This document shows positions 1 through 64,000 of a DNA stretch of 64,000 nt, piece by piece; the stretch's first letter is position 1, and every line of letters starts with the position of its first letter. Both the position numbers and the translations under genes were made by a program. Below the pieces are notes generated by a model. That model saw nothing but the letters and a program-made list of their open reading frames with translations. It had not been told where the DNA came from and made no database searches. The stretch comes from Argopecten irradians (lineage: Eukaryota > Mollusca > Bivalvia > Pectinida > Pectinidae): contig NC_091149.1 of assembly GCF_041381155.1 (NCBI RefSeq), forward strand, positions 10,680,609-10,744,608, given 5' to 3'.

Positions 1-979
1 AAGGTAGAATTATATTCATCCGCGACGACAAAAAAAATCAATATTTTAGTGTAAAATAAACATGACAAACAAAGTAAATTGCAGAGATAATTTTATTTAA
101 TCAGATCAGAACTTTAAGTAGGTATTAAATTTTGCAAAAAGTTCATATATAGCGTAATAACATAAAGTATTTGTTCTCGGCCACATGTGTGAACTCGGTG
201 ACCATTATTGTGCAGCGAGGCGAGGCTGACGCACGCTTACACAGTGGAGTTTTCCGAAGTTGTCAAAACACCAGTGTTCAAGTAGCTAAATTTGTTTGAG
301 ATTGTCGTCTGACTTGACGATATTACATCCTTCGGAGCCATGTGATTATATAATCTACGCTTATATCCATCGCCATCTAGGCTATAGATGGAACAACTTC
401 ACTTGTGTTCGATGGATACAATGTATTTGTGGTGACGCGTAACTGTCAACACGTGGATTACTAGCGGTGCATGTTTTATAATACATATGATTAAATTCTC
501 AAAGAACAAAGACAAGAGGATATGTTTATAACTGACCTCTATCAGAAGGTCTCAAGCCCGTCCACCCAAAAGACTCGATCGTATGACGAACACAGACAAG
601 TTGTAGTTGTAGAGGTAATGTTTACATTTGACACCCATCATTTTTAACAAAAATGAAAGCACGTCGCCCCGGTCGGGATATTTTTCCGTTTCTTTATACA
701 ATTGTTAATTTAAAAATTGTTTGAATCATATATAAATATAAAACATGTATTTATTGTTTACATTTTCCCAAAATTCTATGAAAAACAACAATATACACGT
801 AATGTTGCATCAAAATGTAAACAAAGCCATGTGTTTGTTTAAAAAAAGTAGTCCTTTTACGTTGCATAGAACATTTTCTTACGCAAGTTCAAAGTTCAAT
901 GTTACCATGCAGTTATGGTAAACAAAATCGGCTAGTATTAGCGTATAGTGACCAAGCATAGCAAGTGTAAATATAATAC
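1..979. other. No gene seen
   Basis: AT-rich sequence outside the duplicated block. No long open frame, splice-flanked exon or repeat array was recognised on either strand. Confidence 0.5.
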
Positions 980-1082
980 AATAAATGATTGATATTTACG
1001 GTTAGCCATAATCACAATACATTTGAACTTTTAAGCATTGTAGTTCATTCTGTCCAAGTGGTTTATACTTTATGTTAGGCTT

Positions 1083-1287
1083 ATGTTTCATGGGCGAGTC
1101 GGTGTGGCTTGTCTAAAAAAACTTAGAGCCTTAATTTATCACTACGGCGACCTGAGTTCGATTCCTGTTCGGGATATCTTAATACAAGATGTAAATACCA
1201 TAGAGGTATTTAATATGTTATTCAGAACCACGACACACACAACTTGCCATGTTTTTATTAGGTTTTAAGAGGTTTTAAATTTGCAAA
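1083..1287 (+). repeat. tRNA-derived SINE-like element, copy 1
   Basis: A GAGTCGGTGTGG segment resembling a pol III A box is followed about 50 bases later by a B-box match, GAGTTCGATTCC (1,154-1,165). A related element with a better B box (GGGTTCGATTCC) sits at the matching place in the second copy, so it predates the duplication. Its ends are not defined, and it does not fold as an intact tRNA by eye. Confidence 0.5.
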
Positions 1288-1437
1288 TTGTTACATATCT
1301 ATTTGCTGACATTGGCTAAATTGATCCCCATCGGTATGGCCTGTGTGTTGTGCCTAGATAGGTCTTGCCGGTTATCTAATCCTCTTGACTGTAAATAATA
1401 TGTCAATAAAATTTGTTGAAATTGAAATTGAAATTGG
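1288..1437 (+). mobile_element. Short retroposon insertion with TTGAAA-type tail
   Basis: About 150 bases are present here but missing at the matching point of the second copy, where the sequence runs straight from GCAAATTG into CAGTATTG. The insert ends in GTCAATAAAATTTGTTG and then GAAATT repeats, the kind of short tandem tail left by 5'-truncated non-LTR retroposons. A possible target duplication is AAATTG. The empty site shows that it landed after the gene duplication. Confidence 0.6.
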
Positions 1438-2305
1438 CAGCATTACCACAAATAAAGATTGCTCAGCAACCAACTGTTAAAGTCTTAATCAACACAGTAC
1501 ACAGTAGTCACTAATAAGAAGTGATATCCTTTCCGTTACAAAATTACCCAAGTATACCATTATTCCATTCTTTTGATGTAAATATCTCATCTATTGTCGC
1601 ACACTGAGCCTTCAATTTTGTCATGACATAGTCCAGTGCCCAAGATCATGAAACTGTCTTAAGTCCAAAATAGTCTTAAGTTTTAACTTAGCTAATCACA
1701 TATGACGTTACAAAATGTTACGTGATTTTTCATTGGCTAAGCATATCCTGGGTCAGATGTGGATATGACGACAATGAGAGTAATCCCTGGAGTATCGAGG
1801 AACGCTCACTGTAAATTGTATAATAAAGTAACACCGATGCCAGTGTACTACAGGGTTGAGTCAATAGTCCGTTTCTCATCTCTCATTGTATGTATACAGT
1901 ATGTAAAATTTCTCATTAACTACCAAGTAAGAAGTACCTACCATCAACTAACGCATGTATTAATGATGAGATTCTTTCATAAATTTCCGGTAAAATGTAA
2001 ATACAAATGATATGAACGGTCAAGATTCACAGTTTAACACTAACAGAACATACATACACAAAGACAGTGTGTCATCTCAGCTTTATTATCTTTGTCTTCG
2101 TTAATGTGTTAAAACAGGTAATTCATAATACGAAAAGATGTAATATATTTGGTAAATAACTGTTGATACAGGTTTTATTACTGATCTTGATTATAGTTAA
2201 AGATACTGCTATTTGAGATAAGTGCGCTATTAATACTCTTTGAACTTATTTCCAATTACAAATTAGGAATCATATACCTTATATGAAATATGTAAATATA
2301 CTGGT

Positions 2306-2311
2306 TTTATT
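2306..2311 (-). terminator. Candidate poly(A) signal, synthetase copy 1
   Basis: AATAAA on the minus strand, about 100 bases past the stop codon. The matching signal in the second gene copy is conserved (10,360 region), as is a second AATAAA further down (2,082-2,087 and 10,139-10,144). Which one is used cannot be told. Confidence 0.4.
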
Positions 2312-2407
2312 ATCCTCAAGAAAGACGATAATTTTTTCGGATCTATCACTTGTCAGTTTGGTAGTTAATGCAACTATATATCTCCATGCTCTTTAACTCT
2401 ATATAGT

Positions 2408-4114
2408 TTAGACATCTTCAAGATTTCGAGCGTTGGTTAAACCTAACCTTGTAGCTGCATCTTTCGCCACAGCTCTTCTGTTTGTTTTTCCGTTGGCTAA
2501 TTGTGGAAATTCTTCAAACTGCAAAAAATATGTTGGCATTTCACCAAGGCTATCCACGGTGTTTGTTTTGAAAAGTGTCTGCTCGCAATAGGATTGTACG
2601 TCATCGGAGCTGATTTTTCCCGAGAGTACAAAGCAGACACATATTTCCTCGTAAAACCTCTTATCGGGGACAGCAACAATGCAGACATCCTTGATTGAGT
2701 CCATCTTTCTGACCACATCTTCCAGCATAGCCGGATACACTTTCCTTGCGCCCCTGGATATGGCGTCTGTTTCTCGTCCAAGAAGAATGAGGTGGCCGTT
2801 CTCGGAGACCTTACCGACGTCGCCTGTTCTTATCCATCCGGTGTTTGTGAAGACATCCTTTGTCAACTTTTCGTTGCCCAAATAACACGTCATCAAGTAC
2901 GGTGACCGAACTTGGACTTTACCGACGGTTCCTATGGATACGGGTGTGTCCTTATCGTCCACTACCCGAAGTTCTACCCCAACGAATGGCGGCCCTACGT
3001 CTCCAGTTTTAAAACAGTCACCTTTAGTCAGTGGACCGTGTCTTGATATGGGAATACATTCAGTGGTTCCGTACGCAACAAACATTGCATGACAAAAACG
3101 GCCAATGATGCGTGTATAATACCCATCAATCATTTGTCCGCCTGTTGCGATATGATGGAGTCTGAAGCCGTCGTTTGTAGCTTCCGGTGGTAGCGCAAGG
3201 AGATCCTGTAGTGTGTGTGTGAAGAATAGAGCATCCGTACACCGTTCCTCCTTCACTACTTGCCAAAGAAAATTTGCATTCTTTCCGGACATGGTTATTG
3301 CTAAATCCATGAAAACTCTAGTTATGCCTTTGAGAATGGTCGGAATTGGGGTTCCTCCTGCCCAACTGAAGGGCCGATCGTTGTACGATATAATGTCATA
3401 ATCTACTGAAGTTGGGGTCCAGAAGAATGGGCAACTTGATACACTGTAATGAGAATGAAGAATCAGTTTTGGATTTCCTGTGCTTCCAGAAGTGGTAAAA
3501 ATGACAGCAGGGTCCTCAGGATAGATCGTAGGTAGCTTTACGTTTTCGATATTCTTTGACAATATTGAATTCAGCGTTTCAGTCATACTGAAACCCTTCA
3601 CGTCGGTTTTGCGGAGAAAGATCACCTTAATTTGACTGTTTTCCCTGTTGTCATCGCTCTGCACACTGCAATGTTCCAGCACGGCCTTGACAGAATCTAG
3701 AAGAGAGTTGTTTATTCCGGAGTCCATCATAATCAACTTCGTATTTGTGAGCTGCAAGAGATTGTCTACGTCCTCAGCGTTTTTTTTGTTTATTGTGCAA
3801 TTCAGTACAACAGCCCCCGCTGACAGTATTGCCAGCATTCCTACGACATTTTCCAGCGTGTTCGGACCTATCAGAGCCACGATGTCGCCTTTCTTAATTC
3901 CTTCTGACACCAAGTACCTCGCCAAATGGTCAGACTGTCGGTACAAACTGGCATTGGTCAGACTTGATCGCGACCCATCAAATTCCCGCATGATAAAAAG
4001 CTCCTGGTTTGGACGCAGACGGGCATTCTCCGCAGCCACGGGAACCACTGTCGTATAGCTGTAAGGTTCAACAGCTGGAGTATGGAGGTAACTGAAAGCT
4101 TTAGGACTATTCAT
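2408..4114 (-). CDS. Acyl-CoA synthetase, ANL adenylate-forming family (copy 1)
   Basis: Predicted to activate a carboxylic or fatty acid with ATP to an acyl-adenylate and pass it to coenzyme A. The 568 residues are full length for the family. Visible motifs in order: ATP-binding loop FTTSGSTGNPK (about 206-216), YGTTE (348-352), TGDVG (430-434), the hinge GRETD (446-450) and the catalytic lysine in ANGKTNRR (about 543). The usual GGxN after the hinge reads GARK, which is uncommon. No peroxisomal SKL ending and no clear mitochondrial presequence are seen. I chose the ATG at 4,114 because a 3' splice site (TTTTTACAG) lies 9 bases upstream, so the extension to 4,135 would read into the intron. 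The coding region is a single exon. It is closest in style to ACSF2-like or 4-coumarate:CoA ligase-like enzymes; the substrate is unknown. It differs from the downstream copy at about 63 residues by my count. Confidence 0.9.
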   Translation of the reverse strand: MNSPKAFSYLHTPAVEPYSYTTVVPVAAENARLRPNQELFIMREFDGSRSSLTNASLYRQSDHLARYLVSEGIKKGDIVALIGPNTLENVVGMLAILSAGAVVLNCTINKKNAEDVDNLLQLTNTKLIMMDSGINNSLLDSVKAVLEHCSVQSDDNRENSQIKVIFLRKTDVKGFSMTETLNSILSKNIENVKLPTIYPEDPAVIFTTSGSTGNPKLILHSHYSVSSCPFFWTPTSVDYDIISYNDRPFSWAGGTPIPTILKGITRVFMDLAITMSGKNANFLWQVVKEERCTDALFFTHTLQDLLALPPEATNDGFRLHHIATGGQMIDGYYTRIIGRFCHAMFVAYGTTECIPISRHGPLTKGDCFKTGDVGPPFVGVELRVVDDKDTPVSIGTVGKVQVRSPYLMTCYLGNEKLTKDVFTNTGWIRTGDVGKVSENGHLILLGRETDAISRGARKVYPAMLEDVVRKMDSIKDVCIVAVPDKRFYEEICVCFVLSGKISSDDVQSYCEQTLFKTNTVDSLGEMPTYFLQFEEFPQLANGKTNRRAVAKDAATRLGLTNARNLEDV

Positions 4115-4123
4115 CTTGGTACT

Positions 4124-5003
4124 CTGTAAAAACACAAACTTTTATCAGTCATTTCTTCTTTGAAGAATTCTAAGACGTTAATATTTATAGCCTGACAAAT
4201 TATCATCAAATTGTCGAAAGTAAGCTTAAATAATCCCTTCCCTTTCCATTGTTACTTTACAGTCAATCTAATATCAATGCAAAACTCATCATACAACACC
4301 ATCAATCTATTCTGCTCCTCGTCCTTTTTCGCCTGTCTAATATTAGACAATAAGTAGTATATATTGTCTGGTGTATGGTGAGTGGGTATTGTGTGATGGA
4401 TGAGATTTCGCTGTTTGTTTTTAAGGAAGTAATCAGAAATGTAAGGAAATGTGTAATAACATGTATATGAATTTGCCAAACATAATATACGATATATAAA
4501 CTGTTTGCTTTCATTATGGATAGTGCATCAGACTATATGAGTGTTAACTTAAAATACGTATTTATTATATAATAAGGATTATGATACCATATGTTGATAA
4601 GATTAAATCATATAATGATAAAACCATATAATGTTATGAAAACACATATTCATATAGTATATTTGAACCCCACGAGACAGCTTTGGCGGTCCATATATAC
4701 ATATATTGATCCTTGTAGTCAAATTGTGTAGTGTCACATGTTCGCACTTTCGTGTCAAACGCCAAATAATTCAAAGCATGACCATTTTCAAAATATCCCA
4801 CTTTACGGTACACATCAGTCAATAGATTGGTTTGTTTGTATCTGTTTTTATATAGAAATTAGTCAGTATCTGGTTTGTATATTTGTATATATAGAAATCA
4901 GTCAGTCAGTATCTTGGTTTGTATATTAGTGAATGTAAACTACATATCATGTAATCATGTACATGTAAAACCGTATGTATTTTCCGTATAATTATGTACT
5001 TAC
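4124..5003 (-). other. 5'-UTR intron of synthetase copy 1
   Basis: The donor GTAAGTACAT (at 5,003, minus strand) and acceptor TTTTTACAG (at 4,124) bound an 880-base intron. Both sites are conserved in the paralogous gene. Nothing else was recognised inside. Confidence 0.7.
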
Positions 5004-5060
5004 CTCAGTTTAGCCTCAGATTTGAGAAAATGCTTTTCTCCTTGTTATGGAATATATTTC
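5004..5060 (-). other. Non-coding first exon of synthetase copy 1 (5' end approximate)
   Basis: On the minus strand this segment ends AGGCTAAACTGAG just before a consensus GTAAGT donor. The counterpart at 14,579 ends AGGCAAAACAGAG before the same donor. Similarity fades upstream of about 5,055, where the promoter should lie. The start of transcription is not visible. Confidence 0.55.
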
Positions 5061-6010
5061 AAAAGGGAGCAGTGTGATTCTTTCTAGACACACGGAGAAA
5101 GTGTCTTTGATCTGTCACTTGCAATTGCTGACGACTGTGCTCTACAATGTTGGTTATTTAGAAAACGAAAGGCGATTGGACGAATCCTTCTTCATTAGCA
5201 CCGCCCCTCAAACAAGTACGACAGTCGTGTTCGCAAGATTTCAAGATTTTATTATTCACTCATCAAATATGTATGTTTAAACTTACAATTCTATTTCTCC
5301 TTATATAATTTAAAGAAGCGTGATTCCTCTCTGAGTAAAACGACTTACTTAACTTAATAAAGCTGTATTGCATATAGTGTACATTCCTTTCAATCTGGGA
5401 AAATTTTGATTAGTAAAGAAGTATTTTGGTTTATAACTTTCTCGTAATGCTACAACAGATTCATAATTACATACATATAGATAGTGGTACTCATCTTTAA
5501 CATATTTTGTACAGAGAGGTCAAACCCTTTCCTCGCAATGGGACGTGGCCATCTGCCTGTTTCTATAGTGAATTTTAAAAGAGGTGTTCTAAATTTACAC
5601 AGATATCTACGTTCGTTATGATTCAGTTTCAAAAGTGATGGTTCAAAATTGAATTGAGACTTAAATAGAGAACACACTTGTCATCGCGAGGAACTATCAA
5701 TTTCATGATACTATTTTTTAATATATTGGTCTTACTGTCTTCGTTTAATAATTGTGTTAAGTTATACGTAATTTCTACCAACTGTACAAGATAGTTGAAG
5801 TTACCAAAAATCATTAAAATCAGTATTATACAATCAATCGCTATTATATAATAACCACCTAGAGCTGTATACGGAGTCCTGGTGTAACTTATACATCTGT
5901 CGCCGAGGTGTAACATTGTGGGCGACAAATGGCATCTCTCCAACAGAAAATTACTGCATAAAACAGACAAAAACTAAGAATTGGACGAGAACAGCTTAGA
6001 AACTAAATAA
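5061..6010. other. Intergenic, no gene seen
   Basis: Single-copy sequence between the first synthetase promoter and the small ORF at 6,017. Open frames here are short and lack homology or splice support. Confidence 0.4.
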
Positions 6011-6016
6011 TTCAAG

Positions 6017-6193
6017 ATGGCGGTCACATCACAGCGAAAAGTGAAGTTTCTTCTTTTTCTTCTAAATATAAACGAATGTGACGAATCAACGTCCACAGCC
6101 TGTACAGTTGAAAAGCTGTTTTGCCTATATGGCGTTTATGTAGACATCTCTATTGGTTTAATTTTATCAATTTTGTTGAAAATAAAGCATTAA
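6017..6193 (+). CDS. Possible small ORF, 58 residues, unknown
   Basis: The ATG lies in TTCAAGATGGCGGTC, a form typical of metazoan start regions and of YY1-type initiator elements. The reading runs 58 codons to TAA. Sequence features are a basic start (MAVTSQRKVKF), leucine-rich stretches and a hydrophobic C-terminal segment near residues 42-56. AATAAA lies within the last codons. I do not recognise the protein. It could be a small gene, a retroposed 3' end, or chance reading next to the LINE that follows. Confidence 0.25.
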   Translation: MAVTSQRKVKFLLFLLNINECDESTSTACTVEKLFCLYGVYVDISIGLILSILLKIKH

Positions 6194-6489
6194 AAAGAAA
6201 CAGATAGTTTTAATATGCCGGGGTATTTTATTTTGATGGAAATCTCCGAAATGCATTTTGCTGTATTTATTTCAATAATTTACATACTGGTATTATACTG
6301 GTTTATGTTAAGTGAAAAGGAGACAGAAATTTGTCTTTTTTTTTGTCTCTTTATATGCATTAAAGCGACATTGCTTATTCTTTCTTGGGTGGGTAACGGG
6401 GTGTATTTCATATGTAAAATAAGTCATATTCTATGTTTTTGTCATGTCATTGAAGGAACGTTGTATACATAATGTCTACACCAAACTTT

Positions 6490-8690
6490 AAGAACTTTGA
6501 TAAAACACACGCAAATAATGTATATTTTGAAAACAATACTTATAGTAATCATATTGTTGATGCTTTGCGGGTGAGGGTTTGAAAATTTGTAGTGTAAATT
6601 GTAAGGGTTTATCTTCAGATCCAGTAAAAAGACGTGACATTTTCGAAAGGTATAAAAATAAATATGATATCACTTTTTTTAATTGATACTCATTCAAATA
6701 CAGAAGTAGAGAATAAGTGGAAATCTGAGTGGGATTATGAAGCATGGTTCAATCGTACACATCAATGAGCCGTGGTGTTGCTATACTTTTTAATAATACA
6801 TTTAGTTATAAACTTTTATCAGAAACAAAAGACACGACAGGTAATACTATTATGTTAGATATAAACATCATCTCAAGTAATAGCAATTTGACACTTGTGG
6901 GAGCTTAGATAATTATGGTCCCAACGACACAGATAGTGAATTCTATAATTTTCTGTTAGATCAATTGCTTCTTCGTGAAAATACACCTTTAATTTTAGGG
7001 GGTGACTGGAATGTACCACAGAGTTATACAACTGACACTAAAAATTACGTAAATAGAAATAATGAAAAAAAAAACGAAATTAAATTGTCTCAATGATTGA
7101 AAAGTTTGATTTAGTAGATATATGGAGGGAGCATAATCCAGATAAAAAATTATTTACATGGCACGGTCCCCACAGAAAACAAGCTTATAGGCTTGATTAT
7201 TTATTGATTTCATCAAATTTAATCCCCTTTGTATGTAAAACTGATATTGGTACAAGTTATAGATCTGATCACTCGCAAATTTCTTTAATCATAAAATTCA
7301 TTGACCAGACTAAAGGAAAGAGTACATGGACGTTCAATAACAGTCTATTAAATTATATTGAATATGTATATCTTGTTAAAAATTGTATTAGGGATACTGT
7401 CGAACAATATGCTATCAATCCTGAGGAAGAAGACATTAACAATGTATCATTATCAATAAGCGAACAACTTTTTTGGGAAACTTTGAAATTAATGATCGGA
7501 GAGAAAACTGTTGCCTACTCAACATTCATGAAGCGTGAAAGGGATAAATAAGAGAATGATCTAGAGTTAAAACTAGGAAATTACAGCAAGATGAAAATAG
7601 AAATCAAAATGAAATTGAAGAAGTAGAAAATGAGTTGAAACTGATTAGGGAAAATAAAATGAAGGGCATTATACTGAAAGCCAAATCAAGATGGAAAATT
7701 GAAGGCGAGAGAAGTTCTAGTTTTTTTTGTAATTTAGAAAAAATGCATTATCAAGAAAAGTCAATCCCAAAGCTAATTATAAAGACAGATGACGAACTAA
7801 CAAGAAATTTTAGAAGAGCAAAAAAAATTTGTATCAATCAATATATTCCAGTTCAGATGTCAGTGATAATACTGTAAATGAAACATTTTTTGAATTACCA
7901 AGAATGTCTGAAATCACTGAAAAACATGAATAGCAATACGTCACCTGGAATGGATGGGTTTACTGTTGAATTTTATAAATTCTTTTGGACTGATATCAAC
8001 AGGTTTTTGATTAATTCTCTTAATCAAGCTTATGACGAGGGAGTACTTTCTACATCACAACGCCAAAGGCTGATTACATGTATTCCAAAAGAAGGTAAAT
8101 CTAAATTATATGTAAAAAATTGGAGGCCGATACCTTTACTGAATGTAGATTACAAAATAGTTTCTTCAGTTATTTCAAATAGATTCAAAACAGTTTTAGA
8201 TAGTATCATTAGTGAAACACAAAAGGTCTTCCTCAAAGATAGATAAATTGGCGAATGTACAAGGTTGATGAATACAATTATTGAACATACAGAGAAGGAC
8301 AATATTCCAGGTTTATTATTACTAATTGATTTTGAAAAAGGCTTTGACTATTTCGAACTCAATTTTATCTACACAAAACTTCATTTTTACGGCTTTGGTC
8401 AATCTTTTATAAAATGGATAAAAACCTTTTATAAAAATAATTCATGTTGTGTATTGAATAATGGTCATAGTTCCAATGTTTTAATGTATGCCGTGGAGTA
8501 AGTCAAGGCGACCCTATTAGTCCTTATATTTATATCATATGTGATGAAGTTCAGTCGTTAAAATGAATCCGAACATCAATGGTATCAAAATAAATAACTC
8601 CGAGTACTTGATAAACCAATTTGCAGATGACACGTCTTTTACTTTATCTGATGACCCCAAGGGAAATGCATATGAATTGTCATAAGCGTA
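6490..8690 (+). mobile_element. Decayed L1/Tx1-like LINE
   Basis: Two LINE domains can be read in order across several frames. The endonuclease part includes KICSVNCKGL near the start, GGDWNVP (about 7,001) and SDHSQISL (about 7,267). The reverse transcriptase part includes SPGMDGFTVEFYKFFW (about 7,940), NWRPIPLLNVDYK (about 8,120), LLLIDFEKGFD (about 8,320), QGDPISPY (about 8,508) and FADDT (about 8,624). At least five frameshifts or stops interrupt it, and everything after the FADDT region is missing. No poly(A) tail or target duplication was found. The arrangement is that of the L1 group, Tx1-like branch. It lies between the two synthetase copies but outside the duplicated blocks. Confidence 0.85.
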
Positions 8691-8813
8691 ATGATTACGT
8701 ACATATTCAACAATTATTCGTTCACTATCACAATTTCCATGTCTGGTTACCATTCACCAAAGAATGAGCGAACTATGAGCGTTTCAACCAATCGGTTAGC
8801 AGCTTACTACAAA

Positions 8814-9145
8814 GGTCAAACATGGACTCATTTGCATACTTAACTGACGAAAATGAGTGATATCGAGACGAAAATGAATTCTGTTCATAAAAATGAAATT
8901 TGTCGTAACAAAAGTGATTTTTCTCCAGAGAAAGATAATTTTGTCCACAAAATTCAATATCGTCATGACTTTTGTCCACTGAAAGATTGTCTGTACGTAT
9001 AACAAAACTTATTTTTGTAATATGTTATAAATGTTAATCTGAATTCCTTTTTGTTGAACAAAATTCATTTTTGTCTACACAAAATTGGATTTCGTGTACA
9101 AAATCATTAGTGTCCCAATTGAAATAAAATTGTCCATGTTTAACC
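8814..9145. mobile_element. MITE-like element with terminal inverted repeats
   Basis: The ends are inverted copies: GGTCAAACATGGAC at 8,814 and GTCCATGTTTAACC at 9,132. The interior is made of loosely repeated 20-25 base pieces such as AAAATGAAATTTGTC and ACAAAATTCATTTTTGTC in both orientations, so the whole could fold on itself. The right end stops about six bases before the second duplicated block begins. Confidence 0.55.
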
Positions 9146-9249
9146 ATAATGCAATAAATGATTGATATTTATTATGTACGGTTAGCCATAATCACAGTAC
9201 ATATGAACTTTTAAGCATCGTAGTTCATTCTGTCCAAGTGGTTTATACT

Positions 9250-9475
9250 TTATGTTAGGCTTATGTGAAATAGGCGAGTCGGTGTGGATTGTGTAAAAAG
9301 AACTTCTTTTATAGAGCCCTAATTTATTACTACCGCGACCCGGGTTCGATTCCTGTTCGGGGTATCTTAATACAAGTTGCAAATCCCATAAAAGTATTTA
9401 ATATGTTATTCAGCACCACGATAACACAACTTGCGATGTTTTAATTAGGTTTTAATAGGTTTTTGATTTGCAAAT
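9250..9475 (+). repeat. tRNA-derived SINE-like element, copy 2
   Basis: Paralogous to 1,083-1,287. The B box GGGTTCGATTCC at 9,342-9,353 is a full match to the pol III consensus. The element continues into the same TTTGCAAATTG that precedes the insertion in copy 1. Confidence 0.5.
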
Positions 9476-10460
9476 TGACAGTATTGTCACAAATAAGGAT
9501 TGCAAAGCAACCAATTTTTAAAGTCTTGATCGGTACAGTACATATGTAGTCACTGAAAAGAAGGTAATATCCTTTCCGTTACAACTGTACCCAAGCGTAT
9601 CATTATTTAATTTTTTTGATGTACATGTCTCTTCTATTGTCGCACACTTAGCCTTCAATTTTGCCATGACATAGTCCAGTGCCCAAGATCATAGAACGGT
9701 CTCAAGACTAAAACAGTCTTAAGTTTAGACTTAGCCAATCACAGATGACGTAACGAAACTTTACTTGTTTTGTTTTTATTGGTTAATCATATCCTGGGCA
9801 TATCCTGGGTCAGATGTGGACATAACGGCAGTGAGAGTAACCTCTTGAGTATCGAGGAAGGTTCACTCTACATTGTATTACAAATTAATAACAATGCCAG
9901 TGTACTACAGGGTTGAGTCATCAGTCCGTTTCTTTTTTCTCACTATATATATGCAGTCTGTAAAATTTCTCATTCACTACCAAGTATAAAGTACCTACCA
10001 TCAACAAACGCATGTATTATTGAAGAGATTCTTTCATAAATTTCCGGTAAAATGTAAATACAAAGAATATGATCGGTCATGATTCACAGTTTAACACTAA
10101 CAGAACATACAGACACAAAGACAGTGTGTCATATCAGCTTTATTATCTTTGTCTTCGTTAATGTGTTAAAACACGTAAGTCATAATATGAAAAGATGTAA
10201 TATATTTGGTAAATAAATGTTGATTCAGGTTTTTTCTGTCCGTGATTATAGTTAAAGATATTGCTATTTAATATGAGTGCGTTATTTATGCACTTTTAAC
10301 TTCTTTCCAATTACAAGTTAGAAATCATATATCTTATATGAAACATGGAAATATACGGGTTTTATTATCCTCAAGAAAGACCATTATTTTGTTGGATCCA
10401 CCACTTGTCAGTTTGGTAGCTGATGGAACTATATATCTGTATGTTCCTTAACTCTATAGT

Positions 10461-12164
10461 TTAGACATCTTCAAGATTTCGAGCGTTGGTTAAACCTAGC
10501 CTTGTGGTTGCATCTTTCGCCACAGCTCTTCTGTTTGTTTTTCCGTTGGCTAATTGTGGAAATTCTTCAAACTGCAAAAAATATTTTGGCATTTCACCAA
10601 GACTATCCAAGGTGTTTGTTTTGAAAAGTGTCTGCTCGCAATAGAGTTGTACGTCACCGGAGTTGATTTTTCCCGAGGGTAAAAAGCAGACACAGATTTC
10701 CTCGTAAAACCTCTTATCAGGGACGGCAACAATGCAAACGTCCTTGATTGAGTCCATCTTTCTGACCAGATGTTCCAGCATAGCCGGATACACTTTCCTT
10801 GTGCCCCTGGATATGGCGTCTGTTTCTCGTCCAAGAAGAATGAGGTGACCGTTCTCGGAGACCTTACCGACGTCGCCCGTTCTTATCCATCCTGCGTTTG
10901 TGAAGACATCCTTTGTCAACTTTTGGTTACCGAAATAACACATCATCATGTACGGTGACCGAACTTGGACTTTACCGACGGTTCCTATGGATACGGGTGT
11001 GTCCTTATCGTCCACTACCCGAAGTTCAACCCCAACGAATGGCAGCCCTACGTCTCCAGGTTCCAATCGGTCACCTTTAGTCAGTGGGCCGTGTCTTGAT
11101 ACGGGAATACATTCAGTGGTTCCGTACGTAACCAACATTGCATGACAAAAACGGCCAATGATGCGTGTATAATACCCATCTATTATCTGTCCACCTATGG
11201 CAACATGATGAAGTCTGAAGCCGTCGTCTGTAGCTTCCGGCGGTAGCGCAAGGAGATCCTGCAGTGTGTGTGTTAAGAACAGAGCATCTGTACACCGTTC
11301 CTCTTTCACTACTCGCCAAAGAAAATTTGCATTCTTTCCGGACATGGTTATTGCTAAATCCATGAAAACTCTAGTTATGCTTTTGAGAATGGTCGGAATT
11401 GGGGATCCTCCTGCCCAACTGAAGGGCCGATCGTTGTACGATATAATGTCATAATCCACTGAAGTCGGGGTCCAGAAGAATGGGCAACTTGATACACTGT
11501 AATGAGAATGAAGAACCAGTTTTGGATTTCCTGTGCTTCCAGAAGTGGTAAAAATGACAGCAGGGTCCTCAGGATAGATCGTAGGTAGCTCTACGTTTTC
11601 GATATCCTTTGACAATATTGAATTCAGCGTCTCAGTCATAGTGAACCCTTTCACGTCGGTTTTGCGGAGAAAGATCATCTTAATTTGACTATCCCTCTTC
11701 TCATCGCTCTGTATATTGCAATTCTCCAGCATTGCCTTGACAGGATCTAAAAGAGAGTTGTTCATTCCGGGGTCCACCATAACCAACTTCGTATTTGTGA
11801 GCTGAAAGAGATTTTTCACATCCAGAGCTGTTTTTGTGCTTATTGTGCAATTCAGTACAACAGCCCCTGCTGACAGTATTGCCAGCATTCCTACGACATT
11901 CTCCAGCGTGTTCGGACCTATCAGAGCCACAATGTCGCCTTTCTGAATTCCTTGTGACACTAAGTACCTCGCCAAATGATCAGACTGTTTGTACAAACTG
12001 GCATTCGTCAGACTTGATCGCGACCCATCGAGGTCCCGCATGATAAATAGTTCCTGGTTTGGACGCAGACGAGCATTCTCCGCAGCCACCGGGACCACTG
12101 TCGTATAGCTGTAAGGTTCAACAGGTGGAGTATGGAGGTAACCGAAAGCCTTAGGACTGCTCAT
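10461..12164 (-). CDS. Acyl-CoA synthetase, ANL adenylate-forming family (copy 2)
   Basis: A 567-residue intact paralogue of the gene at 2,408-4,114, about 89% identical by my count. It keeps FTTSGSTGNPK, YGTTE, TGDVG, GRETD and the ANGKTNRR lysine, so both copies should be active. After the hinge it reads GTRK instead of GARK; neither has the usual GGxN. Differences cluster around residues 110-165 and around the substrate-side segment before and after YGTTE (LVTYGTTECIPV here, FVAYGTTECIPI in copy 1), which could shift substrate choice. The start is fixed by a 3' splice site (TTTTCCAG) 9 bases upstream of the ATG. It is spliced to a non-coding exon at about 14,579. The substrate is unknown. 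Confidence 0.9.
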   Translation of the reverse strand: MSSPKAFGYLHTPPVEPYSYTTVVPVAAENARLRPNQELFIMRDLDGSRSSLTNASLYKQSDHLARYLVSQGIQKGDIVALIGPNTLENVVGMLAILSAGAVVLNCTISTKTALDVKNLFQLTNTKLVMVDPGMNNSLLDPVKAMLENCNIQSDEKRDSQIKMIFLRKTDVKGFTMTETLNSILSKDIENVELPTIYPEDPAVIFTTSGSTGNPKLVLHSHYSVSSCPFFWTPTSVDYDIISYNDRPFSWAGGSPIPTILKSITRVFMDLAITMSGKNANFLWRVVKEERCTDALFLTHTLQDLLALPPEATDDGFRLHHVAIGGQIIDGYYTRIIGRFCHAMLVTYGTTECIPVSRHGPLTKGDRLEPGDVGLPFVGVELRVVDDKDTPVSIGTVGKVQVRSPYMMMCYFGNQKLTKDVFTNAGWIRTGDVGKVSENGHLILLGRETDAISRGTRKVYPAMLEHLVRKMDSIKDVCIVAVPDKRFYEEICVCFLPSGKINSGDVQLYCEQTLFKTNTLDSLGEMPKYFLQFEEFPQLANGKTNRRAVAKDATTRLGLTNARNLEDV

Positions 12165-12173
12165 CTTGGTACT

Positions 12174-14578
12174 CTGGAAAATAACAAACTTTCATAAGTC
12201 ATTTCTTCTTTGAAAATTTTTTTAAACGGTTTTATTCATAGCCTGACAAGTTATCAACCGTTTGATCGTCACGCAACGTAAGCTTAAATGATTCCGTTTT
12301 CTTTCCGTCGTTATTATATAGAAAGTCTTTATTTCATTTACTAGTCCTTTATATATCACAATTAATATATCCTTTCATCGTTCTATCACTTGTCAATTAT
12401 CAAAATGTTTTAGGGCATCTGACTGGAAGGGTAAGGATAACGGCTATAGTCACCGAAGACCGTTGTTGTGCGCCTTGTGCCGTCCGTAATTTCTTCATTG
12501 AAGCAGCTTTCTTTCAGTAACCGATAGGCCAAGGGTACTGATCTGTAGCATACTGGGATAAAGGACTACCAAGTTTGTTCTAATGAATGACCTGGACTTT
12601 CATTCAAGATCACTACTGGCCAAATACCCAAAATTTAAATTATGTAATCAATGCCTTGTCTATAACTAAGAGTCCTATACGGGGTCTGTAACATGCTGGG
12701 ATGAAGCACTACCAAGAGTTTCAAATAAATGACATTGAACTTCATTCAAGATCACAGGAGTCAAATAGGCTAAAATCTTGAAACGATCTATTGCTAATAT
12801 TTTAGAAGAATGAGACCTGATTTTGTGACTGTAACATTGATTCAAGGTCATAATTGTCTAATACGTTAAATTCTATAATTGTGAATAACTCAATTACCTA
12901 GATACCTGATATTGGACCAGTGACCTGCTGTAATGAAAGACTGACTTCACTCAAGGTCGCAAAAATCGAATAAATGTGCATGTATATGAACATCTTCCAA
13001 GTACGTTAAAGACCTTAACTATTCAGAAATCGGGCCTTTTAGCATGCTTGACAAAGCACTTTGAATTTATTTACTAGAATGACCTCGACTTACTTGGTAA
13101 ATTATATTACAAACTGACAATTTCATCTGAAAGGTTCTCTATCCTTATCGTTTGTCAAAATTTGGCCAATGTTTGGGCATTATAGCCCATATAGTAATTT
13201 ATATTTCAACCCATGTTTTGTTTTTTATTACTTTGTTCATATTGTTTTGTTTCATGTTAGAATACCGTTATATTGGACCTATTGTTTTGTTTTTTGTTTG
13301 TATGGGTTTTTTTTCTCGTTTTTAATATGTATGAATGGAATTTTACTATTCATTTTTAGAGAGGATTAACGTGGTATCAGAAAAGTCTTGTAGAGATGGC
13401 CACAGATGACACAAGCCGGATGGCGCCCTATTCCAAATGTTTAGATTCTTACATTAAGATAAAAAAGATACAAGCAAAATTATGTTTAGGAATCAAACCG
13501 AAATGTAAGGAAAAGTGTATTAAAATGTACATAAATATACCACTCTCCAATGTGTACAAACTTTATGCATGAAATGCAAAAACGTTTTTGCTTTGATGCT
13601 CACATGGGCGTCATGCTAAATCACGTAGCTATTATATTGATAGTCATGCTCAAACTCGGATACCGTTGTATGTTTATGAAATAAAGAAGGAATATATGTT
13701 TTGGTCATCCCGTTTCCTATGAAGTTTGCCGATCGCAATGCTAATGTCATGTACAAGGAAGAAAACTGATTTCATATCCGACTGGTGAAACCAGGTTTCA
13801 TGCCATTAAGAAACTAGAGGTATAAGGCTTTTTTTTTATATTATTCTTCAAACCGGTTGAAGGCCAGGGTAAAGCTATACTGGTTTACACATAGCATGTA
13901 AAATCTAGGGAAAAAAGTTCCTTTCATGCTTGAACGTGGTATATCTAGTTAAATAATACAAAATGTAAATGTTAATTTTCATCCATGAACATCCTATATC
14001 ATATTAGTGTGCCTTAAAATAGTTTACGAGTTATAAATAGCACATCGCCTAGACGTCTATTGACAGCACATAGTATATTGTTTTGCATATACGTAGACTA
14101 ATGTATTCACATAGAATTGGAGACCTGTGGAATTCGTAATACCCCATATCTATATTATGTATCTGTCTAGATATCCCATCTGTGCTTTCGGTGACTATAG
14201 AGTGCATATACCTAGCTATAATTGTAGTTTTGATGTTTATATATAAGTCCTTGATATTACTGATTTACCTCAGGGTGTATATTCAGATAACATTTATTAT
14301 TCAAACATTTTGATAAATTATCCATTAAACTGTTTTAACCCCATTCTGTACTCATTTAGACCTTATTGAGTTCACACCATACACCCCCTCCCATATAGAG
14401 AACAGTAAAATGTAAATAAAGGAATGAAATATTTACATAGTTCGCGGGTATCCCTACACAATTAATTAGTGTTATGGACTCAAATCACAACCAACAAGTC
14501 CTCTATTACAACAACATATCATGTATTCATTTACAATCATATGCATTTTCCCATTATACTTTATAAACACATACTTAC
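12174..14578 (-). other. 5'-UTR intron of synthetase copy 2
   Basis: The donor GTAAGTATGT at 14,578 and acceptor TTTTCCAG at 12,174 (minus strand) match the sites in copy 1. The intron contains the interspersed repeat at 12,410-13,170. The rest (13,170-14,570) shows no exon or array. Confidence 0.65.
12410..13170 (+). repeat. Interspersed repeat with degenerate internal tandem units
   Basis: Three to four diverged units of roughly 180 bases follow one another, each with versions of GATCTGTAGCATACTGGGAT, ACTACCAAG and a motif like GACCTGGACTTTCATTCAAG. A GGCTATAGTCAC segment near its left end is the reverse of a GTGACTATAGC head seen at 39,140 and 44,175. I associate this repeat type with bivalve genomes. 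It carries no coding capacity. Confidence 0.55.
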
Positions 14579-14640
14579 CTCTGTTTTGCCTTAGAATTTG
14601 AGTTTAAGACAATGCTCCTCGCCTTGCTGTGGCATATATA
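14579..14640 (-). other. Non-coding first exon of synthetase copy 2 (5' end approximate)
   Basis: Ends AGGCAAAACAGAG before the donor GTAAGTATG on the minus strand, matching the exon at 5,004. A TATA-like run (TATAATTATATATGCC, minus strand) lies about 60 bases upstream of the donor and could mark the promoter. Confidence 0.5.
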
Positions 14641-14645
14641 ATTAT

Positions 14646-15057
14646 AGCCCTATATCTTGCAGCTAGTTCAGTATTGCACGCTATGTACCCTCTATACGTA
14701 ACTTATCGGTCGTTGCACTACAATAAAAATAGAGCAAAACCGGGGCTTGGTAACCTTCCCTCACTATGTACGTGCTAACACTACGACTGATCATGGTGTC
14801 CGAAGATTGGCTTGAATCAGGCGATGTATATAATTATAGAAATATCTCGCGTGTGCATAGTTATAAATATATATAATATGAACTGTTTGTAATAGACAGA
14901 TATAACAGGAGATATTTCTTAGTTTACTTTACATTGACCTGCTACAGACACATGGTGTCAAATGTCTTCCCATGTAATGAGTTCGTGACATATGTAGGTC
15001 AATAGGTCAGTTCTATTCTAAAGATGTTTTTTATTCATGTTTTAACATGAGTCATAA
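14646..15057. other. No gene seen
   Basis: AT-rich intergenic sequence upstream of synthetase copy 2. No feature was recognised. Confidence 0.4.
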
Positions 15058-15415
15058 GTTTAAAAAGCTCCAACGCTGACAATAGGTTGTTTTTCCTCTT
15101 TCAAAAACAGGAGCAGACGAATTAGTCTTTTTCTTCAGTTATAGTTATTTACTTTACCACCATTGAAAAGTTTGAGCTTCTAATTTTACTTCAAGATAAA
15201 AATATTAAAAATAATGAATTTTGTCCCGAAAAAAATCTGTGCCACTATGTCCTTTATGGAATGCAGTACTGATTGCGCATGCACCGAAAGTAAAATAAAT
15301 TATTTTAAATTACTTTTTGTGTTAATTATAAATATGTATACATGATTAAACACCAATCATTGTTCAAATGATGGGTATCATTTATGCTCTATCGGCGATG
15401 GAGCATCTTAAAAGT
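15058..15415. mobile_element. MITE-like element with 22-base terminal inverted repeats
   Basis: The left end TTTAAAAAGCTCCAACGCTG and the right end CGGCGATGGAGCATCTTAAAA are inverted relatives. The segment just inside the left end (TTTCAAAAACAGGAGCAGAC) reappears inverted at 16,262-16,335 and, in part, at 52,272-52,331, so this is a dispersed family. It has no coding capacity. Confidence 0.5.
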
Positions 15416-16260
15416 CTTTTGAGCAACAATATTGCAGCTGAATTACCCACAAAGCATGCTAAGCACCAGAAATCACTATCAAAGTAATGTATGGAACTCA
15501 CTACCAATAGCCAACAGATGTAGCCAATTCGAAGCGTGTGACTTAGTTCTACACACTGAAGAGTAGACCGTGACATAAAATTCGAGTCTAGCTTTTTCGA
15601 AGGACGACGAGTCAGGATTTTATAAATATTTAAACAAAGATAATCACACTGTTTTATCGCGCATGTGTATCGACCGACTATGCTAGTTATGAAGATAAAG
15701 GAGGGTTTTTTGGTTTTATTAATATTTTAATTTGTAAACATCATTTTGATAAAAACGATTACGAAAAACTTAATTAAACATTATCAATAAAAAAGCTTAC
15801 ATACCAAATTTATCAATTACAAATAAATGTACTAAATTCACAGACGTTCGGGTAAATTCAGGTAAATTCAGGTAAATTATATCTTACTTTTTGAACATTC
15901 AGCTTTGTGTGGGTAGCTTTGTGGTTACCGTAGTAAACTTAATAAAATACAATTGACAGTGTTTCTGCATAGAGAATGTGACCGATATTCTGCCTTTATA
16001 ATGCTGTCTTTATTATAGTGAAGTGTGTGTATTATCTGAGCTAATATAGCAATATTTAGAACTCCCATCGAGTCTCAAACTGTTTATGCTGTCTTGGAAG
16101 TCTGGTAGCTTTAGCAGATACTTCACTGTTAAGGTTGTAATACCAATGGTTTCAATGTAACGTATCGTATATGTAGGCTGTAACATCAGAGCATCGCATA
16201 CAAAATGTACACGCATGCAGTTTACATAATGGTGTATCGTGCGTAACTTTTGTCACTGAA
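15416..16260. other. No gene seen
   Basis: Intergenic. A triple copy of CAGGTAAATT lies near 15,850. Two short minus-strand open frames here have no recognisable domain or splice support. Confidence 0.4.
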
Positions 16261-16261
16261 A

Positions 16262-16335
16262 AAAAATTGTCTGCTCCTGTTTTTGATAGAGAAAAATTAC
16301 CATTTGTCAGCGGTGGAGCATCTTTCAGATAGAAA
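16262..16335 (+). mobile_element. MITE end fragment, same family as 15,058-15,415
   Basis: TCTGCTCCTGTTTTTGATAG and CAGCGGTGGAGCATCTTTCA form the inverted counterpart of the left end of the element at 15,058. Only one end is present. Confidence 0.5.
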
Positions 16336-16399
16336 ATAGTGTCGTTCGCCGAAATGTATAATAGGTCGGGTACGTATATTCGATTAAATGGTTTATATT

Positions 16400-17965
16400 T
16401 AGTGTCCTGCTTAGCTATGTCCTCTGGTTCTATTAAGAGTCATCACTGGTTTTGTCCAATCCCTGCAATACTCTGAACACTTCTATAACGTCATACCGTT
16501 TTTTTCTGTATTCGAAGGTTGGCAATCCTAACTTTTTCAGCTTTTCAGTGTAGCATATGTCATACATCTTTAACCAGTTTCGTGACTCTACGTTGCTCAG
16601 TATTTAGTTCTTGAAGTATCTAACCTTTACGAGCTCGAACCTGTAACTGCATATATATTATTATTATTAATTTAAAGATTCATTTACAGTTAGAAACATC
16701 TCCTTAACCAGTACTGTAAAAGCTGTTCGTACCATGACTAACAGATTGTCGTTTTTTTTCATACATATGGATACTAAATGAGGAAGGACCAAATACAATT
16801 CCTACGTCTTTTTCCTTCCTTGGTATTTGCCTAAATTACTGTACTGTCCTTTTCTTTCATATTTGTTAGGATATTGCTGGCTCCTTATTAAAATTATAAG
16901 TGCATCACTTTATACTTTTCCGAATTAGACTTAATCTGACATTCTTTTGACAATAGGAAAAAGTTTATCAAAGTCTTTCTGCAATAGACTTTAATCCTCC
17001 GGAGAATTTGCTTGACCATATACTTTGGTATCATCAGCAAAAATGAGTTTTATGGAGTGTACTCTGAAGAAATCTAGATATACCACATCCATGCTGTTAC
17101 CTTTGTTCAGCTCATCTATTAGGTGATCAATTACCTAAAAGTAGTACTGTTATAGCCTTTTTTGCTTTAAATCCAAACTGATGTGCACAGACCAAGTTGT
17201 TGGCTTTTAATGATGGCATCACATGATTTCTTCACTTTGATTCCAAAAAGATGATTACCACATTTGTCTGAAGTTTGTATATTTTTTTCCTTTCACCTGT
17301 CTTGAATATTGAAGTTATATTGGCTGTTTTTCAATCGTCTGACAATGCACTTTCCTGAAGTGACTGGTTGATTATGATGAATAAGGGTTCACTGAAATCG
17401 GCCTTTAATTCAAACATTAACATTGGGAGTATTATATCCGGTACCGGAGATTTTATATATTTGGATGCATTAATTTTGATTAATTCCTTTACGTTTTTTT
17501 TTTTTTTTTTTTTGGTTCAATAATTATATCCTCCATATGCTTAGTATGGTTTGTTCTTGCATTCAGACCTTCATGTGTGAACACGATATTAAACATCTCA
17601 TTTAGTAGTTCGGCTTTCTCAGCTTCAGTTGATACATATTTACATATGTCTGATTCTGTAGACAAGTCTTGATCTACATCCTACTGTTCACAAATTTCAA
17701 AAATCCCTTTAGTTGCTCATGAAGTAATTGTAGTTATTTTCCCTTCGTAATCTCTAATCGATCTTCTTTGTTGATATGTACATAGCATTATCTCTTGCCT
17801 GTCTATACTCTTAATATATACTATGTTGTTACTTTGACCTTTTTATGAATGCTTTCAATTAATCAAATTATACTTTCCCTTCTGCCTGTTTGTACCTTGG
17901 TTGTTGAGTTTCTCCTACTTAAATCATTTCTGTGCAAAGTACTCCCAAGCTTAGGCACAACACTA
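16400..17965 (-). mobile_element. Decayed CR1-like LINE with internal deletion
   Basis: Read on the minus strand, pieces of a CR1-clade polyprotein appear in order: a linker with EAEKAELLNEMFNIVFTHEG (about 17,600), a reverse transcriptase segment with PMLMFELKADFSEPLFIIIN (about 17,390), ANITSIFKTGERK (about 17,300), AHQFGFKAKK (about 17,170), DVVYLDFFR (about 17,080), FADDTKVYGQANSPED (about 17,020) and a C-terminal LKKLGLPTFEYRKKRYDVIE (about 16,520). The reverse transcriptase region that normally lies between YLDF and FADDT, roughly 100 residues, is absent. Many stops and frameshifts show that it is old. A T-run at 17,497-17,513 interrupts it. Confidence 0.75.
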
Positions 17966-17968
17966 TAT

Positions 17969-18105
17969 GTCTGTTTAGGGTTACCCGACCGACCCTAATT
18001 TTTTTCCGCTAATCTACGAAAAAAAAGTCGGGATTTAGATCTCGGACTCCGGTTCCGGTCATTATTTTAGAGTGTAAAAATTTCCCAGTGTAACCCTAAA
18101 CAGAC
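17969..18105. mobile_element. Small MITE with 16-base inverted ends
   Basis: GTCTGTTTAGGGTTAC at 17,969 and GTAACCCTAAACAGAC at 18,090 are exact inverted repeats bounding 137 bases. The interior holds CCGACCGACC on one side and AAGTCGGGATT on the other. No open frame. Confidence 0.65.
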
Positions 18106-18555
18106 TCTATTTGTTGGCCCTAGTTGTGATCAATCTCCGGAGTTCAAGCTTCCAATGTAGAGCATTTAAGCCCTGTCTTATGGCTGTAGCGTCTGTAGTA
18201 ACTGAATCCTTCCCTATGCTATGAACACTTTAGTGTTTCTAGTTTCAGGTTTATCGTAACATTGTCACTTTTCCTATTTTTGTTGAAACGTGGCTACTAT
18301 CGTCTTGTTGACGGCACTTTGTATTGTTGTGTAGGGCGATTTCCAAAGGAAAATTATCACCCTTTCTAACGGTAGTAGATTATATAATTATCTAACCGTT
18401 TTGATAAGGACGTGACGCTAAAAAAGTGATGTTTAGCCGCTAAAGATTAATTAACTCCCATCCATGTATGTGGGGTAGCAGTTAAATGTCTGGGGGAGCT
18501 TACTGATTTTTGTTATCAAGGGTTTCCGATTTAGAATGACAGATGAGTTTTAATG
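18106..18555. other. No gene seen
   Basis: Intergenic sequence between two repeats. No open frame, exon or array was recognised. Confidence 0.4.
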
Positions 18556-18559
18556 CATT

Positions 18560-19220
18560 TTGATGTATTTGCGAGCGCCCAAAGGCGCGAGAATTTTGTT
18601 AGGGGGGTCCGGGGGTCTCCCCCGGGGAAAAAGGTACGATTTAGAATGGCTGAGATGAGTTTTACGATAAATTTTAATGATTATAATGATTATAAAGCGT
18701 TCTTAACATGGTGACGATTTAAAGTTACCTGCATTTATGATAATTGTGTCGTCATAACATTATGCAAACCTACTCGATCTGAATTTACCGGCTTCACACC
18801 ATCGGCAATTGTTGTGTAACATAAAAAAATGAATTATTTGTCTCGCTAAGACATAAAAAAACAAATTGTCTTTTAAGAGACATTTTTTAAATAGTACATA
18901 GAATCCCTATGATGGACATTTTTAGTCTAGTTTGTGTGTATTAAATTTTTACTATTTAAGGTTTGACATTATGTTCTTGAACGTTTTAAGAAATGCGCCG
19001 CGCAGCGGTTTAGTACGGGGGGGAAATGACCTGTAACGAAAAATATGCAGGAGGACCCTTTTTACTTTCAAATAAGCATTTTTGAAAATTTCGGTCGGCG
19101 AAAATGGGGGGGGCGGGGGGGGGGGGGGGGGCAAAAAGACATGTTTTGCCCCCCCCCGTCCTGGGGAACGGGGGGGCAGTTTGCCCCCTGCCCACCCCCC
19201 CCCGCTTCCTACGCCCCTGG
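18560..19220 (-). repeat. G/C-run-rich interspersed repeat
   Basis: Contains GGGGGGTCCGGGGGTCTCCC (about 18,603), a GCGCCGCGCAGCGG segment (about 18,995), poly-G and poly-C runs at 19,106-19,205, and ends GCTTCCTACGCCCCTGG. The terminal GGGGCGTAGGAAGC (minus strand) looks like the end of a dispersed element. Proline- and glycine-rich open frames here come from the runs and are not genes. The superfamily is not determined. Confidence 0.45.
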
Positions 19221-19369
19221 TTTCATAATGATATAAACTGTAACTAATTATCTCATGTGGCCCAAATGCTATTCGTTCCGAGTGTCACGAAGTACGCCTA
19301 AAGCGGAGTGGTACAGTTGACTAAAGGTTACACATTGTGCACACGGTGTGAACTACGAGTGGACACGGA

Positions 19370-19500
19370 TCGGAGTGCACGAGGTTTAGACTACAGGTAG
19401 ACACGGAGTGCACAAGATTTAGACTACAGGTAGACACGGAGTGCACAAGATTTAGACTACAGGTAGACACGGAGTGCACTACGTGTGAACACGGTGTCCA
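19370..19500 (+). repeat. Minisatellite, 33-base unit, about 3.5 copies
   Basis: The unit GGAGTGCACAAGATTTAGAC plus TACAGGTAGACAC repeats with almost no change, and degenerate relatives (GGTGTCCAC, GTGGACATCG) continue on both sides. Confidence 0.7.
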
Positions 19501-19519
19501 CTATAGGTGGACATCGTGT

Positions 19520-20060
19520 CCCGGTAATATTTCCACTACATTCAGACCACAGACTAGATTATGTGTTACAGAGTCATGAGAAAAAAATATATTTATTCTG
19601 AAAATATTTTGCGATCAGAAACATAATATTTATTGCAACATAAAATTGCCGTTAATGACTGGAAATCAATCGTACTGTAATGTTTATTTGAATTGATACA
19701 TATAAAGTAAAATGTATCAATATATATTATACAATTTACAACGTAATTTATAAATGAAGACGTTTAGTAGAAGTAATAAAAGCAAATTAACTGTGTAGCA
19801 AATTAACCAATTTGAATTAAGGATGATTTTGGACAGAAGAAAGGCCCTATAATGGCTGAATACATATTCAATAGAAATGATTTTTTATTTTACCCTGAAT
19901 TTATTTTGGCCTTTTATTTCAAATGATTAATATACTAGCTTTATTCCTCTTTTAACTCATTATGAATTAACTGGGTACATGTTATTACGGTAAACCACGT
20001 ACTGGTTATGTCTCATCAATGGAAAATTTTCCAAGAAAAAAACCCTTAAGTTTTCTTAGC
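19520..20060. other. No gene seen
   Basis: Very AT-rich intergenic sequence. Nothing recognised. Confidence 0.4.
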
Positions 20061-20069
20061 TAGTGATAG

Positions 20070-20340
20070 TTTAAACATTGACTTTTTATCTAATAAATCT
20101 TACTTTGGATAGTTCTAACCAAGGACGTAGAACACATAAAGTGATGAGCTTAATTACGTGAAGTAAGATTTTCACTGTCGGTAAATCGTCGCCCAAGAGA
20201 TATTTTAGAACATCAGGAATGTAGTTTTTTGTAGTGGGGCATCTGAAACAACATTGGATCTTTTCTGGAATTGTCCACATAGCCAAGCACTCTGGACAGG
20301 TCGCCCTGTTAATCTTAAATATAATGTTGTATTAAAAGAT
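20070..20340 (-). mobile_element. L1/Tx1-like LINE, C-terminal fragment
   Basis: The minus strand reads FKINRATCPECLAMW, IPEKIQCCFRCPTTKNY and PDVLKYLLGDDLP before a stop. This is the cysteine-rich tail that follows the reverse transcriptase in L1-type elements. It corresponds to a part missing from the LINE at 6,490-8,690 and may belong to the same family, but the two cannot be overlapped. Confidence 0.55.
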
Positions 20341-21950
20341 CCTTTATTTTCCCTATCTTCTGGATAGTAAAACATTCAATTGACAAATGTATGCATATTA
20401 GTGGTGAAATTTAATATCTTTAATTACAATATGATAATATTCCAAATTTTGGAATATATGTAAGACATTTATTAGAAATACAGAGCCATTGATCAGTATT
20501 CGACCTATATGCTTACTCCAAACGCAGCAAACAAGAACCGACAGAAATGGGAAAGTATCAAGCATATTTTAGAATGAAATTTTATCTATAACTTGATTAA
20601 CATATATTGTATCATGTGATACATATTTTCATGAGAGCATTTAGAAATCTGTTCTTAAGTTTTATATTAAATACAATTATGTGTTTGATGCAATAAAAAA
20701 TATTCAAAAACGAAAAACCAAAGATTTTCACTGTCGGTAAATTCGACAGCCAAGAGAAGATATTTGATATGCAAAATATTTTGTTTAAACAGGTTATATT
20801 GATGGACTTATTTTATTGCAAGGAATATAAACACAAACAGTTTTTTATTGCTGAGGACAGGGATCTGAGATGTTAAGTACAATTTATTACTTTTTACATG
20901 TATCTAAATGTTTATTGAAAGATTATTTTTATTGAATTTATTTATGAATATATCGTCTTATAGTCAGTGTATGGAAACTTTGTGTAGTCTGTTGTCTGGT
21001 ATAAAAAATCTTAAATAAGACAAGTTTAAAGGATCTTTCTCACTAGTCATAATATCTAAACGTTTTTGTGAAGTGACTCATCTAACTGTAAGATATCTTG
21101 TTATAGCTTCTACAAGAAAAAGTGGTGGCTATTTTTTCCCTTCGCTTGAAGCTCGAATAAACCATTACTGTAAGGTTGTGTGGTTACACTTTTATGTTTT
21201 GTCCCACTAGCATAATACCGTGAGAACTGCGTGGATCATGGTTATATCATGTGTTTGTCCTTAAAACGCTCCAATATCGACGCTTGTATTGCCATCTAGA
21301 TTGTCGCGTATCATGGAAAACAAAACGATGGCTACTGTTATTGACGGAGAAGTCCACGAAGCGACTATAAAACAAACGAATAATAACAGGAGTAAATTTA
21401 CGTGTACACAGAGTCAGTTTTGAGGCGGGTGGTTAATCTATAATTACTATCTTTGGATAGTGTGATGCATTTTCTCCTTATTTTCAACATACTATTTGAC
21501 CTCAGATAGTAAATTCACAAGAAGAGTTCATCCATTGTTGGACCTTTATTGTTATGATTGATAAAAAGCGTACTGCGTGGAAGTGGAGAGAATTTGTGAG
21601 TGAAAATACAGGTAGGATCTACTGCAGATGCGACCAGTTCACTCGCGAGAGCTACCAATGTGCTCGCACTTCGGCCATACTGTTCCTATGAATACGAGTT
21701 AGGCCACGGAAAGCTTGTCAATAACTAGGCAATACTTCATGACAGAAGACACTACCAGGTGATTTCCACACAACACATTGTCTCAAATTTCGTCTCCAGT
21801 GTTGATCATACAGACTACGATTATTTTTCGTGGGGTCCTTTTCAATGGTAATTGGGAAAAACAATGGGTCCCACTGGTTATAGTACCATTTCCCAGAAAT
21901 TTCATGGGTTCCATTTTAAAAATTTCTGTGAGGTACTGGACTTCGGGGCA
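20341..21950. other. No gene seen
   Basis: AT-rich sequence. A phrase from the L1 tail (GATTTTCACTGTCGGTAAAT) recurs at about 20,725, so LINE debris may extend here. A 36-codon open frame starts at about 21,314 (MENKTMATVID) without further support. Confidence 0.35.
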
Positions 21951-21952
21951 TC

Positions 21953-22299
21953 TCTATACTCCAGGGGTTACCGGATCAATTATACGATCTCTACACCCCT
22001 GGACTATCTCATAGTGAAATTGAAGGCACAATCAGCAGGGAATTACATTTGGGGGGAACCATTCAAAAGACCAGCAACCGATTTCCACTTTGAAGACTAC
22101 CAGAGAGAGACGACGCCCATCTTCAAAGCCCCTACACAGGGACAACCTACAGTGTACCGTTTGTTACTTACGGCACGCTCTTTCTGATGTACTTCCAAAT
22201 GACTAAATACCTGTTCATGTTCTGTGCCTCCAGTTTTTACTATGAGATAGTCCTGGGGTGTTGAGATCGTAAGAATGATCGGAACCCCTGGAGTATCGA
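21953..22299. repeat. Long inverted repeat, 78-base arms
   Basis: The left arm (21,953-22,030, with ACTCCAGGGGTTACCGGATC and CACCCCTGGACTATCTCATA) is repeated inverted at 22,222-22,299 (TATGAGATAGTCCTGGGGTG). Arms differ at roughly one base in eight and enclose about 190 bases. The outer CCCTGGAGTATCGAGG phrase also occurs at 1,785, inside the first synthetase block. It looks like a foldback-type element. Confidence 0.65.
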
Positions 22300-22557
22300 G
22301 GATGGGACTCGGATCTCGTTCTGTGATCATACAAGTACAGTAATGTGCCAAAAGTCTTCGTAAATTTTTTTCTATCTATATAACTATGTATTTTACATTT
22401 TTTCTTTGATTTTTCCTGATCTCGTCTATTGGCGGATTTTAATCAATTTTGTGGCATACTTGTAGAGAATTATCTTCACTTTCAGCTCATACTATTTGTA
22501 TAATTTTCCAATATTTTGTTTTCAAAATATATATCTTTTGTGCACCACTTAAACCTA

Positions 22558-22565
22558 TGACGTCA
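22558..22565. promoter_or_regulatory. CRE palindrome TGACGTCA
   Basis: A perfect cAMP-response element followed by an ETS-like ATTTCCTTC and, 30 bases on, AAAATGGCAACG. The first FLACC1 coding exon (24,515) begins with a 3' splice site, so a non-coding exon must lie upstream; this cluster is one candidate for that promoter. The evidence is compositional only. Confidence 0.25.
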
Positions 22566-22907
22566 TTTCCTTCTTTGTTTTTACCAAAATGGCAACGAAA
22601 AAGTTTTGCGTGGTAATGGTTTTCTCAAAAAGTGCATAAAGGAAAATTATGTAAATATTATTAGCTGAATACATATTGAACACCTATTCAACGAACACAT
22701 GGTTTAATACTCTGTATTTGATGAAACTGGGATATATATCTGTTGGAGGAATAAAGGGTATTTGATGAATAGCTGTTCGAGTTATTCCAGGTTTTATTAG
22801 AGGAAACATATAGGGACACGGACCGGACAATGCAACCAGTTCGATAAATGCAGGGTATTTAAGGAATGTGGGTTTGAGTTAAAGGGGTTATACTTTATGG
22901 GGTACAG

Positions 22908-23490
22908 TCAAACCTGTCTATAAAGACCACCCAATAGTCAAACCTGTCTATAAAGACCACCCAATTGTCAAACCTGTCTATAAAGACCATCCAATAGTCA
23001 AACCTGTCTATACAGACCATCCAATAGTCAAACCTGTCTATAAAGACCACCCAATTGTCAAACCTGTCTATAAAGACCACCCAATAGTCAAACCTGTCTA
23101 TAAAGACCACCCAATAGTCAAACCTGTCTATAAAGACCACCCAATAGTCAAACCTGTCTGAAAGTTTAAAGACCTATATTTGGAAACCTGCCTATAAAGA
23201 AGTACTGTAATGTATCCTAAACCTGTTTTTAAATGACCATTTTAAATATCAAACCTGTCTATACAAGTATGTATACACACCACCCAATTGTTCAAAGTTG
23301 TCTTAAAGATAACCCAATAGTCAAACCTGTCTATAAAGACCACCCAATTGTCAAACCTGTACTTTATGTGAAGACCACCCAATTGTCTTGTCTATAAAAC
23401 CATTTGCCAATATCTATCAAACCTGTCTATAAAGACCACCCAATACAAATTCTTGTAAAGACCACCCAATAGTCAAACCTGTCTGAAAAT
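22908..23490 (+). repeat. Minisatellite, 30-base unit
   Basis: Eight nearly perfect copies of ATAGTCAAACCTGTCTATAA plus AGACCACCCA fill 22,908-23,160. Five or more broken copies continue to about 23,490. Because 30 is a multiple of three, both strands stay open and give spurious repeat proteins. The same motif forms the arms of a hairpin at 41,684-41,745. Confidence 0.85.
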
Positions 23491-24494
23491 AGTGAACTCA
23501 CAGACCGTGGGAATATAACCTTTATACATAGGGTATTTTGGGATATCGCTGGGTCAAGGCAGATTTACTGCAGCAAAATTGTTTTGTGAGTTTGTTATAT
23601 TTAAGAAATGTACAATTCAGTCTAAGATATCTGAACTTTAAAATTGTATTTTTCAGATAAAACAACTTCTAGTGGAAATAATTTCAGTCACTATAACTGT
23701 GATATGCCTGAAAAGAAACGTGTGTGAAATATATTCTAACTTGGCATATAATACACATTGTGGTCGAACTTCTTGTATACCCTGTCCCTTGCTCGTAAAG
23801 TAATGCAATGTCATGCTCAAATTGCAATCTGAAAAAAGTGTTTACCTTCAATTAGAAATGTTTTGTCTTGCCTATGGCCATTAATTATACATAGGTGTTG
23901 CTTCTCAGTGTTATGTAGTTTTTGTTTAATGCGTATACTTATAGCTCGGGTATGGGTCAGAGTTAATATTGTACCTGCTTAATAAAATTGATCAACGATT
24001 TGATATTTGTACTGATTAATTATAATACTTAACAATGTTTGGAATTTGTCAATGTTTTACATAGTAATAATATCAGGATACCAATCAAAATAATAAACCT
24101 ACATGATGTTATTTTATCACACTTAAAAAAATGTTCTCAAAGAAGTTGTTATTTGGAAAATAATGGAATTACAGTATGTTTAATGTACATTATAAGACAC
24201 ACATTATTACTAAACTGACTTAAAATTCCCAAAAGGCTCAAGGCCCCACTATATAAATACATGTATTGGGATTTTTCAAAATATTGAAAATAGCTAGTAT
24301 TTTAGACTTCACTAAAAGAATCCTACAAGAATAGTTCCAACATTTAAAGGAAATACTTTTATAAAGTAACATTAAATTCTGATTTAATTTACATTGTAAT
24401 TGTTTTGGTGAGCGTTTATTGAGCAGCCAATATACATGTACATTATCACTGATAAGCTTTTAATTTTTTTCAAACTTTGTCTTTATTTTTTCAG
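23491..24494. other. No gene seen; upstream flank or intron of FLACC1
   Basis: AT-rich single-copy sequence that ends in the polypyrimidine tract and AG (TTATTTTTTCAG) before exon 1A. Nothing else was recognised. Confidence 0.4.
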
Positions 24495-24639
24495 TAATTG
24501 TTCATATTACAAAAATGAGTGCAGATGTACTTGGGTACCCCGCCAGGCCATCGAGCCGGGTCGGGATGTATCAAGCCGATTCTTTTAGTAAAACAACACA
24601 TAGTTCGTCTGACAGCGGATCTCACATCAAGCGTCCAAG
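24495..24639 (+). CDS. FLACC1: FLACC1 exon 1A (alternative N-terminus)
   Basis: Preceded by TTATTTTTTCAG. The ATG at 24,515 opens 41 codons, beginning MSADVLGYPARPSSRVGMYQ and then rich in serine, up to a GTAAGA donor in phase 2. The 3' splice site before it implies a non-coding exon further upstream. No counterpart in the human N-terminus is recognised. Confidence 0.65.
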
Positions 24640-27600
24640 GTAAGAAATCCATTCTTGTTGTTTGTCTTGGATTCAATATTTTTTGCTATATTTGGAATCT
24701 GAAGCCTACGTACTTGGCAGTACTGTAGATGTATCCTAGCTGTTTTAAAAGAACTTTTAAAGGTATGCAGACTACTACAAGTATGCATACATCACACCGA
24801 AAGTAACAAGTAGTGAAGTTATCCACTAAGGACAACCGCAGCTACAACCAGTCAAGACAATCAAGTGGCATCACCGCAAGCTACTACTTTAGCTTCCTTT
24901 GATGTGAAGGCCAGCCAAAGAATCTATCCTGTTAAATCATTTGCCTTTCATCTATGGCCCGGCCATCTATCTATATATAAACAATTCTTGTTACCACTAT
25001 TTCTCAGGAAGTACAAAAGACTTACATGTATTTCTTAAATTTCATAAATGTATATACCGTAGATGTGCATACTGTATTTTGGGACTAATGGGTCAACAAG
25101 ATGGCCGACAAGCAACAATCTTTGATTTCGAAAATTGAAGTTTGTTACTGCTATTTCTCAGAAAGTACTAATTAAGGGTATATCTGAAATTGAACCGGAT
25201 TTAGATTTTTTTGATAAAATTGGTGGAAATAAAAATTTAACCTGACTATATAGGAGCAAGATAAAGGAGAAAGAATAGCCAGGTAGCCTTAATATAGCCT
25301 ACAGTGATCTTAATACAGCAGGTCAAACTTATTAAAATTGCATGTCTATTGATAGGACTGATATCCATGCAAGAAATTAAAAAAGTGGTTTAAGAAATTA
25401 GGTGGTCCTTATAATATATTGTATTAATTATGACATAGGTGTTGCTAATCAAGTTTGAGTGACTTCAGTTACTATTATTTTATATATATAATTAGCATTG
25501 TGGAAGTCATATCTCTCTCAGCAACTATACTTAAAGGCCAGGGGAGATAACTAGTACAGTCATATTGGGATATGTTACTGTAGCATGATGAGCAAAATTA
25601 TTACATGTACAGAGTGTACCAAAGGTTATGTTACACTTTCAAAGTTTAATAATTTGTTTTAATGCAGAACATAAGCATCAAAATTTCATTTGTAAAAACC
25701 CTGCAATCAGAAATTTTGTTTTCTTCTTAAAAACAGCTCAACAAAATGAATAATGTAATCTTAGCAACAATCATAATGTGCCCTCTTGTCTTGTGCTTAA
25801 TAATATTGTGCCCTTGTCTTGTATTCAATCATAATACCCTCTTGCTTTGATTTCAATCATACTGTGCCCTCTTGACTTGTGTTATATTTTAATGTGCCCT
25901 CAATTGTGTTCAATTATAATATGCCCTTTTGTCTGGTGTTCAATATCATCAATGCCCCCTTGTTTTGTATTCAATCATAATGTGCCCCCTTGTCTTGTGC
26001 CCTTTTGACTTGTGTTCAATGATAATGTGCCCTCTTGTGTCCAATCATAATGTCCTCTTGTTTTGTATTCAATCATAATGTGCCCTTTTGACTTGTGTTC
26101 AATGATAATGTGCCCTCTTGTGTCCAATCATAATGTCCTCTTGTTTTGTATTCAATCATAATGTGCCCTTTTGACTTGTGTTCAATGATAATGTGCCCTC
26201 TTGTGTCCAATCAGAATGTCCTCTTGTTTTGCGTGTTCAATGATAATGTGCCCTCTTGTGTTCAATCATAATGTCCTCTTGTTTTGTATTCAACCATAAT
26301 ATGCCCTTTTGTCTTGTGTTCAATGATAATGTGCCCTCTTGTGTTCAATCATAATGCCCTCTTGTTTTGTATTCAATCTTAATGTGCCCTTTTGTCTTGT
26401 GTTCAATTATAATGTGCCCTCTTGTGTTTAATCATAATGCCATCTGCCTTGTGTCCAATAATAATGTCCTCTTGTCTTGTGTTCAATCCTAATGTGTCCT
26501 CTTGCCTTGTGTTTAATCATAATGTGCCCTCTTGTTTTGTGTTCAATCACAATGTCCTCTTGCCTTATGTTCAATCATAATGCCCTCTTGTCTTGCTTTC
26601 AATCATAATGTCCTTGTGTTTTGTATTCAATCATAATGTCCTCTTGTCTTGTGTTCAATCATAATGTGTCCTCTTGTCTTATTTTCAATCATAATGTCCT
26701 CATGTTTTGTATTCAATCATAATGCCCTCTTGTCTTGTTTTCAATCATAATGTATTAATGTCCTTGTGTTTTGTATTCAATCATAATGTCCTCTTGTCTT
26801 GTGTTCAATCATAATGTGCCTTCTTGTCTTGTGTTCAATCATAATCATAATGTGCCCTCTTGTCTTGTGTTCAATCATAATCATAATGTGCCCTCTTGTC
26901 TTGTGTTCAATCATAATGTGCTCTCTTGTCTTATGTTCAATCATAATGCCCTCTTGCCTTTACTTGTGTTCATTCATAATGTGATCTTGTCTAATGTGTT
27001 AAATCATAATGTGCCCTCTTGCCTTGTGCGTAATCATAAAGTGCCCTCTTCTCTTGTTTTCAATTAAAATGCCCTCATTTTTTGTGTTCAATCATTATGA
27101 ATGCCCTCTTGTCTTGTGTTCAATGATAATGCCCTTTTGTCTTGTGTTCAATGATAATGTCCTCTTGTCTTGTGTTCAATGATAATGCTCTCTTGTCTTG
27201 TGTTCAATCATAATGTCCTTGTGCCATTTAGTAAACAACTGGTATAACTCTGTTAGATTTAAATTTTAATTGTTTAATTCAACACATGTTTCGGAATAAC
27301 ATATATAATAAGACCATTTTATATATAAACTTTTTACTGGCATATATCTTAATTTTATGGATATTCTAAGTGTGGACTTGCCATATTTGAGCCCACTTAT
27401 GAAATTTGTTGTAAACAAGTCTAGTACAAACAGTTTAGAGAAATGATATATATATGTTATATACATTGTACATATATGCCAGCTCATATATGATGTTTGT
27501 TTAATAAGTTAAAGTTTTAATACAGAAGATCAAGCATCAAGATTTCATTTGCAAAAACCCTGCAATCAGAAATTTTGTTTTCTTCTCAAAAACAGCCCAG

Positions 27601-30600
27601 CAAAATGAATAATGTAATCTTAGCAACATTCATAATGTGTCCTCTTGTCTTATGTTCAATAATAATGCGATCTTATCTTGTGTTGAATCATAATGTGCTC
27701 TCTTGTCCTCTGCTTAATCATAATGTGCCCTCTTGTCTTGTTTTCAATAATAAAACCATCTCATCTTGTGCTCAATCATTATGAATGCCCTCTTGTTTTG
27801 TGTTCAATCATAATGTGCCCTCTTGTTTTGTGTTCAATCATAATGTTCCATCTTGTATTGTGTTCAATTATAATGTGCCTTCTTTTCTTGTGTTCAATCA
27901 TAATGCCCTCTTGTCTTGTGTTCAATTAGAAAATGCCCTCTTGTCGTGTGTTCAATCATAATTTGCCCTCTTGTCTTGTGTTCAATGATAATGCCCTCTT
28001 GTCTTGTGTTCAATCATAATTTGCCATTTTGTCTTGTGTTCAATTATAATGTCTTCTCTTATGTTCAATCATAATGTCCTTGTGTCATTCAGTAAATAAC
28101 GGATAACTCTGTTAGATTTAAATTTTGTTTAATTCAACACATGTTTAGGAAGGACATTTTTATATATAACAAGGCCATTTTATATATTAACATTTTTCTG
28201 GCATATCTTAATTTCATTGACATCCTAAGTGTAGACTGGCCATAGTTGAGCCCACTTGTGAAATTTGTTGTAAACAAGTCTAGTACAAACAGTTTAGAGA
28301 AATGGTATATATATATGTTATATACATTGTACATATATGCCAGCTCATATGATGTTTGCTTAATAAGTCAAAGTCAGAACTTATTTCATTTCTGAATTTC
28401 AATCCAACTATAGGATTAGACCAAACATACCAATGGTTTATATACACAGAGAAATCAGCAGATTTATATCTCCCGATGCTTGATTTGAACAGTTTCTTTA
28501 AATCACGACTTACTGAACTATTGGCACATTTTGACATCAAAGGATCGGACTGTTTATATTGAATTGATCAATAAAGGAAAGCTATTGAACTGTTCTGGGC
28601 TCAGTGTCAATACAATGGGACTATTTATATAAGTCTGATACACTTATAGACCATTACTAAGTCACAGTCTGGGATCCTATACGACTGTAGAATATTTTGC
28701 GAATCACATGAAGTTTCTCAGAGATCGCATAATTATGTAGAACATTAGAGTCAAAGTCTGGGATCCTATACGACTGTGGAATATTTAGTGATTTTCATGA
28801 AGTTTCTCAGATATCTCATAATTAAAAAGAACATTACAGAGTCACAGTCTGGGATCCTATACGACTGTGGAATATTTAGTGATTTTCATGAAGTTTCTCA
28901 GATATCTCATAATTAAAAAGAACATTACAGAGTCACAGTCTGGGATCCTATATGACTGTGGAATATTTAATGATGAGTAACAGCTAGGGTAGTTTGTATA
29001 AGTGTACAATCGGGTATGCTAGGCTAACAATACTTTGGTATTAGTGTACAATCGGGTATGCTAGGCTAACAATACTTTGGTATTATGATTAGTTAGCATA
29101 CACTGATGACCATAATTTTGTTTATATAGAGTCAGTGATAGTAACAGGATAGCTTGTATATGTGTATAATAGGGTATGCTAGGCTAACAATACTTTGGTA
29201 TAGTGATCTGTTAGCTATACATGAGTCTAGAGCAGACTCTATCAGATAATTTTATGACTTGGAGTGATAACCGCAGACTGTAGAATTTAAATTTCATTGG
29301 AGTTAAACATTTGAAAGCCTCGCAGTTAAACACTCTTGTAAAGTGCATGTTGTTGTACAGTGGTATTTTCTGTACTGTTACCAGTGAGGATATTTGGGAA
29401 TTAATGTTCTTTCTTAGGAGTGATGCGTACGGAGATATACCTGTATGGTAATTTAGGTTATATATAACTATAATGCTATTTAGACTCGATCATGGCAGAA
29501 AAGTTTGTGCAAGTGCCCTAAAGTTTATGTTTAGAGTTGTGTTGAATCAAATCTTAAGTTAGGCTTAAAATTAATAACAAACAGTATAATTTGGATTCAG
29601 ACTTAAGGTTTTTTTTCTGTTCAGAGAAGTAATTTTTAATTTTTACCAGTAGTGATCCCCGCTAGCTCTAATGTCCTAATTTGTGTCCCGCAGCATGTTC
29701 CACAGTACCTGTTTATTTAGTTTCATATTTATAATTGCTGATATTGACTACAAAATTAATGCCTATTTTTGCTGTAAACAATAATTGATTCCCATTATGA
29801 AATATACATTTAAATATATTTTTTCCTTAGAATTGTTATTTTTCTTGTAAGATATTTAAGAATTTTTTATTTTAAATGTCTCAAGCTGTCATACATCTCT
29901 CAATCAATTTTTTGTATAGTGATTTGATTAAGTTTTATTACCTATGTGGAATCAATATTTTACATGCACTCATTAATTAATGATAGCTGTAAAGCTGTAT
30001 TCCTATTTTATACACTGATTGTGGATGTTTACTTAATAATTTCAGGGTCCTGTACCTTTAAAATAGGGAAAACTTTGCATTGCAGCTTTCTTGAAACAAG
30101 TATATTTTAGAGAGTTTTTTTGGGTGGGTTATTATTTACATCAAATTTGGAAAATACAGCAACATCTCTCTAGGGGAATTAAGGGGCCTTTATTCGGTCC
30201 AAAATGTACTTAAAAAATCACTGACTATAGCTCTGACAGCTATATGTTTTCGTAGATCATCCCAAACTCTATAATATCAGATAGTGGTATAAACATGGTG
30301 TATTGATATTAACACTAGGGTTTGGCTGGTAGAGACTGGCACACCCTAACAGGCTTTTAATATTGATTAGACACACATAGTATTCATTAATTATATTTAA
30401 ACATCCACAGGTCTCTGTATATTTAACCATAGAAATAGTTCCTCTGTCCTGACTAATGCTGTCATATTATGGGAGAGAAAGTTAGAGGTCGTTTGGAAAA
30501 TTTATAGTGGATTGGATTCTTGAGCCGATATATATCTATAAACTTGACATTTTCAATTGGATCTTTGCAACACATTTTCATCGTGTGCCAGTACAACAAG

Positions 30601-33600
30601 TGGTATTTCTTCGGAGACAAATTCGGATCGAAGATGGAAAATATCCTAGCTACATGAAGTCTGTTACTAAAAGGTCATGATATCAAATCTTTGGAAAATT
30701 GAATCATATCTAAGGAATTTGTTTCTATTTGTGAGAATTAATGAAAACATCCGATACTTTCCGAGACTTTTTGTACAAGATGAGGATATCAACAAATATG
30801 TGATACTGTTGTGGAATTATCTGTATAAGTGTGATAAAGGAATAAAGTCATGACGGCCTCCGTTGTCCAGACCAAACGGTATCAACTCTACCCATTTTCA
30901 GAGTCTAGGTAGGTGCTACAGTTTGAGTACTTTTTATTACCTACAAGTATACAGTATTTCATTGACATCATTAACTGACACGACTGCAGCTTAAAACTTA
31001 TATGTAAGTCAATTGATACAAAATGGAAATTTTTTTACAAAAGCATGTTGCTTGGTGTCTTTTGCAGCATGCTTCACTGATATAGCACTTATAAAAAGGG
31101 CAGTAGTTCCAGAATATACAAGAACTTCTTGTCTTCTAATACAAAACATAAAAATACCACAGTCTCCCAAAACATGCACTGTCCACTACATACACACTAC
31201 ACACCGCATACATGGGAGGCCGTCCTTACATGACCCTGGCTGTTCATAGGACGTTAATTAATCAAGCAAACCAAAGCAAACCAAATCAAAGACAGTGTGT
31301 AAAGCGCTAAAATAAAATGTTTTTAACAGCTAAAATGAGTACTTAATTTAAGATACATATAAATGTAGTATCTGGTGATAAAAATTCCCATTTATATACA
31401 CTTTTATTATATGTTTTCCTTGTGGTTCCATACTGTGTATTTATACAAGCGGAAAAAAAAATGAAGAAGGTGACTTGAGAATTCCTTCAACAGATATGAG
31501 TTATATATTTATTATATGTAAGAGTCTACCCCAGATTTTTTTATAAGTACCCAGGTATATATATATAGGTTTATTAGAACAATAGTACTGAAGAGGTATC
31601 ATTCATAAACATTACTCTTCAGAGACATTAATAATCCTATTAAAGTATTAATGTTCGTTTATCAAAACAGCAGTCTGACTTGAATTATAAAGCTTTAATT
31701 CCTCTATCTACTGCGATAGGATTTTACAGAGTTTAACTTTTGAATGGCAGGATTTATTTTTTACAGTCTGCATGGACAAAACTTCCATGGGAAAGCATTT
31801 ACAAAGAGTCCAAACCTGGTTTAGATGGACAATTTATTCTGCTTTATTTGCAAATTTTAGCAATTAGCTAGGTTTTGCTGAAATCTTTAAGATAATGGAT
31901 TAATAAGAAGTCAATATTTCTACGATGACAGGTGATACAAAGTAAGTGTGTTTTATCATATCCAATGAAAATTCAGTGATTTTATTATCCAATGACAGTG
32001 CAGTGATTTTATTATCCATTGCCATTGCAGTGATTTTATTATCCAATGACAATTCAGTGATTTTATTATCCAATGAAAATGCAGTGATTTTATTATCCAA
32101 TGACAATTCAGTGATTTAATTATCCAATGACAATTCAGTGATTTAATTATCCAATGAAAATTCAGTGATTTAAGGTAGACCGTCCCTTCTGGTTTCCTCT
32201 CAAGGATTTTGTTCATTTTTTGATATTTTGATTTTAGGTATACCCTGATCAGAAAAACTGCATAAAAATCATATGTCTCTGGGTTAATTTTTCTTTCAGG
32301 GTTGCTTAAAGATATGTACTAATGATTTAATATTCTGGATTTTAAGAATTTTTAAATAAATAATAATTCCTCCCTGTAACATCCCTTAACATATAAATAA
32401 TATGCCCATAACACGTTCATACCTTCAGTAGGTGATATAGAATTCATAACTGTATCCAATAAGCTAGGGATTCCACAACAAAACAAAATATTGCTATTTT
32501 AAAATTTAATATATAATTCCAGGCCCAGTTGTAGTGAAAAATTACAACTAGTCAAAATTACAAAATAGTCATGTTTTCTTTTTTTCTAAAAAAATTTTCT
32601 CAAGAAAAATCGATTTTTTAGAATTTCCATGAAGATTCGCTTATTTGTGCAATACGAAAAGCCAATAAAAATTATACCTCACCTCATTATTTTTCAAAAT
32701 ATGACTTATTTTCTTCCTAATATCCCTTAAATTTTGGCCTGAAAATGTAAAAAAAAATATAGGCGAATCCATAGCACTTTGTACGTTTTATGTTATTCAT
32801 TTACCCTTGCTTGTTTTCTATATTTATTATAATATTGGAGCATACCAAATAACACAATAATTACATATCTTGATGATTTCATTTATTTGTTATATAAAAT
32901 ATAACATTAAAACCAGTTTGCAAGGTACATGTATATGTAGGCCTGACCTCAAACTTTCAAAAAGAGTCTAATTCAGCAGGAAATATATCAGCTTTTTCTG
33001 AGACAAATAATTTGCTCTGTGTGATACTGTATTGAAATGGATTATTTTCCGTTATAGCATCTTTCAAATTATAAGTAAAGATTTTCACAGAAAATAAAAT
33101 GTAAATATTTTCCAGCAATTTTATTTCAGTATTTTGTTTGTCCGTTTCCGGAAGAAAATTAGTATATCGATATCTTACAAAGAGTGCGTATTAAAGCTTG
33201 AAACTTAAATGTTTTTATTCAAACCACCATTAACTTCTTTTGGCATCCATATACTGTGTAAATTTATTTCTATTCTACACAAAGATAGGTATATAATTAT
33301 AATGATAACAGTCATTAATTTGTTACTCTTGACATGAAGTTTTTCATTTTGGGTCCCCGTAAATCCATGTGTATTCCATCTGATTGTTTAACGACTATTA
33401 TGATTCTTGGATTTGACTTCATGCATGAATCTTCAAAATCATACTATATTTTCCAATTGTCACATCTTTAGATTGATACAGTTTAAGTAAAAACTCTAAA
33501 AGGTTCTAGACGAAAGACTTGCTCGAATGCCAATTTCAGACGCGAGTTGTACGTAATAGATGGGTACAGAGAAATCAAATATGTTTGCCATGATCCAGAT

Positions 33601-36600
33601 AGCGACGTTACAAATGTATGACGTCACAGAAGGGAGGGTCTACGTTAATTATCCAATGAAAATTCAGGGATTTTATTACCCAATGATAAGTCAAGGATTT
33701 TTATCTTATGAATATAGTTACAGTGATTTATTTATTATCCAATGACCATAAATAAAGTTCAGAATTAGAATTTTTGATGATTTTTATGAAAGCATGCTCA
33801 TTTATACATTCATTGTCATAATCTTACATTACTTGATTACAAATGAATCAGCTTTTTTGAAATATGATGATACATTTTGTATTAGCATATTGAGAAAGTT
33901 ATGAAGGCTTCAAGGACTGTTACAGGGATGTGACAATTCATGTACTGGTAGGTTCTATTGTATAATTGTGTTTGTACATTGTATCTATAAAGGCAGTCTG
34001 TTTGTACATTGTATCTATAAAGGCAGTCTATGGTAGCAGATGTATAGCCGATATAATTTTGCAAAAACTAAAAAAATATCAGCAAAACATTCTTAAAAGA
34101 CATTCCGTATTTGAAGGCGCTAAAAAGTTGAAGCAAATCAAGGGGCACTTAATAAAAACAAATTTGGACACAAATCAATTTGCAAAAGTTATAAGTAAGG
34201 AAACTAACACAGTTTTCATCTCTTCAGTCTGCATTAATAATTTGAAATAAGTGAAAATAAAGCCTAAAAAGTGGGGAGGGGCGCATTATGATATTGAGTC
34301 AAATATGGTATCCATTAATATATTTAGAATTATAAATTGTTTACAGTACACTAGACTGCTAACTTAAATTCAACAATAACTATTTAATAATTGATTGAAT
34401 AGATTCTTTTTGTATCAAGCTCAGATCATAAATCATAAAATCTCAACTATTCACACTTAAAGGACATGCATATAGCCATTTATCTTAAATTATACTCTGT
34501 GAAAGGGAGAGTACCTTAGACTTTTTTTGCTGCTACAGTATTCAATCCAATAATTAAGCACCCATGAGGTCAGCTGTTAAAATTCAAGGGGCGTTTCTTG
34601 GGACAAGATTAACACCTTTCACAAAATTATTGCAAAATGGACACTGCACAAAAAACTTGAGATTTGTGAACGAAACAAATTAGGAAGAGAAACATTATAT
34701 TCATATATACAGTAAAACATAAAGAACATGCTGACAACAAATATATGGTTATTAAGTAGATATTTCCATTCCCCATCAAGGTTCCTGTACGATGTGTGTT
34801 ACATTTCTGATTTCATTGGTCCCAATACTCACTGGTTAGTGATAACTCTTTTACTGTATTTGATAGAGACTTTAATAAAAGGTGAATTAATGCAAGAGGG
34901 TTGGGGAGGGGGGACATTTTCAAGAGGATTCAATTGCATGACACGCAGTTGAAATAATCTATTATTCTTGTAAATTCTAATAATTGCTCACCAAAGAAGC
35001 GAAAAATGAATCCCATGCAAAAGTGAGAATGAGTAGGTTTAAGGTAATAGGTGCGGGGGATTCTTTTGGGTACAATACGGTATAGAATCAATCTTAGTTT
35101 ACCCCAGTCTATAGAAAATCTATATAGATGGAGAGTGTGTATTGCCACCTTACAATTCTGTTATTGCATTTGAGAAGCCTTGTTGTTGTGGTGTTCTGTA
35201 CAAAAGGCTATCTGTTATCTTGTCAATAGGTAATGGATCGCTTTTAATACTATCGAGGAAAATAAATAGTGTCTAATAGCTTTGTACCAGGATGTTCATG
35301 ACTAAGGTAACATTGTAAGGTATATATAGCTCACGTTTTGTAGATTTTCCACACCTGTTTTCAATTTCACTGGTCCAAGAGAACCTGGATCTACTTTTAA
35401 TAGAAAATCCATTTCTGACATATTTTACTGCTGAATTTGGATTGATTTTAGATCAAGTTAATGAATATAATTATAAGACTCTTTCATATGTGGATATGAA
35501 TGATAGGGATATTGAGACTACCCAAGAGTCACATATTGTAGTATTATACCCGAGGCTTGCCAAGGGTTTTACAACATTTTGTGATCCCAAGGGTAGAAGA
35601 TCCCTATCCTTCCTATCCGTAATATGAAAGTATGGAGGGGTAAAAGTAAAAAAAAATCTGCTTGAATTAACTGTTTCATTGAAACTCAGAGTTGAGCAAG
35701 GCTGAGCAAAGTTCAACTGTTTCATTGCAACTCAATGTTTAGCATTAGTTCAACTTTTTTCATTGAACCTTATTGTTGACCGTCATTTGTTCAACTGTTT
35801 CATTGAAACACAATGTAGAGCATTTGTTCAACTACATGTTCATTGAAACAATGTTGAACATTTATTTGTTTCATTGAAACTCAATGTTGAACATTAGTTC
35901 AACTTTTTTATTTTAGCATTTGTTCAGCTTTTTTTGAATGTTGAGCTCCTTCAAACTTTTTAAAAATTAACCTTATTGTTGAGCAATTTGTTCATTGAGC
36001 ATTTGACCTTTTTGCATAACTTTTTTTGTTCAACTACTATGTTTGATTGCATGTTGAGCCATTAAACTTTTTTCATTGAACCTTAATGTTGAGCATTTGT
36101 TCAACTGTTTCATTGAAACTCTATGTTGAGCATTAAACTTTTTCATTGAAACTCAATGTTGAGCATTTGTTCAGCTGTTTCATTGAAACTCAATGTTGAG
36201 CATTAGTTCAACTTTTCATTGAATCCATATTTCAATGTTTGATTGCATTTGTTCATTTGTTCAAACTGTTTCATTGAAACATTCAATGTTGAGCATTGTT
36301 CAACTACATGTTTCATTTTCAGTGTTGAACATTTTCAGCTGTGTTCATTGAAACTCAATGTTGAACATTGTTCAACATTGAACCTTATTGTTGAGCATTT
36401 GTTCACTACTGTTTCAATGTTGAAACTGAACCTTAATGTTGAGCATTTGTTCAACTGTTTCATTTAAACTGAATGTTGAGCATTTGTTCAGCTGTTTCAT
36501 TGAAACTGAATGTTGAGCATTTGTTTGTTTCATTGAAACTCTATGTTGAGCATTTAAACTTTTTCATTGAAACTCAATGTTGAGCATTTGTTCAGCTGTT

Positions 36601-39600
36601 TCATTGAAACTGAATGTTAAGCATTTGTTCAACTGTTTCATTGAAACTCAATGTTGAGCATTTGTTCAACTGTTTTCATTGAAACTCAATGTTGAGCATT
36701 TGTTCAACTTTTTCATTGAACCTTAATGTTGAGCATTTGTTCAGCTGTTTCATTTAAACTGAATGTTGAGCATTTGTTCAACTGTTTCATTGAAACTCAA
36801 TGTTGAGCTTTTGTTCAACTTTTTTATTGAACCTTATTGTTGAGCATTTGTTCAGCTGTTTCATTGAAACTGAATGTTGAGCATTTGTTCAACTGTTTCA
36901 TTGAAACTCAATGTTGAGCTTTTGTTCAACTTTTTTTATTGAACCTTATTGTTGAGCATTTGTTCAACTGTTTCATTGAAACTCAATGTTGAGCATTTGT
37001 TCAACTGTTTCATTGAACCTTAATGTTGAGCATTTGTTCAACTACATGTTTCATTGAAACTCAATGTTGAGCATTAAACTTTTTCATTGAACCTTAATGT
37101 TGAGCATTTGTTCAGCTGTTTCATTGAAACTGAATGTTGAGCATTTGTTCAACTGTTTCATTGAAACTCAATGTTGAGCATTTGTTCAACTTTTTTATTG
37201 AACCTTATTGTTGAGCATTTGTTCAGCTGTTTCATTGAAACTCAATGTTGAGCATTTGTTCAACTTTTTTATTGAACCTTATTGTTGAGCATTTGTTCAA
37301 CTGTTTTCATTGAAACTCAATGTTGAGCATTTGTTCAATTTTTCATTTCATATGTTGAGCATTTGTTCAACTGTTTCATTGAAACTCAATGTTGAGCATT
37401 GAATTTTATTAACTCAATGTTGAGCACTAAACTTTTTCATTAAATCTTAATGTTGAGCATTTTTTAGCTGTTTCATTGAAACCAAATGTTGAGCATTTGT
37501 TCAACTGTTTCATTGAAACTCATTGTTGAGCATTTGTTTCATTGAAAGTCAATGTTGAGTGAATGTTAGTAGTTTTAACAATATACTTGTTTCCTGCACC
37601 ATTTACAGCTGGCATGATTTAGTCTCTAATTAAAGACATGTGTTTGTGTAACGTCAGTTGTAGTAAGCCTTGCAGCTGTCCTTAAGTCAAAGTACAGTAT
37701 CACATGTTTATGAGGAACACACTTAATGAAATAAAAATACAACAAGATTGTGGTCATAACATAGTACTTTTCATTTCTCCTCAAAGATATCTGTAATATG
37801 TGTATTATTATGTAACAAACTATGCTTATAACGAAGTAATTTTGTTCATCCCTAGAGGTTCATTATAACCATGTTTTAACTCTGTACATTTGTGTTCAAT
37901 GCAATGGTTACAAAATCAAATATGGTCACTATATTTGGTGTAGGTTCAGTTGAAATAGATGTATGTATTTCCTTATTCAAATGAATTATTTACGTCAATC
38001 AAATTAGTTAGCTGATATGGACAGAAATATTTACTTTAATAAGTGTCCTTAAGCTTAAATGAGTACACCATACTCGCCTGAGTAGTTTTTCAGATTCACT
38101 CCCATCTGAAAAGTATTTAATTTTTTCTGAGTCATACCACATATCATAGATTAATAGTAAAGATATGTTGACCAGGATATGAAAAAGACATTTCAGATGT
38201 TTAATTTAAAAACAAACTGGGGTTTGTCAGAATACAAGACTGTAAATTACTCTGAAATAAATGCATATATAGTAAGATTTTCCACAACTGGATGGAAAAT
38301 CTGTGCTGGAAAAAAATCAGCTGTTCGAAAGCTTTTTCAAATAGAAATTTTACCTGGTTAAGAAGTCATATATCTTTTCCCCTCTGATAGTTTTTCAGGG
38401 GAAAGAATTGGCGAGCAGATGTTTTCCCAGTGGAAAAAAAATTGGCTTGCTGATTTTTTGTTCGCGGGGAAGGAATTAGCTAACTGATTCTTTGCCCCTT
38501 CCTCTCAACGTTAAATTCTAAAGAGGGGGAATTATTGACTAGCTGATTCCCCCTCCCCATGCCCCTTATCAATTTATTTCTAGGGAGAGGGAACTATTGG
38601 CTAGCTTTCCCAACTTTTGATTTATTTTCAATGGGTGAAACTATTGGCTAGCTGATTCTTTCTCCCTACCCTATATATTTTTCCAAGGGGGCTACCCTGG
38701 TATGAAATTGAGTGGAACTGGAATGAACTAGGTTAACACCTTTGTGCTGTGTATTACATAAATACCTCTTTAGAGATAAATCCAATATTGATTTGATTGT
38801 TTCCCCATAGCACCATAATATAAAACCCTGAGCACCTCTATATGATGAAATATTATTTACCCATGCATTCCATTTGATTTTGCGACAGCCATACCTATAC
38901 TATAATAGTACTAGCTGTCAATAGACCAGAGTAAACAGTTTTCTCTACAGATACTCCAGATTAAAAGTCCTTCTCAATGAATACCTTTATACCGGAGATC
39001 TTCGCAAACCCCAATGTATAGCCCACTTCCATTAAAGTTCATTTACCCAGTGCAGAAAATTTGAAAGGATTTTTAAATGTGTGTGAAATGGCTCGACTCA
39101 ATTGGGAATTATGATCTGTTAATTGATCATGTTTGGCCTAAGGTGACTATAGCGATTGGTGTTCTGTTTACAATATACAACTGAATGTTTACAAGAAAGT
39201 TATGGTGTCATTTTGGTCTCGGTTATGTATTTCTGACAACAAAATGGCTGTAATTTATATATCTTGACCGGTAACCAGTTAAAACTAATGCCATCAGTGG
39301 AATTTGGCAACGGATTTAACATATTGAGGAAAAATTTAATCCAGTCATTTTGACAGTGGTGGAATGGCTCTGTTACTTATTGAGGAAAACTGTTAATAGT
39401 GCGACTATTTGACAGTGGTGAAATGGCACTGTTGCTTATTGAGGAAAAATCTTAATTGTGCGACTTTTGACAGTGGTGAAATGGCACTGTTGCTTATTGA
39501 GGAAAAATCTTAATTGTGCGACTTTTGACAGTGGTGAAATGGCACTGTTACTTATTGAGGAAAACTCTTAATAGTGCAACTATGTGACTGTGTTGGAAAT

Positions 39601-42600
39601 GGCAATATAACATATACTTGTTGAATTTTCTTCCCTGAATAAATTCTGCAGTATGTGTGATTATGAAAAAATCTTACATAATCTCATCTGTATCGATCAT
39701 CTGAGTGACAACAAGTGTTTAGGTTATGAAACCGTACATACCTCGTGTAGTATGTGAATTACTGTACCAACTCTGGATGTTATGAAGGATATAAAACTAG
39801 TTTTCATTTTTTTGGATTATAGTCAGAAGATAAGACTATTACATATTATTGTGAATTGTTATTGGATTTGGATTTAAAATGTACATTGTTTATATTTCTT
39901 TTCTTTGATCGATTGGTACTTAATGGAAATTGTGAATTGTAATTGATTTTGATCTAAAATGTACGTTGTGTACATTTCTTTTCTTTGATCAATTGGAACT
40001 TAAGGAAATTAATGCCAAAATTATGTATGTGAAGATATGTAAATTTGTGTGATCTGAATCATCATGCTGAAAGCATCCTATCCTATGTCTGTGTCGCCAT
40101 GGCAACATGGAGTTTTGGAGTCAACTGAGTGGTTGTTACCACATGTAAGCAGTAACAGCACACGATCATTAACTTTTCACACATTCAGTGGGTTTCGATC
40201 GGACAAAGTGGGAAAATATCCAAAACAGGTGGAAGTGGAGAGGCTACCCTTTGTTGTGAATTTAGATAAGCCTTCAAAACAAAAAGATTTATTGGAAAAT
40301 TCTGAAAGCTTTTCAGAAAGATGGACAAAATACCCAAGGAATAAAGTTGAGGTGACCAAGTCTTTAATGTCGAATCTAGAAAAAGACAAAAGAACTAAGG
40401 AATCGGATGAATCTTTGACAAGAACACAAAATGTGGAATCAAAGACAAATATATCTATGGAAGAAGACAATAGGTCAAGTAATGGTGCAGATGGAGAAAT
40501 TATTTGTCAGGATTCTGAATCTCAGTCGATTAAAAATGATGAAGATCCTAGAAAATTACTTGTTAATTACTTGTAAGTAGTATACATACTTTTACAAAGC
40601 TTGATGCAACACAGATTACTAGGACACTGATGTTACCATTCTTTAACGTGGTTAGTTAGCCATGGCTTGACCATAGTTCATTATCTATAGGTAATCTGGT
40701 CTAAATATAACCATGATTCCAACATTAACCATGGTTCAAAACCATGGTTAACCATGGATAGCCATGGTGCCTGGGCAATGGTTAACCACGGTCAACCATG
40801 GTTTACGATGTTTTAATTGACAGGGGTATGAGCTTGTGTGACCTGGCAGTGACCTGATGTAAAATTTTGTCTTAGACTTTTCTTCTTAAATAAGAAAATC
40901 CTTGGAAATCCAAGTTTCCTAATAGATTATTGGAAATAACGCCCAAAGGAAAGAGAGGAAATACTTTTATTAATTAGAATATATCCTTATTAAGGCTAGA
41001 GAATCTCGCCCACTGAAATATCTTAGAAATTCCAAGGGAGACTTTGTATAAATCAACATTCAGGAAAGTAGATATAATGATACTAATAGAAATAAAATTA
41101 ATAGTGAAAACTGATCATTTTTTTTTCCTTTTATTTTCAGATCAACCCCTTCTACCATGAGGGTTTCTTTTCAAAGTGGAGCAGGATCTCCAGCAAGAAT
41201 GCATCGTCCTAAGACAGCAGCATCCATTTTATCTGGGTCACCACGGTCAGAGTAAGTGATTCACTTTTACAACCTGTGCTAGAATATCAATTAAATTACC
41301 CATTTTACATTATAATAACATGTGTGTGATGCATTAATTAATATATATATCAATTATGGACCTTAGTTGAGGTCATATGGTGTCATATCGCCAGAGTAGA
41401 ATAGATAGTTATTATTTTAAATTCTACAAGGGCACGATATGGATCGAAACAAAAAACCTTGATTTTATATAAAGACAATCTCTAATGTGCATATTAATTA
41501 TAAGAAAAGCATTTGTCAAAGAACAGCACCCTGAAGAATGCAGCATTTGTTCAATGAATTTCACAAAGGAATATTGACTTGATCAGTGTTTCTTTAAATC
41601 ATGGAAACACAGTCAATTTGCTATATATTGAACATCATGTGACAAATTTAATACTGGATTGACTGGCTTGATTTCAGCATCAACCTGTCTATTGTGACCA
41701 TGCATGCTTCCATTAATTGGTCATTATAGACAGGTTTAACTGGACTAGGAAGTGTACCTATAAATATATTATCTATTACAAATGCAATGAGTTGAGGCAA
41801 AGAATGAAGATTTCATATAAAAAAAATATTGTGTTAAATTAACATCAAGCAAACCCCCTCCCCAAAAGAAAGTAAATAAAAAAAAATTAAAAAAAAAAAA
41901 AAAAAAAAAAATTGATGTAAAATTTTCACTATGCCATTATTCCCAGCTAAAAGTTTATTTAATTGAATGAAACAAAAATGATTTTTCAAACAATCATAAA
42001 ATAATAACAAAAGTGGCTCATTATTCCCTTGACAATAATGATCGAAAGCAGATTTTGTTCAATTTGGGTTTGTGATTTTGACACAAATTTATCACTGACT
42101 AGTAGTATGTAAAGTAAAAGTAAATTGATACCAGAGGATTATTTCCGTGTGTCATAGAAATAAAACAGAAACCTGCACAGTTCATATGGTCACGAAAACT
42201 ATAGAAATAGTAACATGTGTATGACATTGTATACTTAGGTAGAGTACTTAGGTAGGGCACTTAGGGTTTATCCTTCGGGTAAACGTATATATGTCATATA
42301 CCAATATTGTGACAGCTGGAAAGTCTGCATACTATATGTCACTTACTTACCTGTAGAACTGTGTACTCACTGCTTTATAGCATTAATCTATACAACTGTA
42401 ACTAATTATTATAATAGCATTATATACGTCTGATACTTGATTAGGAAAATTTATGTATATTTATAGCTTGTAATAACATATTTATAGTCTAACTACCATG
42501 TTCTTGAAAAAATGCTATTATGTTGTCAAGGAACAATCACAAAGCCAATATTCGGGATATATATAAAATACATATGAAATATTGGCCAATGATGAAATGG

Positions 42601-45600
42601 GTTGACGTCAATATTGTGGGTAATCAAATGATGTGCTGCCAATATTAGGAGGATGGGTCTTTGAAGAAATCATGTAACACAAATATTGGTGGATGACGAT
42701 TCTGATGAAATGGCATGGCGTCAATGTTGGGGTAGGGGTTGATGAAAGGATGGAATCACACCTCACTGCAATTAGAACACATCAGCCTCCATAAAAGTTA
42801 TGATAGGATATTAAAAATAGGATATTAAAGATCAAGAAATTTCTGAAAAAGCATCAAAATTTAACAATAAATGTTTTTGTTATTTTGGAACAATCACTTT
42901 GGCGGATGATTAGATAAGATAACGGCAGTATTGGCAGCAATGAAGCAAACATGAGGCTTATGTCGTGTTTGGCAGCTTTAGAATCTTACCTCAAGGGTTG
43001 GGATTCACCCTTTCTTGCTCTCAAGAGGATGCAGGGCTTTTTTCTTTTAATCGGGAAGTTGCCTTAACCCAGGGCTCGCGCTGTCAGTCACCATAGGCGC
43101 CATTGGCGAATTTGAAATGCATTTGGCGATTTAAAAACTGCATTGGCGAAAGAAGAATTTTTAATGAACCCCAAATTATCCTTCCACTATGTTAACCTTA
43201 TTTTGGGAAAGAAATTGGCTAATTGGGAAGGAAATTTCCAGGAGTAAACTGTATTTTTTTGGAAATTTGGCATAAATTTGAAATAATTTTTATTGGGAAT
43301 CAGGCCCAATTTTATCAGCCCCAGAAAGTCCCTAGAGGTGGATGAGTATTTTTCTCTTAACCTTTATGATGTTAAGATGTATTTACAGTAACTGTTGATG
43401 TTGTATACATACATGATAACATTGATATGATGTTCTTTTGTCTCATTATAGTATGTAAATTGCCGTTATCCTGTAGTAATATATAGATGCCCCATCTCTC
43501 CATGTGATAGGTGTGACCGGGTATTCCAGGTAGAACATGAGCCGACACGGAGACACAACCTTGAGACACACATACCCCACAAACGCTCTGCCAAAGCACC
43601 ACCATGGATGAAAAATGTAGAGGTAACTTTTTTTCAAATTTCCTTTTAAAATATAATTTGTTTCTGTAAAGTATCATTTTGGATTTATTTATTAATAATA
43701 AAGCGAAACTCAGTAGAACAAGAAACCAAATACTGTAAACAAACTATTATTCTTGACAACAAAATTTCGCGATTTATATTTCAAAAAGTTTGTGAAGGTT
43801 GACATTTGCATTAATGGAATATCCAATCATATCAATGATCTAGATATTAATTCACGGAATAGAAACTTTCGCAAATTTACTTGGATCGCAAAATTTGTGA
43901 AAATGAATCGCACACAAAAGAAAGTTCATTTACAGTAAGTGAAAGTGTACATTGTATATTGTACTTGGACTCTTTGCTTGTTTACAGCCCCCTATGGTGC
44001 CTTGTGTTGTTGCCCCCGGATATCTTCTCTCCCGAAGTAAAAGTAAATTTGCAGTCACAATCAAAGATGAATTTTTCGATCCAGTTGTGGAGGAAGCACA
44101 GTAAGTAAAAATGGGATGTACATAGTATTACATTTATTTTTTCACATTAGATCGCTAACCGAAATGGTCAGGATGACTATAGCCATCGTGTTCTGTCTGT
44201 CGTGGGCCGTGTGCCATCCTTAAACTTTTTGGGATAGAGCTGAAACTCACGTGACATTGTCATGACCAAGTGTTGTTATTCTTGGGTCAATCCGAAATCC
44301 TAGATGGCTGCTATGTTCAGCATCTTGAAAACACATTTTGAACTTCTTTTTTCAGTGTGATTTAAGTGAAACTAAACAATGCCTAAAATGATTATGACAT
44401 GGTCCCAAATAAGAGTTGTTATTTTTTTGGATCAACTTGAAACACATTTTGTACTTCTTCTGAAATTCTACCAGTGCAATTTAGCTGAAACTTGCCGGAA
44501 GAGATCCTTATTTTGTCCAACCCAAGTGTTGTTAATTTTTTAATGATCCAAAATCCAAGATGGCTGCCATCTTGAAAACTTATTTTAAACTAATTCTTAA
44601 AGTCCCTTTAGTGGGATTAAGCTATATACTGCATGAAATGATCCTGGCATGGTCCCAACCAAGTTTTGTTAATTTTTTAGGTCAATCTGAAATTCAAGAT
44701 GATTGCCATGATATGGCTGCAATTCAAAACACATTTTTAACTTGTCTAGTTCTACCTGTGTGATTTTTATTATTAGCTGAAACTTTCTTAAAATATGGTC
44801 ATGACGAACTGTAATTTTTTCGATCGATTCAAATTTGAGGAAGGCTACCACATGCACCATCTGCGTGTGAAAGTGCAACAAAACATGTAAAGTCCTTTTT
44901 TTTTAGCTTTAGTGCTGAAAAAGTTGTTTGAATGTAAAGAGAAGGTAGACTAAGAAGAGTTGTTGTTTTAGACCTCCAGAACCAAGATGGATGCCAAAGT
45001 CACCATCTTGAAAACATATTTTAATATTTTTTTCTATTTAATTGATGCCCTTAGGATGCATTATTGTCAGATGACTGTAAATGCCCATGGGTGTATAATG
45101 AGTGCAAATTTTCCCCGCACATATTCTTTTATTTTTCATTTAATCAAACTTTGGGAAATTCAAAAATTCCTGTTGAATATGGAGAAAACTGTTTTTCAGA
45201 TGTAGATTATATAAAATTTATGTAAATTTTTTTCTTCCATTTTCAGTAAAAAAACAAGCCAACAATGAAAGGTGAGTCAAGCTTAAAAAAACTAAATCCT
45301 CAAATTTAAAGAATTAATAAGGACGCTCAATCCAGATTACTGTTCTTGAGCAGCAAAACATATTTAATGTACTTGAACTCCATATTTGTCCCAATAAACT
45401 CGATAATAAACTCATTTCAGGGCCTCCAGTCAGCTTTCTTTGGAATCATTTTCCTGATTATTTTACGACTAAAAACTTATAATTTTGTGAAAGGTTTAGG
45501 TCCCAAGTGCTCACTTAATTCTTTAGTAAGTGTCAATCCTGGGTGCTTATTGAGTTGAATAGAGTATTTTTATTCCTACAAAGTTCAGGTAAATCACTGA

Positions 45601-48600
45601 TGTCTGAACAAAATAAACATTTAATGTTAATAATGGTAATTGGTAATCATGACCTTTGTATGACTTTAGGGATTCCCTGATTGGTCAACTACAGCAACAG
45701 ATATCAGATCTCACATTGTACCTGGAGGAAGAGAGACTTAACCATCGACAGAGCAAACAAAAGGTATATAAAATAGCAACAGAGCAAACAAAAGTAAATA
45801 AAATAACGACAAAGCAAACAAATGAAAATAAACCATTGACAGAGTGAACAAAAGTAAATAAATGAAACTAACGTCAGAACAAACAAAAGTAAATAAACCA
45901 TTGACAGAGTGAACAAAAGTAAGTAAACCAATGAAAATGCAAACAAATGGTAAATAAATCATTGACAGAGCAAACAAAAGGTAAATAAACTAATGACAGA
46001 GCAAACAAAAGGTAAATAAACCATTGACAGAGCAAACAAAAGGTAAATAAACTAACGATAGAGCAAACAAAAGGCAAAAATGACGCTGTAAAATTTCATT
46101 TTTGTAAACATATAAAGAGGGACTAGGGGAGACAACTTCATATTATAATTTTGATTATTACGCTTATATAGTGACTGTTAAATATGGTATGGAAATAGAA
46201 CACTTGAAGTTGATTTTCATTCTTATAACAACATTTGCAATGTTTTTGTGCTCTTGTATTTGGACACACAAATTTTCAATACATGTCACCTTAAAAAGAG
46301 TAGGGGAGACAACTCTAAAAACTAATATAAACTAGGCAAAGCCATCTTAAAGTTTTTTTATGATTGTAAGGAGAAACAATGGTAGGGATATATATAAACA
46401 GCTGACTTTGTATATTTATGTATATTTGCTAAGATAGAGAATGGTAGATCTGTTTTATAAAAAGATAAAGGCAGTTAGCCATATAGTTATTCTAAAGTTT
46501 TAACTTCACAATGCTCAGTTTGATGGATTTGTTGATGTTAAAATGAATTTGCCTTTTCCGATATATAATCAAAGGATCATTGCCGACTAACCAATGTCTC
46601 TACACAATTTCTTTTTAGGCAGAAGACTTTCTCAAAGACAAAATGGAAGAAATGAACAATCACCACAAAGATAATATCAGGTAAAACTTGGGACATACAC
46701 AATAAACTCAACTGATATACAGTATGGTTTCTACGTGCTTTCTTAAATTTGATTGAAGCAATTTTGTTGAAAGATGTGCTTCTGAGGTGTATGGAGAATT
46801 CCTTTAGATTAAATATGATTTAGCTACTGTGTATAACATTTAAAAGGTAAAAATGATATGATTGAAAGAACAAAAGAATCATTTAAAAAAAAGTTAAAAA
46901 TAAAAACCATCATATGGTATATCAATTTTAATAAAAATATGTAGTTATATATGCAGATTTTGAAACTATATGGAAAAACTCATGTACAATTTGGATATCA
47001 ATATTATCTGTTAGTACTTCCAAGTGAAGAAAATGAATTTGAACTTGATTTTGTCTTTGTTAATCAGAGAACTACAGGAAGACCAAAAGGAGGAGATAGA
47101 AAAACTAACAAACACACTGAGTGTGGAGCACAACCAGTATAGAATAACAACGGAAGCTCAGATCAGTAAGTTATCAGTATAGAATAACAACAGAAGCTCA
47201 GATCAGTAAGTTATCAGTATAGAATAACAACAGAAGCTCAGATCAGTAAGTTATCAGTATAGAATAACAACAGAAGCTCAGATCAGTAAGTTATCAGTAT
47301 AGAATAACAACAGAAGCTCAGATCAGTAAGTTATCAGTATAGAATAACAACAGAAACTCAGATCAGTAAGTTATCAGTATGGAATGACAACAGAAGCTCA
47401 GATCAGTAAGTTATCAGTTATATAGAATAACAACAGAAGCTCAGATCAGTAAGTTATCAGTATAGAATAACAACAGAAGCTCAGATCAGTAAGTTATCAG
47501 TATAGAATAACAACAGAAGTTCAGATCAGTAAGTTATCAGTATAGAATAACAACAGAAGCTCAGATCAGTAAGTTATCAGTATAGAATAACAACAGAAGC
47601 TCAGATCAGTAAGTTATCAGTATAGAATAAAAACAGAAGTTCAGATCAGCAAGTTATCAGTATGGAATAACAACAGAAGCTCAGATCAGCAAGTTATCAG
47701 TATAGAATAACAACAGAAGCTCAGATCAGTAAGTTATCAGTATAGAATAAAAACAGAAGTTCAGATACATAAGTTATCAGTATGGAATAACAACAGAAGC
47801 TCAGATCAGTAAGTTATCAGTATGGAATAACAACAGAAGCTCAATCAGTAAGTTATCAGTATAGAATAACATCAGAAGCTCAGATCAGTAAGTTATCAGT
47901 ATAGAATAAAAACAGAAGTTTCAGATCAGCAAGTTATCAGTATGGAATAACAACAGAAGCTCAGATCAGTAAGTTATCAGTATAGAATAACAACAGAAGC
48001 TCAGATCAGTAAGTTATCAGTATAGAATAAAAACAGAAGTTCAGATCAGTAAGTTATCAGTATAGAATAAAAACAACAGAAGCTCAGATCAATAAGTTAT
48101 TATCAGTATGGAATAACAACAGAAGCTCAGATCAGTAAGTTATCAGTATAGAATAACAACAGAAGCTCAGATCAGTAAGTTATCAGTATAGAATAACAAC
48201 AGAAGCTCAGATCAGTAAGTTATCAGTATGGAATAACAACAGAAGCTCAGATCAGTAAGTTATCAGTATAGAATAACAACAGATGCTCAGATCAGTAAGT
48301 TATCAGTATAGAATAACAACAGAAGCTCAGATCAGTAAGTTATCAGTATAGAATAACAACAGAAGCTCAGATCAGTAAGTTATCAGTATAGAATAACAAC
48401 AGAAGCTCAGATCAGTAAGTTATCAGTATAGAATAACAACAGAAGCTCAGATCAGTAAGTTATCAGTATAGAATAACAACAGAAGCTCAGATCAGTAAGT
48501 TATCAGTATAGAATAACAACAGAAGCTCAGATCAGTAAGTTATCAGTATAGAATAATAACAAGCTCAGAAGCTCAGATCAGTAAGTTATCAGTATAGAAT

Positions 48601-51600
48601 AAAAACAGAAGAAGCTCAGATCAGTAAGTTATCAGTATAGAATAACAACAGAAGCTCAGATCAGTAAGTTATCAGTATAGAATAACAACAGAAGCTCAGA
48701 TCAGTAAGTTATCAGTATAGAATAACAACAGAAGCTCAGATCAGTAAGTTATCAGTATAGAATAACAACAGAAGCTCAGATCAGTAAGTTATCATATAGA
48801 ATAACAACAGAAGCTCAGATCAGTAAGTTATCATATAGAATAACAACAGAAGCTCAGATCAGTAAGTTATCAGTATAGAATAACAACAGAAGCTCAGATC
48901 AATAAGTTATCAGTATAGAATAACAACAGAAGCTCAGATCAGTAAGTTATCAGTATAGAATAACAACAGAAGTTCGATCAGTAAGTTATCAGTATAGAAT
49001 AAAAACAGAAGTCAGATCAGTAAGTTATCAGTATGGAATAACTACAGAAGCTCAGATCAGTAAGTTATCATTAAAGAATAACAACAGAAGCTCAGATCAG
49101 TAAGTTATCAATATAAAAATAACAACAGAAGCTCAGATCAGTAAGTTATCAGTATAGAATAACAGCAGAAGTTCGATCAGTAAGTTATCAGTATAGAATA
49201 ACAACAGAAGCTCAGATCAGAAGTTATCAGTAAAGAATAAAAACAGAAGTCAGAAGATCAATAAGAAGTCATTAAAGAATATCAACAGAACTCAGATCAA
49301 AGTTATCAAAATAGAATAACAACAGAAGCTCAGATCAAGTAATTAATCATTAAAGAATAACAACAGAAGCTCAGATCAGTGAGTTATCAGTATAAGATAA
49401 CAACAGAAGACCATATCAGTATGCTATGATCAGTATAGAATAATAACAGAACTCAAATCAGTAAGTTATCAGTATAGAGTAATAGCAAAAGCTCAGATGG
49501 GTAAGTGATCATTAAAGAATAACAAAGGAAGCTCTGATCAGTTATTAGTATAGAATCAGTGCAATCATGAAGTAATTATAGCAATAAAAGTTGAAAGGTA
49601 TGTTATAATAGCATCAAGTAGTAAATGTTATTGAAGCTCATCATGTTAGTTTCAGATTTATGAATGCTTCTAATCATGTACATTCATTAAATAATTATAT
49701 ATAAATATTATATAAATATAATATTAACGAATATTTCAAAGGTAATCTAATTACATAAAGATACCAACTGGCATGTAATATAGTATTTGGGTATTTGATG
49801 TTTGATATTATGGTTACTTTCAGCCAAGATGAAAAAGGAAATAGAGTTTCTACAAGGGGCATTTGAATCCTACAAAAGTTCACTTCATGAAGAAATGAAT
49901 GAAAAATGGCATAAACGTGAAGAAGACTTGAATGCTGAACTGGAGGAACAAAAACTGAACTCCCTCCATGAATTCAGTAAGTCGATCAGTTAATGATCAA
50001 TGTTTTACGTTTTGATAATTACAAAATACATTTCTCATTGTTTAAAGGTATACTGTATAATCTGAAATATTTGTTGGTAATGTTTTACATGTTTGGAGCT
50101 TTCTTAGTATTCATTCTTTATCTTTATACTCCAAATTATTATCAGGTTCAATCCTTAATAATTAATTTTCTCTATGTTTCTGGCTTTCTGATTGGCCTAT
50201 TCATTTTTTTCATTCCACGATGAAAAAAAAGTCGAGAATGGCGCGGAAACCCAACGTTATCGTGATGTCACAATAGAAACATTGACGTTGCGTATCGATT
50301 TGGAAAAAAATAATCCCTTGGAAAAAATCAATGGAATCGTACGTGTAAACGTATTTTATTTTAAAAAGCAGCCTGGAAAATTAATAATAAGCATTGAAGT
50401 CCCTATTTTTTAATTTCATCGGGTTATGAAATAAATTTTGTTTGCAAACTTTTGTGAGAAACCGCTACGCGGATTCACATAATTTGCAAACAGAATTTCT
50501 TTCATACCCCGATGAAATTAAAAAATAGTGACTTCAATGCTTAAATTAATTTTGTAATTAATGGGACCAGACTTTGTTTAGGTACATAACCCTAACAATT
50601 AACATAACATTTAATAGAGGCCAAGATGATGCAAGAGAAGAATTCAGAGAGGATATCGTCAGGGAAGGAGCACGCTCGTCAGATGGACAATCTACGCAGG
50701 GAACACAAAAAGGAGTTAGATGTATGTATGATAAGGATTTTGTAGGTTGAATTTAAAGTAAAGGCTGGTTGATATTATACATGTTCATGTAATAAGAATA
50801 TATGTTAATTGATATATCTTATAATATAACCAATTTTTTGTTTGTATTTTATAACTTGAAATTTTCATCATAAATTTTCATGTTACTGTCGTGGGAAGAA
50901 AAATGAAAATATACGCTGACAAATTAAACATTTACGTTATTTTAAAGATTTAATAATTCGATCGTTAGTATTTTTTGGTCAATTATTGGTATTAACTTGT
51001 AATTATGAAATGTTCAAAGTTTAATAATTACATTTTAATAACTAGGTATTTTAATATAAGCCGACAGAGCATAAACGATACCCATCATTTAAACATTAAA
51101 TTATGTTTAATCTTGCGTATATGTGTCTGAGTAACACAAAAATACATATAAAATAATTCATTTTGATTTTGGTATATGTGCAATCAGTATTTCATTCCAT
51201 TTAAGGTATATATAGTGCCGTGGATTTTTAGGTCACCTGAGACGAGAAGTCTCAAGTGACCTATTCTAATCGCCTTTTAGTCCGTCGTCATCACACGTCA
51301 TCCTTCGTCCGTCGATGCTTCGCTTCGTCGTATGGCAATAAATAGTTTACATTTTTGACTTGTTCTCCAAAACTACTGAACTAAATGTGTTGCAATTTTG
51401 CAGAAACCTTTCATAGCCAAAGGTCAATAAAAAATTGTGAATTAATATGACCCCAGCCCCCCAGGGGCTTGAGGGGGGGGCCAAAAGGGGTCAGATAGGC
51501 TAAAACTTCAAAAATCTTGTTAATCTGAAATTTCGGAAATGGTAGAATCAAATACTCTTCATAGATTGAAAGGTCTTGAGAAACCTTTACAAAAATTGTG

Positions 51601-54600
51601 AATTACATGACCCTGGGGTCTCAATTTCAAAAGTCTCCTTCTGAATTCACAAATTTGATTCACAAATTTGATGGAACAAATACTCTTCATCAATTGAAAG
51701 GTCTTTTTAAGGCCCTTTACAAAAATTGTGAATTTCATGGCTCTGGCATCTCGGACTTTCCCCTGAGTAGGGGGTCAAATCTATTATAGTTTATATTCGA
51801 AAAACGCATTTATGAGCATTGTTTGCTTAATTTTCATAGGAAACAGTCAAACTTGGTTAGAATTATTACCCTGCGATAGCATTTTAGCGTCATATCCATA
51901 TTGGTTCTGGACAACCCCAAGGGGTAGATAGGCGGGGCCAAAAGGGGTCAAAATGACTAAAATTAGAAGAAAAAAACTCTTCTGAATTCACAGATTTGAT
52001 GGAACCAGATACTCTTCATAGATTGAAAAGTCAGTTATAAAATCATGCACTGACTGGTTTCAAGGCCCTGATGGGCCAATATATAGTGTTTATATGTCTT
52101 TGTTTCATTCTGTATCCGAACTCAAGTGACCGCTAAGGCCCATGAGCCTCTTGTTTTCGGGACGCAATTAATTATCTTTAATACTTTTATCTTGAAAAAA
52201 AAATCCAAGAATCCAACCTTTCAATGGGGTAAAGAAAGTAACTTTTGGAACTGAGACAAATACTAAATCGTATGCTCCTGTTATGATAGAGTAAAAATAC
52301 CATTCGTCAGTGGTGGAGCATCTTTATTTAATTTGTTATTATGATGTTGATGGTGTTCCATTGTATCTTTAACAGTCAGTGATCAGGAGGTTTTCAAATG
52401 TGGCTGCTGACTTGGAGCGACTCAAGAAAACCACAGCAGAACTAAAGGTGAGTACACATCCACCCGGTGAAGGCTATATTCCTTATAAATCTCACTCCTG
52501 GTGGCACAAATACATCAAAATACATGTGATTTGCTTTTTGTGGCATTCATTTCTATATTGTCTTTTATAAAATCGATTTGTGTTGGTGTATATCCTGACA
52601 ATTTTAAACTTCAAACCTAGAGTATCACAAAAGTTCTTTTGGATTAGCCCTGAACTGCCATACTAATAAATATTAGTGCACATTTGACAATACTAATTTA
52701 AAAATTAATTGCAATACAATGTATTAATTTAAAAGATAAATATTTCACTTCTAGTTTTGATATCAAAATGGCAGATTTTTGTTAATTCTTTGAAATGTTT
52801 CTAAGTAAATTAATCAAAATAAACCACGCTGATTCTATTTTTATGTTAAATTTTTGTAGGAGGTGAAGGCAGAAATGGAGCAAGTAAAAATCGCCTACGA
52901 TTCAACTTGTCAACAGATGGCCAACACTACACGAGAACTTGCCGATGCTGTAAGAGTTATCTCCCCTATCTTATTTTTAATTTGAACACAATATGTGCAT
53001 GAAGTAAAATTTCAGGTTGGAATATGAACATACACAGGTATATAGACCTATATAAGCTTTGTCCAAGGATTGTTCAAAAGAAACAAAAAATGCCTTTCGT
53101 TAAATCTATTATTATTTCAGATATAAACAAAACATAAATATAAAGTTATATTCAATGTGTTTGCACTGCGAAAACTTAACCTTAATTATGTACAATATAA
53201 TATCTGTCATAAATTAAAAGATATTTTTTCTTGTGGCAAGTGTGAAGGCAATTAAACAAATTTTATTTCATTATACCCCAGCAACAAAGTTTAGGCGGTA
53301 TACTGGATCGGGTTGTCCGTCTGTCTGTAGACACAACTTTTTCCAGCAAACTCCTCCTATACTACTTGACAGATTTTGATAAAATTTGGCACACAGAACC
53401 CTGACATAAAAAAGGAGTTGAGTAAACTATAGAGGGTTCTGCAATGTCCCCTACTAATGGAGTTATTACTAAATTTGTGCAGCGGGGGGTGGGGGTGTAT
53501 TTGCCATCCACTCTTGTGACAGTTCTAGTTGTAATAAGATATTTTTGAAAAACTAAAAGATTTATGAAATAAGATTAGAAACTAAATATGTTTTTTTCTT
53601 CCTTCCACAGAGAGTCAAACTGATGTCTTATGAAGAACAGTTCGAGGACAAAGTGTCTGGTGTGGATGAAAAGTACAAAAAGAAAATCAACGATTTGATG
53701 ACACAGAACATAGAACTGCGGTAAGTTATCAATCAAGTCTGGGATGAAGGTCACCTCATTATCATAACAGTGCACAATTAACAGCATAGAGTAGGACCCA
53801 GTTAAAATTCAAAGTTTGTTTGTTTGTTTGTTTGTTTGATGAATCAATGTCCTATCAACAGCCAGGGTCATGTAAGGACGGCCTCTCATGTAGGCAGTGT
53901 GTAGCGTGTATGGAGTGCAAGGTGCGTGTTTTGGGAGACTGTGGTATGTTTGTGTTGTGTCTTCTTAGATAATGGAACTGTTGCCATTTCATAGTGCTTT
54001 ATTACTGAAGTATGCTGCCGAAGACACCAAGCAACACATTCCACCCGGTCACACTATACTGACAACGGGCGAACCAGTTGTTACCGTTGTAATGACCTAT
54101 ATATACAAGTAAATTTAAAATTACTTGATAGAAATGAAAACTTTGCTTTGGAAGTAAATTGTCATATATTTGAACTTGTGCAGTCATCTATAAACCCCAG
54201 CTGAAGATTTTGAACTTAATATAATTATATATCTTGTTTTTATCTACATTTTATGTTAAATTATAACATTTTTTTCTATACAAATTGCCAAATATGCCAC
54301 CGGTCAAAAGATCATTATTTATATAGATTTATAAAATCAGCAAACTTAAAAGTAACATGTAGCTTCTACATATTGTCTAAAGATGTATTTTACTTTATGT
54401 TATGCATTTCAGACGATTGTATGTAGAAAAATGTGAAGAATTATACAATGAAAAAGTATTGGGTGAAACAACACGTGCAGCAAGGGTCTCGTCAGCAAAG
54501 GAAGTCATGCATGTATGTACAGAAACACTTTGTTTGGATTTGTGTTTTTTTTATCTCAATATTACTGCGTTATATTATCCAAATAAATTAAATTTTAAAG

Positions 54601-55316
54601 AATAACTTGCTAAAATGATATTCATAAACATAAATTGATATAGTAAAGAAATTGATATAAACTTGAAGCTTGTTTTCCAATTGCTAAATTTTCTGTTTTG
54701 TATGTACATATATCAATATACATTTTCATGTATAAGGTGAATAAATACTGTTAAACTAAATTGAAATTGATACATTTATTAGAAGATAAGCCTTGATGTA
54801 TATAAAAATATTTAGCACTGCTCAAGCTTTGAACTCTATGTGTTTGGTTTCTTTGCATCAAAATTACCTTCTGACTCATCTGTCTTTTCGTTTACAACAA
54901 TCTACGTTTTTTTTGAAAACTTTTCATTAATATATTTTCAGTCAATGATAAAGTCTAAACACAAAGCTAATGTTAGTCTTAGCCCTGCTGTTCAACCTCC
55001 CCACGAAACAAATCAGTCGAAACCAGAGCGACCAGGGAGTGCTCCAATTACAAGGGCGGAAACGGACAGTGCTCAGCAATTCGCTGGCAAATTTGAGGAT
55101 CTGTTGAGGCAGGAAGCCGAGGATGACGCTATCCCTAGTCCGTCTGTGATCCTTCAGGCCGATAGTGAGGAAGTGGAAAGGATGAGGAAGTCTCTGCTAG
55201 AGAACATCATGGAGGAGGTGAAGGAAACACAGGAAACAACGCAAGAAGAGGAGAACGAAAAAGAGGAAGAACAAAAGGACGGACAGGAGGAGTCTGTACC
55301 TGTTAAAATCTTTTAG
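24515..55316 (+). CDS. FLACC1: FLACC1 orthologue, flagellum-associated coiled-coil protein (ALS2CR12); spliced over 31 kb
   Basis: Exons: 24,515-24,639, 41,141-41,251, 43,511-43,622, 43,988-44,100, 45,670-45,763, 46,619-46,680, 47,068-47,165, 49,824-49,976, 50,618-50,721, 52,376-52,447, 52,860-52,949, 53,611-53,720, 54,413-54,512 and 54,942-55,316, all with GT/AG borders and matching phases, giving about 572 residues. Identification rests on three stretches that line up with human FLACC1 as I remember it. VAPGYLLSRSKSKFAVTIKD (exon 4) corresponds to VSPGYQLVRNREQISVTLGD. The coiled coil from QQQISDLTLYLEEE to FESYKSSLHEEMNEKWHK (exons 5-8) corresponds to EEQISELTAIIEQ through FRTYQDSIYDEMEEKWSK. 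DEKYKKKINDLMTQNIEL (exon 12) corresponds to EEKYKHTIQILTEENIHL. The mammalian protein lies along the sperm-flagellum principal piece, so a flagellar or ciliary structural role is inferred. The C-terminal exon adds an acidic tail longer than in human. Two alternative first exons are listed separately. Confidence 0.87.
25775..27225 (+). repeat. Minisatellite, about 30-base unit, first array
   Basis: Roughly 45-50 variable copies of TGTGCCCTCTTGTCTTGTGT plus TCAATCATAA, with frequent shortened units. It lies in the first FLACC1 intron. Open frames within it are products of the repeat. Confidence 0.85.
27625..28085 (+). repeat. Minisatellite, about 30-base unit, second array
   Basis: About 15 copies of the same unit as the array at 25,775, in the duplicated block. 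Confidence 0.8.
28650..28975 (+). repeat. Tandem repeat, about 91-base unit, 3.5 copies
   Basis: Each copy contains TCTGGGATCCTATACGACTG and TTCATGAAGTTTCTCAGA. The last two full copies are almost identical, which suggests recent duplication. Confidence 0.75.
28985..29215 (+). repeat. Tandem repeat, 42-base unit
   Basis: GGGTATGCTAGGCTAACAAT plus ACTTTGGTAT occurs three times; the first two copies are adjacent and the third is 80 bases further on. Confidence 0.7.
29216..30840. other. Intron 1 of FLACC1, nothing recognised
   Basis: AT-rich intronic sequence without a clear array, element or open frame. Confidence 0.4.
30850..30908 (+). CDS. FLACC1: FLACC1 candidate exon 1B (alternative N-terminus)
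   Basis: The ATG at 30,850 gives 19 codons plus two bases (MTASVVQTKRYQLYPFSES) up to a GTAGGT donor. It is more GC-rich than its surroundings and has an in-frame stop 15 bases upstream. The phase (2) is the same as in exons 1A and 1C and would join the 41,141 acceptor as AG+A. That gives about 550 residues in all. There is no homology support; it could be chance. Confidence 0.45.
31155..31290 (+). mobile_element. SINE-like retroposon with CAAA-rich tail
   Basis: CATGGGAGGCCGTCCTTACA and ATGACCCTGGCTGTTCATAG, then a tail of AAGCAAACC repeats. The same element lies inverted at 53,815-53,950 with a (GTTT)n side. This repeat is familiar from molluscan sequences. Confidence 0.6.
31957..32175 (+). 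repeat. Minisatellite, 27-base unit, 8 copies
   Basis: The unit CCAATGACAATTCAGTGATT plus TTATTAT repeats eight times. Isolated relatives (CCAATGAAAATTCAGGGATT) reappear at 33,650-33,745, about 1.5 kb away. The minus-strand repeat protein it encodes is an artefact of the 27-base period. Confidence 0.85.
32176..33640. other. Intron 1 of FLACC1, nothing recognised
   Basis: AT-rich. A second CRE palindrome TGACGTCA occurs near 33,620 without other promoter features. Confidence 0.35.
33966..34030 (+). repeat. Direct repeat, 30-base unit, 2 copies
   Basis: TTTGTACATTGTATCTATAA plus AGGCAGTCTG occurs twice in direct succession. The open frame that follows (to 34,250) is lysine-rich but has no splice sites or known domain. 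Confidence 0.6.
34260..35470. other. Intron 1 of FLACC1, nothing recognised
   Basis: No exon, array or element was identified. Confidence 0.35.
35479..35631. mobile_element. Palindromic foldback element, copy 1
   Basis: The left arm (CTTTCATATGTGGATATGAA, then ATAGGGATATT) is inverted at the right (GATCCCTATCCTTCCTATCC to ATATGAAAG). The centre contains TATACCCGAGGCTTGCCAAG. The same element, better preserved, lies at 59,905-60,047. Confidence 0.7.
35690..37560 (+). repeat. Large minisatellite, 37-base self-complementary unit
   Basis: About 50 copies of TTGAGCATTTGTTCAACTGT plus TTCATTGAAACTCAATG. Within a unit GTTTCATTGAAAC and CATTGAAACTCAATG are near-palindromes, so single strands of the array can fold into serial hairpins. 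Copies are ragged at the left and regular from about 36,430. Confidence 0.85.
37565..38380. other. Intron 1 of FLACC1, nothing recognised
   Basis: No feature beyond short AT-rich open frames. Confidence 0.35.
38385..38690 (+). repeat. Degenerate tandem repeat, about 65-base unit
   Basis: Four to five worn copies, each with a version of TATTGGCTAGCTGATTCTTT followed by a C-rich stretch and GGGGAA. Confidence 0.55.
39335..39600 (+). repeat. Tandem repeat, 58-base unit, about 4 copies
   Basis: TTGAGGAAAAATCTTAATTG and ACAGTGGTGAAATGGCACTG recur; the two middle copies are essentially identical. Confidence 0.75.
40064..40572 (+). CDS. FLACC1: FLACC1 candidate exon 1C (170-residue alternative N-terminus)
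   Basis: An open frame of 169 codons plus two bases in AT-rich DNA ends at a consensus GTAAGT donor (40,573) in phase 2. Its last two bases plus the first base of 41,141 complete a leucine codon. This form would have about 700 residues. The sequence is polar and rich in Ser, Lys, Glu and Asp, as in a disordered region. An in-frame stop lies just upstream of the ATG and no 3' splice site is seen, so it looks like a true first exon. It contains an RFX X-box at 40,093-40,106. If transcription starts downstream of that box, translation would begin at an inner methionine. Confidence 0.65.
40093..40106. promoter_or_regulatory. RFX X-box, GTCGCCATGGCAAC
   Basis: A perfect match to the X-box consensus GTNRCC-N2-RGYAAC, the binding site of RFX factors that drive ciliary and flagellar genes from yeast-like worms to vertebrates. 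It lies 30 bases into exon 1C of a gene whose product is flagellar, and about 1 kb before the first shared exon. It fits a promoter for the shortest transcript. A chance match is possible but the gene context makes it notable. Confidence 0.6.
40645..40815. repeat. Cluster of CCATGG palindromes
   Basis: AACCATGGTTAACCATGG and related strings occur about nine times within 170 bases, right after the exon 1C donor. The stretch is strongly self-complementary and could form a compact hairpin in DNA or in the intron. Confidence 0.6.
41141..41251 (+). CDS. FLACC1: FLACC1 exon 2 (first shared exon)
   Basis: Bounded by TTATTTTCAG and GTAAGT. Enters in phase 2 and leaves in phase 2. Encodes STPSTMRVSFQSGAGSPARM and a basic, serine-rich continuation ending SGSPRS. 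Confidence 0.85.
41255..43505. other. FLACC1 intron 2
   Basis: Holds the small hairpin element at 41,684-41,745, a long A-run (41,878-41,910), and worn phrases such as GTCAATATTGTGGGTAATCA repeated loosely at 42,600-42,740. An interspersed repeat fragment with CATTGGCGAA motifs lies near 43,070-43,160. No exon was found. Confidence 0.4.
41684..41745. mobile_element. Hairpin element with AACCTGTCTAT arms
   Basis: AACCTGTCTATTGTGACCA at the left is inverted as TGGTCATTATAGACAGGTT at the right, with a 22-base loop. Its arm is the same motif as the core of the 22,908-23,490 minisatellite. Confidence 0.6.
43511..43622 (+). CDS. FLACC1: FLACC1 exon 3
   Basis: Uses the acceptor TGTGATAG at 43,510; the stronger-looking TATTCCAG 18 bases later would give an immediate stop. 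Encodes CDRVFQVEHEPTRRHNLETH and on to APPWMKNVE. Donor GTAACT, phase 0. Confidence 0.8.
43988..44100 (+). CDS. FLACC1: FLACC1 exon 4
   Basis: Acceptor TTGTTTACAG, donor GTAAGT, phase 0 in and 2 out. Encodes PPMVPCVVAPGYLLSRSKSK and FAVTIKDEFFDPVVEEA. The APGY, VTI-DE-FD pattern is the best match to the human protein outside the coiled coil. Confidence 0.88.
44155..45050 (+). repeat. Interspersed repeat with internal units of about 120-130 bases
   Basis: Begins with GACTATAGCCATCGTGTTCT and continues with four diverged units, each with CAAGTGTTGTTATT, a bad copy of CCAAGATGGCTGCCATCTTG and AAAACACATTTT. I associate this repeat with bivalve genomes. It fills most of FLACC1 intron 4. Confidence 0.6.
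45247..45271 (+). other. Possible FLACC1 microexon (25 bases)
   Basis: A strong acceptor (TTCCATTTTCAG) and donor (GTGAGT) bracket 25 bases holding a run of seven A. As given, inclusion shifts the frame and stops at once, while skipping it joins exons 4 and 5 in frame as CA+G. With one A fewer it would read HKKQANNER in frame and bring the spacing to the coiled coil close to that in human FLACC1. It may be a homopolymer error, a frameshift allele or an unused site. Confidence 0.4.
45670..45763 (+). CDS. FLACC1: FLACC1 exon 5, start of coiled coil
   Basis: Acceptor GACTTTAG, donor GTATAT, phase 2 in and 0 out. Encodes DSLIGQLQQQISDLTLYLEE and ERLNHRQSKQK. Its last 24 bases seeded the minisatellite that follows. 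Confidence 0.87.
45740..46076 (+). repeat. Minisatellite grown from the exon 5 / intron 5 junction
   Basis: About ten copies of a 31-base unit, CCATTGACAGAGCAAACAAA plus AGGTAAATAAA. The first copy is the exon end itself (CATCGACAGAGCAAACAAAAG, then GTATAT). The last four copies keep an intact AAAAG|GTAAAT donor, so the intron starts with a series of exon-like 5' splice sites. Confidence 0.85.
46619..46680 (+). CDS. FLACC1: FLACC1 exon 6
   Basis: Acceptor TTCTTTTTAG, donor GTAAAA, phase 0 in and 2 out. Encodes AEDFLKDKMEEMNNHHKDNI of the coiled coil. Confidence 0.85.
47068..47165 (+). CDS. FLACC1: FLACC1 exon 7
   Basis: Acceptor GTTAATCAG, donor GTAAGT, phase 2 in and 1 out. Encodes ELQEDQKEEIEKLTNTLSVE and HNQYRITTEAQI. 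Its last 31 bases are the seed of the 2.4-kb array that follows. Confidence 0.87.
47135..49555 (+). repeat. Minisatellite grown from the exon 7 / intron 7 junction, 40-base unit, about 60 copies
   Basis: The unit CAGTATAGAATAACAACAGA plus AGCTCAGATCAGTAAGTTAT contains 31 exon bases and the first nine intron bases, including the full donor GTAAGT. The exon end differs from the repeat consensus by one base (ACGGAAG for ACAGAAG). Most of the 60 copies keep the donor. Units are nearly uniform in the middle and worn near 49,200-49,555. Since 40 is not a multiple of three, and the intronic frame hits TAG in the second copy, only the first donor keeps the reading frame. Confidence 0.95.
49824..49976 (+). 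CDS. FLACC1: FLACC1 exon 8
   Basis: Acceptor GTTACTTTCAG, donor GTAAGT, phase 1 in and 1 out. Encodes KMKKEIEFLQGAFESYKSSL and HEEMNEKWHKREEDL, the most diagnostic FLACC1 segment. Confidence 0.9.
50386..50545. mobile_element. Near-perfect palindromic foldback element
   Basis: AAGCATTGAAGTCCCTATTT to TTTGCAAAC is inverted as TTTGCAAACAGAATTTCTTT to CAATGCTTA. The pairing continues inward through TGTGA and CCGC/GCGG to a loop of a few bases, so the whole 155 bases can form one hairpin. It lies in FLACC1 intron 8. Confidence 0.75.
50618..50721 (+). CDS. FLACC1: FLACC1 exon 9
   Basis: Acceptor ATTTAATAG, donor GTATGT, phase 1 in and 0 out. Encodes AKMMQEKNSERISSGKEHAR and QMDNLRREHKKELD. A second AG two bases later is also open but in the wrong frame. 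Confidence 0.83.
51231..52157 (+). repeat. Interspersed repeat, about 920 bases
   Basis: Starts with a 13-base hairpin (GGTCACCTGAGAC / GTCTCAAGTGACC), contains three diverged units with CAAAAGGGGTCA and ACTCTTCATAGATTGAAAG, and ends ACCGCTAAGGCCCATGAGCC, TCTTG. I recognise this as a repeat type common in bivalves. It has no coding capacity and sits in FLACC1 intron 9. Confidence 0.65.
52272..52331 (+). mobile_element. MITE end fragment, same family as 15,058-15,415
   Basis: TGCTCCTGTTATGATAGAG and CGTCAGTGGTGGAGCATCTT, 45 bases before the exon 10 splice site. Confidence 0.5.
52376..52447 (+). CDS. FLACC1: FLACC1 exon 10
   Basis: Acceptor ATCTTTAACAG, donor GTGAGT, phase 0 both ends. Encodes SVIRRFSNVAADLERLKKTT and AELK. 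Confidence 0.84.
52860..52949 (+). CDS. FLACC1: FLACC1 exon 11
   Basis: Acceptor AATTTTTGTAG, donor GTAAGA, phase 0 both ends. Encodes EVKAEMEQVKIAYDSTCQQM and ANTTRELADA. Confidence 0.84.
53278..53530 (+). repeat. Interspersed repeat fragment
   Basis: TTATACCCCAGCAACAAAGT, then a GTCCGTCTGTCTG run, ending CTTGTGACAGTTCTAGTTG. I associate this repeat type with molluscs. Non-coding. Confidence 0.5.
53611..53720 (+). CDS. FLACC1: FLACC1 exon 12
   Basis: Acceptor CTTCCTTCCACAG, donor GTAAGT, phase 0 in and 2 out. Encodes RVKLMSYEEQFEDKVSGVDE and KYKKKINDLMTQNIEL. Confidence 0.87.
53815..53950 (-). mobile_element. SINE-like retroposon, inverted copy of 31,155-31,290
   Basis: A (GTTT)n tract leads into CCTATCAACAGCCAGGGTCA and GTAAGGACGGCCTCTCATG. 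On the minus strand this ends in a CAAA tail, as expected for a retroposon in that direction. Confidence 0.6.
54413..54512 (+). CDS. FLACC1: FLACC1 exon 13
   Basis: Acceptor ATGCATTTCAG, donor GTATGT, phase 2 in and 0 out. Encodes RLYVEKCEELYNEKVLGETT and RAARVSSAKEVMH. Confidence 0.86.
54942..55316 (+). CDS. FLACC1: FLACC1 exon 14, acidic C-terminus and stop
   Basis: Acceptor AATATATTTTCAG. Encodes 124 residues from SMIKSKHKANVSLSPAVQPP to SVPVKIF. It includes a proline/serine-rich linker, a helical stretch (FAGKFEDLLRQEAEDD) and a Glu-rich tail of about 40 residues. It has no clear counterpart in the shorter human C-terminus. Confidence 0.85.
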   Translation, partial: SMIKSKHKANVSLSPAVQPPHETNQSKPERPGSAPITRAETDSAQQFAGKFEDLLRQEAEDDAIPSPSVILQADSEEVERMRKSLLENIMEEVKETQETTQEEENEKEEEQKDGQEESVPVKIF

Positions 55317-55654
55317 TGAAGTAAGCAAATCTTGGCTACCAGAAAACATGAATGTGAATTTAAATTAGATAGTTTTTGAATCCAGAAACAATGGCTATTG
55401 TTAGTCAGTATAGTTAAACTATTTTTGTATTTTTGTGAAAAGAGCAGACCTTGACTAAATGACTAATGGACCAAATGCTTGACTGTATATTACAGAAATG
55501 GATATGAGTTCAAAATATTGTAAACAAGGTCAGTTTCATGAAGAAGTAAATTTCACGTATTTTGTATGCAAATATAAATCGTGAAAATCCATCGCAACAA
55601 AAATTTGCCAGCCAATTAGTTGTCTCTATGGTAGATCACTTTTAAAGACACACA

Positions 55655-55660
55655 AATAAA
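55655..55660 (+). terminator. FLACC1: Candidate FLACC1 poly(A) signal
   Basis: First AATAAA after the stop codon, 340 bases downstream. Others occur at about 56,804 and at 57,111-57,120, so the 3' UTR could be 0.35 to 1.8 kb long. Confidence 0.4.
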
Positions 55661-58100
55661 ACTCCGTAATGCTGTTACTATGGATATGGACGTATGGTAT
55701 TCTAGCTGAACATGTGAATGACTTTCTGTTGTGAAATTCCCTCAACACAATTATGCATTGATTGCAGATGTCAATCCAATGCAAAATTACCCCATCATGA
55801 AAAAATATGTTTTCAGTATTGCTTTTGCAACGATCTGTTTTTGATGATTTATTAATTTTATTGAAGACTTTTTCTTGCTTGTTATATTTTAATCAGACGA
55901 AATGTCAAAGAGCTCACGTATCATGTTTGTGTACAATGTACATACTCATTAAAACGTTTTGAGTCCTCAATTTATATTCTGGAAAGGGAAGTGGTTCCTT
56001 TCCAGTCATGTAAGTATTGTTTTTACAAAATCATGACAGAAGATTTCTTTGTCAACATTTGAGATTTTACAATTAATCAATTTCTTTAGTTCATTAAACA
56101 ACTTCATTGTAGTATGTAGATCTACCTCGAATGAGTACCGTTTCATGTCTCATCTTTGATTTTTCTAGATATGGATTTTTTCCAGTGATACATCACTATT
56201 ATTAAGTTGTATTGATGATTTTTTTAGAGTTAATCTTGAATTTTCTAGATATTTATACTAAAAGCTAACTTAATTTTTATCAAAAAACACCATGGAACCA
56301 AAAAAATGGGTAATTTGGTTATTATTAAGCATTATTAAGTTTCATTCATGACATTTTCTGGCGTTGATCTTTATTGGTTTTGAATATTTACTACATGTAT
56401 ATCAACGTGTTTAGGTGATACCAATCACAATGGGACTAAAAAATTGGTGAATTCATTGCTAGTAAAACGCGTTTTATTTGAACGTTGAATAACACATGAC
56501 AAGTAGTTTTAAATGATGGTCTGCTGATCTGCTCTGAAAACACCCGAATAAATAATATTATATATAATAATCATTTATGAATGCCAAATTATATTGTATA
56601 ATGACAACATAGTTCCATATGCCAAAAACATTAATGTACTTATTTTGGCTAAAACAAATTGTAGTGATTTCAAACAAGTTATGCAGTATTTTCAGCTGCA
56701 ATAATGTAAGAATATCAATCAAACGTTCAAATTTGATTGAAGGTAAAACAAAGTTTACATATATATTGTACATGTGATTTATTTATTTTATTCATTATAC
56801 ATTGAAATAAATCAACATTTTTGTAAATTAAAACAATTGTTTTTTAAGATTATTAAGAACTGTATATAAAGATAAAACATTTTAATTAGTGTTTGTATAG
56901 GAAATTGTCGCCAAAATATTTATTTGAGAGTTATCTGTTTAAACTATTTTCAACAATTTTCCATATAATTTTCTTTCTGTCAAATTATTTGTGATTGCTA
57001 TATTTATGTTAGAATTAAACGGCTTTTTGGATGATTGTCATTCAACACATGGTATATCTAATTTACCATTTTTCTTGTTAAGTAGTTTAAAGATGCCAAA
57101 TGAAGGTCGAAATAAATAAAGATACATTATAGGGTAAATCTCATAATTTTAAGTCATAAAAATATATATATTTATGATATATTGAATATATGAGTTTTTT
57201 CTTTTATACTCGGATGCTGAAGTTATGTGTAATTTGTTATTTACTAGTGAACGGGAATCTCACTTTTGTGCTGTTGCTAATTTACATTACCTCTTTAGAC
57301 ATTTTGACCTCTTCCGGTTCGAAGACTAGAACAGTTTGTTATGACATTACAAGGAAGATTGAGTTTACTGCTGTTATAACTGTTCTGTATTAGCATATGA
57401 CAGAGTTATCTGCCCTTGCAAGTAATGTGTTTATTGTGCCATGAGTTTTTGAGCGTAACATGAGAGTTTTCAGAAAGATGGATTTTGCTCTCAAAGTAAA
57501 ATGACGACGAAATGGATATCTACCATCAAGGGAGATAACTCTGTGATATTCTGTAATTTTTTACATATGTTGGAAAATACACATATAGTTTATAAAGCCT
57601 AGCTGTTGTAGGTCAATGAAGATCGCCACTAGGCTACGCATTTAAAATAAAAAATGTAATTAAAATATTTTCATGCTGCTTGTATTGTTAAAATTGCTTA
57701 CATTGTACATTCATTATTGATTTTTATTACATACTTTACTCAAATTTTTTTGGGGATGAGACACAGAATTATATCACTTAAACTGTATCATTTTTATCAA
57801 AATTTCAATTTAATTATCCATTTTCTACAACAGTTAGAAACAGTATTTTTTATCTAAAAATTTACATTTGAATTTTCTTGCTTCTTTAACATTTTAATTT
57901 AAGACAACTTCCTTTCAGTTTTGTAATTTGATTTAGCTGCTAGAAGAATACTAAGCGAAGTCAATCGCTATTATTAACTATAAAAATAATGGACTTGTTT
58001 AATTTGTCTTGACGAGCGAAATTTACATTTGCAAATTATACACAGAGAACTAGAATAGCTACATGTTTCTAGATCAGAACAAGTATGATTTTGCATCAGG
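55661..58100. other. 3' UTR and intergenic sequence, no gene seen
   Basis: AT-rich. An AAGGGAGATAACTC-like phrase of the type scattered through molluscan DNA lies near 57,527. No exon was recognised. Confidence 0.4.
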
Positions 58101-59560
58101 GCCCAGCACTACAATGTGATGGTGAAAGTCTGATTGCGGAAATATCGTCCTCAGCAGACTGTGTACGTACGTTGTTCGGCCAGATACAGTAGGATTAGCG
58201 ATATATGTGCTTTTGTCATATGTGATTTTTTAAAACAGCATTCTGTTTTATAGATGTTATTTTGAGAAGCATTAAGATAGCTTTTCTACAAATTTGTGAT
58301 AGACATCTTATAATATGATTAATTTAGTATGATTGATTTTAAATGTGAAGATTGCAATAAAACAATAAAACATACTTACAAGTCGATGCTTATTATTTTT
58401 CTTGAAACGCATATCATGCTGTTCATTTACCATTATTCTCTTCTTTCGACAAAATGCCACCAGTATCTCCTCAACAAAGAAACACGTATTTTGCGATAAA
58501 AAAACAACAATAAACCGCATTGTGTGTTGCCACGTCCCCGTCTTCGGCCACGCCTACATGTACGCCCTCTTGTGATCACGGTATCAATATTCCGTCTTGT
58601 GGTACTCGCGATGGTGTCTACAACATTCAATTATCAATAGCATAAACCATATTTTTCATAACCCAATATTTACATGTTAAGAGCAAAAATACACCCATTT
58701 GTATAGGTCCCTAGTTTGAAAAATATATAATTAATTCAATATCCTCGTGTGTGATACGACATCGGTTTGTATTTTACGATCGACCTTATCAAGGATTTAC
58801 AAAGTAGGACGTCCTTGACCTTTCAGTGATCAGTTTATGTGACATTGTAGTCAATGTTTGATTATCTTATCCCCGCTTTGTGTAATATGTGATGACAATC
58901 GTGCATCTCGATTGGAGAAGAAAAAACATATCAATGATTCATAATCGATACTTTGTACACCCAAAATGCTTTCAAGGAAACACCCATGATAACGTATATA
59001 CGCTGTTATCATTTAGACACAAGACAAAAGGAGTAAAGCATACACGTGTGTTTGTTTTACTTACATATATAGTTACCTCAAAGTCCGTTCTCTTAACGAC
59101 AGAAGAATATTCAGGGGTACAAACGCGCATGCTACAATCGCGATTTTCCCTGTGCACGTGTGTTATCTTCGGTGTTCTCCGTTTAGTTAATGAACAACAG
59201 CTTAGTACTGACTTTTAACAATAAATATATTGCTTAGTTGTATTTAACAATTTTGTAATTGAGGGAAAGTGTAACTTTTAGGATAAATAATAGTTTGCTT
59301 GACTTTCAACGGTAAAATCTGAACTAACCAGATATGGTACCACTATGAATGCCCTTGTGCTTTGTCTGCTAAGTGAGTTTGAACGCAGTAGTGTATATAT
59401 CGTTATTCATTATCTATTCTCACCAGTATCATGCAAAGTATGCTCATCATAGGAAGCTACAAGGTAACGCAGTCAAATACAGGGCAAACTAAATTATTAT
59501 GCTATTCTATATACGCAGTAGCAGATACTAGAATCTTGCATGGGTCTGTCAATTGGACAG
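58101..59560. other. Intergenic, two unsupported open frames
   Basis: A minus-strand frame at 58,433-58,630 has an arginine/glycine stretch (CRRGRRRGRG), and a plus-strand frame at 58,889-59,218 runs 109 codons. Neither shows a domain, biased codon use or splice support. I do not call them genes. Confidence 0.3.
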
Positions 59561-59565
59561 GGATT

Positions 59566-59900
59566 TCTTTCATACCTACGGGTGTAATACTGTCTGGTCC
59601 AGGGCAATACACTCATGTTGCCTGAGGCTGTATTGCATGTCTACCCATGCAATAAAGCCTCGTTACGTCACGGCGTTAACAAAATATCTATTTCCTCGGT
59701 AAGATTTAAACATTTTTTTTCACAAATATGACTGGTTTTACTATAATAGATGCACACAATGAAATTTGTGTTGAAAATATCACATAATTTTTCATGTATG
59801 GGAAATAGATTTCCAGTCGTGGGTTTCGTCGAATTTATTTCAACATGGCACGATACATTAGTTGTAAAGTTGCAATAAAACGTCGAGGTATGAAAGAAAA
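59566..59900. mobile_element. Inverted-repeat element, 16-base ends
   Basis: TTTCTTTCATACCTACG at the left and CGAGGTATGAAAGAAAA at the right are inverted. They share the TTTCATA end with the foldback element that follows immediately. Confidence 0.4.
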
Positions 59901-59904
59901 ATAC

Positions 59905-60047
59905 TCTTTCATAAGTGGATATGAAGAGGGATATTCTACCCTCGGGATCACAAAATGTTGCAAAACCCTCGGCAAGCCTCGGGTTATACTACATTTTGTG
60001 ACCCTCGGGTAGAATATCCCTATCCTTCATATCCACATATGAAAGAA
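59905..60047. mobile_element. Palindromic foldback element, copy 2
   Basis: TCTTTCATAAGTGGATATGA to TCTACCCTCGGG is inverted as CCCTCGGGTAGAATATCCCT to ATATGAAAGA. Arms of about 60 bases surround a centre that also pairs (ACAAAATGT / ACATTTTGT). A worn third piece follows at 60,055-60,130. Confidence 0.75.
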
Positions 60048-60462
60048 TCTTATAATCTTAACCCGAATGAAAGATTATGGCTTTTCAACCCGAGGCTTGC
60101 CGAGGATTGACGGCCTAAATCTTTTACGAGGTTTTATACCTGTCATCTACATTTTAGACCTCTATTAGAAATTAGTAAGATTTACAATTTAACTAATGTG
60201 CATGTGCATAGCTTGATCGTTTTTATATTTTTTTTGAATCCAACTTACCATGGAATTCTTTTATCTTTGACGTTGTTAGTATATTGTTTTACATCACAAG
60301 TTTCGTTGTGCATTGGTAATATAACAGTGATAATAATTCATAAAAAATCGGCCAACAATTTTGTCGCTACACAATACATGATAAGAAATAGGGTCATTTG
60401 AACGCAAGATAATGCAGAGCACCGACGTGTGATCCACATAGCACCACGCTAATCACAACAAC

Positions 60463-60484
60463 ATGCATATTCTGTATTTTTGTG
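60463..60484 (+). other. Possible upstream coding exon of the secreted-peptide gene
   Basis: The ATG starts MHILYFC plus one base before an ideal donor G|GTAAGT. The phase (1) fits an AG at 61,317, which would replace the first five residues of the 61,305 start. Either start gives a hydrophobic leader. Confidence 0.3.
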
Positions 60485-61096
60485 GTAAGTACAGCATCAT
60501 GGTGTTAATATTTCCTCTCTGGAAAAAATATACAGGTTCTGTTTACAGATTTAAAATATCTTTATGTTTGGACCAGCAATATAATCAGTATAAGATTTAA
60601 CGAAGCCTTGAAGAAAGATAACTGTTAACTAATCTATCGAACGTAATTATGTTGAGATCTTTGTTCTTTTTTCAACACACAAAAGCCGTTTCGTCTAACT
60701 CTTGTTACCGGAAAGAGCGGACATAAGTATTCGGACACTTCGTTATTTTATGAATATTTCATGCATTTTGACAAATATTCAAAATACATAGTTTTGTTTT
60801 TAACCGAATATTCGTTTATAGAAATATCTTCAAAATATTTATCATTTTTATACTTTGTTTTTCTGAAATAGACGATTGCATGCAAGATAACGACAAAATA
60901 ATGTTATATTATTTTTACTTTGTAATTCTACTGGCAAATTATTTAATATGTAATATAACAATCTCTTGATATAGGCTACGGGAATTTAAAATACAAATAT
61001 TATCTACAGAATCATCTGCCAAATGCTTTCAAAATTCATAAGGAATTTATGGATTTTTTTTAAAAACGAATCCTTGAAAATGTATTGAAAAGTACG

Positions 61097-61205
61097 GTGT
61101 CGGCGAGTTCCACCATTTGATATAGCACTGCGCTCTGGCCCTACACCAGACATCTATCTGTCATAATGTCTCAGTCTGGTGTCAGGGCCAGAGTATCTCG
61201 GGTTA
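61097..61205 (+). repeat. Hairpin-bearing repeat, copy 1
   Basis: GTGTCGGCGAGTTCCACCAT, then a stem CTCTGGCCCTACACCAGAC / GTCTGGTGTCAGGGCCAGAG with a 22-base loop. The second copy is at 61,434-61,545. Confidence 0.65.
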
Positions 61206-61304
61206 GTAGATTATATGTTTAAGCAAATTATACTTATACATTTTTCACTTGTTATCATGCTGTTGCCACCATGTTATAGCTGATATGGTAAATCATATGC
61301 ACTG

Positions 61305-63977
61305 ATGTTTGTTGAAGGTTTCTTGCTTACATTTGCATTTATCCTGGGGACAAAGCAAGTCAGTGCTGGGCCTCACCATCACGAGCATGGTAGGTATTAT
61401 ATCAGCCCGAGATGACATAGCCCGATACCAAACGGTGTCGGCGATTTCCACCTTTTCATGTAGTAGTGCGCCCTGGCCCTATACCAGACATCTATCTATC
61501 GTAATGTCTAAGTCTGATGCCAGAACCAGAGTATCTAGAGCTAATATCAACATCACAGTCGAATGGTTAAATTGAATTTGATCTCCACATATCAGGATTG
61601 ACATTAAATTTCATCTATCTCGGTTTTTCTATGTATACTTATTTACTTGGGGTTAAGATGCTATTAATCATTCTAAAAAAATCGAACGATGTTTGACTTC
61701 TTTTTGTCATTTTTGCAGGTGTTTCGGACGAATGTACCCAGGATGCTTCCTATAATCGTATGTATAGTTTTTATGAACTTATGTGTTATTACCGTATTCG
61801 CCGTAATTAGCGCCCCTTCCCTTTTATGGAAAAGAGTTGAAGTTTTATAAACGACCCCTTTCCATTATTTCAAAAAATGTTTTTCAACATGTGATGCCTC
61901 TAACATCATCATTGAATTTCATGTTACATGAACTTGTGAGTCTTTTTCATGTGAATCACGACATAATAATGTGTTGCAAAGGATAAATGACATATACGTG
62001 ACGTTTACTGTAACAGATATTAATGTACCATGAGTACGAAAAGATTTAAGATATGGCTGACTTTTTTCAACAACTTACATTTTGATTCATTAATAAGCGT
62101 CCCCCTTTGTTATAATAATTAAAGTGTCCTTGACGCTAATTACGTGGTGGTTATCATTTTCTACTTTCATTAATTTTCCTTTTAACTGGGACACATTTCG
62201 ATAGGAAAACATTGAAAACAAATATATTTGGTAACTCAAAATAAGAAAAAATCGATCTGGAATGAATTAGAGCATTGATTAAGGTTGAAGACCCCGTTTA
62301 AAGTAGTAATTTTTGTATGCCTCTATGTCATTTCTTAGGTGTACCTAAACATAGCTTAGTATATATAAAGTGTCTATGCATCCGTCCTAACCTTAGATAT
62401 CTCATTTGCCTCGTAGATTGTTGTGTTGTTTGTAAATTTTGGAAAAATATGCAAAAAAACCCAACACAGGTTTCAGTGCCTATTTCTGCTCCTTAATAAC
62501 AATGTCATTAGGCTCTCTTTGGGGCTGCTTATGTAACAAGACTCAAGTAATGAAGTTAAGGTTTCTTGGAAAATCTCAAACTATGTCTAACCAATACTAA
62601 TCACTAGCCTATGTGGTGGTGACCGGAGGTTCCCTAGCTAAAGTGGGGACCGGAGGTCAAAGAGCCTATGTGGGGACCGAAGGTCCCAGAGTCTATGGTG
62701 GGAATCGGAGATCCCCTACTGAATGGGTACCGAAGGTACCAGAGCCTTTTTTGGGGACCGGAGGTTCTCTGAGCTGTGATGAGATGCTCCAAGTTAAAAG
62801 ACCAAAAAGGATTTGATTACAAGTCTTACATCCGAATGGGGATTAATGCCGGATAACTGAACAGAAGGAATCTGGTGTACAGAAACAGCCCCTTGCCGAT
62901 AAGTTAGAAACATCAACGTACACTTAAGATTTAAACTTACTTTCTATTGCAGCATTTGGTCACTGAATACTAATTGAACTTGAAGGAATTCCGAGGAGGA
63001 AAAGTGGAGGCTAAGCTGGGGATGGTGGCGGGTTAGCCTTCAGGAATTGTTTAACTCTGAAGTGAACAATAAGAGCATCCGTATGTCCTGATAATTTCAT
63101 CCAAACTAGTAAACATAATGACAGGACTATTTGGTGACAGAAATATGAACTGATACCTGTGGACTTGCAACAAGAAATTATATTTTTTGCATGTTTTGCC
63201 AAAATTTACAAACAACGCAAGAACCTACGAGTCAACAGTAACATCTAAGGTTAGGACGGATGCATAGACACTTTGTATCAACTAAGTTATTATCAAGTAT
63301 ACCTAGGAAGTGATATATAGGCACATAAATTATCACTAGTTTAAACAGAGTCTTAAACCTCAAACACGCACTCCCAGTAATTAGAGCAAATACATTAGCG
63401 GAAATGTATCCCAGTGCATTGTTTTAGCGAAAGAAGCTTTATCATTAACACAACGTATGATTGAAATTCAGATTTAAAAAGCCTAACTGGAAGGAGTTGT
63501 GCACCAATGGATGATGGTATGTATTTAAAGAAAATGAATAATTTCCATGTTGCTTGACGTGACAAATAATATAGAGTTGTCATTGTTATAATCAGCATGT
63601 TATAATCAGCATCTGTCATTGGTTTCAAAATTGCAAACGAAGTTGGAAGTGTTCTAATACTGGTCATATTATATATTTGTTCTAATTCATTTCACTTACC
63701 GTAACTGAGCGAAAAATTTGAAAGCATATTCTATGATAATCTATCAAAAACCACAAATGTTGATGATTTTAAGCTGTGACAAATTGTCAATGGCACTGAA
63801 ATACATGTATGACTCTTTATAAGCATTTGCAACATCTTAGAATTCATGGACTGTAATAAGTTGTTTTTATGCTTTATGTGTGTTTAATTGAAAACAGATT
63901 TAAGGGATTCACTTTTTAATTATTTACATCAATGCAAAGACATGAAACGAAATTCCAGACCATTTCGTTGCTTCTAG
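61305..63977 (+). CDS. Candidate small secreted peptide gene (67 residues, 3 exons)
   Basis: Proposed exons: 61,305-61,389, 61,719-61,757, 63,898-63,977. The first opens MFVEGFLLTFAFIL and GTKQVSA, a good signal peptide with likely cleavage after VSA. It continues GPHHHEH and ends at donor GTAGGT. The second (acceptor ATTTTTGCAG, donor GTATGT) adds VSDECTQDASYN. The third (acceptor TTGAAAACAG) adds LRDSLFNYLHQCKDMKRNSR and PFRCF, then TAG. Both introns are phase 1, as is usual for secreted proteins, and the mature part has three cysteines. I do not recognise the family. The first two exons are better supported than the third, and further exons may lie beyond the window. Confidence 0.42.
61434..61545 (+). 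repeat. Hairpin-bearing repeat, copy 2
   Basis: GTGTCGGCGATTTCCACCTT, then GCCCTATACCAGAC and GTCTGATGCCAGAACCAGAG. The stem is weaker than in copy 1. The two copies flank the signal-peptide exon. Confidence 0.6.
62277..63366. mobile_element. DNA-transposon-like element with long inverted ends (about 1.1 kb)
   Basis: AAAGTGTCTATGCATCCGTC and CTAACCTTAGAT at 62,370-62,401 return inverted at 63,246-63,278. Weaker pairing continues outward through GCCTCTATGTCA, CTTAGGT and GTTTAAA for about 110-120 bases on each side. The interior holds a short minisatellite and no transposase, so it would be a non-autonomous element. Target duplications were not resolved. Confidence 0.65.
62612..62775 (+). repeat. 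Minisatellite, about 31-base unit with GGACCGGAGGTCC hairpin
   Basis: Five to six worn copies of GTGGGGACCGGAGGTCCCAG plus AGCCTAT. Each unit has an inverted core (GGGACCGGAGGTCCC). The glycine-rich open frame across it is an artefact of the repeat. Confidence 0.65.
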
Positions 63978-64000
63978 ATTTGACTAATGTACTCATTCCA

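What the first reader, a model, noticed from the sequence alone, without database searches (positions are those of the whole stretch)
47068..49555. A splice junction amplified about 60 times: minisatellite built from exon 7's end and its 5' splice site
The 40-base unit is the last 31 bases of FLACC1 exon 7 plus the first nine bases of the intron, so nearly every copy carries a full CAGATCA|GTAAGT donor in its native exon context. The intron therefore begins with dozens of equal 5' splice sites. Use of any but the first would add an in-frame TAG in the second unit. Either the first donor is strongly favoured by position or exon definition, or the array lowers or tunes the level of functional mRNA. 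I know of no described case of this size.
Basis: partly seen in the sequence, partly recalled or inferred. Interest (0 to 1): 0.88.

Follow-up and report, generated by a model that had tools for sequence, protein, structure and literature searches.

The report
Splice-donor minisatellites in one animal gene
In what looks like an animal gene for a coiled-coil protein, the end of one exon and its splice signal are repeated about 60 times in a row into the following intron, and the exon before it shows a smaller case of its own; repeats of this kind are known from lancelets and from a human gene, so this is a large, doubled example of a known oddity.

Summary
The array is real. A 40-bp unit, 31 exon bases plus 9 intron bases, runs 47135-49556 (60 units and a stub). 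ATCA|GTAAGT is kept in 46 of 60 units. Of 50 donor-like sites in the array, 49 give an in-frame stop. A predicted 10-exon open frame to the stop at 55316 uses the first donor of both exons and an exon-7 start at 47078, not 47068. Best explanation: junction-spanning minisatellites, like the 'mirages' of amphioxus and the human interferon-induced minisatellite of Turri 1995 (title only), grown by slippage or unequal exchange and tolerated because the first donor is used. That donor choice is inferred; no transcripts were available. 'No described case' is wrong in kind, though I saw none with as many copies. The FLACC1 name and the species could not be confirmed. A regulatory role through unproductive splicing is possible but unsupported.

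The parts
47135..49556 (+). Array 1: 40-bp minisatellite, 60 units plus stub, starting inside exon 7 and filling 2391 of 2658 bases of intron 7
47078..47165 (+).
   Evidence: prediction, no transcript
47166..47174 (+). First donor GTAAGTTAT of intron 7, the only one of 50 donor-like sites in the array that leaves the frame open
49501..49509 (+). TGG|GTAAGTGAT in degenerate unit 59: strongest predicted U1 pairing among 50 sites in the array (-11.1 against -5.6)
49824..49976 (+). Predicted exon 8, acceptor TTACTTTCAG, phase-compatible with the first donor of exon 7
45740..46078 (+). Array 2: 31-bp minisatellite, about 11 copies, starting inside exon 6 (24 exon + 7 intron bases per unit)
45670..45763 (+). 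Predicted exon 6; its last 24 nt are in unit 1 of array 2; donor AAG|GTATAT
43988..55316 (+). Ten phase-consistent predicted exons (432 codons to TAG); open stretches near 40064-40572 and 41141-41251 look like further 5' exons, not joined here

Best explanation
Two independent 'mirage'-type minisatellites. In each of two neighbouring exons of one gene, a short segment across the 5' splice junction (31+9 and 24+7 bases) was duplicated and then multiplied by replication slippage or unequal exchange, growing into the intron (shown: the anatomy; inferred: the process). The exon copy stays as the coding end of the exon. Splicing uses the first, exon-proximal donor, so the array is removed with the intron (inferred). 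The later donors are decoys, tolerated as long as they are rarely chosen; when chosen they mostly give a premature stop. The array is otherwise a neutral, probably length-variable passenger (inferred).
For: Both arrays begin inside a predicted exon, 24 and 31 bases before its donor, and run on into the intron. Of 13 arrays of 100 bp or more (overlapping TRF rows merged by hand) these two are the only ones in the gene span 40061-55316 and the only ones rich in donor motifs. Of 11 putative donors of the gene, these two have downstream copies that score above all of 100 Markov resamplings. With the first donors the frame is open over 10 exons. Donor columns are not spared: 17 of 360 cells changed against 74 of 2040 in the other columns, so no sign of selection to keep or to destroy the decoys. 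Unit 1 differs from the consensus at one base, synonymous in the frame (ACA to ACG), shared only with the degenerate last unit 60. Published amphioxus mirages are reported not to disturb regular splicing (passages).
Against: No transcript was available, so donor choice is untested. From recalled minigene work, two equally strong competing donors often favour the intron-proximal one, which here would give aberrant mRNA; limits on exon size would exclude only distant copies, not donors 2-5. In array 2, 4 of 10 later donor-like sites have better predicted U1 pairing than the first (-6.8 to -7.2 against -5.7) and 6 have worse. In array 2 the cleaner units lie at the 3' side (units 8-10) and the 5' units are more divergent, the reverse of array 1. 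The polarity exon to array is assumed; no ortholog was available to exclude that the exon end came from the array.
Confidence: 0.72

Rival explanations
1. The array is a splicing rheostat: a share of transcripts uses later donors, meets the TAG in unit 2 and is degraded by nonsense-mediated decay, so that copy number tunes the level of functional mRNA.
For: 49 of 50 donor-like sites give a premature stop; 46 of 60 units keep the donor core.
Against: Donor columns are no better conserved than the rest of the unit; mirages in amphioxus are reported not to disturb splicing (passages); no expression data.
Confidence: 0.1
2. The copy number, or part of the array, is an assembly artefact (expansion or collapse of a short repeat).
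For: Runs of identical units, e.g. 30-35, are hard to assemble; no raw reads or second assembly were available (genome not held).
Against: 38 of 60 units differ from the consensus, some with private indels; one variant type is followed by another in 4 of 7 cases (permutation 0.004, chosen after looking); the 3' end decays. An artefact would hardly make a second, unrelated array at the neighbouring exon.
Confidence: 0.08
3. Reverse polarity or intron birth: the exon end, or the whole intron, was made from the tandem duplication (the Rogers type of intron gain).
For: Published models derive new introns from tandem duplications of splice-junction segments (passages; one potato case seen only in a search listing).
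Against: The array ends at 49556 and exon 8 starts at 49824 with an acceptor unlike the unit. Not tested against orthologs.
Confidence: 0.06

Closest known systems
'Mirages' of amphioxus (Adh3, globins BflGb6 and BflGb9; also named for troponin C and likened to PGBD5 repeats)
   Same: Minisatellite-like tandem duplication across an exon-intron boundary; many but not all units carry the splice signal; several genes affected; reported not to disturb regular splicing. PGBD5 has two repeats (60 and 108 bp) at splice sites of one gene, so two in one gene is not unheard of (passages)
   Different: BflGb6: 6 and 3 units of 150-160 bp at an acceptor; BflGb9: one duplicate of 157 bp at an exon's 3' end; Adh3 units 10-72 bp, copy number not seen by me (paper not held). 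Here 60 and 11 units, both at donors. Species unknown; G+C 0.336 is below the amphioxus value of about 0.41, which I recall
Human interferon-induced 6-16 (IFI6/G1P3) minisatellite (Turri et al. 1995)
   Same: [quoted passage not shown] paper not held)
   Different: Recalled, from no call: 12-bp unit, about 26 copies, later donors give in-frame 4-residue steps; here 40 and 31 bp, with a stop for nearly all later donors
Intron gain by tandem duplication (Rogers model; human internal tandem repeats at exon-intron boundaries, PMC2812944)
   Same: Tandem copies at an exon-intron boundary that can carry splice signals (passages)
   Different: Here the intron continues beyond the repeat with an acceptor unlike the unit; no evidence that the intron is new

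Membership tests
Mirage (junction-spanning minisatellite) | Tandem repeat whose unit spans an exon-intron boundary | tested here: met
   Both arrays; the boundaries are predicted by frame and phase
Mirage (junction-spanning minisatellite) | Many but not all units keep the splice signal | tested here: met
   46 of 60 units of array 1 keep ATCAGTAAGT
Mirage (junction-spanning minisatellite) | Regular splicing is not disturbed | not testable with these tools
   No transcript data
Mirage (junction-spanning minisatellite) | Length instability between alleles or somatic cells | not testable with these tools
   One assembled stretch only; genome not held
Mirage (junction-spanning minisatellite) | Described in cephalochordates | tested here: inconclusive
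   Species unknown; window G+C 0.336
IFI6-type multiple-donor minisatellite | Several donors of the array are really used | not testable with these tools
   No transcript data
   No Pfam family above its curated cut-off and no convincing solved relative; no FLACC1 reference sequence was available

The most novel reading that the evidence does not exclude
5' splice junctions are recurrent birthplaces of minisatellites in this genome: a DNA-level process tied to the donor, or relaxed selection just behind it, seeds arrays at exon ends again and again, as the two unrelated arrays at neighbouring donors of one gene suggest, and the resulting donor clusters set how much productive mRNA is made.
Probability: 0.15. 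Interest if true: 0.7.

Novelty: new member of a known kind. Interest (0 to 1): 0.5.

Why it matters
It is a natural experiment with 46 near-identical 5' splice sites in one intron, in nearly the same exon context, where only the first keeps the predicted reading frame. It lets one ask directly how the spliceosome picks among equal donors. Two unrelated cases at neighbouring exons also suggest that junction-spanning minisatellites may arise more often than the few published genes imply, which bears on models of intron gain.

Tried and rejected
Microexon splicing within the array: by a simple rule (YAG with 8 of 12 pyrimidines before it) there is no acceptor-like site in the array; the only two in intron 7 lie at 49655 and 49823. 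RNA structure that could single out the first donor: 47078-47334 folds no better than shuffles, z 0.67, 152 of 200 at least as stable; the rest of the array was not folded. Further donors with the same arrangement: of 11 putative donors 2 are clear, the one at 54513 is borderline (1 of 100 resamplings reaches its score), 8 are negative. A 10-bp TTCAGGTAAA repeat at 15847-15878 also carries donor-like motifs, but I saw no exon there. Rfam: no match at gathering threshold in the window. Relatives: no exact match of a 30-mer of the unit in viral contigs; 7 stretches matched a peptide pattern there but none was confirmed. The window's genome is not held and no eukaryotic collection was available, so orthologs, species and the frequency in the genome could not be tested. 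Literature: ten searches ran; two searches returned nothing; the listing on competing donors was not used. The chance figure of 0.0008 for both arrays starting within 40 nt of an exon end assumes uniform placement and 11 donors and was made after seeing the result.

Full report
The observation. TRF finds a 40-bp array at 47135-49542 with 59.8 copies, the highest-scoring of 49 rows in the window. A wraparound alignment gives 47135-49556, 60 full units and a stub. The unit CAGTATAGAATAACAACAGAAGCTCAGATCA|GTAAGTTAT is the last 31 bases of a predicted exon plus the first 9 bases of its intron. Both methods put the left edge at 47135, inside the exon. 22 of 60 units equal the consensus; 46 of 60 hold ATCAGTAAGT, 3 have GC in place of GT, the other 11 are changed in other ways. 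The array makes up 2391 of the 2658 bases of the predicted intron.

A second case next door. The array at 45740-46078 (TRF period 31, 10.9 copies) starts inside the preceding predicted exon. Its first unit is 24 exon bases AACCATCGACAGAGCAAACAAAAG plus 7 intron bases GTATATA. I see no similarity between the two consensus units. So two neighbouring exons of one gene each have their own donor amplified. Among 11 putative donors of the gene, these two have downstream copies that score above all of 100 first-order Markov resamplings; the donor at 54513 is borderline (1 of 100 reaches its score), the other 8 are negative. Of 13 arrays of at least 100 bp in the window (overlapping TRF rows merged by hand) these two are the only ones in the gene span. 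Donor motifs number 48 in the large array, 8 in the small one, 3 in the array at 19371, 1 in that at 62616, and none in the other nine; the minus strand has none in any of the 13.

The gene. I chose the exon edges by eye with the frame in mind, so this is a consistent model, not an independent test. An alternative for exon 6, its second donor at 45794, would add ten in-frame codons. Open stretches near 40064 and 41141 look like further exons but were not joined. The protein looks like a coiled coil (my reading, no coiled-coil program was run). No Pfam family passes its curated cut-off; the best match is Nuf2_DHR10-like, 3.1e-05, 24.4 bits against a cut-off of 28.4; with an earlier, partly wrong query the best was KIF9, 0.004. 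Solved structures: none up to E 1 with the earlier query, two chance-level rows up to E 10 (best 0.17) with the corrected one.

What the later donors would do. Reading on past the first donor gives SKLSV and a TAG. Of 50 GT[AG]A[GT] sites in the array only the first leaves the frame open; the three GC variants were not counted. In the smaller array the first donor (-5.7) is weaker than 4 of 10 later sites (-6.8 to -7.2) and stronger than 6. So strength alone does not single out the first donor. The array holds no acceptor-like site by a simple pyrimidine rule, and the fold of 47078-47334 shows nothing unusual.

How it evolved. Most units up to 52 differ from the consensus at 0-4 places; most of the last eight differ at more, up to 10. 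In the smaller array it is the 3' side, units 8-10, that is cleanest. Unit 1 of the large array differs at one base, ACA to ACG, synonymous in the frame, and this base recurs only in the degenerate last unit 60. A variant pair recurs in order (4 of 7, permutation p 0.004, picked after looking), as if blocks of a few units were copied together. The six donor columns are changed in 17 of 360 cells, the other 34 in 74 of 2040; decoy donors seem neither protected nor purged. This fits a neutral minisatellite.

What is known. In amphioxus, minisatellite-like tandem duplications of exon-intron boundaries are called mirages: Adh3 (units 10-72 bp), globins BflGb6 (units 150-160 bp, 6 and 3 copies in two haplotypes, at an acceptor) and BflGb9 (157 bp, at an exon's 3' boundary), with length instability, somatic instability at Adh3, and results that suggest no interference with regular splicing (PMC3087553, passages). 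PMC3902484 names troponin C as well and describes 60 and 108 bp tandem repeats at splice sites of lancelet PGBD5, so two repeats in one gene have been seen before (passage). [quoted passage not shown] not held). Human internal tandem repeats at exon-intron boundaries have been tied to novel introns (PMC2812944, passages). So the kind is known. I saw no example with as many copies; the searches covered an open-access library only, and the original Adh3 and 6-16 papers were not read.

Verdict. A large and doubled case of a known kind, in a species I could not name. The most likely working is a passenger minisatellite removed with the intron through the first donor (inferred). A tuning role through unproductive splicing remains open and testable. 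The most interesting new point is the unrelated second array at the neighbouring exon, which raises the question whether donors are recurrent seeds of minisatellites in this genome.

Noticed in passing
2411-4141 and 10464-12191, minus strand: Two similar open frames of 577 and 576 codons (stop to stop), each matching nearly the whole AMP-binding enzyme model (Pfam PF00501, E 1.2e-49 and 4e-49): apparently intronless paralogs.
   Followed up: partly
7084-8498: Open pieces that look like a decayed LINE-like element; of two pieces searched, one (7878-8243) matches reverse transcriptase below the Pfam cut-off (PF00078, 1.1e-05) and one matches nothing.
   Followed up: partly
25768-27216 and 27630-28077: Two arrays of a 28-30 bp unit with similar flanking sequence on both sides, as if a block with its minisatellite had been duplicated.
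   Followed up: no
36071-37538: Another large minisatellite, period 37, about 40 copies, also found with period 260, upstream of the gene; no donor motifs.
   Followed up: no
40550-40580: The putative end of the first coding exon holds an 11-bp near-duplicate (AATTACTTGTTAATTACTTGTAAGT) across the donor; the downstream-copy test there was negative.
   Followed up: partly
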